Shown piece by piece: positions 1-64,000 of a stretch of 64,000 nt of DNA. A program made the translations under genes and the position numbers. Location: positions 310,001 to 374,000 of the forward strand of contig JAOVFP010000009.1 in assembly GCA_025738555.1 (NCBI GenBank). Reading direction: 5' to 3'. Below the pieces are notes generated by a model, which saw only the letters and a program-made list of their open reading frames with translations, was not told the origin of the DNA and made no database searches. The first letter of the stretch is position 1; every line of letters starts with the position of its first letter. The DNA is from Cyathus striatus (Eukaryota > Basidiomycota > Agaricomycetes > Agaricales > Nidulariaceae).

Positions 1-108
1 ACTAATTATAACGTAAAAGAAACGTCAAGTGTATGTGGTAACATAGGCATAAGAACGAGTACAAAACATATAATTCGTTTCCTGCCCACGAACGTACCAA
101 TTGTACTC

Positions 109-1005
109 TCAAGAAGATAAAGTAGAATAATAGTCCGTCAGAGACTCCATGGAACGGGAGAAAGAGGCTCTGTAACGCGGAAGAGTGGGCGGAGCCAAAT
201 ACCGCGAAGATTCCTCCTGAAGAACGGTCTCCTGAAGAAATTGCGCAGCAGCTTCTACCTTTAAAGGTGGTATAACGGCATAGAAGGCTGGGTGGTCCTT
301 CTCGTGAATTTCGGGTAAGGACAGCGACGTAGAAGGAGGAGAATACAAGCCTGACGTGCCGCTGCTGCTAGAGCTGGCTAAACCCGGAGAAGCCAGTTGG
401 ACCATAGAGGGGGCAGAGAAGCGCATTGAAGACAGGCTGGAAAATGAAGAACACGGCGAGTTTGCGAGAGCTTCTTTGACGAGAGTCCATTTCAGGAGGT
501 CGTCCCCAGACGTGCTTGGTGGGAGAGTTTGATAGGAAAGATCGATACCTGTAAGCCGTCTGCTCCTTCGCTGTCTTAGTGTGTTAAATCCAGGTCGTTC
601 AGTTACAGGTTTCTGCTATGTTTCTAACGTCAGCCGCCTGGAAAAGTGAGATGAATGAGTATATGCGCACCGGATCCTTTTTATCGTTATCTGTCTCTTC
701 TTCGGGGGGTTTCTCGTCCTCTTCTTGGGAGAAATCGCTGTCTGAAAGCGCGATAACACCCACTGATGATGTGAGTGTCGGGCGTGAGATACATATGGAT
801 CGGTGGGATCGATAGCACAAAGCGACGTACTGTCATCAGGACAAGAACAGTCACACTCCTCTTTATCTATATAAGAGATGGCCTTGGTTTCGATTTCAGA
901 GGACTTTGGGGACTTGCGAGGAGAGAAGAATGCCGAGACGACGATGCGGAAAGAGGCGAAAGTGCGAAGGGCGGCTCTGGAGAGTTTACGGAGGAAAACA
1001 GGCAT
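109..1005 (-). CDS. Hypothetical protein, three exons
   Basis: I do not recognise this family. Read on the minus strand from the ATG at 1005, a basic hydrophobic N-terminus (MPVFLRKLSRAALRTF) leads to a Cys-rich patch (ECDCSCPDD). A GTACGT donor near 833 and a CAG acceptor near 765 then join an acidic stretch (QEEDEKPPEEETDNDKK). A second intron (donor GTGCGC, acceptor ATAG near 614) leads to a Ser/Pro-rich C-terminal part that ends in TGA at 109-111. Both joins keep the frame and no domain is evident. The N-terminus could be a mitochondrial or membrane-targeting segment, but that is inference. Continuous open frames across both splices and clear acidic and Ser/Pro composition support a real gene; the exact exon borders are less sure. 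Confidence 0.55.
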
Positions 1006-1792
1006 ATTGTAAGGACAGGAATGTTTAAGGAGGGGAATTTTAAAGGAGGGAAAGAGAAGAAGAAGTAGATGATGGAGCGAAGGGAGGCGGGATGGGTTGT
1101 GCAGGCAGAGATTTTGAAGGTGCAGCGATTTCCAAATCCAGGATTGACAAGTATCCTATATCGCGTGGCTTTCGAACCCAGTATAATCCCTACTCGTAGC
1201 CATACAAGCGTGAACCAATATCCTCTCTTCTCTGTCTTTAGTCTTTCCCAGCTTCTTTTCTTATCAGGCTTTCTTGAAGTTTAAACTTTGTGTGCCCAAC
1301 AACGGAGAAACGTCTGCATGCGGCCACAGTAGAGCCAGCGAATCACTGAAGCTAGCTTGGACCGAAGACCGTAGTTCTGTTCTTCTTCAACTCTTCCTAC
1401 GAGAAAGAGAGATCGTATCCAGAGCCACCAGCTAGTAGAACGCAAGAAATATAAATGACTTGAACTGCCAGCACACCGGGGTATTGGTTCTACGTTAGCA
1501 TCCTGAGCTGAGCTGTGACCAAGAAAGTAATTTGGTCTTGAGCTTGAAGTGGGCTGTGGCCAGAAAAGATAGATGGCCGTAGAAACGACCTTCTTCGCTT
1601 CTCCTCCATCGGGTAGATGTCCTTGTTTGAATCTTCCTACGCAGGCTTTCTCACAGTTTATTGCTAACGACATATTCTGTCTCAACAAACGCTTCTACCA
1701 TCACGATGACTATGCAAACGGCTCCGAATCCAGCCTTCAAGACATCTAAATATAAAACTTAACATCATCACAAAGCGCCCACCCATGCACCC
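1006..1792. other. Intergenic region, divergent promoters
   Basis: No supported gene. Short open frames on both strands (such as 1281-1688 minus) show no family signal. The interval separates the 5' ends of two divergent genes and so should hold both promoters. Confidence 0.5.
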
Positions 1793-3331
1793 ATGAGCCA
1801 AACCATAGAAACCCCCTTCAGGATCTCTGTCCCAGATGAACAACTTTCCTTGCTGAAGCGGAAACTCTCTTTCGCCGTCTTTCCTGATGAACCAGAGGGC
1901 GCAGGTCGTGACTATGGTGTTCCTCTGGCTGATATGCAGCGTCTCGTAGCGCGCTGGAAGGATGGGTACGATTGGAGAAAGTACGAAGCTGAGCTGAACG
2001 AAGAACTTCCGCAGTTCACGCAAGATTTTGAGGTGAAAGGGTTTGGGACGTTCAATCTCCACTACGTCCATAAGAAGAGTGCGTCACCGAACGCGATTCC
2101 GTTGCTTTTCGTTCATGGGTGTGAGTGCTATTGATTTCTAACATCATCACATCCCTTTGACAACTGCTCGTGTCACAGGGCCGGGTAGCTTCCTTGAAGT
2201 GCGAAAAATCTTACCTTTGCTGACTGCTGTGGACGATAGTCATCCTACATTTCACGTCGTTGCACCTAGTCTACCCGGATATGGCTTCTCTTCAGCCCCA
2301 ACGAAGAAAGGGTTTAAATATGCTCAGTATGCGGAGTTATTCAACAAGTTAATGGTGTCGCTGGGGTATAATGAATATAGTACGTCCGGGGTGATTCTCT
2401 TGATAAATGGAATACTGATGTTGTTGTTAGTAACCCAAGGAGGTGACTTGGGCTCCTACGTACGCGTGCTAGCTTATATTTAACGATGTGCGCTATATTC
2501 TTTCGTTGCAGATTACACGTTGGATAGCTAGTCTCTATGGTGGTAAACATAGCAAAGCCTGGCATACCAACTACCCTCGATCCCCTAGGTACATTTCGTC
2601 TCAATGTCCTTCTCAACTTACTAACCTTCACCTCAGTGCTGGACCCCCATCCCTGTTCCGGCAACCGCTGCAATACCTCTCGTACTTTATAACACCTTAC
2701 ACGGAAGCCGAGAAGGCAGGTCTCAGACGTACCGAATGGTTTCAAACCCAAGGCCACGGATACAATGCCCTGCAGAAGACGCAGCCCCAGACTATAGGGT
2801 ACGCAGTAACCGATTCTCCTGTTGGCCTGCTCGCGTGGATCTACGAGAAGTTGGTGAATTGGAGCGATGGGTATGCTTGGGAAGACGATGAAGGTGTGTA
2901 TCTTTGCTTTATTTGATGGTAAGTATATTGACCAGCGGGTGTTGCATGCAGTTTTGACTTGGATTTCGATATATTGGTTCTCGAGATGTGGGCCTGCAGC
3001 TCCGTTTAGAGTGTATTACGAGTCTGCACACGGGGGTGCGAAGTTCCCCGAAAATACGACTATACCTATGGGATTTTCGTATTTCCCTAAAGAGCTTTAC
3101 AATGTTCCAAGGCGGTACGACTATTTCGTATTTCAGGGCTCATCTTATAGGTGCTGAAGGACACACTGTAGATGGCTTAAAAGGCCGAACTTGGTGTTTG
3201 AATCTGAGCATGAACGAGGGGGACATTTCGCTGCGCATGAGAACCCAGAGGGGTTGGTTGGGGATTTGCGCAGGATGTTTGGGAAGGGAGGGGCTGCGTT
3301 TGGGGTAGTTCCTGGCAGGATGGGGTTTTAG
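1793..3331 (+). CDS. Epoxide hydrolase (alpha/beta hydrolase, EHN domain)
   Basis: Seven exons (1793-2120, 2179-2379, 2431-2459, 2512-2588, 2637-2893, 2952-3114, 3184-3331) give about 400 aa with no frame break. The N-terminal third matches the epoxide hydrolase N-terminal lid ([18 protein letters not shown]). Splicing restores the oxyanion motif HGWPGSF across exons 1/2 and the nucleophile motif TQGGDLGSY across exons 2/3/4, with Asp as the nucleophile. The C-terminal exon holds [15 protein letters not shown], where the catalytic His lies. Such enzymes open epoxides with water to give trans-diols, usually in the cytosol or at the ER, in detoxification or secondary metabolism. All catalytic landmarks are present, so the gene looks functional. 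The least certain junction is the last (CG|G at 3114/3184). It resembles juvenile-hormone/microsomal-type hydrolases; its substrate cannot be read from sequence. Confidence 0.93.
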
Positions 3332-3530
3332 CCATGGTGTGAAGTAAATCCAGGAACTGTGACGGTTCCACCGTATCCCTGACCTTAAAGATGAGAACTA
3401 CCCAGGGGATGCAGTTGTGAAAGACAAAAAATCCACTAGATAATGTGTCTCACTTGGCACTCGCTTCGGAATTACTTTCGCAATATTTCTCACGGGTCCG
3501 GGAGTAAACAAGTTTTCCGATAGTCTCGTT

Positions 3531-3605
3531 CCCATCCGTTTTAGGAAAGAACATCGTGAGAATTTTACAATTCTGCTCCTGCGGGTCTTTCCTAAAACGG
3601 ATGGG
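3531..3605. repeat. Perfect 20-bp inverted repeat, 35-nt loop
   Basis: Arms 3531-3550 and 3586-3605 are exact reverse complements (CCCATCCGTTTTAGGAAAGA). The 75-bp unit could be a miniature inverted-repeat element or a long hairpin. No target-site duplication is evident just outside the arms. Confidence 0.85.
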
Positions 3606-4645
3606 TATTGGAATTGCTGACTGCGTCAGCGGCGACCTTGTTTGACTTTAAAAATTATTGTTCAGTATTCTGTTGAGAGTGCTGTGGTTAAGCTCAACTC
3701 CATGAGCTGAACGAAAGATTGGAAGGTCAAATTGAAATCTGTGGGAAAAATATATATTCGTGGGAATAGTCACGTGAGTATTGAAAAGTGAACCGATTAT
3801 TCGCCTGCAGAGAAACCTTGTCAAACAAGGTGACGAGACTAGTTTTCCGGATGCTTCACTCGTGTCCAAATCCTCCATTCGGCCCCCCCTGTCGATGGCT
3901 CTGTCTTCTTTATGAATGTTCAAATACTCTCTTAGCCTGATGAGACCTGAGGCCTATGAGGACTTAGAACACCCAGAAAACATCGCAGAGGTCATCGGAA
4001 GAGTCAAATAGCGCTGTATTCAGCAATGTTTCTGGAGCATCTGCTCATCCTAAGTTGAGCTCTGACAGAGGTGGAGGACACTTATGATAGTATCCTGGAT
4101 TGTCGATTGTCGATGCCGTGGGTAAGAATAAGTACGTGTTTCCTGACTGGAGATTGGCGGATAGGTCTATCAGGTCAGATCCCCTCGCCATCGGGCGTCT
4201 TTGAATGTAAACTTACTGTTTAAGTTCAGGCCTATATTATTTGGATTTGAGCAGAAAACCCTTCGCATTTGCGGGGTCGGATCCGGATATATCTTAGCTC
4301 TAGGAATCAGAAAAGCAGCGGGCCACTCTTCTGCAAGTACCACCATCGTAAAGCCTTCGGGTGTTTCACTGCGTTTGGATTCGTTTGCTTTGATATTGCT
4401 GCTACTGCTGCTCCGGCTTGCTTGAACTATGTCAATTCGTGAAGTTTTTGTTTTTGTTGCTGTTGCTCGAGAAATTGCTCGAAAGTCGGACTTGAGATTG
4501 TTTTACTATCGCTTAGAACGGGGATGGAATTCCGAATGATGCTACGTATTATGATCACGCAGAACTTCAAATCTCTGAAACAGGAGTAGACTTGGAAATC
4601 AACAATTCTTTTTCTTTTTGCGCAGCGCCTGCACGGTTAGGACCA

Positions 4646-4681
4646 CTAGATTGATTGGCTTATTGCAGGCAATCAATCTAG
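4646..4681. repeat. Perfect 12-bp inverted repeat
   Basis: Arms 4646-4657 (CTAGATTGATTG) and 4670-4681 are exact reverse complements around a 12-nt loop. Function unknown; it could be a hairpin or a chance palindrome in AT-rich DNA. Confidence 0.7.
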
Positions 4682-5009
4682 ACTGTGATTCTTCTCGTTT
4701 GGACACTGCCATTGAATTATATCTTCAAGAATAGGTTACATATTACAGTTTATATCTGCATTTTATAAGTATTGTCCACAGTCGGATTGTAGATGTTTGT
4801 TAATTGATGTTGACCGACTACCAGTCTCGACTAGAAAACCATTCGAATCGATTATGATACGATTTACTGCAATCGTGCATTACACGTGAATATTATTTAT
4901 GGTTCCGTTTTGCAAGGTGGAGTAGGCAATTCACCGTGCAGAACGGGAATCAACGATACGCGAGAGGCATGCACATAGCGAAGTCGCTGAGTTCCTGAGT
5001 TCGAATATT

Positions 5010-5417
5010 GGGTGACTCTCCATAACGGTCTGAAATTTCAGACACTGTTGCAGACATGTTCCTGACGGAAAGCTCCGAAGAGTGGAGTTTGAAAATGTGG
5101 TCACGCATCTGGAAAGAAGCCGCTGCAGACAGTAAAATTGAGGTGAAAGTTGTTTGAGAGCGCTCCTAGAGCGTGTCTGAAAGTGGAGGGGGGGCAAAAA
5201 TGTGTTTCCAAGTCGCCGCGGACAGTAAAATTGAGTCGAAAGTCGTCTGAGAGGCAAAAATGCGATGTCTACAACAAAGTTTGGAACCGGGTGGCCTCGT
5301 CTTGCTGAGTATGAAAGTTTCGCTTATTCATGAACCTTAGCAACGGCATCTCGGCTCAACGAGTCTGAATCGAAATCTGGCTCTAGAAACCATTCCAGAC
5401 GTTATGGAGAGTCACCC
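5010..5417. repeat. Inverted repeat pair with internal degenerate direct repeat
   Basis: An 18-bp perfect inverted pair (GGGTGACTCTCCATAACG at 5010-5027, its reverse complement at 5400-5417), with partial similarity continuing inward, bounds about 400 bp. Inside, 5119-5160 and 5215-5253 are near copies in direct orientation sharing GACAGTAAAATTGAG and flanking bases. The layout looks like a small decayed mobile element or rearranged repeat; no coding capacity is seen. Confidence 0.7.
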
Positions 5418-5802
5418 ATTACTCCCGGAAGCCCAAAATTTGCCCAAAGGATATAACCACCTTGAAAATACACTAAAGCCGAAAATAAAATGCTCTGGGG
5501 ATCTACGAACGGTATGACTTCGAGCCCATATTTCATTTGGAGAGAACTTCTTCGGGATGGACGATCCTTATTGGCGCTTGAACTTGCCTAAATTTTGATC
5601 TGGTTCAAGAATTCAAGCTTCAGCTTCAGTGCTCTCTCAGATCTCAGATTCCATCATGAGATGTATGTTTGTTTAGAAGTAGATCTCGCTCGAATCATCA
5701 CTCTATGATAAGTACCGTCGAGTCCACGCTGCGGTGACTCGACTCTCACCATCCCGTTGCAAGTCCACAGCTCCACCCACCTTCCTGCAGTTGCTTCTCA
5801 TT

Positions 5803-7964
5803 ATGAAGTCATTCTCTATTCCTCTACTATTCGCCTCACTAGCAGTTGCCGCTCCTTCAATCGGTGTCCAAGGCTCAGAGCAGTTCCCATTGAACACGGA
5901 GGATGTTGACACTTATGCTGGGTTTAACATCGATTTGAATGCTCCGCGACTTCTCCAGTTTGAGAATAGGTCGCCTATTTGGATGACTGAATTAGAGAAG
6001 GTGCTCACTGCTTATGTCCGAGTCGGCTTCAACTCTTCATGTTCTTACCTATTCAAGCCAAAACACGAGGAGAAAAGTTCTTTGACATGCGAGTTTTCTT
6101 ATAAATAAACTGCGCTTTTGTGTTGACCATTTGAATGGAAAATTGACAGCACTGAAACCCAAGATCTGAGTTTCCGGACCCCATTTAGCAAACGTAAGAA
6201 TTACAATAGTCTCATCGTTACTTTGACAAGACCTTGATAATTTTACAATATACAGTCAGTGCTTTTCCAACCCCGAATGCGACAGAAAGAGTCAAATCTG
6301 TATTGAAATTTTTATCCACCGAGGGACCTCGGGGGAATCTTAAGAAATTTACCAGCTTCAGGACAAGACGTTTGTGATTTCTTTGCCTTCTCTGTTTCTT
6401 CCTGTATTGATATTTGATTTCCAGATTACCTCAGTGACGTAATATATATACCTTATCGTGTCTTGCCCTTCTGATTCTTCCAAACACAGACCGGACGACA
6501 AAGTCAGAAATGGCTTCTTTCCAAAATATCTGAGGTGATTTACTATATTCAATTGATATTTCTATCATATTATATATATTTCTAAGTTGACAAACAAATA
6601 CGCCTCCTCAAGTCTTCGTGAATTAATCAGTCTCATCGAATTTCCTCATTCCTGGGGCCAGAATAGTATTGTCTGTAATTCATAAATTCATTGCTCGATG
6701 TCCTCTAATTCTTAGATATAGATCGTTCGGATTAACGGCTCATCTACCGAAGATGATGGAGTTGTCGTTATTGGAGCACATCAAGACAAGCTCTTATGCC
6801 TTTCAGAATTATCTCGATGATTTCTAACATTTCCACTGTGTTAGCACGAATTGGACTCCTTCCCTTCCCATTCCCGGTACGTATAGTACCTCTTACATAC
6901 TAGCTAATGATAGCTGATATGAGAGTCACGACAGGAGCCGATGGTGAATAATCTGCCTCGGACTTTTCGCCACGACTGACCTTGACTTTAGATGATGGAT
7001 CTGGATCTGTTGCTATTTTAGAGGCCTATCGAGTACTAATTGCTGCAGATTTCAAACCAGCCAGGACGGTTGAGTTTCACTGGTATTCTGCGGAAGTACA
7101 GACTTTACTACCCTACAAACATTAGGTCAACTAATGACTAGATTTAATTGCAGGAAGGCGGCCTTCTTGGATCCCAAGCTATTGTCAAGGATTATCAAGC
7201 TCGTTCGGTAAACGTGATTGCAATGACTGAGGTACTTAAATATATACGTCATTCAACACTTAGTACTTACTCGGGACTACTAGTTTGATATGACAGCTTG
7301 GGTGAAGGTACTAAAGCTTACGTCTGAAGTATCCAAAAAATTGATCATTGCTAGCGAGGTACACGCGAGGAAGTGGGAATCATGGTTGACTTTGTCAACA
7401 CGAAGTGAGAATGTCCGTTTGGTATCGTCTAATTTACTGACATTTCCTACAAGTCTCACGAGGTTCAACATGCAACTTGTGGACAAATATCTTGATATAC
7501 CATATGTGGAGGTATGCATAATTCATGTTGCGTATAATGGAATGGGAGCTCATGTATACCTTGGAATAGACCAAATGTGGCTTCGCATGCAGTGATCAGT
7601 TGAGATGATGTTTTCGTCACTTCTATGCATGTGTATGTGCTTAACTTTGCCCTCAATTTCTAGAGCCTCGTGGGAGAAGGCTGGGTACCCTTCTTCTTTC
7701 AACATAGGTATGTTAACATATATGTTGTGAAGTAATTTTGCTGAAATTGAAATTGTAACAGAGGGCGACTTCAAAAACTCCAACCCGAACGCTCACACCA
7801 CGAACGAGCAAGCAAACTGTTACTTCTTACTATCCTTGTCGATAATCATTTTGCTATAAAGTGTAATTGATATATCAGATGAATTCAGCTTCTCTCATAT
7901 GTTGGAATTCTCTAAGCTAGCAGTTGCCGTTGCGATCGAACTAGGCGGATGGAAAGAGGAATAG
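5803..7964 (+). CDS. Secreted M28 leucyl aminopeptidase, 19 exons
   Basis: A signal peptide ([18 protein letters not shown]) precedes a fungal-type M28 zinc aminopeptidase. Splicing recovers every metal or catalytic landmark: GAHQD (His ligand, near 6775), PGADDDGSG (bridging Asp), SAEEGG (general-base Glu), MTEFDMT (Asp) and NAHTTND (His, near 7790), plus the Cys pair in CGFACSD. The family removes N-terminal residues, often Leu, from peptides outside the cell. The gene is cut into about 19 exons, including a 14-nt one (6425-6438) and a 9-nt one (6935-6943). Three introns need GC donors (6089, 6790, 7808). The exon 1/2 junction is the weak point: the donor at 6001 does not join in frame to the expected start of exon 2 near 6058, but the acceptor at 6077 does, at the cost of six residues. 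So it is either functional with a shifted acceptor or carries an early lesion. DQASW replaces the usual DHASW. Confidence 0.82.
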
Positions 7965-8511
7965 ATACCAGATGCCAGTGGACTGAAGATAGTACTAGAT
8001 CAAAATGGTACTATAAGCATTTGTCCTGACTTATTCATGTGTCCTATTACATATTTTATCGTTATGTAATCTTTAGATACGTGAAGATTCTGATATACAC
8101 TGACCCCAAACCTCAAAGTTGACTGTAGTATATTCGGAGCACTGTCTTTAATAAGTTTTAACTATCTGGCATTCTAAGCTGAAGTCTAAGAGATGTTGAC
8201 TTATCCTTGGAAGTGGGATCACTCTAATGCAATGCCGACGATAAAAAATATAGCCAGGCCTACTCAGTACCTATATATCACACAAATTACTCACAAGCCT
8301 CACATAGGCAATGCCAATTTCGCCTAAGTTCACCATAGACACTGTGCGACGTACTTACGTAAGATTGTAAGTCAGCAATCAACCTGTCTTGGCCAAGGTG
8401 CCCGGCGGTCCAGTAACTTCTTGTCTCTTTTCTTACCGACCTCCAATCAAGTTATATACAAGCTGACTGTCATTCTTATTGCAAGATTTTTGGCTACAGA
8501 GGAAAAAAGGG
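7965..8511. other. Intergenic, convergent gene ends
   Basis: AT-rich spacer between the 3' ends of the aminopeptidase and the first UstY-like gene. I see no coding or repeat structure. Confidence 0.5.
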
Positions 8512-9558
8512 TTAAGGCGGCTCGGGTAGATCCTCTGCATCTCCAAAGCGAGTAACGTGGCTTTCGTCAATGTGTACTGCGTGTTCATAGTTCCAGGCAG
8601 CAATCTTCTCGAAGTTTCGACATGTATGCTCAGTGCTGAAGTTTGGATATGGCGAATGCCAACCATGGACCCAATGGAACGTGATAATTCCGGTGTCAGC
8701 CGTACACATGAGTCTCTGTCGTAGCATCTCAATGCAATGATCTGCTGAATGGTGAGTGTGTCTGCTAACATGTTTTTGATTTTATGAATTACCTAGATGA
8801 CTGCGCAATTCCTTCGCCTTTGCTTCGAACATCTGGTCAATTGGTTCATAATATTCGCGATAGGTATACTTGCGCAGCATGTTCTATTAAAAATGTTACT
8901 CATACCTGCCTCAGTGCCGTATGTGTAAACTTCTGCTTACCAAACAATGCAGTTGGTGATTTGACTCTAGGGCTGCCATGTAACCTCCCCCATCTTCCTG
9001 TTGAAATTTAACATACGAAAGTGAAGCTGGAATTCCTGCTTTCAATCTTTCTACCTCCGATAACCTTATTGGACGAACTACATAGGAACAACGTAAGTCA
9101 ACGCCCTTCTCGTAATCGTTAGGATGCATCTTAATGCTGACTATTCTTTGTAATTCGGTTCCAAGCCGCATCAACACCAGGATTTGGAGGACCTCTATAT
9201 TCGGATGGGTACATAAAAGAGCCATTGAAAACGACGACCTCATATTCCACTGCTTCAAGTGCTGGTGCTAGAAATGATACTTTCTATCAAGCTTATGATG
9301 ATTTAGCTAATATCACATACAGTAAGCCGGTATATGGTTTGTGGATGTTGTGATCCTTGGTGATCCTTTATGAAGAGATACTCCAAGCAGTATACACGAT
9401 ACAAACAGAAGGATCATGTTGAAGATCAACAGTCCTTTTAATGTATGATACCAAAGGCGCCTCGGTGGTTGATATGAATCCGATGGTCCGGGCAACAGCT
9501 GTTGCGTTGATTCATCGACCATGCTAGGCAATTTGGTGTAGCTATTCGAAGAAGACAT
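8512..9558 (-). CDS. UstY-like oxidase (DUF3328), copy 1
   Basis: Five exons read from the ATG at 9558. A cytosolic N-terminus is followed by one membrane helix (LLIFNMILLFVSCILLGVSL), then the lumenal DUF3328 domain. Family hallmarks are the HQLHC motif in EDGGGYMAALESNHQLHCL and the second motif DHCIEMLRQRLMC near 8700, then HTCRNFEKI. UstYa/UstYb-type proteins of ascomycetes carry out oxidative cyclisation of ribosomal peptides (ustiloxin, phomopsin, asperipin), with conserved His/Cys thought to form the active site. All splice joins keep the frame: AAT A|TT after the second exon, CTG CAT TGT TTG|AAC before the fourth, CTA G|AT before the last. The neighbourhood holds a paralogue (11911-12903) and a Kex2-type repeat precursor, which fits peptide modification. 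The substrate is inferred, not shown. Confidence 0.9.
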
Positions 9559-10763
9559 TGGACGGGGAGTTTAACATGTAAAAGTAAGTTTTTTTGTGAA
9601 GTAGTTATTCGGAAAATGATGAGCTTCGTGAAAGCATAAGACCATAAGGTTCATGACCGAACTATGATACTCGGTGTGGGTTAAGTGGGAACAATGAATC
9701 GTTTACTCTTTAGAAGCTCTGAATTCTAAGTATGATGGTTCTTGTGATTTAACGGCGAGTTCGGCCTTAACATGTCTGGGTCTAGCATTGATATATTTCC
9801 TTCCGGTACTCTGCTCTCAGAACCGTATGGTCTCGGTGAGCGCGATTGAGCTGATTATTTTTAGCAAGATATATATTTATAGAAGATTCAGACTGTACTT
9901 GAACTAAATTGATTCATTTCTTGATGATCAAGAAGGGAAATCCACTTCGAAAAAAACTATCAGTGATTTGAATGTATGAGATGTCACGGGCTTGGCTTCT
10001 GTTTGATGACATGCATGTACATTGTACTTACCGTGGTCTTTGTATCTATTCTCATCTTACTCCTGTGAACGGCGCTCTCTATTAACTTTTTGATTGACCT
10101 GGGTGCATCACTAACTACTAGATTTCTTCCCCTGGCCGAGTATCGAACTTTGGAGTTCAAAAATATGGTTTGATGTTACCAACTTCAAATTTCAATTGTG
10201 CCCACGGGCACTCAGACGAAAATAGCTGTGCTTTGCATAATTCCCACGTGAAAGCACAATCCACTCATGTAGCCGTCATTGCTCAGAAGGCCGCATTGGA
10301 CTTGTAGAAACTTGCATCTGAATGCTTGAAACATTAACTTGGCCTGCTCGATACTCCGATACGCGTAGGGTCGAGTCCGCGCTTGTTCACCACTATTGAA
10401 ATAAAATCGAAGTATATTTATAAAGTTGCATCTATGATAGTCTCAAATTTTGTGTATCTAACCTATCTTAACTATCTTATATTCGTATTTTAAGCCAACA
10501 TGGAAATATTAGATTTTACTTCCAAAATAAGAATCTTGAGAATCTTGCACAGGTTCATTGGCAGAATCCCAATCGGATCCATTAAATCAAGTCGCCGTGC
10601 ATCCAACATTGTTCACTACATAAACACATTGTAAACGCGTAAGTGAAACTAGTGATAAGGTTGCTTGTAGTTGCTTGGTTTGGAGGGCGATAGATAACAA
10701 ATATCTCTCATGCATTTGTCAGGTAGTGTGAAAAACTTCGGACCCCGAAGGCTTTGTTCATTC
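9559..10763. other. Intergenic, AT-rich
   Basis: Upstream of UstY-like copy 1 and downstream of the RidA gene. No open frame shows a family match on either strand. It should contain the promoter of copy 1. Confidence 0.45.
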
Positions 10764-11273
10764 TCATTGTCTGGGAACCTCTGCTATACATTCTATTTCC
10801 ATAGATGCTCCAAATGGGAGGCTGGCAACGCCAACACATGTTCGTGCGGGCATCTTCCCACCTTCAAAGAACTGTATAACAATCTCGTTAGTATCATCCA
10901 ACACACTGTTTAGCTCGTACTAGGGAACTAATCCATTACCTCGCTATATACCTCATTCATAAGATGGAATTCGCCTTGCATATTTGCCATGTATACATTA
11001 GCTTTGACGATGTGCTCTAATCCTGAACCGGCTGCTTTCAAGACAATGGCCATATTTTCCAATGCTGCTCGCTGGAAGGTCAAGTGATAAATATGTGAGT
11101 CTAAATTCGATAAATTATCTAACCGTTTGTGCTTTTATTCCTCCTTCAACGAGTTTGAATTCTTTTGTACAGCCAATCGTACCTGACACATATACACGGT
11201 CCCCTGATATGACTGCTTGACTGAAGACAGGTAACGGGGGAACAGCATCAGGTGTCGAAACGATTGTCTTCAT
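10764..11273 (-). CDS. RidA/YjgF family imine deaminase, three exons
   Basis: Three exons (11124-11273, 10952-11071, 10764-10871) encode 125 aa, the usual RidA length. Each exon is a whole number of codons. Visible family features are an N-terminal TPDAVPPLPVFSQAV, the strand GDRVYVSGTIG, the helix QRAALENMAIVLKAAGSGL-type segment, VKANVYM, and the C-terminal ARTCVGVASLPFGASMEIE, with the Arg that binds substrate carboxylate and the Glu of IE. RidA proteins hydrolyse reactive enamine/imine intermediates released by PLP enzymes; some relatives work inside biosynthetic clusters. The gene lies between the two UstY-like genes in the same orientation, so shared expression is plausible. It has no single long open frame, so simple ORF scans would miss it. 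Confidence 0.9.
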
Positions 11274-11910
11274 AGTGTCTTAGAAGGGTATGTATGGGGC
11301 CTGCGGACCAATGCCTCATAGTGTTTAAGATCCACAAACTTATATCCCAAAGTCTCGACGAGATTCAAGGTTCTTGGTAACATCATTTTCTATTCTCATG
11401 GGGCATCGGGGTTGACACCCACTCCGGTTAGCTTACTACTAGGAAACTGCAAAGCCACCTGTATTTCCGTGGGATAATTTTCAGAAACGTTTAAGTCCAT
11501 ACGTTCATGGGCGTTATTAGGCTTCTATAATATCGCTCATTCACATACAAAGGATCGGTCATTAACGATTTTAGATCTCATCTTGCTACAGGAGAGCTTG
11601 AAGAACGTTGGACTGATCGGTGTTATGTCACACCAACCTTTCACATATGCTCGGGGTTTCAGTATGAAGTATACCGGTTAAAATTCAACGAAGGGGGGTA
11701 GAGAAGGACCAAGATTGATGGACTTGTTATCCAACTTTAGATAAGGCGAGAATATTTCACTACAAGACCTTTATTTATCACGCTGGTAGGCTCATTTATT
11801 GTACAGAATATTGATCGGGTTTACAAGAATGGTAATCAAGCTGTCCAAAAATCGAAGTTCTCTAAACCGGCTGTTATTCCGTGGACTTGATCTTTCAGAT
11901 CGAAAAACAG
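11274..11910. other. Intergenic or unrecognised
   Basis: Between the RidA start and the UstY-like copy 2 stop. A minus-strand open stretch around 11280-11400 has no recognised motif. I cannot support a gene here; it should include the RidA promoter. Confidence 0.35.
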
Positions 11911-12903
11911 CTACGGTAGCTCTGGAAGATCTTGTGAATCACCAAAGCGGACAACACGACTTTCTTGAATATGTACGGCATTCTGATAGTTCCAGGCAAG
12001 GATCTTATCGAAATTTCGGCAAGTATGCCTGGTGCTGAAATTTGGGTGCGGTGGAAGTCTACCGTGAACCCAGTCGTAAGCGATAACTCCTATGTCACTG
12101 GTGCACATGAGTCTTTGACGCAGCATTTCAACACAATGGTCTGTATGCTCGCGCAGTTCTTCTGGATCCCCTTGGAACATCTCGTCAAATGGCTTATAAT
12201 GCTCAATATAAGTATATTTGCGCAACATATCCTGCTCCAGGCGTTACTTTGAAGAATTCGCAAAACACTGGTTAAGTATGAGTCTGCTTACCAGGCAATG
12301 TAGCTGGTGGTTCACTTCTAACGCTGCCATGTAGCCACCACCATCCTCATCTTGGAATTTGACGGATGAACGAGTTACTGGTATACCTATTTTTGAGAGT
12401 TCTTCCTCCGATACACGTATTGGAGGAACTGCATAGAATGACTTTTAGAGCCACATCAGCTATCATCACTAGCGAATACTAACTGCTCTTTGTGACCTGT
12501 CTCCAGGCCATATCAACATCTCGACTTGGAGGGCCTCTGTATTCAGAAATATATCGGTATGACCCATTGAAAACATTGGTTTGATATTCAACGGCCGTAA
12601 GTGCGGGTGCTAAGAGAATATAAAAATGTGGAAATTCAGTATACCAAAGTACATACAGTAAACCGGTTCATATTTTGTACAATGCATCGTGTGTGACAAT
12701 TCTTTGTGAAGCGATATTCCGAACAGTGTGCAGGAGAAAACCAGCAGGATTATATTCATAGCCAGTATTCTTTTTCCATTGTACCAAGCACGTTTAGGTT
12801 GCTGGTATGATACTAAAGGATTATATAGCACTGGCTTCTTCTCTTGTGTTTCATCGTTATCGATACCAGGTACTGGCGAATAATCACTGAAGAGGGTGGA
12901 CAT
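11911..12903 (-). CDS. UstY-like oxidase (DUF3328), copy 2
   Basis: A paralogue of the gene at 8512-9558, same strand and exon plan. The start at 12903 (MSTLFSDYSPVPG) is preferred over the in-frame ATG at 12948 because it aligns with copy 1. One membrane helix (ILAMNIILLVFSCTLFGISL) precedes the catalytic domain. The first motif NHQLHC lies in EDGGGYMAALEVNHQLHCL near 12300-12350 and the second, DHCVEMLRQRLMC, near 12100-12140; HTCRNFDKI follows. UstY-like proteins often act in pairs (UstYa with UstYb), so a tandem pair is what a cyclic-peptide locus would show. The strong similarity to copy 1 in the C-terminal exon suggests local duplication. The exact middle exon borders were not fully traced. 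Confidence 0.88.
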
Positions 12904-13571
12904 TTGAAGAGTTGGAGCTAGATGAAGTTGGTGAAAATACTGGTTCAATCCGATCTTTAGTATTAAATGGGGGCTCTCCCAAAAGATATAATTACGAAGT
13001 CTAAATACCCAAGATTAAAAGTTCAGCGGTATCTCTCAGAAATTCAATTCAGCGTTTTTACTATGCTGGATTTGGATGTCCGATTCTCATGACATTAAAG
13101 CCATTTGGTGATACACTGACCTGGGAAGTGCGCCAAAGTTATACTTCCACGCATCGAGCTTCTAAATGGGTTTCTTGTCTCTTGACTTCTTGTAACGACG
13201 GAATGGTGCCTAAGTCCGGTCTGATACTACTATTGTGCTTTCGTAACGTGCATCGTAGCACGCTTAAGGTATAGGTCCGTTTTTCACACTTGGTTCACAC
13301 TACAAGGAGTTATGTATCACCTCAGACAGGACTGAATCGGATCGCGTTGCATATGGTACACAGTTAGAATATGGTTCTCACCCGATGCGGAAAATAGCCT
13401 TTTTTAGAAGGTGTTAACATCGGGGTGTACCATATGTACCATGATCCGATTCACTATTGTCTGGGGGTATGTAGCTTGAATTTCATTTGAGATTCAACAA
13501 TGTATTTTGTCACCTTCAGATATGTAAATATATATTTTAACTTAGAGGCATTTATGAAGTACAAGCAACAA
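12904..13571. other. Intergenic with an inverted-repeat element
   Basis: Upstream of UstY-like copy 2 and downstream of the membrane protein. No coding region is supported. It holds the palindromic element at 13322-13465. Confidence 0.5.
13322..13465. repeat. Palindromic MITE-like element
   Basis: Imperfect inverted arms at 13334-13360 and 13426-13452 share GAATCGGATC and CATATGGTACA. Weaker complementarity extends outward (CAGACAG near 13323, CTGTCTG-type bases near 13458) and inward (CACCCGATG near 13379, CATCGGGGTG near 13418). About 140 bp in all, without coding capacity. It may be a miniature inverted-repeat transposable element or a long hairpin. Confidence 0.65.
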
Positions 13572-15016
13572 TTAAACTGCGGTAGCATACTCAGTGCCCT
13601 GACCTAAATCATGATCCCTAAAGTCATACGCATCTCCGACTTTTCCACCTGCAATCGAAGAATCTCGGCGACTATCTGTAACCTTTGTCACCTCTACATG
13701 CAATGGCTTCATATCATACAATGTGCTGGTTCCCGTTCCATCTGATAGAGCTGTAACTTGCCTTCCATTGGAAGCATCCGCAGCCGCGTTGAACATAGTT
13801 AAGCGTGTTCTAGTAACGGCAGTTTCGCTGGATATTCCCAATGCAACGCGCACTATAACAAGTGAAAATACGACACCCTGAAAACCTCAATATGAGAACA
13901 TAGATTTCATCAGAATACTTTCGGGCTTACAATGACTTGGGTAACCTATATTTTTAGATGTTAGATGGCATCAATTTTGGGATTGAGCACACGTACAGCA
14001 TCAAGAACAATGTACTGTGCGAAGCTACCACTTAGGTATAAAGAAAGCAGAATGACAAGGCATGCAGAGTAGATTGCTCCAGATTCGATAATGACGACGG
14101 CAGCTGGAACCAGACTGCGTCCACTGACCACGCCTCTCATCTTCCGGTGATTCCACCAAATGCGCATCGCAATTAGAGCTGCACGTATAATTAGATTTGT
14201 CAAGAATCAACTGAAAACCTACTTACAGGTTGAGCTAAAGTTTGTAAAAAGAGTAAGAGAAAAAAATGAGACAATCCAGTCTTGTAATTGAGTTATAAAA
14301 ACAGGTTCATCTGGTGCTGCTCTGGCAAAGGCTTGTAAAGCACCAATTCCCACACCTGTAAAATTTGACTTAGTAATAGCAAAGCTCAGTAGGAACTACA
14401 ATGCAGCATACCAATACTTGCTATGAAACAGACCAGGATCGGCAGTACAACTCGCTTATCGCCATTCCACACAAGATATAGACGATACAACTTGTGTACT
14501 TCTGCATTAGACTTCAAAATCGAAATTATAAACATCATGATACATACAATAAATGCATCCCCAACAAGGGTTTGCATAGCATACGCAGTGCTTTTCAAAA
14601 CATAAATTGGTACATCAACTTGGCTGAGGTAGCCAATTGGACCCCCTTTTGTGTCAGCGAAGTTCAGGAAGGCATCAAGCATTCTTCGAAGATCAACACC
14701 GATGTGCTAAAATGGTGTGAGAACTGTGATAACCTTTGTGTAGACTTCAGCGAAAGAAGTTCTTACTATAGTGGCCAGAATAAACATAATGATAGAAGCT
14801 GCTAATAGTGGCTTGTTGACTCCATTAGAGGAGCTCTTAAACTTGCGACAGAGAACAATCGTCGATGTGATGAATAAAAACACAAACAGTCCTGTAAAAT
14901 GAAGTAAGCAGCATTTCCGGAACAAGTCAGGTCTCCTTACCATAGAGGACCGACTCTACAAAAATGGATACCAGAGTAACAGCATCAAGACCGATAGAGC
15001 CGTTTTCTTTTGGCAT
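13572..15016 (-). CDS. Seven-helix integral membrane protein, fungal family
   Basis: Several exons read from the ATG at 15016 (MPKENGSIGLDAVTLVSIFV). Successive hydrophobic segments are visible: GLFVFLFITSTIVLC, PLLAASIIMFILATIV, AMQTLVGDAFIVCIMMFIIS, VVLPILVCFIASIG, IYSACLVILLSLYLSG and others. The C-terminal exon (13572-13853) is hydrophilic and begins VALGISSETAVTRT. Proteins of this type are abundant and uncharacterised in mushroom genomes. About seven helices with a soluble tail is receptor-like, but I see no known GPCR family signature. It shares orientation with the UstY-like pair and RidA and ends next to them; a role in sensing or export for the cluster is speculation. Confidence 0.75.
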
Positions 15017-16721
15017 GGCGAAGGCGATATGCTAGATAATTGTAGTGAAGTCTTAGGGAACTTATCTATTCTTCAGATGTGCCTAAATGGGAAGTTATGG
15101 TTGCTATTTGATTGAAGCACGGACATGAAACAGAGACTCGTCGATCGCCTGTTGAACAAGTGATGATGGGTACCAAAAAATCATCGTGAACTCACAGATA
15201 TCAGAAATAGTGTACCCACAATGCTTTTTCACCGTAAGAATGACAAATGCGTACATCAATACCTGATGGCTAGTAAGTAATGTCGATGTTCAAGTCAGTC
15301 CCATGAAAAGTACATGGCACAGGCAAAAACGAAACCACAGTAATAATAGAAAGGGTGAGAACTCAATACAAAGAACGTAACTCAATCTTATACCGCACTT
15401 GATATCATCAAGTTACCCACATGAAAGAGTCTCCAACCGAGACATGGGACAAGACCAGGGATTGCGAGCAACCAGTAACCTAATTTTATCAATGTTACAT
15501 CTAACTCAGACACTCCCCTGAAATATCACTATAAATACATCATCACTGTCATTGATATGCTTTCAGATAAACTGACGGACATACACGATACGACACCCGA
15601 CACCGAAGTATCAGCGCTTCAACTGAAAACTGCTAACTCCTGTTGATCACACACACAGATTTGACTGGGAAGATTTTCCTAACTTGAGGGGTCTAGAAGA
15701 TCAAATCTTGAGTACTACGCTCTTGAAGCTTCTCTTTCCAGGACATACTCAAGATACTGCATGCTAGAGCCCAGATATGTGTTTCTCACACAGTGCGCTC
15801 ATATATCCATGTACAGTATTAGCCCCAATAGCTCAAAGAGATGTAGCAACAATAAATAGAAATGTACTTACAGATGGTTATCGCTAAAAGTATTTGCGTA
15901 TCATTGATGGTCGGTGGGTCGGAGATGGGGCGTGGCCTTCGTCAAGTCCGAGTCTTCTCCAGAACAGACAAGTCGAAGCAAGGCCACAGTCTGAGAACAT
16001 AACATGTGGATCTATAACAACTTTGACAAGTATCATATATTGAGTATGATCAGGTAGATGGGAATACCACCGGAACACCACAAACTCAATGACTCGGAAA
16101 TGTGGAGACTCGGGAATCGGAACAAATGGGCGTGGTAAAAATCATGCTCCGAGGTGGAGATTCCATCTCATGTTTGCTGCAATTTGTCTATGGCCTCAAT
16201 CTGTCTCTCGCCATTGAACTCATTGAATCCAACGACTTCGACTTCTTGAGATATGAACGCTGTCCCTTGGCAGTCCCTCTTTCCAACTGCAATAACCACT
16301 TACAGTCTTTAATTCCCATACCTAGACCCAATAAAATTACTCTATTAAGATAAATTGTTCCAAAAATCTGTCGAACTCTTTCATTGAAGTTCGGTATCAC
16401 ATAGTATGGCTACATTTCCAAGGTTTTTGTTCGCCGATGATCCCGATTCCTTCATGATGAGATTGAAGTAAGTACCCTCATTGACTCAATAATCCGAGCC
16501 ATTACATGCTTCCTCAGCTTCTAGAATTTCTAATTATGAACCATGGAGATACTGCCAATCTCGTTTTCGTTTCTTCTTGTTCGCAGTTTGAGAATTCAGC
16601 ACAACTTTGCCGCTGTTATCAATACTGGAGAAAGAATATAAATGCACAGATTCCTTCAGGTGTCTTCAGTCGAGCCTAACCCACAGCCAACCAAGTCCCA
16701 ACAACTTCACACGAATTCACA
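15017..16721. other. Long intergenic region, divergent promoters
   Basis: About 1.7 kb between the membrane protein and the repeat precursor, which are transcribed away from each other. Short open frames (15884-16081 minus, 16102-16353 plus) have no family signal. It should hold the regulatory DNA for both genes. Confidence 0.5.
16637..16642 (+). promoter_or_regulatory. TATA box of the repeat-peptide precursor
   Basis: TATAAA lies 80 bp before the precursor ATG, followed by a pyrimidine/CA-rich leader (CCAACAACTTCACACG) of the kind seen in strongly expressed fungal genes. It suggests a short, well-expressed transcript; the transcription start is not mapped. Confidence 0.5.
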
Positions 16722-18465
16722 ATGTTGTTTAACCGCTTCGCATTGATTTTCACAACTCTTCTTCCAATCATTGTCGTCTCTGCTCTTCCAAGTCCCGTCG
16801 AAGGTATGCAAGCCCGCTTCATTTCGTATCATCAAATTGAAGTTCATTTACTCTATAAGGTGTACTACCAAGGGATCCTAGCAGATTCAGCTACCTTCCA
16901 GATGCTGAGAATCTTGCCAGAGAAGGTGGGTAGAAATAACGTCAAGTTTTGTGGATTTATTCTGAACGATTTAATTTGTAAATTCAACAGAACAAGGAAA
17001 GGCATTCCGTCGAGACGGTGAAAATCTCATCGAAGTTATCGGTATAGCCCCCAACTGATGAAGTGTTATTAACAGAGCAAGCGAATGCGTTCCGACGTGA
17101 TGGTGAGTAGAATATACGAACTAAATATTATTCTTATTCAATGATTTCATTGCACAATAAAACAGAGCAATCTAATGCATTCCGTCGAGATGGTTAGCAG
17201 TGCTTACTATTGCTATCACCGCTCCCAGTAATATATTCCGTCGTTTTAACAGATCAGGGAGTCTCATTCCGTCGTGATGGTGAGTAGAATATATGAACTA
17301 AATATTATTCTTATTCAATGATTTCATTTCACAATAAAACAGAGCAATCTAATGCATTCCGTCGAGATGGTTAGCAGTGCTTATTATTGCTATCACTGTT
17401 CCCAGTAATATATTCCGTCATTTTAACAGATCAGGGAGTCTCATTCCGTCGTGATGGTGAGTAGAATATACGGACTAAATATTATTCTTATTCAATGACT
17501 TCATTGCACAATAAAACAGAGCAGTCTAATGCATTCCGTCGAGATGGTTAGCAGTGCTTATTATTGCTATCACCGCTCCCAGTAATATATTCCGTCGTTT
17601 TAACAGATCAGGGAGTCTCATTCCGTCGTGATGGTGAGTAAAATATACGAACTAAATATTATTCTTATTCAATGACTTCATTGCACAATAAAACAGAGCA
17701 ATCTAATGCATTCCGTCGTGAAGGTGAGCATCGAGTCCTGGGCCCCTGGCACTACTATGCAAGCCAAAATAATATTCTGACTCGTTGTACCAACCGAATA
17801 GAGCAATCAAACGCATTCCGTCGCGATGGTGAGCATTGAATCTTTGTACTATACAAGGCAAAATAAATCCCAGCTCATTGTACTGTCTAAATAGAGCAAT
17901 CGAATGCATTCCGTCGTGACGGTAAGTAATTAGTGCATAGATCAAATGATACCTCATCTCACTGTATTTTGTTTCAAACTTTAAACAGAACAGGGAAAGG
18001 CATTCCGCCGTGAAGGTGAGCGTCATGATATTGTATTGGCATACAAGCCAAATGAAATTCAATCCGACTCATTGCAACTCATTGTACTATCCGGATAGAG
18101 CAATCGAATGCATTCCGTCGTGACGGTAGGTAACTTTCCTACATCAAACAATTTTTATCTTATCATATTTCGTTTCACACCTTAAACAGAACAGGACAAA
18201 GCATTCCGCCGTGAAGGTAAGCATCTTCTCTTTACTGAAACACCTCACCGTACTAAATTATTTAAAAGAGCAAGGCAAGGCATTCCGTCGTGGAGGTAAG
18301 TTAATACAAAACACCACATAAAGATGGATCTGCTCACGATATTCCACTCTCTGAGTAGAGCAGGGCAAGGCTTTCCGTCGTGATGGCGAGTATTTTCCAT
18401 TTTACGAGTACAGCAACATATCGGCTCACTGTATGTATTTAACAGAACAAGGCAAGGCATTTTGA
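16722..18465 (+). CDS. Secreted Kex2-type repeat peptide precursor, one 27-nt exon per repeat
   Basis: Nineteen exons encode about 199 aa. Exon 1 (16722-16803) gives a signal peptide; exon 2 (16860-16925) gives a short leader with LPRDPSRFSYLPDAENL. Then 17 repeat exons follow. Sixteen are exactly 27 nt and start at 16991, 17076, 17167, 17253, 17343, 17430, 17520, 17607, 17697, 17802, 17895, 17989, 18099, 18190, 18269 and 18359; the last begins at 18446. All junctions are phase 1 and introns are 52-83 nt. Each exon yields nine residues: EQSNAFRRD (or RRE), DQGVSFRRD, EQGKAFRRx, EQANAFRRD or EQDKAFRRE. The recurring RR is a Kex2 site, so processing would release seven-residue cores such as DEQSNAF after trimming. 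The final unit stops (TGA 18463-18465) right after its Phe. Such precursors beside UstY-like genes are dikaritin-type RiPP substrates; a secreted signalling or surface peptide is the alternative. Confidence 0.88.
17167..17696 (+). repeat. Three tandem 177-bp two-exon modules
   Basis: Exons starting at 17167, 17343 and 17520, each with the following DQGVSFRRD exon and two introns, repeat at 176-177 bp with near-identical exon and intron sequence. Introns beginning GTTAGCAGTGCTTA and GTGAGTA alternate strictly. The array records recent duplication of an exon pair. Confidence 0.9.
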
Positions 18466-19011
18466 AGTCGTGATGGCAAGTCCTTTTCGAAGTCAGTAAT
18501 TTACAACAAGATCACTGAATGTGTCGTACCCAAATAGCCTGAGATGTTCCTATCCGTATTCCTTTCTTTTGGTAGTCGCTCAATTACACCTGAAGCACAT
18601 AGCTTTGACCCGGAGATTGGCTACGGATAAATTTGGGCCTTCGTAACTTCTGTAATTATCAAGTACACATATGTGTATCAGCGTATGACATATAAACAAG
18701 TTGAAACAAGCGCTTGACAGTGGCTATAGATTCGCAGAAGGATTTCTCTCGTATGATTATCCAATTGATGTACCATAATGAACGTAGCGACGTGTTATCG
18801 CAATCATTGCAATTCGTACGTCCGTCGGATAGTAAGTACTGACTCATCGAAAATGAGCGATCCCGCATTTAGCGGAGAGTTTATAACTAAAAGCGCATGG
18901 AACGGTTGTGGCAAGTATATAGGCATCTTGACTGCGAGTGTGAAGTTCTTTCTTGGCCTCCACCACCCCCTATCTATCCAGTCGTGAGAACTACGTAGTA
19001 CTAAGACCTCG
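18466..19011. other. Intergenic between precursor and S9 peptidase
   Basis: No supported gene. Right after the precursor stop, the remaining bases of a decayed repeat exon (GTCGTGATG) are followed by a GCAAGT donor-like hexamer at about 18476. The distal part should hold the S9 peptidase promoter. Confidence 0.5.
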
Positions 19012-21206
19012 ATGTCCAAAGCACCCTACGGCACTTGGTCGTCTCCCATTACAGCTGAGGCTATTACCAAAGGCGCAAGTTACTTTTCGCTCCTACTGAT
19101 TTTCATCCACTCACCTATTTCAGCAGTCCAATGCCATATCTGATGTGATCGTCGACCCTCTTACTGCACAAGTCTATCACATTGAAAGCAGGCCCTCCGA
19201 AAAGGGCCGCAGTGTTCTTGTCCACACTGCTACAGGAAAGGACGTAACTTCAGACAAGACATGGAATTTCCGTACCGGTGTTCATGAATACGGAGGATCC
19301 GCTGTCATTGTGTATGGAGGAACGATTTACTTCTCTCATTACGTCGATGGTAAGGTGTATCGAATCATTGAATCGGAGGGAGACAAAACTGAACCTGTTA
19401 CTCCCGGTACGCCGTATGAGCTCTATAATTATTGTCTCTGTATTCACTGCCATCTGAGAAGAGGAAAAACCCTATCGATATGCCGCGTTTAAGGTTCATC
19501 CTGTCCATACACATCTCTTGGTCTCAATTCTTGAAGATCATACCATTGATGAGCCTTCCAAGATCGTAACTACACTCTGCATCATCAACACCAAGACTAA
19601 GACAGTTCATACTCTCGTATCTGGCGCAGACTTTTATGCATCACCCGGGTTTGACTCTACCGGAACCCATCTTACCTGGATGCAGTGGGATCATCCTGAT
19701 ATGCCCTGGGAGGGAGCTGAAGTTCACGTTGCTTCGGTCTCTGTATCGGACGATGAGGTGTCCATTCATGACGATGTTCATATCGCCGGAAAGCATGAAA
19801 AGGTATCTGCTGCTTACCCCTCGTGGGCGAACGACAACACGATTGTGTACACCTCTGATGAGACTGGGTTTATGAATCCACATAAATATGATCTAAAGAG
19901 CGGGAAATCTTCTCCGGTGCTACCTGAACCTATTCAACAGGATTTTGGTCTGCCAATGTGGATCCTTAACTTTTCTCCTTACGCTGTTCTCGGCAAGGAT
20001 GGCAACAGAGCTCTTTGGGCTGCACTGAAGAATGGTCGCACTATCTTTTATCTGTTGGATTTGACTGGTGCTACGAAACCTCAGGTTGTCGAGTCACCTT
20101 ATGTTTTCACTGAAGTAATTCATACTGTCTCTGCTGAAAACGAGGAACTAGTATTTGTAGGCAAGCAGGTTAATGAAAGTACCAGTATCGTACAGTGCAG
20201 TTTGGCGGGATTGCATAAGAAGGATTTCCGCGTGCTCAAAGGTCGCTCTGAATCGGATCCATCTTTCCCTAACGGTATCGTCTCTCACCCTCAGCCCATT
20301 ACTCTTCAGTTTGACGGAGAGCCCTTGCACGTCGTGTATTACGCTCCGACGAATCCTGACTATTCTGGCAGCAGCATCGAAGAAGAGCGTCCGCCATGTG
20401 TCATAAACATTCATGGCGGACCAACGGGTTACACGGACCAAGGACTACGCTGGAATTTGCAGTATTTTACTTCTAGAGGATGGGCCTGGTATGTGATTTC
20501 CTTTTTCTGATTTGTGTTTGAGCTTAGCTTTGTACAAGGACGGATGTCAACTATGGAGGGTCCTCTGGTTCTGGACGTCGGTACATTGAGCGTCTAGCTG
20601 GTAAATGGGGGATTGTAGATGTAAACGACGCTATTCGCGCGACGCGTGCCCTTGCCGCTGCCCCTTACAACCTCATCGATCCCAAGCGAGCTGTAATCCG
20701 TGGGGGTTCTGCGGGAGGCTTCACTGTGCTAGCATGCTTATCTATCGTAAAAGAAGATGACTTAAAGACTTTTGCTGCAGCTACTAGTTCTTACGGTGTC
20801 TCCGACCTGAAAAAATTGGCGGACTTCACACACAAATTCGAAAGCCAATACCTGTACAAACTGGTTGGTGGAACGGTTGAGGAAGTACCTGAGGTTTACA
20901 GGGAAAGGTCACCTATCTATTATGCCAGTCGGGTGGTGGTTCCTTTACTGGTGAGTTTCATTTCATTTCGCAGCGAACGTTAGAATTACTGATTTCTTTC
21001 CTTAGATCCTGCAGGGAGATGCTGACCGCGTAGTTCCCAAAGAACAATCCGAAGAGATTTACGAGAGCATCAAGTCCCGTGGCGGAGTTGTAGAATATAA
21101 GCTCTATTCCGGCGAAGGACATGGCTGGCGTCGCGATGAGACTATGTGTGATGCTTTGGAGCGTGAGATTGGATTCTACGAGAGAATACTTGGACTTAAG
21201 AACTAG
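19012..21206 (+). CDS. S9 family serine peptidase (prolyl-oligopeptidase-like)
   Basis: The start at 19012 (MSKAPYGTWSSPITAEAIT) is followed by an intron with a consensus GC donor (GCAAGT at 19075), which alone keeps frame into SNAISDVIVDP. An N-terminal beta-propeller region (VHEYGGSA, SGADFYASPGF, YTSDETGFMNPHKYDL) leads to a C-terminal alpha/beta hydrolase domain. The catalytic Ser lies in IRGGSAGGF (about 20700), Asp in GDADRVVPKEQ (about 21020) and His in GEGHGW (about 21120). There is no signal peptide, so a cytosolic dipeptidyl/acylaminoacyl-peptidase-like enzyme that trims short peptides is likely. It follows the repeat precursor by 546 bp on the same strand. A related family (POPB) processes amanitin precursors, but this S9 type is also a common conserved gene, so cluster membership is open. 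Confidence 0.88.
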
Positions 21207-21480
21207 TTAACAACGCAAATGCCAGTGAACATTGTACTATATCATTAAGACATTTTATTTACTTACATAAATGCAAAAGAAAAGTGTTATGCATTGTGGA
21301 TTTAACACGGGGAACGGAAGGGCGCGTCAAGCCGATCGATCGCGATGTAATCAACCCGAGTTGGAAACTGTTCCGTCGAGATAACTTATTTCTGAACTAT
21401 CTCCACCTGTGCGAGTGCTGGTAAGCTGCTGCTATGACCCATTTTACCAACTGGGATCCCATAACAATGAAGAATCAGAC

Positions 21481-22578
21481 ATGCCGGACGCGTTGATCAA
21501 CACAGATCTCCCTGGATTGACCTTGATCTCAAAGGGAAAGGTCCGCGACATCTATTCGACATCTTCCCCGGGCCATTTGTTGTTCGTCGCCACTGACCGA
21601 ATATCTGCATACGATGTTATCCTGAAAAATGTAAGCCGCATCTTTTATGATGGCGAGAGGCGCCTGATTGGTTCGTGTAGGGTATACCAGACAAGGGAAA
21701 GCTCTTGACCAAGATATCTTTATTTTGGTTTCATCAGCTGAAAGATATCATTCCCAACCATTTTGTGACTGCAGATGTTGACGAGATGCCCGAAGAGGTT
21801 AGGAAATACAAGGATATGCTGGATGGTCGCACTATGTTGGTGAGGAAAGCGGAGGTAGTTCCGTTAGAAGCAATTGTGCGAGGATATCTCACAGGTACTT
21901 TTTACTTTTATATGTTAAATCACGAATGCATAAGCTTTTTGCAGGATCTGCATGGGCAGAGTATAAGAAATCTGGAACGGTACATGGCATTCCTCTTCCT
22001 GAAGGCCTTAAGGAATCAGAGAAACTCCCAACGCCACTGTTTACCCCGTCGACTAAAGCAGAGCAAGGAGCACACGACGAAAATATATCTCCAGAACAAG
22101 GTAAGCCTCTACGCGCTTTCACGATTTACGTGCTAACGTGCTAACACGTTAAACATATGCAGCTGCGAAGATAGTTGGTGCAGAGCTGCTCGAAAAGGTT
22201 TCCTCCACCGCCGTGAAGTTATATACCTCTGCAGCTGACTACGCGCGCGAGCGCGGTGTTATCCTTGCCGATACCAAATTCGAGTTTGGCTTAGTGCCTT
22301 CCAAGGATGACCCATCGAAAAAGGAATTTATTCTAGTCGATGAGTTGCTTACTCCTGATTCGTCCAGGTATTGGCCTCTCAAGGAGTACGCTGCAGGGAA
22401 GTCCCAGCCTAGCTTCGATAAGCAGTACCTGCGCGATTGGCTTGTGTCTGCTGGGTTTAAGAAGGGCTTGGAGAGTGGTCCTCCAGGAAAGGAAGGCCAG
22501 GGCTGGGTGATTGAAGAAAATGTGGTCGAGGAAACTAGAAAGAAATATACGGAGGCTGTGGACCTCTTAACAAGCTAG
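21481..22578 (+). CDS. ADE1: SAICAR synthetase (phosphoribosylaminoimidazole-succinocarboxamide synthase)
   Basis: Four exons (21481-21630, 21681-21894, 21945-22100, 22163-22578) give 311 aa, matching yeast Ade1 in size. The enzyme joins aspartate to CAIR with ATP in purine synthesis. Visible motifs are GKVRDIY and DRISAYDV near the N-terminus, [21 protein letters not shown] for nucleotide and substrate binding, ADTKFEFG, and [13 protein letters not shown]. The ATG at 21481 is chosen because homologues begin shortly before [15 protein letters not shown]; an in-frame ATG at 21409 would add 24 atypical residues. All splice joins are clean. It converges with the DEAH helicase, whose stop lies 236 bp downstream. 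Confidence 0.97.
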
Positions 22579-22813
22579 AAAGAACACATTTCCGATTGTA
22601 TAACAATTATTGATTATTCTAAATGAGTAAGGTTCTATTCTATTTAGCTCGGATGAACTAGCAGAATATTCGCGCACTGGATGACATGAAAACAGCTGGT
22701 TTTTCGACGTACTGTACTGGTGGTTAGGAATAGCATTAATATAGATAAAAATTATCCACGTGTGATCCATAATGTCAATGATAGAGGTAGGGGCAAGAAA
22801 CACCCATATTCAG

Positions 22814-25509
22814 TCAAGCATTCCGTTTACTGAGAGCGTCGTGCTTGATGAAGAAGCTTTTGGGTATGGCGGATACACCGCGGGCATAAATTTGATTAGT
22901 ATAGACCTTAGACAACATCAGTCTCTGGCAAACGCTGAAAGAGCCATGAACAGCTTACCACTTCGTCGTAAATGATAGCTGGTATCTTTTTGTCGCAGAG
23001 CACTGAGCCAGGATGGATTTTGATGACCTACAACGTTCAATGAATAACATGCACGCGAGTGTACGAATAATACGTACTGATTGCCCCATAGTCTGCTTAT
23101 ACGATCCATCAGGCTGAAGCAAAGCTGAATTCATCGTCAATCCGAACCCAAGACTCCTCACAACAGGTTCTTCGTTCTCCCCACAGCTGACCTTTGAATC
23201 TATCCCCAACCGCCCACAGACCTGCTGCAGTTGCTCTCTAATATCTCTCGCCTCCAACAATGCACGTTCATTCAAGAAATGCTTCCGACACCAATCTCGC
23301 CTGGTGTTTTTGTTCTCTGTCGCAGCGATCTCCTGGTACGCACGGACTGTGTTGAGGATTGTCATGTGGTCCCCTGAGGGGTGCCGGAACTTTTGTCGTG
23401 CGGAGGCTATGGAGGAGCGCTCGGTTGAGAGGTCGAGGAAAAGTTTGGAAGAGGCGCTGAGAATGGAGATGATGGATAGGATTTCGGATGTGCAGCCTAG
23501 TTCGACGGATGCGAGCACTGTACGGGCGTGTGTTGGTTCGAGGGGGAATGAGGCCATTTGTTTGCCTAATGGTGTGAGCTTGGCTTTATCGTCGATTGCT
23601 TTGAGCAGCCAGAGGATTTTGAGGGCGGACATGACTGGAATTTTGTTAGGGCGGAAGTAGGGTAGGAAAAAGAGACTTACTGGAGTCTTGGTCGGGTTTG
23701 TCCATTAAATCGAGATCTTCAAGATCTTGACCGAGACATTTTAGTTGGAGCATGCTGGATGTTAGGCTGACACGCATTATTTCGGGCTCGGCTGATAGTT
23801 CCATGTTGTTGAATGCGTCTTCGGTGTAGAGGCGGAAGCAGACACCCATTCCCTGTTTTTTTTTTGTATGAAAGAAATGTATGAAGAGAGGAGGGGAGAA
23901 GTCAAACCTCGCGACCTGCACGACCTGCTCGTTGCATGGCTGATGATTTTGTGATATCTTTAGTTAGTAGGGTATCGAATCCTACAGTTAAGGTTAGACC
24001 ATTCATACGCGGGAGAATGGAAACAAAAGTCTACCTCCTCCACTATCCTTCGCCAAATACCTCTTTTCCTTGCACTTGCCTGTATCAATGACATACTTGA
24101 CGCCAGGAATAGTAATGGATGTCTCAGCAATATTCGTCGCGAGGATGCATTTTCGCATGTCTTTTGGTGTGGGGGAGAACGCCTTTGCATTTTTTCCGGG
24201 TGCCTGTGCCGCATACATGGCGCAGATGAAGACACCTTGAGCAGATTGGGGAAGGCGATTAGCATAAAGCTCTATGGACTTTTCAAGAGACTCGATATCT
24301 TCTTGGCCCGGTAAGAAGATGAGGACGTCCCCTGGAGGTTGGTCGGTGTGGATTTGGAAGAAGGTGCGCATGGCAGAGTCGACGTAGTCTGGTTGGGGCT
24401 CGACTGAGTGGTATATTTTGACTGGATGCTGACGACCTTTGATATAGAGGATTTTTGCGCTGCGTGTTATTAAAATCGAGAATCATCGGAAGTGAAGTGC
24501 ATTTACATACTTGTCGAAGAATTTACTGAATTTCTCAGCATCGAGGGTGGCGCTCATAACTACAATTTTTAATGGATTGGATTTTCCCTTCCCTTTTCCC
24601 TGTTCCCCGCCCACGTTCCTCTGTTTCTGGATCTTCTTCAGATTCGCCATTAGCAAATCCGTGCGCAGAGTACGTTCATGGGCTTCGTCGACAATAACGA
24701 CGCTGTACTTACTCAACAGCGGGTCGGAGAGGAGCTCACGGACGATCATACCGTCAGTCATGTACTTGATCCGCGTGTCGTTGGAGGACTTTTCGTCGAA
24801 TCGGACGGAGTAACCTACGAGATGACCAAGAGGGCTGTTTTGCTCAGTTGAGACGCGAGAGGCGAGGGAGGTGGCTGCAACTTTGCGCGGTTGGGTTACG
24901 GCGATCGTGCCGGTCTCTGCGAGACCGTGCTCCAGGAGATATTGGGGAACCTCTGAGGTGGGATTATGTGAGAGGTGGGCATGGAGACGGGGACGGGGAC
25001 GTACGTGTTGTTTTGCCAGAGCCTGTCTCGCCTAGGAGGACTGTTACGTCGTTTGCACGAATTTCATCCATGAGCGCATCTCGTCCTGATAATCTGTTGG
25101 TTACGGCACGATCTCCCCAAGTAAATCAAATACCTTGAGCGATTGGAAGTTGTTTCCTCTGTTCCAGCAGCGCAGCAGCTTTAGCAGAATGTGTACTCGG
25201 CCCCGCGCCGTTTAATGCCCTTCTCTTATGCGTCTTTCCCTCATCTACGTTGGGGTTGTGACCATTGGGTAGGTCGGGCGAGGAGCTAGTTTCTGAGGAG
25301 TGAGAAGGCCTCGGCCTCTTGTGTTTTCTCGAAGTATCGTGACCATTGAGCATGGCGTTCTTCCTCTTGAGAGACTTCTTAGAGAGAGAGTCGTCGTCGT
25401 CGTCTCCCACGTCGACCCAAGGTATAGGCTTATTTCCGAGGTGAATTTTATGGTTGGACTTGCTGTTGACGGGCATGAGCCGGATGCCTTTCTTCACGGC
25501 GGCAGGCAT
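22814..25509 (-). CDS. DEAH-box ATP-dependent RNA helicase (DHX33/Dhr2-like)
   Basis: The minus-strand gene begins at 25509 with a basic, disordered N-terminus rich in K/R/S (KHKRPRPSHSSETSSSPD). Spliced exons then show the helicase motifs in order: GETGSGKTT (I), TQPRKVAATSLASRV (Ia), DEAH in VVIVDEAHERTLRTDLL (II), MSATLDAEKFS (III), VLIFLPGQEDI (IV), TNIAETSITI (V) and QRAGRAGRE (VI). The winged-helix/ratchet domain follows (SALKILWLLKAIDD) and the OB-fold region ends with VIKIHPGSVL and SFFIKHDALSKRNA. The length, near 740 aa, and basic N-terminus fit the nucleolar Dhr2/DHX33 branch, involved in rRNA processing, rather than the longer splicing helicases; that placement is inference. Motif II lies near 24690 and motif VI near 23920. 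No frame breaks were found. Confidence 0.94.
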
Positions 25510-25815
25510 TTTTGGTAGAAATTAAATTAGCAGGACTGAGGGTATTCTTTGTGGCCTTGTGTATGATTAATTCCTAGAGAAGAGAGCAGGATCTAGAGGA
25601 GAGACGGGGGCAAGAGCGAGATCAAGGCAGGTGGCCCGGCCGGGTTTTCAGAGATTGAGTTAAGCGCGAAAAAAAGCAAGCGCCCGTTTGTGACGGTAAC
25701 AGGTGACATGTGACAGTTCAATTATGGCATCGCGTCGCGCACATTTCATTTTGGACTGGATTCCGCTGTCTGGCTCGTTCCTCGTTCGACGCTCTCTTCA
25801 TCGTCCCACCAGCCC
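25510..25815. promoter_or_regulatory. Shared bidirectional promoter region
   Basis: This 306-bp interval separates the start codons of the divergent DEAH helicase and SCC2 genes and must hold both core promoters. No clear TATA box is visible, as is usual for constitutive fungal genes. Confidence 0.6.
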
Positions 25816-28800
25816 ATGGATGGCAACAGCTGGTACGCACCCAGCGGTGGCCATGGTCACTATGGAAATGGCCCACCACACACCAACCACTCCCCCGAGC
25901 CAAATCCCGCGGGTCTCACTGGCGCTGCTGCTGATTCCGTGCAAGATGCTCAGAGGCTGTTAGCCGTTTATCCTATGGCATCTGCCACCCCTACGCATCA
26001 TGGTAACATATCGCCCACTCTATATATTTCTATCGTCCATGCTAAATATCTCTAGTTTCACGTCATATCAGCACCATGACGATTACCGCCGCTCCCCCTA
26101 CCTTTGCCCAGCCATCCTATTACGCTGCACACCCCAATTCGTATCACCGCGGCAACCCCCCTCCCCCGTATTCTGAATACGATCAGCAGATATCATACTT
26201 GGGATCAGCTCAGGTTCCGAACGATAGAGGGTATTGGGAGAACACGCGCAACGACGCAGTGAGAATGTTAAATGAACAGCAGACACAGTACGTTATTCGC
26301 TATATGCATATATGCAGGTCTAATTATGAATTTGTACAGAGGCTCATATTCGTATCCGCCGATGGAACCATGGACTCCAGCGCCTACCCAATCCACATAC
26401 CAGACCACACCATTTGCTCAATCGATTTTTCAGCGCACAGCCCCTAGCTCTGCATATCCCACACCTCCTCCTCCTGGTATAATGAGCTCGTCTTCTTCCC
26501 TTGCATATGCTCTTGGTGGCGGCCCATCTCAACGCCCTCAGTCTCGCACCCATTCTCAGCCATCCCAGCCCAACACCCCATATCCCCAAGCTCAGCCTCA
26601 ATCCCACACTCAACAATTCCAGCGTAGGCCCCCCCAACAGCAACAGCACAATCAACAGCAACAGCAGCACCATCATCAAGCACTCCCACCTCAGACCCAT
26701 CCACAATCCCAATATCCATCTCAACAGCAACGTGTATATCATCCTGAGGAATCGCCTGCTTTTTCGAGTCATTCATTGAGAGAAAGACTCGCGAGATAAA
26801 TGTTGCTCCCTTTCCGACTCCCTCCTCAGTACCCATTCGCTCTATTCTCCCATCTACTTCGCCCCCTATCCCCCCACATTCTATTGTTACTTCGACTACA
26901 CCCCATTCCCCGTATCTAGCAGTAAGACAGCGCCCATTCACCCCTTCCCCCAAAAAGACTTCTCAGCCTGATGAAAGTCCCGATCCGCTTGCTCTCAAGT
27001 CTGGGTCATCGATATACACTACTCCGTCGTCAAAGAAGCGCAAACCAGTGGTTGAGATTCAGTCCCCGTCCTCCAAGCGGTTCCAGTCGATGAAGAACCT
27101 GCAGTCGATGCCTCAGGCCTCTGTTCAGCCGACGAAGAAAGCACAGTCATTGACGCCACATAGTTCTCTTGCCTCCATTCCACCCCCCAGTTCTAGTTCT
27201 AGCTCATCCAGCTCACAATCTCAGCTTTCTCCTGTAAAGGCGCCATCCCAGACACCTCCAAATGGAAGTCCGACACCGAAGAAGATGAATTTTGCATATG
27301 TGCAGATCCCCGTCAAGCCGTGGTCGACCCCGAAAACGCCTGTGATGACGGAGAAGCAGAGGGGAAAGATGAGGGATAGAATGGACGACACGCCAGATGA
27401 GTTAGGAGGGTATTACATTTCGGAGGACGACAGTCCCGTTAAGAGGAGCTTGTTCGATAGCGGGGTTAAGACTAGTGCGAGGAGGACTGGGGAGAGGGAT
27501 GATAGAGGTTTGTATTGTGTTCGCCTTTGTTGTGTGTATGTGCTAATGCCCTTGACCTAACAGCGCCATTGGAGAAATTGACAGCCCTTATTGAAGATAT
27601 CTTCGAAGCAGAGGATTCGCTTCCTAACGATGTGGATCCTTCCGAGTTACCGGATATATTCTCCCATCTTACGACGGACTGTTCGAGGCCGCTAATAAGC
27701 CCTCTTATTGTACGCAAGCTGACGAAATATATAGGCCAAGTGGCAAGACCGACCAAACGGATGAGGCAGGCTGTTGGTGGTGTTAACGGTACACCTAGGG
27801 CAAAGGGTCGGATGGCAGAAGTGGATGTGACGATGCTGGGGAGGTTGGTGAAGTTGCTGGAGAGGTGCGTGAAGGCTGGGGAGGATGTTGATCCGTTTGA
27901 ATGGAAGGGCGGGGCTGTGAAGAGTTCCAGTGTGTCCCCCAAGAAAAAGAGTATTGCTGCGAAGAAGGGGAAGAATGAGAATAGGTCGAAGTCGGTTACG
28001 CCTAAAGGAGATGAGGAGGAAGGTGGTGCGGATATAGATGAAGTGCCAACTGTGGAAGAGAAGAGGGAGATTACGGAGGCTATTTTGGAGAAAGTTGGGA
28101 GATGTTTGGAGGTTGCAAGGGATAGCATTTTTGCGGCTGATTGTTGCATTGCGCTTCTTGGGAGTGATAGGTTGCCTAAGCAGGTTGGTCTTTTCTGATA
28201 TTTTGAGATCTGTGTATGTTAATGGGTGTTTTTAGTTGTATTCCGAGGAGTTGATCACGTCGTGTCTCAGCACGATCAAGAACCAGCTCACCAAGATTAT
28301 ATATCCCTTCGTTGAGGGTTCTGTAGAGACCAGCTCCAGCCTTCAGTCGAGCAACCCGCTACTACATCATGTAGTCAAAGGGAACACTACATCTTCCCAA
28401 TCGCATCGCAGGCAACTCAGCGAGACTTTCCAGGCACTGTCCTCTGTGCTGCCCAGGATAAACCAGCTAGTAAACGCGGAAAGTGTGGCTATGAGCGACT
28501 CCATCATTATTCAGGCTGTGTATATTGCTATTGGGCCATTTTTTGTTGTTGACACTGGTGGAGAGGAGAAGGGAAAGAAAGATAAAGAGAAGGAGAGTGT
28601 TGTGCTCCGGACTCTTGGGAAGAGTGCGATGAGAGGTTTGAGGTTGGATGCGCTTTCATTGATGAGGAGTGTGAGTTTACACTGCTTTTGAGAAGAAAGA
28701 GTGAGGTGCTGACAAGGTTTTTGGACTAGATTTTTGCGAACCATGAAGATCAGAGGTCGTGGATTATTGAGGAGATTTTGAGTTCGTTGATCAAGCTGTC

Positions 28801-31800
28801 TGATACAAAGCAGAAGGCGGGTCAGTTTAGGTAGGGTTTCCGCGGTAGTATTTTTTTTTGAGCTTCCATGATGACTGATGATGTTTTCCAGACTCCGTGA
28901 CGGCCGATCTATCAGGACAGTTTCTGCGCTCTTGTTGCAGCTTGTTCAGACGTCAGCGCATGATGTGCGGCTTGAGGCGCGGCAGATTGAGAAGGCAAGG
29001 CAGAATAAGTTTGCGTTGAAGCGGCAGGAGAGTATGTCTGAGAGTCAGGTATTAACAGCTGAGCCTGAGCCATTTCTTGATGAGTATGATCATCAGGTAC
29101 GTTATGGTCGCTTCTAGGTGGTTTGGGGTGATAATTGACGAAGGGGTTTAAAAGGAAATTCGATTATATGCTGGCGGATTGGAATCGGCCACCAAAGCTG
29201 CAAAGACCATCATTCTATTCCTCACGCAGAGGTCTGGTAAAGGAAAAGCTACGAAAAACTCGAACGAGGCAGAGTATCGTGCGATATTTGATAATCTCAT
29301 TGACGATCTACTTGCCGTGCTTCATTGGCCTGAGTGGCCTGCTGCAGGTCTCCTGCTCAATATCGCGTCGAAGTTTATGGTTTCTTCGCTTGACGATGTG
29401 AAGTCGTCCAGTCAGACTGATTCCAATGCGGCAAGGACGATTGCACTTGATCATCTTGGTGTTATTGCTGCAAGGATTCGGTCGAGCATGTTGAAAGTCC
29501 AGCAGAATAGTGCCGAATCGGGACCAAAGTATAAAGGGCTTAAACCGCTGGATGAAATTGTGTCGCACATCGAAGTTAAGGGGCTTGATAAGTTGCTGGG
29601 GGTGCATAGGGATGTGGCTGCGCATTTGTGCAAGCGGTCTTCTGAAGATCAGGCTTATGATGTATGTAGTATCTTCTTAGCTTCTTCATTTGAGATTGAT
29701 AATCGTGTGTAGAGTGCTAGGGAGCTGACGGCTGCGACATTGGGCCTGGAGCTTGCTACTGCATTAAAACAGGTCAATGTTTGGGTTGACGACCCTGATG
29801 CCGATGATGACTTGAATATCAAGGACCAGAAGCAATTGCTGGCATTTGCGCAGAAGCTTAAGGTTGCGTTGCGTGAGGTCTGGAAGGACCCTTCGAGTGA
29901 TGTATTTGACATAGGGTACGTGATGATTTTATTGCTAACGATTATAGGTGTTAATTATGGTATTAGTTCTGACGAAGAAGTGCTTCGTATTGATCGATTA
30001 GCCGAAGAGATAGGAGCTATCCAAAGTCTACGCAATTCGTTCCATCCAATTCTTAGCATCATACTGTCAGCTCTGGATGCACCCGCCATTTTCATGCGTA
30101 CAAAAGCGCTTCGTGCCCTCGGTCAAATTGTGACTAGCGATGCTACGATCCTTTCTATGGTATGTTCACACAAATCACATCTACACAATGACTGATGCGG
30201 TCATCAGCCCAATGTGCGTCGCGGTATTGAAAGTCATTTGTTGGATAGCTCCCCTGCTGTGCGTGATGCGGCGGTTGAGTTGATCGGCAAATACATGATT
30301 GATTCGCCTGAAGTGGCGGGCGACTATTATCAGAAGATCGCTGACAGAATGGCAGATACTGGACTTAGCGTCCGGAAACGCGTTATCAAACTTTTTAAGT
30401 CGTTCTATGGAGTTGCCGAAGATAATCACCGTCGTATTGATATTGCTACACGGATGGTTCTTCGTATGCTCGATGAAGACGATACCGTGAAAGAATTGGC
30501 CATGAAGACACTCGAGGAGCTTTGGTTCGTTACCACACCTCCACCGTCTGGTGTGAAGCCTAGGTCAGGGTCGGGCATTTCAAATCCACACGACAAGAGT
30601 GTTTTGCAAGCTAAAGTTGGCGTAATCATGGGGACCGCTGCGAACTTCAAGGACAGGCAGTCCCCTCTGGAGAGTGTCTTGCATAAGATCATGGCTGAGA
30701 AGAGTGGTGCAGAGGCCAATTCGTTGCACGTACAGTATGCTGAAATATGCGGAGTCTTGATAGACGGGCTTGTAGACGCTTCGGACCTTCCAGGTTTTGT
30801 AGGTGTTCGGTTTTATATATATCATAGTATGCTCATTGTTATTAGACTGTAATCAACTGCATTAGGACGATTTATCTTCTGACATCCGCGTATCCGGCAA
30901 TTCTGTCAGGTATCAATGCAACCACTCTGCTGCCTTACCTCGGGAATGCATCCACTGTGAGCTACTACTTTGTGGCATCTTCTGGCATTGCTTAATTTTT
31001 CTTTGCAGAACGAGGAGATCGCTACCTCTGATTATCTGTTGAAGATATTCCGAGTTACTATTCCGCATATGCCCAAGACCGCTGCTAAGTTTGGTCAAGA
31101 GTTGCAAAAGGTTCTCCAGCCCATGATCATCAAACCTGCTGGCGGAGGTGGAGCTCATGTATGTACTACTATTATTACCTACCACCATAGACTGACCTTT
31201 CTTTAGCTTCTACCGGAAGCTGTGGGCTGTATGTGTATCGTGGTGCAGCATTTAACCCACGAATTCTTGCTCCTCGTCAACTTGGTCAAGTCGTGCAACA
31301 GTTCGTTCACCCCTTTCCGTTATATACAAATTACTGATGTGACGAATAGCTCGCATTCAACAATATATCAAGCGACCAGCGTCCCAGCCAGTCGCACAAA
31401 ATGACATGAAAGTTTTACTTTTGCTTATTTTCATCGTTTCGCTGCTTGGTGAAAATTGTGATTTTGAAAAGTTGCGGCAGGAAAACTCTAGTTAGTTTTT
31501 ACGCTTATGTAGGTTGATGTGTACTCATATTTCGCCTGTTCGGAAGAAGTCGCGCCTGACATCGACAGTATCTCTCGAGTGAGTAGTGTTCGCTTTCGTT
31601 GTGAAGATCTGTACTGATTCTTATACCCAGGGCCCCATTGTAGAATATATATACGACACCCTTCTCAAGTTGTATAACAAGTACGACAACACTTCTCTCC
31701 GTGGTCGAGTTCTACAGTGCCTCGGCTTCCTCTTTCGTGCTCAGCCGACGCTGATGACTAAAGATGAATCAGCCAAAATTATGGACGCCATCTTCGAAGC

Positions 31801-33346
31801 CCCAGAGGAAGATGGCCGCGGTAAATTATTGAAGATTGTGCAAGATTTCTTGGTGTCAGAGGCAACGAAGCATTCTGAAAAGGAAAAAGGTTGGTACTAT
31901 TATCCTCTTTTCTGCTGGCACGCTAATGTTGGACAACAGAGAGCAGCAAAGGAAAGGGGAAACCGGCAGAAATCAATATGGAAGAGCTTGTTGGTAATAC
32001 AGATGGATTTGCGGATTCAGGGTAAGTAGATAAATGGTCAAACTACGGGGGACAATATTCATTGGCTTCTAGTGTCAGTTCAGCAATTGTTCAACGTTAT
32101 CTTGGGCCAATTCTGGATGCCGCCTTATCGCAGAATATGCAAATACAAACGATCGCAATTGATGTTCTGAGCTTCACCGTCAAGCAGGGCCTTGCTCATC
32201 CACTTCAGGTATTTTACTTTTATCCTGAAACTGAGTGCTCTCTAACCTATCGCGTAGTCCTTCCCTGTTATAATCGCATTGGAAACCAGCCCTATTTCAA
32301 ATTTATGCAATAGGGCGAGCGCCCTTCACGCCATTTTGTACGGGAAACACGCTTCATTGCTGAATTCAAGATATATTATCAGTGCGCGGGCTTCCTTTAA
32401 TTACCAGAAAAAACTAACCACCGTCGTCCGTGGCTTCCGTGTCGACTCTTCTCCTGTTGCACTCCTGCAGCGGTGGTACTCTCTTGTTCGGGAGAAAAGG
32501 CCAACAAGACAAGAGTTCTTAAAGTCGCTTGTGAAGGTCTTTCAGGAAAACTCTTCTTATGAATCGACTCAGGTCTGTCCTTTTTGTGACTAGAATGAGA
32601 TGGTACTTACCGACGATAGGATGACGTTGATTTTACACGTTATATGGCAGAAAATTTTGCAACTTTCGATTATAAGACACAAGAAGAAGTATTTACTATT
32701 ATCAAATATCTTACGGCTGTGCTCTCCACAACTGGAATGCAGCTGTTGGAGATAATATCGCCGTCACATCTCCTGACACATCTCCATGGTTCCTCTCATA
32801 ACGCGGCGTCGCATCTACCAGCACAGTCGGCCGTGAGTCATACGTTATGCTTCTTGCAGTCATCACTAACGCACATTCAGAATGTAATGGATACATCACA
32901 TGATGGCGTTCCTAACAACGCTGATGCCACTCATAAAGATAAACCTGCGCTGATGCGCACATCAGTTATCATTGCAATCGTTATGTTGCTCAAAGCGCAT
33001 CTAAAAGCTTTGTATTCCTTATCAGAGGAGTGAGTAGAGTCCTTTCAACGCTGACTGCGCTTCTAAATCACTCATCCACAGCAAATGCAATAAGTTTGTC
33101 ATCGGGAAGAAGAGCGCTTTAGGTGATAAACCAGCCTTGAAGCGACATGACCATGCTATATCTTGGGAGCGACTGCCCTTCGCCACAACACCACTACTCA
33201 CGACGCAAGATGCTGGTGAACAAAAGGCTCGTGTAAGCATATCTCCTTCTCATAGTCCATGTATGCTTGTTGAACGGCTTTTCCAGTTCTTGGATATTTG
33301 GAACGAGGACGGTTTGACTGCCGAACCAGAAGATGACATGGCTTGA
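25816..33346 (+). CDS. SCC2: Cohesin loader subunit SCC2/NIPBL (Mis4)
   Basis: Many exons span about 7.5 kb and encode roughly 2,000 residues. A disordered N-terminus (Pro/Gln/Ser-rich, with poly-Gln near 26640-26680) leads to HEAT repeats. Diagnostic stretches are the segment from [20 protein letters not shown] to [20 protein letters not shown] (near 30080-30290), [20 protein letters not shown], and the C-terminal [13 protein letters not shown] and [20 protein letters not shown]. Scc2 with Scc4 loads cohesin onto chromosomes in the nucleus. The gene ends in TGA at 33344-33346 after an acidic tail. One join is doubtful: the frame changes between 26734 and 26796. Either a 47-nt intron (26734-26780) or a missing T in the T5 run at 26760-26764 (26760-26764) explains it. 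Otherwise the exons are continuous. Confidence 0.93.
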
Positions 33347-34750
33347 ATTTACGAAGATTCCGTTACAGGTTTGCACCCTCATGTTTGCTATTCACTTTTC
33401 TTTTGCTCGCGCAAGCTTGCGTGGTTGCTCCAAGTTAAACTATGTTGTTTTTGCTATTGTTGGAGCCATATGCTGTATCCTTATTATTATATGTCCCCGC
33501 TTCCATATTCTATAGTCTGTTAATTTACATTTGTTACGTACTAAAGTACTTGCTCGTCTGTTCTTGCCACGAATTAGATACCCCCATCCACTTGTGTATC
33601 ATATGACGAGCAATAAAGCACTATACATACTTCAAGCTGCTTGGAGCTCTTGGCCATTCAGTAGCACAACAGGCTTTTTTGGAATTAATAATCATTTGTC
33701 TCTGGCTTCATGTACATATGCAGCACTAGTAAAGCATTTACATGTCGATCTCAAGTCAGCCTCACTTGCCTAATTTATTCAGGAATGAATGTACTTAAGG
33801 CCATGAATGACAGCGCGCCTCCTTTCCTTTCAACCATCATTCCTTCCCCATCCAGGTAAGATTCCAGAATGATACTTGATATTCCTCCAGCCCTATTTGC
33901 CACTGACCTTTTCTCGATATAGGTAACAAGTACCAGGTTTGGGAGAGGGAAGTGTAACCAATTTTTCATTTCGGAGTAGTGCCGCTTGCGGAATGGGAGG
34001 CGGTTGGAAGGTGATGGCGCTTGCGTAGTGCACGACGTAAAGCGAGCAGAATGACCAAATCTGTGCTGTGTGCGGGACTCATGGAGAAGGACCGGCACTC
34101 TCAGAGAGCTTTGTTATCTAATTTTTTTCTTTTCCTTGCGGAGGCTTGCTGGGCTGAGTGCAGCAAGTGTGGCGGCCATGCAGCAGAACGTGGATAAAGC
34201 GGGGGAGGTTGGTGCGGGCGTCGGAAAACCGTGACCAATGGCAGGCGTCGACAACACCGACACTCTGTCGTACGTGAAGAACGGGAAGGGTGCGCACCGG
34301 GGATAGCCCGTTATGGGCTGCAAGCCGCATTGGAGGAAATCTGAGAGAAGATAGCACAAATGGGCTGCTGTGCGACGCACCATGTTAAATGGGTCTCACA
34401 TTAGCATGGTCAGTATATGATCATACATAAACAACAGGCAGTGTACGCACCCGGGGGTGTACCCTTTCTAGGCTGCGCTGAGAAAACCTTCATATTTCAA
34501 TTCTTGAGGAAAGGGCCAGGTGGTGTTGGATTGAGGTATATCAGCCGCCAGCGACACTGGGCAAACCTGTAGTGAAGAAAAACATATCAGTGTGTAGAAC
34601 AACCTCGAGGACACACCTCGATCCTGAATCCTGTATAATGAAAGTCCAGCAACCACTGACCAGAGATATACGTAAACGCACGCAGCACAAGTAAGAGTTT
34701 ATGAACAGCTTTTGATACGTAGGTTGGAGAATGAACTTACCCTGCACTAC
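33347..34750. other. Intergenic, repeat-flanked
   Basis: No supported gene. The open frames at 33531-33773 (plus) and 34114-34383 (minus) show no family signal. The distal part carries one copy of a diverged direct repeat (34398-34600). Confidence 0.45.
34398..34600. repeat. Diverged direct repeat, copy A
   Basis: Shares scattered blocks in the same order with 36995-37185: GCATGGTCAGTA, the GGCAG...CACCCGGGGGTGTACCC block, GGCTGCGCTGAG, TCTTGAGGAAAG, and AACCTGTA followed by GAAGAAAAACAT. Each copy sits just past the 3' end of a minus-strand gene. Confidence 0.65.
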
Positions 34751-36146
34751 TTAATCAATTCTGAAGCCATGCCAGGAATGTTTCAAAATCGGAATACTAT
34801 TAATCTTCACCAGGTTTATATCTTGATTAATTGTTTCAGTAGGTACAGGAGTTGAGAGGGTGGCGTTAGTAGGGATACTATTTTTTTTGGCACGAGAAGG
34901 CAGAGGACACATAGGTCGCAATAAAGGGGTTGTTATAGAGGCAGGAGTGAAGGGGAGCTGAGCACTATGGATCGGTGAAGGAGAAAAAAGTTCCGAAGGA
35001 GTGGTGGGGGAGTGGGAGGAAGCTGAGAGATTTGTTTTCTTGCGCGAACGGGAAGTGGACGAATTGGTCGTTGAAGAGTGGTAGCATTGGGAGTGGGAGG
35101 AACCCAAGGAATGATATCCCACTGTATTGTGTGAGCCTCCGGAGAGTGAACTGGGTATTCCAAATTAACAGCATCCATATTGGAAGTAGAGACGTACTCA
35201 CTTTGTGTATCCACGGGAAGGGGGCGGACAGGTGGCCAGTGGGTAAAGACAGAAGCATGGTATGGGGGGGTTTCGTGGTCAGCGAACCATCGGGGGGTGG
35301 TCTTTGGTAGTGGAGCAAACTTTAGGCCAGAAAATGAAGGCATAGTGGTGGTGTCTAATGCTGTTGCAATTTATATTATCAGTGGGGTAGCGTTCAAAAA
35401 GGGCTGAAGTGCATTACAGTTGCTGTTGTATGTATATTTCTTGGCGGGGGCATTAAGGGAAGAACGAAGTAGTGAACATTCTTTTTTCTGACTCCTCTGT
35501 TCGTATTTGGACGCAAGTGCAATAAAATCAATTAAAGGTGTGGTAGGCTTTCCCTGTTTTGGTGTAGTCACTCGACCTTCTACAGATTCCAACATCAGTA
35601 GAATGTTCTTGAAGAATGAAAATATGTTACCTTTGGTTGGAGAGGTGTGCTGAGGAACTGGCGGAACAACCGGAGTGAGGGAATGCGATAAAGTTTCATG
35701 ATTGCCTGTAAATCATCATGTCGATGAAACGATTTTTGATAATGGGGGAGATACTTACTATTTAAAGGAAACCCAGGTTCAGGCTCAGTTGGAAGCCATG
35801 ACAAGAAATCTGAAGCGCATTTAATGGGGTCGTCAGAAGGATGCGCATACTGAGCCAGCTCTGCCAGCAGAGTATCGAAGGACTCCTTGGAAGAGGCATG
35901 AGCAATGACAAGTAGGGGTAGCATATGACCTACCCTATTCTCAGAGATCTGCCACTCTGGATGGCCACGAATCGTGCCAAGATGTGCCTGCAAATCAGGG
36001 TGTAAGTTCACATCCAGGAAATTTGGAACGATACACCATGTAGAAGGATTGGAAATTGCTGGAATATCGTCACAAAGCATCGACATCATCATCTCCTCGT
36101 TGATACAAGCATTCATACTACAAGAAAATGTGGTAATTTGGGCCAT
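34751..36146 (-). CDS. Hypothetical Pro/Ser/Thr-rich protein, multi-exon
   Basis: Family not recognised. The first exon (start 36146, MAQITTFSCSMNACINEEMM) encodes a globular-looking region with several Cys, His and Trp (WLPTEPEPGFPLNS). Introns with GTAAGT (about 35756), GTAACA (about 35631) and GTGAGT (about 35207) donors join later exons that are rich in Pro, Ser and Thr (PLPKTTPRWFADHETPPY; SHSPTTPSELFSPSP). The last exon ends HSWHGFRID at 34751. Frames agree across the joins I traced. The gene lies between two diverged direct repeats, so it may be part of a mobile or lineage-specific element; no transposase motif is visible. Exon structure is tentative. Confidence 0.45.
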
Positions 36147-37245
36147 TGGGGGACTGTGGTTGGATTGTAGGTTAAAGATTTTATAGAACAGGTGTTGAAC
36201 AGGTGTGTAGTTTTAGCACGATAAGCAATACGTATGGTAGGTGATAGCTGGGAAGCAAGACCTGAAGAGGCCGCGTCATTCTCTGAGCAGGATTATATAG
36301 ATTGATTTGAATCGAATTAAATGTTAAATTGAATGAATGGGATTCCGTGACTCGTCGCTCAGAACGTTGAAGTAACAAAGTATTCAATACTATTATTAGA
36401 AATTAAATTTATTAATAGAATATCAATTATGGCAGCACGCGATAGCGTCATCATGTGTGCATTCCCACGATTCCTCACCTAGAACCAACGACTTCTTCAG
36501 CTGTAACTTACTATTTACTGTTGATTTACTATCTAGGCTCAAACTTGTATTTCTGTTTGGTGTTTGGGAACTTCCTGGCACACCATTTGCAAGAATCCCA
36601 CAGAAAATACGCTCTTGGAAGCCCTCAAGATCTGTCCTCGATATTGGTGTCACAGATTCTGGAATTCAGATGGAATATTCAATATCGTAGAGTTGTCATC
36701 TCTGCAAATTACATCCTCGTATAAAATTTAAAATTTAAAGTGTTGATCAGTATTTTGATTATTTACTTTCAAGAAATATGACACTCACCGGGGGGAATTT
36801 CCCCCCGACCAATGCGGTGATGGGAGACTTGAAGAGGAGGATGCCATGCGTGATGCTAGGCTTTGATATGCGACGATGCATTGGTGAAAGGCGAATGAAA
36901 CATTGGAACCCTTAACTGGTGGTGCTTGGAGAACCTGCAAGGAAGGATGCCACGATCCAGAGGAGCCTAATAACCACGGTCCACGACCTCTCGCATTGGC
37001 ATTGGTCAGTACGATCGTACACGGCGATAGGCAGGATACTCACCGGGGGTGACCCCCCATGGGCTGCACTGAGGAATTTTTAGTGTCTTGAGGAAAGCGA
37101 GATATTGGGTTATAACATATCGGTGATACTACGAAAACCTGTAATGGCGAAGAAAAAACATCAATGCGTAAGGTGTGTCTCGCCCTGTCGGCATCTGTAG
37201 CAACCTCATTGAAACTGGAACTGTTAGCAATAACATGAGAAGCAG
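36147..37245. other. Intergenic with repeat copy B
   Basis: AT-rich spacer without supported genes. Its right third includes copy B of the diverged repeat (36995-37185), and CACTCACCGGGGGG near 36782 resembles the CTCACCGGGGG block of that copy, suggesting a third partial copy. Confidence 0.5.
36995..37185. repeat. Diverged direct repeat, copy B
   Basis: Counterpart of 34398-34600. It contains the palindromic core CCGGGGGTGACCCCCC near 37043 and the conserved block AACCTGTAATGGCGAAG. Orientation relative to the upstream minus-strand gene end is the same as for copy A. Confidence 0.65.
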
Positions 37246-38205
37246 TTAAATTCTCATCGACTCCATCCGCTTAGCATCGCCTTTGATCACCCATTTCGCC
37301 AGTTTCTTTTGGTCAAACCAATCCAAAAACCATTGAGGAAATTCGCAAGGTGCAAGAATCGCTTCAGGATCAAAGTCATCCTCGTCTATCCCCGTCGTAC
37401 ACTGCTCCTTTTTCGGACCCCCCTCGTCTTTAATTATATCATTCTCAAGCTTTTCCACCTCAACTTCACTCTCGCGAATCATTGACACTTCGCGCTCATC
37501 ATCGTCGAAGCCAAGTACAACACCATTATCTGAGGCAACGCTCTCATCACTCCTGTAGTCTGTTTCCTCTCTCTCATCACCACCAAAGTCAACCATCTCA
37601 CTATCAATCAAGAACCGAATTCTCTTGTCCGAAACAGTCTGACTCTGGCAACTCTCGCTGCTGCTCGTAGAAACACCACTAGAAATTGAGAAAACACTCT
37701 TGCCATCGCTCTCGTACCCTGCGCTAAACCGATCCCACCCAGTCTCATCTACATCCTCATAAAAGCTGGCGGCATCTTCTCTATCTATATAAGACCATCG
37801 CCGTTCTATCTCATAAAACGGACGCTGCTTTCTAAGAACGCGACGACTCCGTAAACATCTAGCACCGTTCAACACCGCTGGATCGCACTCGTCTACTTCA
37901 CTCACATCGACATCCACCCAATCGTCTTCCGATCGAGGGAAGGGGCGTCGGTTCTCAAGAACACGACCGCCAGACTGGGCCGAATATTGACCATCGTTCT
38001 GCACTACGCCATCGCACATATCCCAATCCTCTTCGACATTAGGATCCAGTTTGGAAGCTACCCAATTTGCATACATTCGTGAAAAGGGGCCGTTCCTGTT
38101 ACGAGCAAGGCGGGGCTTCTGCTTCTCGGTACGTCGCCGGGAGAGCAGCAGGACTGCGGAAGAAACCCTGTTAGCAACACGAGCAGTCAATCGGGAAGCT
38201 GACAT
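37246..38205 (-). CDS. Hypothetical acidic protein, single exon
   Basis: An uninterrupted frame of 319 residues from the ATG at 38205 (MSASRLTARVANRVSSAV). An ATG at 38373 would add 56 residues of low-complexity Thr/Tyr sequence and is less likely. The N-terminus is basic, with a short hydrophobic segment (SSAVLLLSRRRTEKQK); the middle and C-terminal parts are strongly acidic (VDVDVSEVDECDP, GFDDDEREV). The end, QWFLDWFDQKKLAKWV, is Trp-rich and helical. No domain is recognised. The long frame, plausible start and distinct composition support a gene. It may be restricted to close relatives. Confidence 0.55.
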   Translation of the reverse strand: MSASRLTARVANRVSSAVLLLSRRRTEKQKPRLARNRNGPFSRMYANWVASKLDPNVEEDWDMCDGVVQNDGQYSAQSGGRVLENRRPFPRSEDDWVDVDVSEVDECDPAVLNGARCLRSRRVLRKQRPFYEIERRWSYIDREDAASFYEDVDETGWDRFSAGYESDGKSVFSISSGVSTSSSESCQSQTVSDKRIRFLIDSEMVDFGGDEREETDYRSDESVASDNGVVLGFDDDEREVSMIRESEVEVEKLENDIIKDEGGPKKEQCTTGIDEDDFDPEAILAPCEFPQWFLDWFDQKKLAKWVIKGDAKRMESMRI

Positions 38206-39738
38206 GTTTGTTTGTGATCTGGTTTGGGTGTAGTAGCTGTAGTAGTGGTGTGTGGTTGTAGTAGGGGTTTGTGGTTGTAATAGCAGGTAGGGTGTAGTAG
38301 ATGATGATGGTAAGATGAAGAAAGAGATACAAATATTAAGCAGAATATATAAAGTAAATTGATCAAGCTCCACAATTGTATATTGAATCCTTGGTCTAGA
38401 TTTCTCTCGTGAATTCCAATTGTCTCACTGACTCGTTGCGACTGAATTGCAACATAAACCTACAGCACGGGAAGATTAACACGCCCAAAGCCTCCGCAAC
38501 GAGGAGACTTCCTGCTGAAACAACCTGAAACAAGAAGTGTACGTTCCTATTCCAAAGATCAAGAAACAAATCCGTACGCGTCCTATCAAAGACTGAATTA
38601 CGGTTCTGCTCTTGAGTATCGCGCCCAGTCTATTCCTATTCTACAGACTAAGAACGATCCAAGCACCACGAAAGCAAAGCCGACAGGGTAAGCGACAACC
38701 ACAAATCCGAAAAACTGCTAGAGGGTCCTTTCCAGCCAACACCCAAGTTTTATTCACGGTCCTATTACCGGCTTCTTGTCTTGGTGCCAATCTTTAACAA
38801 TGACCGAACTCTTCTAAATATCAGTCAAAGTTACTCGTCGTTATGTCTGGCCTTCATTTCGTGCCGCACGAATGCACTCTCAGCATCTGGACAGTGTCGC
38901 TGGTCCCATGTATCTGAAATTTTTTAAGTCTTGTTCACATCTCGTCTGACCAAGCAAACTCGCTGATCCTGTGTTTCGTCGTTCTTCTCGCATCCTGGCT
39001 CTACAGCTTTAAGCAGGCGATCTGAGGCTCTTCGGCGAAATCCAACCGAGTACCCTCTTGTTCGACCTCAACAGTATCATTTAAGCACCCTGTCGTCTTT
39101 CCCCTTCCCTTCCTCGCTCGCACGTATCATTGTCTAGTCTCGTAAGAGTCGAAATCGCGGACAATCCACCGTTCCTCCCGAAACCGAGCATCACTGGAGA
39201 AGAACTCTCCGGCTGATTTAGGGACATGAGACCATGGAGCGATTTCGTTTCACCTGCGTACGACTGTCGGGCAGAGTTCTAGTCATAAACTTAGATTCAA
39301 TGACATCGTTCATCCCGCCGATCCAATCGATAACATTGAAAGATGAGAGAATTGAGAGAGTGATTTGAGATGAGGCGAGGCATGCCGCACGCGACACTGG
39401 GGATGGAAGAAGATCCAAAGGGGCATAAAAGTTGGGCCTACATAAGTCTTTGACTCGCGCGCTTCAGGTTCTACTACGGTGTATATTATGCCATTTATTT
39501 CTATACGACTTCTATTCTCTATTGGCTATGGTGGAAGGGCACGAGTGAAGGTGGAAGAATGTGGGTAAGAGTGGAAGGGTGTGGGTGAGAGTGTGCACGC
39601 AGTGCGCACCTCCCAACTTGGTTTGATCTTTTCCTGCTGGAGGGGGCTGAGGCGCACACCGACTCCCGCCTGCTAGGCTTGACGCGACGAGTGAGTCTCG
39701 GGCCCCGACTGCTAGGAAAGACTGATCTTACCTATTTG
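38206..39738. other. Intergenic, G-rich short repeats near right edge
   Basis: No supported gene. The stretch 39533-39595 is built of imperfect GTGGAAGGGTGTGGGTGAGA-type repeats, and the retroelement's coding part begins soon after. The left edge of the retroelement probably lies in 39600-39740, but I could not fix it. Confidence 0.45.
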
Positions 39739-40930
39739 CTAGCTGCCATTGCCGTTTTGTGTTTCATAGGTGGTGTAGCGGACGAAATTGGTGTGTATGT
39801 CTGGCGTTGCTTGGATGTATGGGGCAACTACCTGTGCATGTCGTCGCAGGTAGATTTGGAAAGAGTCCCCTGTCCATCTGCCTTTGGTCTTCATGACATC
39901 GAATGGCATGCCTCGCAGCAAGTATTCTAAAGTGGACCCGATGCGGATACCGTGACCTTGGATGGGCTGGAGGCCTGCTACTCTTACCGCTTCTCCTATG
40001 CGACTGGTGAAGGCTCTTTTGGACAATGGCCTGTACTTGCCATTTGTGTCTCTGTATGCGAAGAGGTGTCCATCCGCTGGGGGTTTGTTGATGGCCAAGT
40101 GGTGTGCCATGGCTGCCTCTGGGTCTGAAGGTCCGTTTTGTTGTGCCCAGAATACGTCTTCTCCATTCGGTGCTACCTTTGTTCTAGGTATCCGAAGGTT
40201 GGTGACGCGGTTTCCATTGCGATCTTGGGTCTGTGTTAGGTGTCTGGGAGTGATGTGTCTGCGAGGATCGAACTTGTCGTTTGCCCGGTCTACGGTGAAT
40301 TCTCCGAGTCGGGCTGTTGCGTAGAAACATGTTGTTAAGCATGCATATGTAGCTGCGTCCCGTGGCACGTCAAGGTTCAGCCCATCTTTTATTGCTGCTA
40401 TGTATCCTGGTGTGTATGGTTCTCGTTTTCCTTTCTTTGACGTTTCTGGGGTTAACTTGTCTGCTGCTGTTAGTAGGCTATCGACCTCTCCTTGGTTTAT
40501 TTCCCATGTGATGCGGTGTAGCAAGTGCCATGCTCGTATCCCTTGGATGTAGTTGCGTATTGTTTTTCCTGAATACACATGCGCCAGTTGCGCTATAAAT
40601 ATAGCGAGTATATCTTGGCTGATTGGAGCCCTTTCGTTCTCTGCCATGTTCCGTTTGTCGCAGAAAACGTGATATGATAACAGGCCGCTTGCGTATGTGG
40701 TAAGTGTGCTTTCTTCCCAGGCGAATTCCATTACTGCTACCACTCGCTCTCTGTCTTCTCTAGTAACTCCTCGTGAATTTGTTGTGATTGCTTGTATGGG
40801 CCTCCAAGTTACCAGTCTATCTTTGGCGGCGCATTGTGGACGAAGGCTTGATGGGTTTGGGGTGAGTTGTGGTGGATATGGCGCCAATCTGTCTCTGTTT
40901 GATGTTCGAGAGCGTCTGGCTGGGAGCTGA
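39739..40930 (-). CDS. Tyrosine recombinase of DIRS-like element
   Basis: The reading frame contains an N-terminal SAM-like core-binding region (SGLLSYHVFCDKRNMAEN, IRNYIQGIRAWHLLHRITW) and a catalytic domain. Catalytic residues are visible: Arg in TARLGEFTV (near 40310), the H-x-x-R box in GHGIRIGSTLEYLL (near 39945), and the nucleophile Tyr in GDSFQIYLRRH (near 39850). Such recombinases insert circular cDNA and replace the integrase of LTR elements. The open frame runs far upstream (to 43275) but is only an overlapping frame beyond about 40930. The domain itself is intact. It overlaps slightly in position with the end of the RT-RNaseH frame. Confidence 0.88.
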
Positions 40931-40969
40931 GCTCCTGGTCTCTGTTTTCCTTGACTGGCTGTTGTATTT

Positions 40970-42960
40970 CTATATGTTGTGTTTGACTGCCCATAGTTCT
41001 TCGTGCCGTCTTTCTTGGTGTTTATCGTGTTGTCTGTTGTGGTTGTTTCGTTTTCCTGGTTTTTGTAATGAGTTAACTCTGGGCCAATCCTTTGTGGCTG
41101 GGTCGTCAAAGTTGAACACGAATGGCCGTAAAGCATCTGGAATGATGATTTTGGGTAGGAGGTCTGCTGGTGCTGGGTAGATGCCTCGTGATGGGTTGTC
41201 TGCTGGATTGTTTTTGCTTTGTACATATCTTGTGTGTACCGTTGTGCTGTGTTCTTCACAAAGGTCATGTATTCTTCGGAATACTTCATTTGCCTTCCAG
41301 TTTCTGCTCCTTCCTGCCCACCATCCTTCCACCACTCCCGTGTTGTCGCCATAAACTCTGATGTGTTTTCTGCTGCTTTTGATGAGCTTCTCGTGTATGA
41401 TTGTATTGATGAGGAACTCAAAGCCCACTGCTTCGGCCCATCCAATATCTCGCCCATCCGTTTGCCATTTTGGCTGTAGCCTCCATGCTCTCCACTTCTG
41501 TCCAATTGTGATGCCGATACCGAAACCTGAGCTTGCATCTGAGTATGCACTGATGTCTTCCATTGGGGTTGGTGCTGGGATTTCTCGTGACAAGGTTGGT
41601 CCCCTGAGCTGTCTCTCCCACCAAACAAGATCTTCGTCTGTGTGTTTCGGTGGAAAGTGTGGAGTGAAAGGACTGTTGTGGTATGTTCCCAACATGGCTT
41701 CGAGTTTTGTAAGGTATGCTCGTCCTTTCGGAATAATGAGGGTAACATGTAGTAATTTTCCATATAGTTTTCGTACCTCTTTAAGAGTGTGTCGCTGTCT
41801 TGTTCTCCACTCTGTAATTGTCTGCAAGTACTTGTTGCGTTTAGCTTCCAATAGAGATACAGTTTTGCACTCCAGATCCCAACTAAAGCCAAGAAACGGT
41901 ACCACTGACTGGAATAGAATTGTTTTGGTACTTTCCCAGACTGTTCCCAGTTGTTCCGACAGCTCGTCAATGTCTGCATCGCTGTAACAGTATGGTTCTT
42001 CCTGTAAACTAGCCCCTCTTTTCTCCTGTGCCAGGTCTTTGAACTCAGCTCGCATATCTTCGTCATATTCTTCTGGTCGTCCATCTGGCATCTCTTTTCC
42101 TCTGTACCATATCCGACAATGCTCATGGATTTGGCTTCCATTCTCCTCAATCTCTGTTTTCCATTGCCTTCGCTGTTCATTGTATTTCTCAAGGTGTTCT
42201 CGTAATATTCATATGAAAATGTGGTCATCCACCCATCTCGATGCTGGGCCGATCCCACTGTATCGGATGATTTCAAGCCCGGCGTCTGCTGTCTCACCAT
42301 ATGCTCCTCCAGCAGAGGTAATTCCGAAATTATTGCTGGTGTTGATTGCATAGTTATCGTCCCCTTTAAGCTTGACCACAAGTCCAGGCCATTGGCTAGG
42401 GTGTGCAGGTATGGTTCTGTAGGCTTCGGCCACATCCCTGATTGACGCTTGTGACCCAGGTGGAAGCCTTGACACCAGTAGACATATTGTTGAGAAGGTT
42501 CCCCATGTGCAGGGGAAGTCCTCTGCTTTAATGTGCGAGTTAATAGACTCCACTCCGTTGACTGGCTTGTATGGGAATGAGAAATTGTGTATTGCGCGAT
42601 ACCGCCCAGCTGGACCTGTCTTTGGGATGAGTGATATGGGGGATGATTGGAAAGGCCCGATAAGCTCTTCTGTTTGGTGCTGTGAGAGCGGTCCCAGGTA
42701 TCTTCCACTTCTAAACTCCTTTTCGACAATATCCATGTATGCCGCATCATATTGATTGATTGATTCGTGATTTGATGGTGTGAATGTTTTGGCAATAGCA
42801 GGAATGCCAAACTGAAAGCCGTGATGTAAGCCTTCAACCACCCTATTATACCTTTCTTCCAATCCACATGCTCGTAATTTCTCCCCCCATTCCTTGCCCT
42901 TGTATGGTGTAAGTGGCTTACAGCTTCTCTGCGCGAGGACATTTCTGAGCACCATGGTCG
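40970..42960 (-). pseudogene. RT-RNaseH of DIRS-like element, in-frame TGA
   Basis: The RT part shows FQSSPISLIPKTGPAGRYR, SIRDVAEAYRTIPAHPSQWP and SRWVDDHIFI, where the VDD box is the catalytic RT motif. A TGA at 42209-42211 follows two codons after this box; the same frame then continues without interruption through the RT connection (FLGFSWDLECKTVSL) into RNase H (AYSDASSGFGIG, YGDNTGVVEGWW, NPADNPSRG), ending at 40970. A C-to-T change in a CGA Arg codon would produce this stop. I call it a pseudogene because of that stop; read-through cannot be excluded. The frame start overlaps the gag zinc knuckle in another frame. Confidence 0.8.
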
Positions 42961-45232
42961 GTGTTCCCGCATCCTGAGCAACAGTGTCTCTCTGGGTGGG
43001 TCGAGTCGTAACATCCTGCTGGCACTTGCCACTGGAAACATATGCTGTCGCCATTGGGTTTGGTGAGCTTTCTGTTTTCTCCTCGTATTGCCCACGCTTT
43101 GGTGAAACCATCCCATAGCTGTCGCTTGTCGCATTTGGAGAATTCGTGTTTGCGGCGTCCCAGGCATACGGCGCAAGCAGTGACGTTCTGTGGTTTCGCT
43201 GCGCCTTTCTGAAAAAACTTGTTGCTGATTCTGGGTGTTCCGTTGTTGGGGGGGGGTGACTCGCTCCGTTGCCATTGATTATGCCGGCCTGATGCTGTTC
43301 TCGCTCTTTTTGGAGATCATGAATGTGAGCGGTCATATTTCCTCTTTCGCGGTGTTTCCAGAAGCATCTGTGATGCTTGTATCACCATTGCATTCAGCTG
43401 TGTTGTTTATTGGGTGGTGAGCAGGTGTAGGTTGATGGGGCCGGCATGGCAAGATGTGGTGTATGGCAATGGCAATGGCAATGGCATATGGCATATGGCG
43501 TAATTGAGTGGCATGGGGTATTGGCCGATATTTGCGAGTAGGGGGTGAAGATTTGAGCTCACTGGTTAGCATTGCCTTTCCTTCATAGTTTGGGGTAGTA
43601 CTGACCTCTTTCGCCTTATCCGCTCCATTCTGTATCACAATGTCTTGTCGAATCTGTTGTAGCAGATTGTTGTTGACTATGCCCAGGTTCATACCTCGTC
43701 CTAATTCCATTCTGTCATGCCACTCTCTTCTCACTATGGCTTGATATTTTACTATTGTCTCGTCGCCGTATTCTTGTTCTCTTATGGGGTGTGCATCTAG
43801 GATGCCGAAAAAGTCTGCAAATGCCTGTATTATGTGATTCGGCCATAATGGTGCTCCTAATTCCACCATATGCCTCATCATGGCATGCCGTGCCTTGTTT
43901 ACTTCACTCCATAATAGCTCTGTGTCCTGACGGATGTTCTTGAGAGGATTCATCACTGATAGTGGTTGGAGTGCAATTGTCCCGTTTGCATTTGCTGTGA
44001 AACCTAGAGTGTCTGCTGGGCTTGTTGACTTCTCGTTTTTTGCTAGGCTACATCCACGTGGGGTGAAATAGTCCATTTCGACATATGCTCTGTCCTTTAG
44101 TCTGGTTATGGCATATTGGGCTGGTCTATTCAAGGGCATGGTTTCTATTCCTATATTTGCATCGAAAATGAATGGCTTCGCTTTTTTTGGCCTGGCTTCC
44201 CCTTCTTCATCATCTGGTCTTTGCCTCTGTTCCCGTTCTCTTTGAGGGGTTGGTTCTCTGCTAACCCCCCTTTGCCTACCCCTATTTTCCTGTTGCTCGT
44301 CGGTGTTATTGTCAGGCTGTTGGGCCTGTGGTTCCTCTTCTGGTTGTTGGTGCCTGTCATATCCCGTATCGCCTACCTCCGGACTCCTATGCTTTACTCC
44401 GCCTTTTCCTTTGCTTACTCCGAACCTTGCTTACGCTCTTAGTATTACATACTGATTACTGTACATAGATTACTCTTGTTTCCTTTCTTCCGTTCTACTG
44501 AGCTATCCCCTCAGTAATGTAGTATACATCTCATAGTGAGTCACTTATCATTCTTAAGTGCGCCACTATCTGTTTTACTTTACACCGCCATACGCGCTCA
44601 CTTCTCCGACGCGTTTTATTATGTTTAATTAGTTATAGTCTTCATTCTACGTACGCCTACCCTGACCGTACTTCTCCGCTGGCCTTGGCCAGCGGCCTTT
44701 ACTTACTCCGAGTCTCTAGTATTTAAGTAGTACTCGATTTGTACTTAGACTTTAGTTTCGTATTGAACTACGTCCTCACCCTTTCGTCTGACTTGAGTTA
44801 CAACTCTCATCTTCCGTCTCTCGTCTTCTCCGAAGGGCTTGCCCTTACTCCGAAATCCAGGACCGGGAATCCCAGGGGCGCAGCACATAAGCTGAAGCCG
44901 AAGTCCTACCCCCTGAGTTATCGTTCTCCGCTTTCGTCTTACACTCACCCCTCGTTTCTCTGCAGTCACCCTCTCGTACTCCGCCGCCAAGTCAGGCTAG
45001 GGGCACGGTCGTGACAGTGCCGCCTCTCCTCGTTTTCTGCCTGTACCTGTGCCTCCCATGCTGCCATCTTTTTCCGATGGGTTGCATGCCATGTCGTTAC
45101 CAGTTTCTCTATTGCTTCCTCATCTGTCATTTGTTCATTACCTCCCCTGGCCATGTTATGCATGTCTTCAAAGATATCTCCGCTGAAGTCTGGGCATGTT
45201 TCACCTGCTGGGTCTGTCTCTATTCTTTGCAT
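42918..45232 (-). pseudogene. Gag-like region with CCHC knuckle, frame-broken
   Basis: The N-terminal piece (44966-45232) has a helical WHATHRKKMAAWEAQVQAENE-like segment. The central piece (about 44440 to 43333) reads from a charged linker (REPTPQREREQRQRPDDEE) into KPFIFDANIGIETMPLNRPAQ and then a helical capsid-like part, ending with TGA in an ATGA overlap at 43333-43336. Beyond it the frame shifts again near a C9 run (43248-43256) into the segment CAVCLGRRKHEFSKC and a CX2CX4HX4C knuckle (CSGCGNTDHGAQKC, about 42948-42990), stopping at 42918. The pieces between 44440 and 44966 do not read through. This suggests a single ancestral gag broken by indels. Confidence 0.65.
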
Positions 45233-45342
45233 TGTAGTTGGTGTTTTAGTTTAATTAGTATGTTTGCAAGGTTTATTATGGTACGAATGAAAAAATTCGG
45301 TGAAACTTCAGCGCGCGTGCGGGGATGGTCTTTCTGGTGGTA

Positions 45343-45388
45343 GCAGGAAGGTGGTACGAGAAGAGTTGGTCACGTGTCACCTTCCTGC
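45343..45388. repeat. Perfect 11-bp inverted repeat near retroelement end
   Basis: GCAGGAAGGTG at 45343-45353 and its reverse complement at 45378-45388, 24-nt loop. It could be part of the element's terminal structure or a terminator-like hairpin. Confidence 0.6.
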
Positions 45389-45741
45389 CGGAGTCGAAGA
45401 CTAGGCTCTCTCACTCGGTTCTCCTCAGGCGAGACCGGACAACTATGTCCTTGCACAAGTCGAAGCAAGAGTACGTTTCTTTCTCTGGCATATGAACATT
45501 GTGTGTTGTACTCGGTTCAAGTTGGAGGAGGTGAGGAATCTTTTGGGAAGTACTAAGTCACGGACAATCAACGATTGAATATTGAAATATTGAAGTCTGA
45601 CAGTGACTCTCCGGGCCGAAACGTTTTCCGTGATGGCTCTCATGCTTGATATCGACTTCATCGGTCAGCACAATGCGGGCGCTCTACTCAGTTTAACGAA
45701 CTTATCTCTTACATACCTGACTACATTTTGTCTTTAATAAC

Positions 45742-46905
45742 ATGGAATCACCGTCTTCAACAACTCCTGGGCAAGATCCATTCGCAGGACACCTCGGACA
45801 CCTAACCACCGCGCAGCAAGAGGCCCTCGCCTCGTTCAAGGACTTATTAATCAAGGCTAACCTTTACGCACCTCCTACTGAGACCATAAATGCCTCACAC
45901 GATGATCCAACACTGTTGTACGTGGAATTGAACAATGGAATGAATCTTTTCTAAGAGAAAATACGAAGGCGATTTCTGAGAGCACGCGGATTTCACCTTG
46001 CCTCTGCCCAGAAACAATTCGCAGACGCCGAAAGTTGGAGGAAGAAACATGACCTGGATCGTCTTTATGCCACTTTCAACCATGAGGAATTCGAGTCTGC
46101 AAAGAGGTTTTATCCTAGATGGACTGGACGAAGGGATAAGGTGAGTTGTAACCGCCCACTCTAAGTATACAAAGGCCGAAGTTGAAATGGCGATCCGTTT
46201 GCAAAGATGGGTAGACCGGTTTATGTATACCGACTAGCTTCTTTAGAGCCTATCCAGAAAGAACTGGACTCCGTGCCTGCAGATCGAAGATATCAGCGAA
46301 TGTATGTCCTCCGACCTCACGCAGCATATCACTCTAATTCCTGAATACAGAATGGTGCTATACGAATTCATGAGTCGCTTCGCATTCCCACTATGCACCC
46401 ATTTACCACATCCAAGCACACCTACACCTATAACCTCAACTACATCCATCATCGATCTCGAGCAAGTCTCGTTTGGATCAATGTGGCACCTCAGACATCA
46501 CCTCCAAGAGGCGTCTAAACTCGCCACAGCTAATTATCCAGAAACGCTCGGCACCATCGCAGTTGTAAATTCTCCTTCGTTCTTCCCAACTATCTGGGGT
46601 GGATCAAGGTAAGCACACATGCGCGCTACTGTGAAGGAGTTAATTGACGTGTTTGATTATAGGGATGGTTTGACGAAGGAACCAGAAATAAGATACATAT
46701 TTTGGGTAAAGAGCCTGGACCCGTTCTCTGCGAGCTCATTTATAGTGCAGACTTGCCGAAGGCGTACGGCGGTGAACTCGAGTGGAAATTTGAAGACGAG
46801 CCTAACCTGGACGAGCCCGCTAAAGATCTAATCAAGGAGGTTCCCAAAGGCCCAGTAATCTTCTCAAACGGCGCTACTGAACGACCTAAGCCTCCGGCAG
46901 CTTGA
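45742..46905 (+). CDS. Sec14-like CRAL-TRIO lipid-transfer protein, one-base frame break
   Basis: Exon 1 (from 45742) joins through a GTACGT donor (about 45918) and an AAG acceptor (about 45967) to give TLLRFLRARGFHLASA, the CRAL-TRIO N-terminal signature. Later exons give GRPVYVYRL, the Sec14 lipid-exchange core (ETLGTIAVVNSPSFFPTIW) and the C-terminal YGGELEWKFEDEP. Sec14 proteins exchange phosphatidylinositol and phosphatidylcholine between membranes. At 46596-46599 the run TGGGGTGG has four G; five would give the conserved WGWIK and join cleanly to GWFDEGTRNKI after the intron. As given, the frame is lost, and no alternative splice preserves this conserved segment. It is either a sequencing deletion or a recent inactivation. 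Confidence 0.87.
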
Positions 46906-47859
46906 GGACAACTATGTATGCTGCTTCATCGCTGGTCGTCTGATATACCAGTAGATAGGGATATCTAAATGGTGGCAATAGAAACAGCAAGCAAGTATTT
47001 TGTACGTAGCAATCTTATAACTAATACTTATGCTCTACTATAGAATATTGAAGCGGGGGACATAATGATGATGATACGATTCAGCTCATAACTCAAATAT
47101 ATTTAAGATACTTAACGTTTACGCATCATGAAATCCCGAGGTAATATCCAACGTGGCTAAATCAACAATTAGATCCATATGATGGGTGCAGGGTCTGGGT
47201 GTGCACTTCAGCTAGCCTAAGCAGAACAAATGTACGGCGGTGAGCTTGGGACCTGGGTATGGAAACTTTTACAGAACTAGCCCACTAAAGATGTGCTCAA
47301 AAGATTGTCAAAATAGTTTCTTTGAAGATGCTTGACACTATTCACACCGCAATGCTTTCGATCTACTACCTCACACGTTACGATGCACTGCCCGATAGCC
47401 ACATTATACACATACGGAGTGCGTCTGCTTTTATTAGGCGCTTCTGCAATATTGGAATCTTACAGCAGAGAACTAGAGATTCAAATAATTACTTACAGAT
47501 ACCGTGACTTAATCTTTGAAATTTTATACTTACACAAATCCTGGCGCCTCGCGGGGCTCGAGCGGAGAAGTGTTTGACAGTGCCAAGTGGACATTCAACA
47601 TGGAACAATAACTACTTATAGGTTGCTTATGGGCCACAGCGGTTATTATTATAGTGTTCGTGGCATGGAAGGTTCGGTAACAGGCGAAGAATATGAGTAC
47701 TTATATTATAAAACAAGTTGGCGAGTGTCACGATCTACTGCCCATCTCCTGTACACTAGTAGGTGACAGAGTGTTTCTGAACCATCCAAATTTCAGGTAG
47801 TACAGTACAGACAGGTACAGTAGCGTGGAAGCATCCACCTCTAGAGCTGCACGCAACGA
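46906..47859. other. Intergenic with Sec14 relic
   Basis: Mostly AT-rich non-coding DNA. It contains a decayed fragment resembling the last exon of the neighbouring Sec14-like gene (listed separately). Confidence 0.5.
47225..47315 (+). pseudogene. Relic of Sec14-like gene 3' end
   Basis: The stretch encodes EQMYGGELGTW with an in-frame stop soon after, then PTKDVLKRLSK. This parallels the intact gene's AYGGELEWKF and DEPAKDLIKEVPK. It looks like a decayed partial duplicate, but the similarity is short. Confidence 0.4.
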
Positions 47860-50800
47860 ATGCACGGCGACGACAGAAGTGCCACTGTCAGTGGCAGTGT
47901 CGAATTTCCTTACTCCATCCCTCCAGCAAGAAGCAATGCATGGATGCAACAAGTAGCTGCCGCAGGCCCATACAATAGGCGACATTATCGTTCGGGATCG
48001 GACTCTGATACCAGTGGTGATATTAACATAACAATCGAACCTCCAGATTCGGCCCCTGAGGTTGCTTTGGTGGAGTGCGATGGTATGTGTTCAATATTCA
48101 ATATTAATCGAAATCACTTATGATTTACTTCCCTTTTTCCGTAGGTTTTGCTCAACCTGGCTCAGATATTATGGAAGCATCCTCCTCTAAGGCAGCAGGA
48201 GTTCATAGCATATATAATTCGAATTCTGATGGGATTATTATAACGATCGAACCTCCGGACTCAGCCCCGGCTTTGGTGGAATATGACGGTGTGTGTTCAG
48301 TATTATTAATCACCCGAAATCTGCTTCTGATATCCTGTAGGTGTTACTCAACCTGATTCAGATAGCATGGAAGCATCTTCCTCAAAGGCTGCAGTAACGC
48401 ATGGCATAGACGCAATCCAATTTCCCCACTTACGACCTTCAGCAGAAAGCAATGCGTGGATGCAACAAGTAGTAGCTTCAGGCCCATATAATAGGCGGCA
48501 CTATCATTCGAGATCGAAATCTGATTCTAGTGATGATATCAATATAACGATCGAACCTCCGGATTCCCCTGCTTCGGCAGAATACGATGGTATGTATTCA
48601 ATATTAATGATTAAACTGTTGCTTATAATCGAACTACTACAAATAACAAGATATAGGCCAAGACAAAACCAAGTCCCTTTTTGTAGAGTCGCTACATGGC
48701 CCATCTCCATCTCTTATATATATTCCAGTTGCAACTCCCAGAAGGCATGATACATTGTACGCGCTGTATGAAGAGAATACCGGCGATAGGGATGGCCATG
48801 AGGCTAGTGCTCCCAGTCAGCACACGGACGACGTGACACCCTGGGTATCTAAAGTAATTACCGAGGAGCCGGAAGAAATGCTTTCAAGCATAAGCACTAA
48901 TGGCTTTAAAAGTTTACATGAATTAAACATTCCTGCTAGACCTATACCATCGACATGGATAAGAAGGGTTAGGAGTTCGAACGTGAGTCCACCTAATTCA
49001 CCTCCAAAATATCCTGCTCCCTGTCCTGTGGATGATCCTCCCGTGGTATTCCCCATTCAAGGTTCGATGGCTAAACCCCAGTTTGGCAGTAACGGTCAGA
49101 CAGTTTCAATGTTCTGATGATAATATCTGATGTAATTCTGCAGCATCTAAATTTAAGCCGAAAACTAGTGATATCAAAGAAAATACAGAATTATGGAAGA
49201 TTTACATGTCAGAAGGTCAGGAATGGGATAGGAATCAAATCAACAACTGGAACGCAAACATGGACGTAATTCTCATCTTCGTAAGTATCATATATCTTCC
49301 TAAATTTTATGTTTTCATCCTTACCTGTTCAGTAGGCTGGTCTATTCTCCGCCATCTTGACAGCTTTCTTGATCGAATTTTACCGCAATCTTTCACCTGA
49401 CAGTGGTGAAATTGCTGCTCTAGCGCTGCTGGAGGTTGTTCAATTGCTCAAGCAGCCTAATGGCACCTCTACCACCACTGCCGAGTCTGCGCTGAACAAC
49501 TTCAAACCTAGTGAAATTTCTCTCTGGGTTAATGCCCTCTGGTTTACGGGTCTTATTTTGAGCCTCGGTGCCGCCATGACAGTCATGCTCGTTAAACAGT
49601 GGTTCCAATTCTACATGGATGACGTTAATAAGAAAAATACCTACTCCTACGCTCAGCATAGGCAGTACAAGTATAATTCCTTGAATCATTGGAAGATCCC
49701 CCAAATTGTACACGCTCTCCCTCTCGTTATGCACTTATCAGTGTGGCTTTTTCTTGCCGGCTTGGTTGTTCAACTTCAAGAGATAAACTCAGTGATGTCT
49801 GATGTTGTTCTTGCTGGAGTCCTAGTGCTTCTAGCCGGCTATATCATTACCTTATTACTACCAATGATTTACACCTCCTGCCCATATAGGACTTTTATAA
49901 CTGCAACGGGCGACCATGTCTTGCGGTGGAGCACAGTTATTGGGTGGCATATTTTATATGGAATCTTATACCTTCCAGAGCTTTGGAGAAGTTTGTCGGT
50001 TCGCTCTGAGCTCCTCACATGGGTTGATAAAATAAAACCTTCGTTATCCTCGTTTCATAATTGGAAGAGATCAAAGATTACGAAACTTCGTCTTTTTCTT
50101 TCCTCCCCTCGGAAACTTGTAAAAGTACAGCTTTCCGAAAGCCGGCACAAATCCTTAGAGAACCTCGAACGGAATCTTATATCGAAGAAAAAGAGCCAGT
50201 TGGATTTCGATGCTCTTCTTTGGTTACTTGAGATTTCTCAAGAACAAAAGCATACCGATCTGGCTTTGTTTGGACTATCTAGGATCAAGCCTGAAACGGG
50301 AATGATAACAAGGATTCTACGGAGTAACATATTCCAAACCTTACTGCTGCAATCCTACGTCCCGCTACTCAACTACAACGTCGAGCTGATGCTCAAGAAA
50401 ATCCTAATTATTACACCGGAGAATTGCGTAGAAAATCCGGTGCAGCTGAAAGCTGCTGGGAAGTTCATGCAAAGCTTAATGGCAATATGGCATCATTCCG
50501 TTTATTTTTCCGAAGATTTTGAAATCCTTCCACGCGATACTAAATGGAATCAACATAGTATAGATTTCGAAAGTAACAATTCTCCAGCGTACAAGCCACC
50601 GCTCAAAACACTGCTTGGAGACTGGCTTCTGCTGTGGAGGGCACTTCGAAGCACTTATAAGTATGACATGGCGAGCATTTCTGGAAGCTGGGATTCAAAT
50701 TTCTTTGTCCTGTTGATTTGCACCGAGGCACATTATTTTACACTTTCCCAGTATAAAGGCAAGAACCTTGAAGCGGATAGCGTGGCATTTAGAGAATCTC

Positions 50801-51972
50801 CATGGCCAGACTTATTCTCTGTCATAGATCATACTGTTGACGGACTGAAATTGGATCATGGCACCGTAGAGAGCGTGGCAGACAGCATCCTATTTCTACT
50901 TACCTGGGTGGTACGCTGGGGTAGCCCTCAGCAACCAATTTCAATGTCGCTTCTAAATACTCTGCTTTTAAAAATGCTTAAGTTTCTTGACCACCGAGGG
51001 CTAAATCAAGATAACAGCAATGTCTTACCGAAAATAGTTTTTTGCCTCAATATCATATACAAAGTCTTACATCAACATGACAACAATGAAATTTATAGGA
51101 ATCTTGCGGCATACTGGGAGAATGGAGCATCAGTTTGCTTCGATCATCAACGCCACCTTCATACACTTATGCAAAATTTAGAGCCATGTGTCGTTATCCA
51201 TCGAAACGCCGCCAAATACCCTATCGCGGGTGGGATTATCAAAGCCTCAATCTCCAGACTTTCCGAAACGGAATACGACTCGATGTGTGTTTTTTCAGCT
51301 AGGATATTTCTACGAGCGGCATTGATGATCCATGACCCTTATAATGAATTCGAAAAGCCATATGTTACAAACCTTCAACAGCGCATCCATTCAGAGAAGG
51401 ATGAGCCAGTCGAAGTGCAATGCGTACTCAAAGAGGTCCCTGAACGACTTTCCAGAGATGTCCTTCGTGCTATTAATATGAATGACCTACACGTATGGCC
51501 ATCTGGAAGAACTGTGAGGTGGTTCATCCAATTAATCTCGGAATGGGGAGAGAAAAATATGTCCGAAGCAGGTCGCAAACACACCTTGAATATTCTTGGG
51601 GTTTTGTTACATCATGCTTGGCCCAGTGCACAATACAACCTCATCTGCAGACCGATAATATCGTACCTGTACTTCGTTATATCCAAATCGACAAGAAGGA
51701 CTGATACCGAAAAGTGTTTGGCATCGCAAATCCTTGGGTCTGCGCTCTATGGAGCTTTAAAGGGGACATTGAGGAAAGACAAGCGCCCTGAGTTTATCCA
51801 ACCGAATATTATGAACTCGATTCTGGTTCATCTGCAAACACATCATGCAAACAAGGATTGCAAGGAATTATGGATGAAAATAATCGCCCTATGGGAAATC
51901 ACTGTGCACGATATCGAGGCATATTATTATGAAAGAGATATTTTGAAAATGTTCGAAAGGCTTGCGTACTAG
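47860..51972 (+). CDS. DUF6535 membrane protein with triplicated N-terminal exons
   Basis: The ATG at 47860 opens a gene of several phase-1 exons that ends at 51972. The first three exons are related: each carries variants of the stretch DINITIEPPDSAP and two share NAWMQQV..GPYNRRHY. A linker exon follows (PWVSKVITEEPEEM). Then the DUF6535 core, WKIYMSEGQEWDRNQINNW, AGLFSAILTAFLIEFY, joins the long last exon (49348-51972). Four hydrophobic segments are visible: SAILTAFLIEF, ALWFTGLILSLGAAMTVMLV, LPLVMHLSVWLFLAGLVV and VVLAGVLVLLAGYIITLLL. The C-terminal 650 residues look helical and soluble, with no known domain. DUF6535 proteins are expanded in mushroom genomes; their function is unknown. 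Length near 1,200 aa. Duplicated exons keep the reading frame. Confidence 0.85.
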
Positions 51973-52080
51973 TGCACGTAACTAAGAGAATATGAACACT
52001 TAGTATATTTATAATTGTCAACTGCTCCTTAATATACCGTCAATAAGTATACGTACAGGTCGAATATCAACACTAGCAAT

Positions 52081-53953
52081 TTAGTACGGTTTACCTCTTC
52101 CTACAACACTCGTCCAAGGACCAGGCGGATACTCAATCCCAACTTTATTAAATATCTGCGAGGCAACCTCCTTCTCCTTCGGACTTAGGAACATTGCCAG
52201 CGTTGGAAACCGAGGTACGCGAGCTATGCACTCCATGTATTCCTTAATTGTTTGTATGATATCGCCCTCGTTCCCGCGCTCATTTAAGATACCCAGGAAT
52301 GCCTCGAGAATGCTAACCAACATTGTAGGCTCGAGAGAGGACTTGCACATCGCAGGGAATTTTGCGGGTGGGATTGACTGAAAAAGAAAAATGTAGCGTA
52401 AGTATAAAAAATGGTAAAAAAAAAAACTAAGATGCCATACGCAGATAAGGTTCCATTTTTCGTCATACGACTGCGTAAAACTCCACTCTCGGATGAACTC
52501 AAACAAGGTCGTAGGCGCTTTTGTAGGTCGCTTTTGAGAAGTTGCGCTGGGCTGTGGTGGTTGTGTTTGGGGAGTATCCTGACATAGTGTCTTTATGTGA
52601 GAGGCTAATTCACACCAGAAGGCAAATCACCCGTACCTTCGAAGCCTGAACTGGTTCTGGCTCAAGATATTTGGTTTCCGAAATTTTACTAGCAATATGC
52701 TAATGCAGTGTCAAGTGAGAAGCCGCGTCATTAAGATGTAAAGCTGCCCGCACCTCTAAAGCTCGGGCTGGATCGGGCCCCAGAGGCTTAGTTTCTGTGA
52801 TTTTTCTGGGTTCAATTATGTCCATGGGACTTGGATCACTCGATGAGGGTGCGCTAGCCTGAGGTGACAAACTACCATCTCTAGGTGTGAACAGTGTATT
52901 GTTCCCTGAGGAGCGGAAAATGCCACCACCGACGTGACTAGGCTTTGTACTATTCCTAGATTGTTTGGCATCCTTGAAATTTGTTGATTTTGGACTACCT
53001 TGAAAAGATTCCGGAGAGATGGATGGAATAGTCGAAGGGGTTGATGGTGATGGATCTGGTAAAGCGGAAGATGCCGGTGATATTGGTTTATCAGTGCCAG
53101 TAGAGGGAGATTTCAGAGGGCGTGAAGATATTTGTTCAAGTGTATCTGTAGATCTTTGTGTGGAAAGTACCGTTGAAGAAGCTGAGGCTTTTGTAGCGGG
53201 AATAACAGGCTGCGATGGCTTTTGCGAGACAGACTTTGTATCTGTAGACGGGGGTTCCACGATTTTTATAGGAATTCGACGGCGTTTAGTTGCAACCTCT
53301 GGCTCGAGAGATGTTTTAACAGAAACAGCAGGTCCTTTCAATTTCTGACGAAGAATGCGTCAAACTAAATCGCGGTAAAAGCCCAAGGACAACGAACCTT
53401 TTGCTTCTCCCTTTCAATTAGTTCCGCGACTTTTTTCAACTCATCTTTAACTGCACCATTTACAGGTTCTAAACCTAAGGCTTCCATAAGGTCTAGAAAA
53501 TGAATTAAGCATATGTACAATCGAAGTGATTCCAGGAAATGTACCCCGTTGAGCCTCGATGAATTTCCCGGTCCCTAGTCTGGCCTGACCTCTTCTGAAC
53601 AAAGCCTTGACATTTGATGCACTCAATCCAAGAACAGTAGTACAATCTCTTTCGGCATCCTCGTTTCTGAAGAGCACAAAGCAGAGGTTTGGATTAAATT
53701 TTCGAATTACCTAGTCCTAACCCGACAAACGTACTTGCCTAGCTTGAGATACGCGGCAGCACGATTCAACGGGTAAGTGGGATCGCTTCTATCAGCAATA
53801 ATCGCGTCTGTGTAGTGACCTATGGCTGTTGGATAGTTCCCTTTCTTGAAGGCTTCATTGCCCTGAAATGTGTCTAAGTTTGATAACATACTACGTTGAA
53901 TGACCATTAGATAATACCTTGTCTTTAGCAGTCTGAGCTTTCGGGTTTCCCAT
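52081..53953 (-). CDS. RPAP3-like TPR co-chaperone
   Basis: The start at 53953 (MGNPKAQTAKDK) leads through a short intron into TPR repeats (GNEAFKKGNYPTAIGHYTDAI, NRAAAYLKLGK, NVKALFRRGQARLGTGKF). A central disordered Ser/Pro-rich linker follows, with a basic patch (KRRRIPIKIVEPP). The C-terminal exons form the RPAP3_C domain (EFIREWSFTQSYDEKWNL, PTMLVSILEAFLGIL, VPRFPTLAMFLSPKEKEVA). RPAP3 binds Hsp90 by its TPRs and works in the R2TP complex that assembles RNA polymerase II, snoRNPs and PIKK kinases. The stop lies at 52081-52083. Domain order matches the family and splice joins are in frame. It is convergent with the DUF6535 gene, 108 bp away. Confidence 0.93.
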
Positions 53954-54503
53954 ATTGAAGTTTGGGTAAAGATATTCCAGATAAACGGGAAGTGCGTAGC
54001 GGTACTATATAGTAAGAAAATTGAGATACCAAGGAGGGAACGACAGCAAAGCAACAAGGATAGACAACGTGTGTGACGGTTGACCGAATCTCGACGCGCC
54101 TCGCGACTTACTAGTGTTTGACTTTATTTAAATGAGAGAGCATCGACCTTGTAAGTCACATGATTAGCAAGTTCTGCATTTTTGGTGGAGCCAGGAGTTA
54201 GGCCTTCAAAGCTTCAGGAGTCAGGACCCCTCGGCCAATGGCTAGCACCCAGCGCCTTCGCTAGGTGGGTCGCTGGAGTTCAAGTTTTAATTTAAGTATT
54301 AACTCGGAAGTAATTTGCTATAATACTACCGTGGGTTTCATCAACAAGAACCTTGTCAAGTGAATGTACTACTGAAAAATGGTTGTATAGCCTTATAATT
54401 GATTCTCAGGCAAGGCTCGTTATATTTCCGAGAAATCGCCATCTTGACATTGTCTTCAAGGCCTTATACATACAGTGACCCACACATCGAGAGCCAACCA
54501 AGT

Positions 54504-56144
54504 TTAGAGTGACACCTGTATACCCTGTACCCAAGTGCCCAACCGATTCCTAACGTCACCGGTACACCACCACTTCTCAATCATATCCGGCTTGAGTCTG
54601 AGCCTTCCATCCTGAGACAGGGATACGTCGAAAAAGTCGAGACCACAAACCCCTGCGCATACTGACGTATCATATATATGAACTATGATTAGGTTTGTAG
54701 GTCAATAAGGTCAAGTTACCTCAATAAGAAGCTTACCATGTTGAGCGTCGAAAGGTGCCCCAATAGTAAACATCCCTGAGCCTTCCTTCAACCCCAGAGC
54801 AATGGACCCACCGCGTGTCGCAAGGTAAAGTGATTCCTTCCAGTCAATTGCCAGATTTTCTTCCGAAGTGTGTGGATCCCCCAGGCTTCCTCGCTGACTC
54901 ATAATATTTCTGCCTTCTCTCATTCTGGAAACGGCGACGGCTTGTCGCATGGCATCCATGATATCCAGGCTATAGCCACCCGCAATGTCCGTGCCGAGTC
55001 CAATCTTCACATCACGCTGAAGAGCTTCCCGAAGTCGAAAAGGTTCCGCTGAGAAATAGGCATTAGAGAGGGGGCAGTGTGCGATCGATGTTCCTTTGGA
55101 GGTGATGTGTGTAAAGTTTGATGGTGATAAAAATGTACAGTGAGCTTGGATGGTTCTTGGGGTCAAGAGGTTATTCTTCACATAGATGCCGTTATGTGAA
55201 GTAAGGCAAAGACGAAAGAACGAACGTGCATACTTTGTCAAAGACCTCGATATCTTCTACTCCTCTCTCTGATCTGACCCATTCTACTTGATCATGAGAT
55301 TCGGCGAGGTGGCTTTGAATCCTAAGCGATTCTGTCTCTGAAATCTGTCCCAAGCCTGATAGCAATTCATCTGAGCATGTGGGTACAAATCGTGGCGTTA
55401 ACACAGGCTCAACAAGGCGTCTGTGAGAAGGTAGGTGAGACACTAAATTTCGGCATCTCTTTACAAACGAGGAAGCAGAGGCAAGGGCATCCTGAGCGGA
55501 CTTCTCCACGTAAGTAGGCCTCGAGGATATATCCATAGATAGCTTTCCTACGAAAGCACGTATACCAGCTTCTTGCATAGCTTCTGCGAGGATGAGACTA
55601 AGAACAGGGGGTAGAATTAGTAACTGTAATTCTAGTCATTTGAGGGATAAGTGGGGATACTTGGTCTCTTCCTTGATCGTTCCGAAGAGGAGGACAGTGC
55701 CTGTACCATGTTCTATGAGCCTTTTAGCTAGCTGGATATAAACCTTCTTTGCGAGTGCGTGGTCTGTGTCAAGACCTTCCTCTGCTTTGAATGTGTACTT
55801 GTCAAGCCATTCCATGAGAGGGAGATCGAGCCCATTGCCTTGGTAAAGAAACTGAGGAGCATGAAGGTGTAAGTCACAGAAGGTTGGTAGAAGGAAACTG
55901 CCATCTTGGATTAGGATAGGAGAGACCGGAGTACTTTCGAGTAGCATTAAGGATTCCGGTGACCCGATGGGTGCAATATGTGTGATAAGACCAGTGTCGT
56001 TTACAGCTTCAACTTCACTTAGTGGGATGTTGGCAATTTCTATGAGTACTAACCAAGAAGATGGTCTTCCAGAATTTCTAGAGTACCTAGAGCAGGAGTA
56101 TGCACGAAAGCGCCCTGGAAGAGTGTAAACTGTTGTGTTTCCAT
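54504..56144 (-). CDS. GUD1: Guanine deaminase
   Basis: The amidohydrolase converts guanine to xanthine in purine salvage. From the ATG at 56144 (METQQFTLFQGAFVHTPA), a 47-nt intron (56007-56053) with a CTAAG branch site gives EDHLLAVNDTGLITHIAPIG. Zinc-binding and catalytic motifs follow: DLHLHAPQF (HxH), HLAES, AHCPLSN and GLGTDIAGGYS. The last exon, after a GTAAGC donor near 54737, gives LDFFDVSLSQDGRL and EKWWCTGDVRN, the usual C-terminus, and stops at 54504-54506. The gene is complete, about 460 aa, and divergent from EMC8/9 with 239 bp between starts. Confidence 0.95.
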
Positions 56145-56383
56145 GTTGACCATGCAAATCCAGTGATCGCCAGTAAAGTTACGATTGTTCCCAAGATGAC
56201 GCGAACGACTCAAATGCAAGGTTACAAAAAAGAACAAGTAGCGGATGTAGACTGAGATATAGTCAGGGTTAACGCTGGTTAGTGGTCAGGTGAATTGTGG
56301 TGGTTGTGATTCAAATTGATATGTACGTTGTTTGGCAGTCGCGACCAGGATCTAAGTATACCACAACCATCTTTCAATAAATC

Positions 56384-57257
56384 ATGGCTTCCTCGTACAC
56401 TATCTCGCCCCAAGCCTACTTCAAGGTCTTCTTTCATGCAGCTAAACATCCGCATAAGCCTGTGAATGGCGTTCTCTTAGGAAACGCGGATGATACAGGC
56501 GCCGTCATTATTGAGGATGCAATTCCTCTTCTACACCAATGGACAGGCCTCAGTCCTATGATGGAAATTGGCCTCGATTTGGTACGTGTAATCTAGCTTC
56601 ATGCCCCTATTCTGCGCGCAAATTCACGCGTGCGATATGCTAAACCAAGGCGGGACAACATGCAGAAGCGAACGATATGAAACTGGTAGGGTACTACCAG
56701 GCTAGTGAGAGGCTCGACGATGCGGCCCTTGCTCCGGTGGGTGAGAAGGTTGCGGAGAAAGTCAGAGCAGGGTTTAGGGATGCAGTTGCATTCGTAGTGA
56801 GTACCTTACTTGCGCCTGCTTCCTGGGTATGGGCGAGTTGCTGACTTGGATCCCATTCACGCTAGATCGATGGTGAACAGATTGGAACTGACAGCGCTGC
56901 CTTGATCGTATGTCTTAATCTGCCTCGGCCCCCTGGCACAAAAATACTTACATGTGATAATCTCAGCCCTATGTACCTCAAGCAAGTTCTTCAGCGTCGT
57001 GGCGACCGCATTCAAGCAACGTGCAACCATTTTCTCCTGGGTCGATTTTCCAACTTTTTTCGAATGATCTACCATCCCGGGCCGTAGCGCTAGTTCGGGA
57101 CGACTATTCTCATAACTCGTTCGGGGACTTCGACGATCATCTCGAAGACGTTTCCGTAGGTTAGCAGTGGAAGTTTACTTGTCTTTTTGAATTGCTTTAA
57201 CTGACAGAATATTAAGATTGGTTACGAAACCGAACATGTCTCCCCGCGGATATTTGA
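56384..57257 (+). CDS. ER membrane protein complex subunit 8/9
   Basis: The start at 56384 (MASSYTISPQAYFKVFFHAAKHP) matches the EMC8/EMC9 N-terminus. Other family stretches are VNGVLLG, EDAIPLLHQWTGLSPMMEIGLD, VGYYQASER and FDDHLEDVSVDWLRN. Introns begin at about 56582, 56798, 56912 and 57156; the last uses GTTAGC and an ATTAAG acceptor so that VSV joins DWLRNRTC. TGA at 57255-57257. The family has an MPN-like fold lacking the metalloprotease residues. EMC inserts tail-anchored and multipass proteins into the ER membrane; this subunit is on the cytosolic side. No lesions seen. Confidence 0.93.
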
Positions 57258-59664
57258 ATGTAGTGTACGGTTAATACAGACGAAATTCTTTCAACGTTCC
57301 CTATGTGTTTCATTATTCGACCTAGCCGCTGAAATGCCACTTTCCGAAACCTCTTTGGGCAGCCGAGTGCCTCGAATCTGTTGCAACGAATTAGGGCAGG
57401 AGGCATCGCAGAGTACGCCTTACAGGGACCCAATCTTCTGGATAGTGCGGTAATGCTTCGGTATCCGCGTCATTCAGTTATGTTATTTTTACTGGCACGC
57501 ATGCACTGGTGGGGAGCGGCATGATCTATTGCATTTCTCCGGCGCAGAATGTGCATATTCCGCTGGTAGTACTCCGCATAGCGGGTCTGGTAGCCACTGT
57601 ACTAACTGCAAGCAATCAATTAGGTGAAACCACATTCTGTTACCGAACGGCGGACATGAACTATCCGCACGTCGCGTAGTAGTCGTACTTACGCCTGTCG
57701 CAGACACTATTCATGCATATGTCAGTCGAGTTCGAACGTGCTTGGAGTAAATGTGAGTCCGCGACATCTGGCGGCTTGAACGAAGTGCGGTTTGCTTGCA
57801 GCAGTGGAAACTAAAATGGATACACTCCGTTACATGTAGTGGCAGCGGCCATTCTGATGGCAAATTTTTACTGTATAGGTTCAAATTTCAATGGCGGGCG
57901 ATTCTCGACTCTCCTTTGCTATCATATGTTCGGGTATGTCGCCGCAGTGATTTGTATGCTATGCTCGCAACCGGAGCCGCCTGCAAGTCAACTCATGTAT
58001 CCTGAAATAACGCATGTCACAGCGATAGTGATCAAGGAACTCATCAACGAAAGTGGCATGATACATCTTATTTTATCTTCATTCCAGGGTGTTTACCCAG
58101 TGTATATATTTTTCGATTGAAGCCATTTAAGCATGCCCTTGCTTGCCGTGTCTCGCCACTATTTTGCATGCCCTCGAGGATGTCTATCCATTTCGCGGGT
58201 GTGCTCTCGAGGCGGTTATAAACATGCAGGGTCGCGCCATGTGTGCATGGGCGCCTGCGCTTTCCGGCGGTGTACCTGTTATAGATGACTACGGTCAGAG
58301 CGGACCATAGCCGTAAAGGTAGGCGGGATCGACGCTAAGATTAGATACGTCGGGAGCCCGGACAGTGAAATCTTTCCGCCAGACAAAAACTCAATGGAGT
58401 GCCTATTCTATTGGACTGCCTCAAGGAGTACAGTTCAAGTCTAAGCTGACAGTCCTTGACAGATGGCTACTTCTATCTCCGACCTAGAGATAACACGCTT
58501 ACTGTAGGACTCGTTAAGTCGTGAAGATGGAGGAGTGTAGTGAATAAACGTTATTCAGCATGTGTGTTATGCGACACTGAGTATATTTGATTGAGCAAAG
58601 TCGACATTCGATGAGGTGCTCGTTTACGGCTGACAATGTTTTAGGAAGCTTTCAAGGCGGACTGGAGTAGGAATATTATTTTTGGTCCGAGGGTTGTAAA
58701 ATACATTCTAAGTTCTGTGGCAAACACGGCAGGGCGTCGAATGAATAGAGAACCATACGTGCCATGAACAAAAGGACGGCATGATCAACTCGTCGCTCTC
58801 GCCAACTTCCGGCCGGGTGTCCTGAATTCTGAGCGGGTGATCCGTGGTATCAGCGTGATGGAGTGTGAGAAGGCGAAACAAGCATGCTCGGTGGGGGTTG
58901 TTGGCAGAGACATTGAGGAAGCCGAATGGAGGCAACACTAGGCAACATGGGTTGGAGTGCCGAAATACAAAATAGGAAGGAGGCCTTCCTAATGCAGAAG
59001 TGGAGCGTGGGAAGGGAATATTAGTCCGTGTGCGTTGGCGCTGTCGGGTTTAGATTGGTTATGGCATATAGAAGAAGGTGCTCAAATGTCATGTTGGCAT
59101 CACCTCCCTTGTTTTTCGGAATCTTTACTGCTTAGCCCCCTGTTGAAAGCATGAATGAAGTTTCGTCTTCTTTCATTTCCTGTTGCTGAGCACCGTGGTG
59201 GCTTCAAGCTTGCAATGTCCTCGACCACCTAGGACGTGTTGCTCTCGGTGGAGTCTTCCTGACCCCCTGACCCATCTTCCATCATTCATATTCACGGTAT
59301 CATTGATGCTAGTCTTTCTGGAAACCTATTCCTGGAGATCCACACGTCGCAGGTGGTATTGGTCAGCGGAACTCCTCTGGCAAGTGCTATTCTGACCCGC
59401 GGTGGGAGCAAGAGAACCGCTGAGAACCGTCACGCTCAATCATAGTAAGCCAATGCATATCACCATTCCCATAGGAGCATCTACTGTTTGCACGCGATCA
59501 ACGAAACAATGATAAACGGTCCACCTTCTACTGATCAATATACAAGGCTGTATATGTATGTGCCTTACCCGCCCATTGAAGAAGTCTCTTCCTGATCTCC
59601 GCTCCCACTGGTTATCCTCTTACCTCAAAGGCCTCCCCTCCGAATTCCACGCACCAAACCCCCC
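57258..59664. other. Long region without recognised genes
   Basis: About 2.4 kb. Several short open frames on both strands (for example 57489-57707 minus, 57839-58120 plus, 58708-58938 minus) show no family motif and no consistent exon chain. Some may be decayed coding sequence. The last part should hold the promoter of the transcription factor gene. Confidence 0.4.
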
Positions 59665-62600
59665 ATGTCTCCCTCCATTACTACAAGAGACCAAGACCAT
59701 GAACTTCATTCCAGACCGCTCAAGAGGCCACGCAAAGCCGCTGCGGGGTCAAAACCTTCTCAACCCGACGAACCTCCCTTCACAAGTGCTGCCCCAGTCG
59801 ACCATATTTTCATAGCGGACGGTATCATAAACAAGAAACCAGTCAAGAAGGTTTGTGTCCACCAACCCTGCGCCCCGTTGTCAAACCCTGCATTACCTGA
59901 CTGACCTGCAATTTTACCTGCAGGCACCCCTATCTTGCTGCGAATGTCGACGGTGAGCAATGTTTTCTCTCTGCATGCATTGGTTGTTGAGCGGCGCATC
60001 CCCAACTGTCCACAGCCTCAAACTAAAGGTGGGTCTTCAACCATACCCCATAAGGTGACCCTGATCCTCATCTCGGAGATAGTGCGATCGCAACTTCCCC
60101 TGTGCGTCATGTAAGGTAAGTTTCCGCTCGTGCTAGAGCTTAAGACTCGCGGGTAGTTGGAGATAGTGCCGGTTACCCATCTCTTCAACTCGATACTCAT
60201 GTTATTTCTTTCTGTTATAGAAACGCGGATGTGCTGAAATATGCCCCGATGGTGCGTTATTCTGTCTCGTGAGAGTACTTTCGAAGTTAATCGTGGGGAT
60301 TGAAGGTGTTCTTGTTTCTGGCAAGGGAACGCGGTTTATTCTTGCCAATACTGAACAGTTGCATGCTAAGATTCATGAGATGAGTGAACGTATCAGAAGC
60401 CTCGAAGACGCCCTGCAGAAACTGCATGCAGAGAAAGCACCTGACCCTCACCCGCTGATGTACCCTGATCTACTTGGGATCAAGAGTACTATGGGCCTCT
60501 ACAGCGGTGGTCAAAATCACAACGACGCGGGAGCTTCGTCCAGGACAGAAATGGGTGGTCATCAGAATGGAAGGGTACCAGAGGAGCAGATGGAGGTGGA
60601 TAGAGGTGACCGAGGATCTAGCGAGGATATGGACATGGCGGTGGACCATCCCTTGACTGGGGTATGTCGTCTCGGTTTCCATTATTTATATTTATCATCT
60701 TACCCTACCCTCTCCTTCCAGGAGCGCCGGGCTTTTAAGCAAGAGAACGAAACCTTGGCTTCTGAGGTTCTGCGACTGAGTCATGCATTTCCCTTACCTG
60801 AAAATGTTAATCCGGAGCCAAATATTCCTATGAGGAGTTACATTCGTAGTCAGCTTCCTACCAGAGTTCAAGCGGACCATCTATGGAAGCAGGCACGGCA
60901 GAACGCACTGTGGCAGTAAGTGTTATTCGCTCTCCTCGGACTGTGCAGTTGACTTACGAGTTGGAAGGTACAACCCTCATCCTAGTTCAACGTTCTATCC
61001 GAACTTAGCGCATCATTGTTACACTGCAAATGCAAAGGAACTCAATCCACGTCGTCTTGCTCTTTTGTTTATGGTGCTTGCTGTAGGATGTCTTGTTGAC
61101 CTAGAATTTAGACCTGCGGATTCTCCAGATGCGGAGAAGTTTCATCAGCTTGCTCGCGCATCGCTCTGTGAGATACCAGTCATGGAGGAGACAAATGTGG
61201 AGACAATTACGGCCCTTTTCTATGAAATCTGGTACTTGCTTGTATTCTCGGATAAGAAGAAGGCTGCTGGCTACGCATGGGGCCTTATGGGGCTCACAGC
61301 AAAGTTGGCACAAAGTGTGCGTTACTTTCGTATCGTGCCTGGCACTTGTACTTATGTTTTATACCCAGATTGGGCTACGTACGTTTCGTCCTATGACACT
61401 TGAAGCTGTTACTGAACAGGGTTGGCTTCAGATCGAAATGGTGGCAAATCGAAGGTTATCCCTGAAGAGGTTGAGAAAAGGAGATCGTTGTTTTGGGAGT
61501 TACTGTACTTGGATGCGCGCCTGGTATGCGTTCATTCTGTCGCGATTGAAAGGTGTATCCTCATCGATGCATAGTCACTCTCGTTAGGTCGGCCTCCCTC
61601 GCTTTCCATCAATCATATGGATTGTCAGCGACCATCATACACCCCTGATGATGATTGTGCACCATCTGAATCCTTACACTATTGTATGCCAATAAGTTCA
61701 ACCTTTTTTTTTCCTTGGCTGACTTTTTCGCAGATCAAGAATGGAAACATCTCTGCTATTTACAATGTCTGGCTCCTGTTTTAGATGCTATCTCCAAACC
61801 GTCACTAGAATATACTACCGTATTGGACCTAGACAAGACGATCCGCGACTTTTCTATTCCTGCTCCTCTGAGACAGAAGGAACTTCACTCACGATCGCTC
61901 ATCATGCAGAAGGCTTCGTTATCTACCGTTTTGGAGGCTGGTGAGTTCATGTTTCAGTCAAATTTATCATAGGGCGGCTGTTAATCCATGATGGCATCAG
62001 TTCTCCTCCAGTTACATCGCACATTCTTCACTCGCGCATTGAGCGGACCTGAGGAAGCATTCAACCGCCGGCATAAATATGCCCCTTCAGTGGTGGCGGT
62101 GTTCCTTAGCGCTTCAAGGATGATTGCCACTGTGCAGGACCTCTACCATCGCGAACCTCAACTAACAGCAAGGATATTAGGATACTGGTCAAATGCATTT
62201 TCCGCCGCTGTGAGTATCTTATCATGATAAGCGAGTTGCGGCGTGAGTGTAATGATTCTAAATCTGAATCTTGTGGTGTTTAGGTGGCACTTTGCTTACT
62301 TGTATCCCGCGCTCCATTCACGTGTCTGTCCCCTGCTGCGCTTCAAGAACTAGAGAGGGCCCGAATACTCTTTAGGTCAGCTAAAGATACTTGTCCAAGG
62401 GCTCATCAGGTTATCGTAAGTCTATTTCCCATTCTTCTTTTCTCATGAGGAAATTTCGATTAATGCCCATGATCTATTTTAGCCCATACTAGAAACCATG
62501 ATCGACAAAGCAAACTATATCTACAATCGTTGGTCAAATGGACAAGAATTGCCCACGATAGTTTTGCAGCATATCACAGACGAGTTCGCCGTTGATTCGG

Positions 62601-63187
62601 ATGTGTCTCCGAGTGGCGGAAGTGCTAATTCTGTGCCTAATGGTCCTGAGAACAGCCAGCCGCTTTCACCGACCCAAGTTGATTCATTCAGATTCACGCA
62701 TCGAAGTCTTTCTCAGTGCATCGTAGAAGCACATCAAAGAGCGAAGGCACTTTTCCCCATGCGAAAGCCTTGCAATTGTTCTGTTGCGTTGGCGAAGAAT
62801 TGCCCGCCTTCGCATTCTTGGGCACCACCTCCCTCTGTACCTCAGCAGACCTCTCCGGTTCTACCGGAAGTGCCGCCGGCTCTGTCTATCACAATGTCGG
62901 CGATGTCACCTTCAGCAAATTCAGGATCCAGAGGGTCGCCAGCAGGTCATGGTGTTTCCCCGGTGCCGTCATCTTCATCTGCGCGTGTGTCATCCTCCCC
63001 CGCACTTAGCGACGGATATGGATTGTATTCGGCTCAGGTGTTGCCAGGAGATGGTCCCGCGATTCCTCCTCCACCTGTGCCTCCCTTACTTTCTCCAACA
63101 TCGAAGATGGCTGTTGTGGACACTCTAAACTTTGAGTTAGGGGCACTAAACTCGCACAGCGATCAAAGCTGGATGGCTTTCTTCTAG
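59665..63187 (+). CDS. Zn(II)2Cys6 fungal-specific transcription factor
   Basis: Multi-exon gene from the ATG at 59665. A basic N-terminus (PLKRPRKAAAGSKPSQPDE) precedes the binuclear zinc cluster, assembled over four exons as SCCECRRLKLKCDR, FPCASCKKRGCAEICPDG, with all six Cys. A coiled-coil dimer region follows (LHAKIHEMSERIRSLEDALQ). The Fungal_trans middle homology domain is visible in RRLALLFMVLAVGCLVDLEF, IWYLLVFSDKKKAAGYAWG, VIPEEVEKRRSLFWELLYLD and SLSLGRPPSLSINHMD. The C-terminus is Pro/Ser-rich. Family members bind CGG half-sites in promoters as dimers. All joins are in frame, including a GTG C|GG TTG join near 61320/61422. Targets unknown; it is 38 kb from the peptide locus, so a link is not implied. 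Confidence 0.93.
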
Positions 63188-63952
63188 AGAGCGATGACGA
63201 TTTTATTTCAAGAGATCGAGTCCGCACTTTCCGGACTTTTGCGTTAGTTCCTGGGATACTCCGTTTGTTCTGGACTATAGTTTGTAATTGCAGCTCGCGT
63301 AAGAGGGCCTTCATTTGGTTCCGTTTCGGACGATAACAGCGCTTTTTGAGTTATCAAATCGGCAAGGATGATCGTCCGATCTATTTGCAGATTACCATTT
63401 GTGCTTCGTCAGACGTAGACTTTAGTGGCACGCGGGTTCATCTGCGTTTGTTTGTTTTCATATACGAGTCATTTACATTATCCTCATGGTACTCGAGTTC
63501 TTTGGATGATTAGCGAGCTGTTGTAGTTTCGAACTTGGGTAGATGAGACAGAGTTGGGCAGTGTATCGCACGAGATCAGAGATAGCGTGATGACGAACTT
63601 GGTTCGCGTTTTTCGCAACAAATCCAATGCTCAAATATCAAATACCTTCTCGGGCTGCGAGAAAACCGCTGCGAACGGCCCTGAACTGCCCTGGAAAGAG
63701 AATCAATTTCAGACTAAAAGGCAGCTAAAACTTGGTTCGACTTGGGTTTTGACCTCGTGAGGTCACCAAAGTTCCTGCTCTCCGGAAGTCACGGGTCTTC
63801 GTCCGAGAAGTCGTCTCTCTCTCACTTCCATCTCTATCCCCTTTCATTGTCCATCTCTGGCTTTCAAATAACAACCGACAGATATATAGCTCTCTCCTCA
63901 AAATTGACGCAAATCCTCTTCCTTCTGCACCCTTTCTATCCCGACTCCCGAC
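63188..63952. other. Intergenic
   Basis: No supported gene. The region just before 63953 is pyrimidine-rich (CTCTCTCTCACTTCCATCTC near 63810), as in many fungal promoters. Confidence 0.5.
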
Positions 63953-64000
63953 ATGATCGGCAACTCACTGGACTACCTGCCCGATCCCAGCCATCGCCCA
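63953..64000 (+). CDS. Partial gene at window end
   Basis: An ATG at 63953 opens a frame of 16 codons (MIGNSLDYLPDPSHRP) that runs off the window. The pyrimidine-rich promoter-like DNA upstream supports a real start. Too short to identify. Confidence 0.45.
   Translation, partial: MIGNSLDYLPDPSHRP

Follow-up and report, generated by a model that had tools for sequence, protein, structure and literature searches.

Dikaritin-like gene cassettes in Cyathus striatus and a predicted precursor with one core per symmetric micro-exon

Introduction

A 64,000-nt stretch of Cyathus striatus DNA (hereafter the window, on contig 9 [C9]) holds what appears to be a secreted repeat precursor whose gene is broken into a chain of 27-nt exons, one repeat on each. 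The locus raises three questions: whether this chain is a gene or an accident of sequence, whether the gene stands alone or belongs to a larger cluster, and whether its division into micro-exons serves splicing or merely records how the repeats multiplied. KEPs (Kex2-processed repeat proteins) are widespread among fungi, with 7878 reported in 1345 of 1461 strains, and among Basidiomycota 103 of 1680 (6.1%) have DUF3328 neighbours (PMC7329392). Published KEP surveys worked from predicted proteins, among which they sought the repeats (PMC7329392, PMC9769878), and DUF3328 proteins are reported from non-RiPP clusters too (PMC12048977).

Results

A repeat precursor on a chain of predicted micro-exons

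The exon models, which are predictions from sequence, give a precursor gene at 16722-18465 (+) with 19 exons, 558 nt in all, encoding 185 aa (Table 1). Its product begins with a hydrophobic N-terminus (MLFNRFALIFTTLLPIIVVSA) that by eye resembles a signal peptide, and continues through a leader, whose 24-nt exon is symmetric too, into 17 repeats of the form [E/D]QxxxFRR[D/E/G], 16 of which each occupy their own predicted 27-nt exon. Every junction is in phase 1, the introns behind units 1-16 measure 52-83 nt, donors are GT in 17 of 18 cases and GC in the remaining one (at 18386), acceptors are AG in all 18, and none of the 19 exons carries a premature stop. FRR occurs 16 times, once per nine residues, and unit 17 reads EQGKAF followed by the stop; RR is one of the Kex2 sites (KR, RR, KK) that separate repeats under the KEP criterion. 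Re-derived in this way, the gene has the structure that the first-pass annotation had proposed, a signal peptide and leader followed by 17 units, 16 of them on 27-nt phase-1 exons between introns of 52-83 nt, and our count of 16 FRR sites bears out its claim that RR follows a conserved Phe in units 1-16. Directly 3' of the terminal stop lies sequence resembling RRD codons plus a donor (GTCGTGATGGCAAGT, compared with GTCGTGATGGCGAGT at unit 16). The precursor has no Pfam match, and a further match at 17314-17340 was spurious and excluded from the unit exons.

Table 1. Coordinates of the predicted precursor, its repeat array and neighbouring genes in the window
Feature	Position	Strand	Description
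UstYa-2 (PF11807)	8512-9558	-	5 exons, 273 aa, motifs HQLHC and HLDHC
RidA/L-PSP family (PF01042)	10764-11273	-	3 exons, 129 aa, E 1.2e-34; between UstYa genes
UstYa-1 (PF11807)	11911-12903	-	4 exons, 276 aa, motifs HQLHC and HTDHC
Predicted multi-pass membrane protein	13572-15016	-	8 exons, 360 aa, no Pfam match; between UstYa-1 and precursor
Exon 1	16722-16803	+	82 nt; start codon, signal-peptide-like MLFNRFALIFTTLLPIIVVSALPSPVE, judged by eye; ends phase 1
Exon 2	16902-16925	+	24 nt, symmetric phase 1, leader DAENLARE
Unit 1 exon	16991-17017	+	EQGKAFRRD
Unit 2 exon	17076-17102	+	EQANAFRRD
Recent tandem array	17090-17730	+	177-bp unit of two exons and two introns, 3.6 copies, 95% matches
Unit 3 exon	17166-17192	+	EQSNAFRRD, donor GTTAGC
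Unit 4 exon	17253-17279	+	DQGVSFRRD
Unit 5 exon	17343-17369	+	EQSNAFRRD, donor GTTAGC
Unit 6 exon	17430-17456	+	DQGVSFRRD
Unit 7 exon	17520-17546	+	EQSNAFRRD, donor GTTAGC
Unit 8 exon	17607-17633	+	DQGVSFRRD
Unit 9 exon	17697-17723	+	EQSNAFRRE
Unit 10 exon	17802-17828	+	EQSNAFRRD
Unit 11 exon	17895-17921	+	EQSNAFRRD
Unit 12 exon	17989-18015	+	EQGKAFRRE
Unit 13 exon	18099-18125	+	EQSNAFRRD
Unit 14 exon	18190-18216	+	EQDKAFRRE
Unit 15 exon	18269-18295	+	EQGKAFRRG
Unit 16 exon	18359-18385	+	EQGKAFRRD, then GC donor
Last exon, unit 17	18446-18465	+	20 nt; EQGKAF then TGA stop, a core without RR
Prolyl oligopeptidase-family (S9) exon	20528-20983	+	3' of precursor

The micro-exon chain is not a product of chance

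A scanner built to find chains of AG-exon-GT units that have equal length, lack stops and encode a dibasic pair returned 16 units in the window, compared with a best chain of one unit in 15 first-order Markov shuffles and one in the reversed window. Genome-wide, a strict RR micro-exon pattern matched 14 times, every match falling in this array (units 2-15), against none in the control. A looser version of the pattern gave 157 matches versus 236 in the control among the matches listed and was useless beyond the array. The scanner also produced short chains that we left uncounted, namely an alternative chain of three 51-nt units that overlaps the window array, along with two three-unit chains within an intronless array elsewhere in the genome (L037, described below); the latter show that a chain alone is no proof of introns, which instead comes from stops and frame breaks between units.

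Such breaks are present here: read-through of the introns after units 1-16 shifts the frame or meets a stop in 14 of 16 cases (those after units 9 and 16 can be read through in frame without a stop), and the introns are therefore needed. In the stated frame the 12 distinct array exons have a pN/pS of 0.24, compared with 4.05 and 5.56 in the two others, so that the exons differ mainly by silent changes, the pattern expected of a translated frame. Exons have a GC content of 52%, against 35% for the introns after units 1-16, and outside a recent 177-bp duplication intron pairs are 46-70% identical by global alignment while exon pairs are 63-100% identical. A branch-point motif search, with matches in 8 of the 18 precursor introns, was uninformative. 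The micro-exon array at 16722-18465 is thus confirmed as an observation, and it is not due to chance.

The precursor lies beside a UstYa cassette

The first-pass annotation described only the precursor, which is not a stand-alone peptide gene: it belongs to a UstYa (dikaritin-type) cassette, of which the genome has three. Upstream of it, on the opposite strand, lie two UstYa genes, a RidA-like gene and a gene for a predicted membrane protein (Table 1), the nearest UstYa end being 3.8 kb from the precursor. UstYa-2 is 59.6% identical to UstYa-1, each contains two HxxHC motifs, and the pair matches PF11807 with E-values of 6.7e-57 and 7.8e-65. Both have close counterparts among Cyathus striatus proteins in the database, with identities of 98.5% over 194 residues for UstYa-1 and, to a different protein, 96.3% over 273 residues for UstYa-2, which places the genome with this bird's nest fungus (Nidulariaceae) or a close relative. 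A Pfam scan of 30 chosen single ORFs in the window missed these genes because their exons are short; they were found by a whole-genome family search, in which three of 32 PF11807 matches (two genes) fell in the window, and relocated by whole-frame scans of 1-15000 with stops read as X. The splice model of the membrane protein is tentative, as it includes one 15-nt exon and an AAG acceptor that was selected to preserve the frame.

Judged by gene content, the locus is a putative dikaritin-like RiPP cluster, with two UstYa (DUF3328), RidA-like and membrane-protein genes upstream of the precursor. The RidA family acts in imine and enamine chemistry, which by analogy suggests that the RidA-like protein may contribute chemistry of this kind to the pathway.

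Other genes in the window were set apart from the cassette. Downstream of the precursor, the S9 peptidase gene was rejected as a member, since a comparison of the ORFs of window 1-26000 with 20 genome stretches, sister cassettes included, gave no match to it. A weak M28 peptidase match at about 6990-7110 (+), adjoining UstYa-2, scores 19.1 bits (cut-off 21.3) and could represent a cluster peptidase. Farther along, an 878-aa ORF at 49336-51972 (+) matches DUF6535 (E 5.8e-43), and long, partly overlapping ORFs at 39739-44430 (-), of 1179, 412, 390 and 365 aa, have no Pfam match.

Grouping of the PF11807 matches yields 16 UstYa loci, of which we scanned 11 (the window and ten others), the scan leaving out those at C19:1.05 Mb, C19:1.51 Mb, C4:5.20 Mb, C1:8.39 Mb and C5:0.59 Mb. 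Within about 8-10 kb either side, a repeat precursor was present at five of the 11 (window, C10, C3:5.96, C4:3.03 and C4:3.05) and was not found by these scans at the other six, indicating that UstYa genes in this genome are not always beside one.

Sister cassettes encode precursors with intronless arrays

The gene order precursor, membrane protein, UstYa, RidA recurs on contig 10 (C10) and, mirrored, on contig 3 (C3), each of these cassettes having a single UstYa gene. In-frame pieces are 80-93% identical across copies for RidA and 46-92% for the membrane protein, and the spliced UstYa proteins are 36-71% identical over pieces of at least 30 residues; the RidA-like gene (window 11273-10764, -) is the best conserved member. 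The C3/C10 pair was considered as a second haplotype and the idea set aside, because flank 19000-23000 has one match in the assembly, so that the assembly is not simply doubled. On contig 18, L027 1257-1571 gives a 29% match to the cassette membrane protein and lies beside another UstYa gene.

The sister precursors, from C10:4273680 onward and on the minus strand of L028 (C3), comprise 19 and 11 repeats of 11 residues, respectively, in intronless arrays on one predicted exon. Their first exon is signal-peptide-like and ends in phase 1, as in the window, and measures 85 nt versus 82 nt there. Aligned at Phe, QGKAFRRD (window) and QRGNFGRE (C10/C3) have Q-x3-F-x-R-[DE] in common. From position, orientation, signal-peptide type and this pattern, we infer that the window and C10/C3 precursors are homologous. 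The sites in the C10/C3 precursors read F-G-R, and RR occurs there once, in the leader; processing at dibasic sites is thus no general feature of the cassette. For Coprinopsis KEPs expressed in Pichia, cuts behind a single Arg have been suggested (PMC9769878). The two sister precursors (L031 3381-4200 on contig 10 and the minus strand of L028 on contig 3) are very similar to each other, and their 19 versus 11 units point to rapid change in copy number.

A second predicted micro-exon precursor on contig 4

Contig 4 has two UstYa genes, at 3.031 and 3.055 Mb, with 87.5% identity over 88 residues. Next to the one at 3.031 Mb, a gene of 13 exons with one repeat per internal exon can be read at L035 3484-4919: ten of the 11 internal exons are 51 nt and one is 48 nt, all in phase 0 (unit TLSKRVPHQYEVLKDEE), and all 12 introns, which measure 55-56 nt, would shift the frame or meet a stop if left in. 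For eight distinct 51-nt exons pN/pS is 0.18 in the reading frame, against 0.97 and 21 in the two other frames, a contrast weaker than that in the window. Beside the second UstYa gene, L037 encodes a related precursor with a similar signal peptide and intronless 48-nt repeats, and the array of a third relative, L042, is intronless too. Two UstYa families of this genome, unlike in their cores, thus show the same contrast: some precursors have an intron inside the duplicated unit and their relatives have none. Exon phase is 1 in the window and 0 in L035, which argues for separate origins, and the micro-exon form probably arose more than once, through a duplicated unit that happened to include an intron.

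In L035, L037 and L042 most cores contain Tyr and, two positions further on, Ile or Val; L035 also has XP or XA dipeptides after KR, as in STE13-trimmed peptides. One L035 repeat exon (4735-4785) contains an in-frame TAG, which would end the protein early unless this symmetric exon were skipped. Units can therefore decay, yet it is most improbable that the window array is itself decaying and unexpressed, given its stop-free exons, its complete set of acceptors and donors and its in-frame pN/pS.

Duplication and splicing

Part of the window array is a recent tandem duplication of two exons with their introns (Table 1), within which introns are 93-98% identical. The micro-exon architecture most likely arose by tandem duplication of an exon-plus-intron unit, and the array would have grown from one exon and one intron and later from two of each. 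The exons are all symmetric and share one phase, so whole units can be gained, lost or skipped with the frame kept, as the first-pass annotation had claimed and as the uniform phase-1 junctions uphold, and the remaining cores stay well formed.

How much more than duplication is needed? That slippage or unequal exchange copied an exon-plus-intron unit with zero function for splicing is likely, and this origin is compatible with the gene encoding a dikaritin-like precursor. It draws on the near-identity of the introns within the 177-bp array, on the two UstYa families in which related precursors differ in just the presence of introns, and on the intronless arrays, which also change length quickly (19 versus 11 units). 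Such an origin leaves unexplained why splice sites and frame are intact in 16 of 16 units, although selection on the product alone would account for this.

Splice-tunable output, as the first-pass annotation inferred it, is unlikely; the number and mix of cores would here be set by exon skipping, or by intron retention where units 3, 5 and 7 have GTTAGC donors. Several features fit it: every precursor exon is symmetric and of one phase, the non-consensus donor is common to units 3, 5 and 7 while the alternating units 2, 4, 6 and 8 have GTGAGT, and retention of intron 5, 7 or 9 would bring an immediate stop after unit 3, 5 or 7. Taken singly, 14 of the 18 precursor introns contain a stop when retained, and precursors truncated in this way would still carry complete cores. 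However, the common donors are explained by the recent 177-bp duplication, and the sister cassettes encode similar precursors without internal introns, so that the window architecture is accounted for by the kind of DNA unit that underwent duplication. Regulation of core number by splicing is thus possible, being allowed by the architecture, and is not needed to explain the gene. We are equally doubtful of the broader proposal that bird's nest fungi possess a RiPP class in which each core is a symmetric micro-exon and the spliceosome sets dose and mix, giving a tunable library invisible to surveys of predicted proteins.

Near the 3' ends of the introns at 17193-17252, 17370-17429 and 17547-17606 lies a stretch resembling the exon core, perhaps a decayed exon. 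Introns 5 and 9 match the core at 14 of 16 bases and intron 7 at 12 of 14, and scores at least as high as those observed arose in 1, 2 and 2 of 200 shuffles; as 18 introns were tested and these three are mutual copies, a decayed exon is only suggestive.

Predicted processing and product

Taking the array together with its neighbours, the window gene probably encodes a UstYa-type (dikaritin-like) precursor in which each predicted 27-nt exon supplies a core ending in FRR. The precursor would be secreted and then cut after each RR by kexin, a carboxypeptidase would strip RR to leave seven-residue peptides such as DEQSNAF, and the UstYa pair would oxidise these cores, giving a small family of heptapeptides; the first core would stay on the leader unless cut there. 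Splicing, secretion, processing by kexin and carboxypeptidase, and modification are steps that we infer for this precursor; kexin P-domain matches are present in the genome on C2 and C5. The 16 heptapeptides predicted after the first FRR comprise DEQSNAF (five copies), DDQGVSF (three), EEQSNAF and DEQGKAF (two each), and DEQANAF, DEQDKAF, EEQGKAF and GEQGKAF (one each). As the first residue of each is encoded at the end of the preceding exon, exon skipping would leave intact cores, possibly with a new first residue. The last codon of the precursor specifies the very residue at which the other cores would end once RR is removed, which would fit a mature peptide ending in Phe.

The window cores hold no Tyr, Trp or Cys, which leaves the conserved Phe as a candidate oxidation site; it is the likeliest one on this basis, and otherwise the UstYa proteins might act on an aliphatic position. 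The lack of Tyr counts against the dikaritin reading, as described dikaritin cross-links start from Tyr (PMC9233826), and so does the occurrence of DUF3328 proteins in non-RiPP clusters (PMC12048977). Cores without Tyr, Trp or Cys would also suit a plain linear Kex2-processed peptide with a role in signalling or defence or a pheromone-like one, the adjoining UstYa genes acting on another substrate, and linear, minimally modified KEP peptides have been detected in Coprinopsis, Lentinula and Pleurotus (PMC9769878). We nevertheless consider a linear product rather unlikely, because membrane-protein, UstYa and RidA genes occur together at three places in the genome and at all three a repeat precursor lies divergently next to them. 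The threefold presence of the UstYa cassette makes an oxidatively modified product, as expected of a dikaritin-like precursor, likelier than plain seven-residue peptides.

Discussion

The first-pass annotation had proposed an undescribed basidiomycete Kex2-type repeat precursor with one core per symmetric micro-exon, and our searches turned up no described relative. No homologue of the window precursor was detected at E <= 0.1 in a database of 5.8 billion proteins, with matches limited to 0.55-1.75 times the query length, and a protein database search with a C10/C3-type precursor as query likewise found none. Among the matches listed from the open-licence literature, none describes a fungal precursor with a separate micro-exon for each core and none combines UstYa and RidA in a fungal gene cluster. 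The terms intron, exon and splic are absent from the main texts of PMC7329392 and PMC6339444; in the main text of PMC9769878 exon and splic are absent and intron occurs once, in a cDNA method.

The database searched with the window precursor contains both Cyathus striatus UstYa proteins and no detectable precursor, which, together with the micro-exon precursors in the window and at L035, suggests that annotation-based surveys may undercount such genes. Scanning genomic DNA for runs of symmetric exons of equal length would recover clusters of this kind, and related clusters with and without introns in their arrays constitute a natural experiment on the effect of splicing on peptide output.

The precursor can be set beside several known systems. 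Schistosome MEGs offer an architectural analogy, for which we claim no homology, and we know of no kexin-cut repeated core among them. As predicted for the window gene, they combine a signal peptide, a chain of short exons that are mostly multiples of three and secreted products, and alternative splicing is discussed for them; unlike it, they belong to another kingdom, their exons are mostly 15 nt and their introns span 0.1-5 kb (PMC10526429). Among fungi, the Xlr2 gene of Trichoderma virens has a microexon like those of the window, but a single one, in a gene for a DNA-binding protein and with no array; according to its abstract, functional microexons had previously been undescribed in filamentous fungi (PMC11121469).

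Agaricomycete KEPs (Coprinopsis, Lentinula, Pleurotus) match what is predicted for the window precursor in being secreted repeat proteins of Agaricales cut at basic sites, and their peptides have been detected by MS. Most of the named peptides, unlike the predicted window cores, have a C-terminal W or an N-terminal pyro-Q, and they are linear or carry minimal modification (PMC9769878). The likeness to the dikaritin clusters (ustiloxin, phomopsin, asperipin-2a) lies in the signal-peptide-like start, the multi-core precursor and its basic cleavage sites, and in the paired adjacent UstYa genes with two HxxHC motifs each (PMC12048977, PMC9233826). The window differs from them in having a core on each symmetric 27-nt exon, cores without Tyr, and RidA and membrane-protein genes. 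As far as we have searched, its gene content is dikaritin-type and its gene architecture is new.
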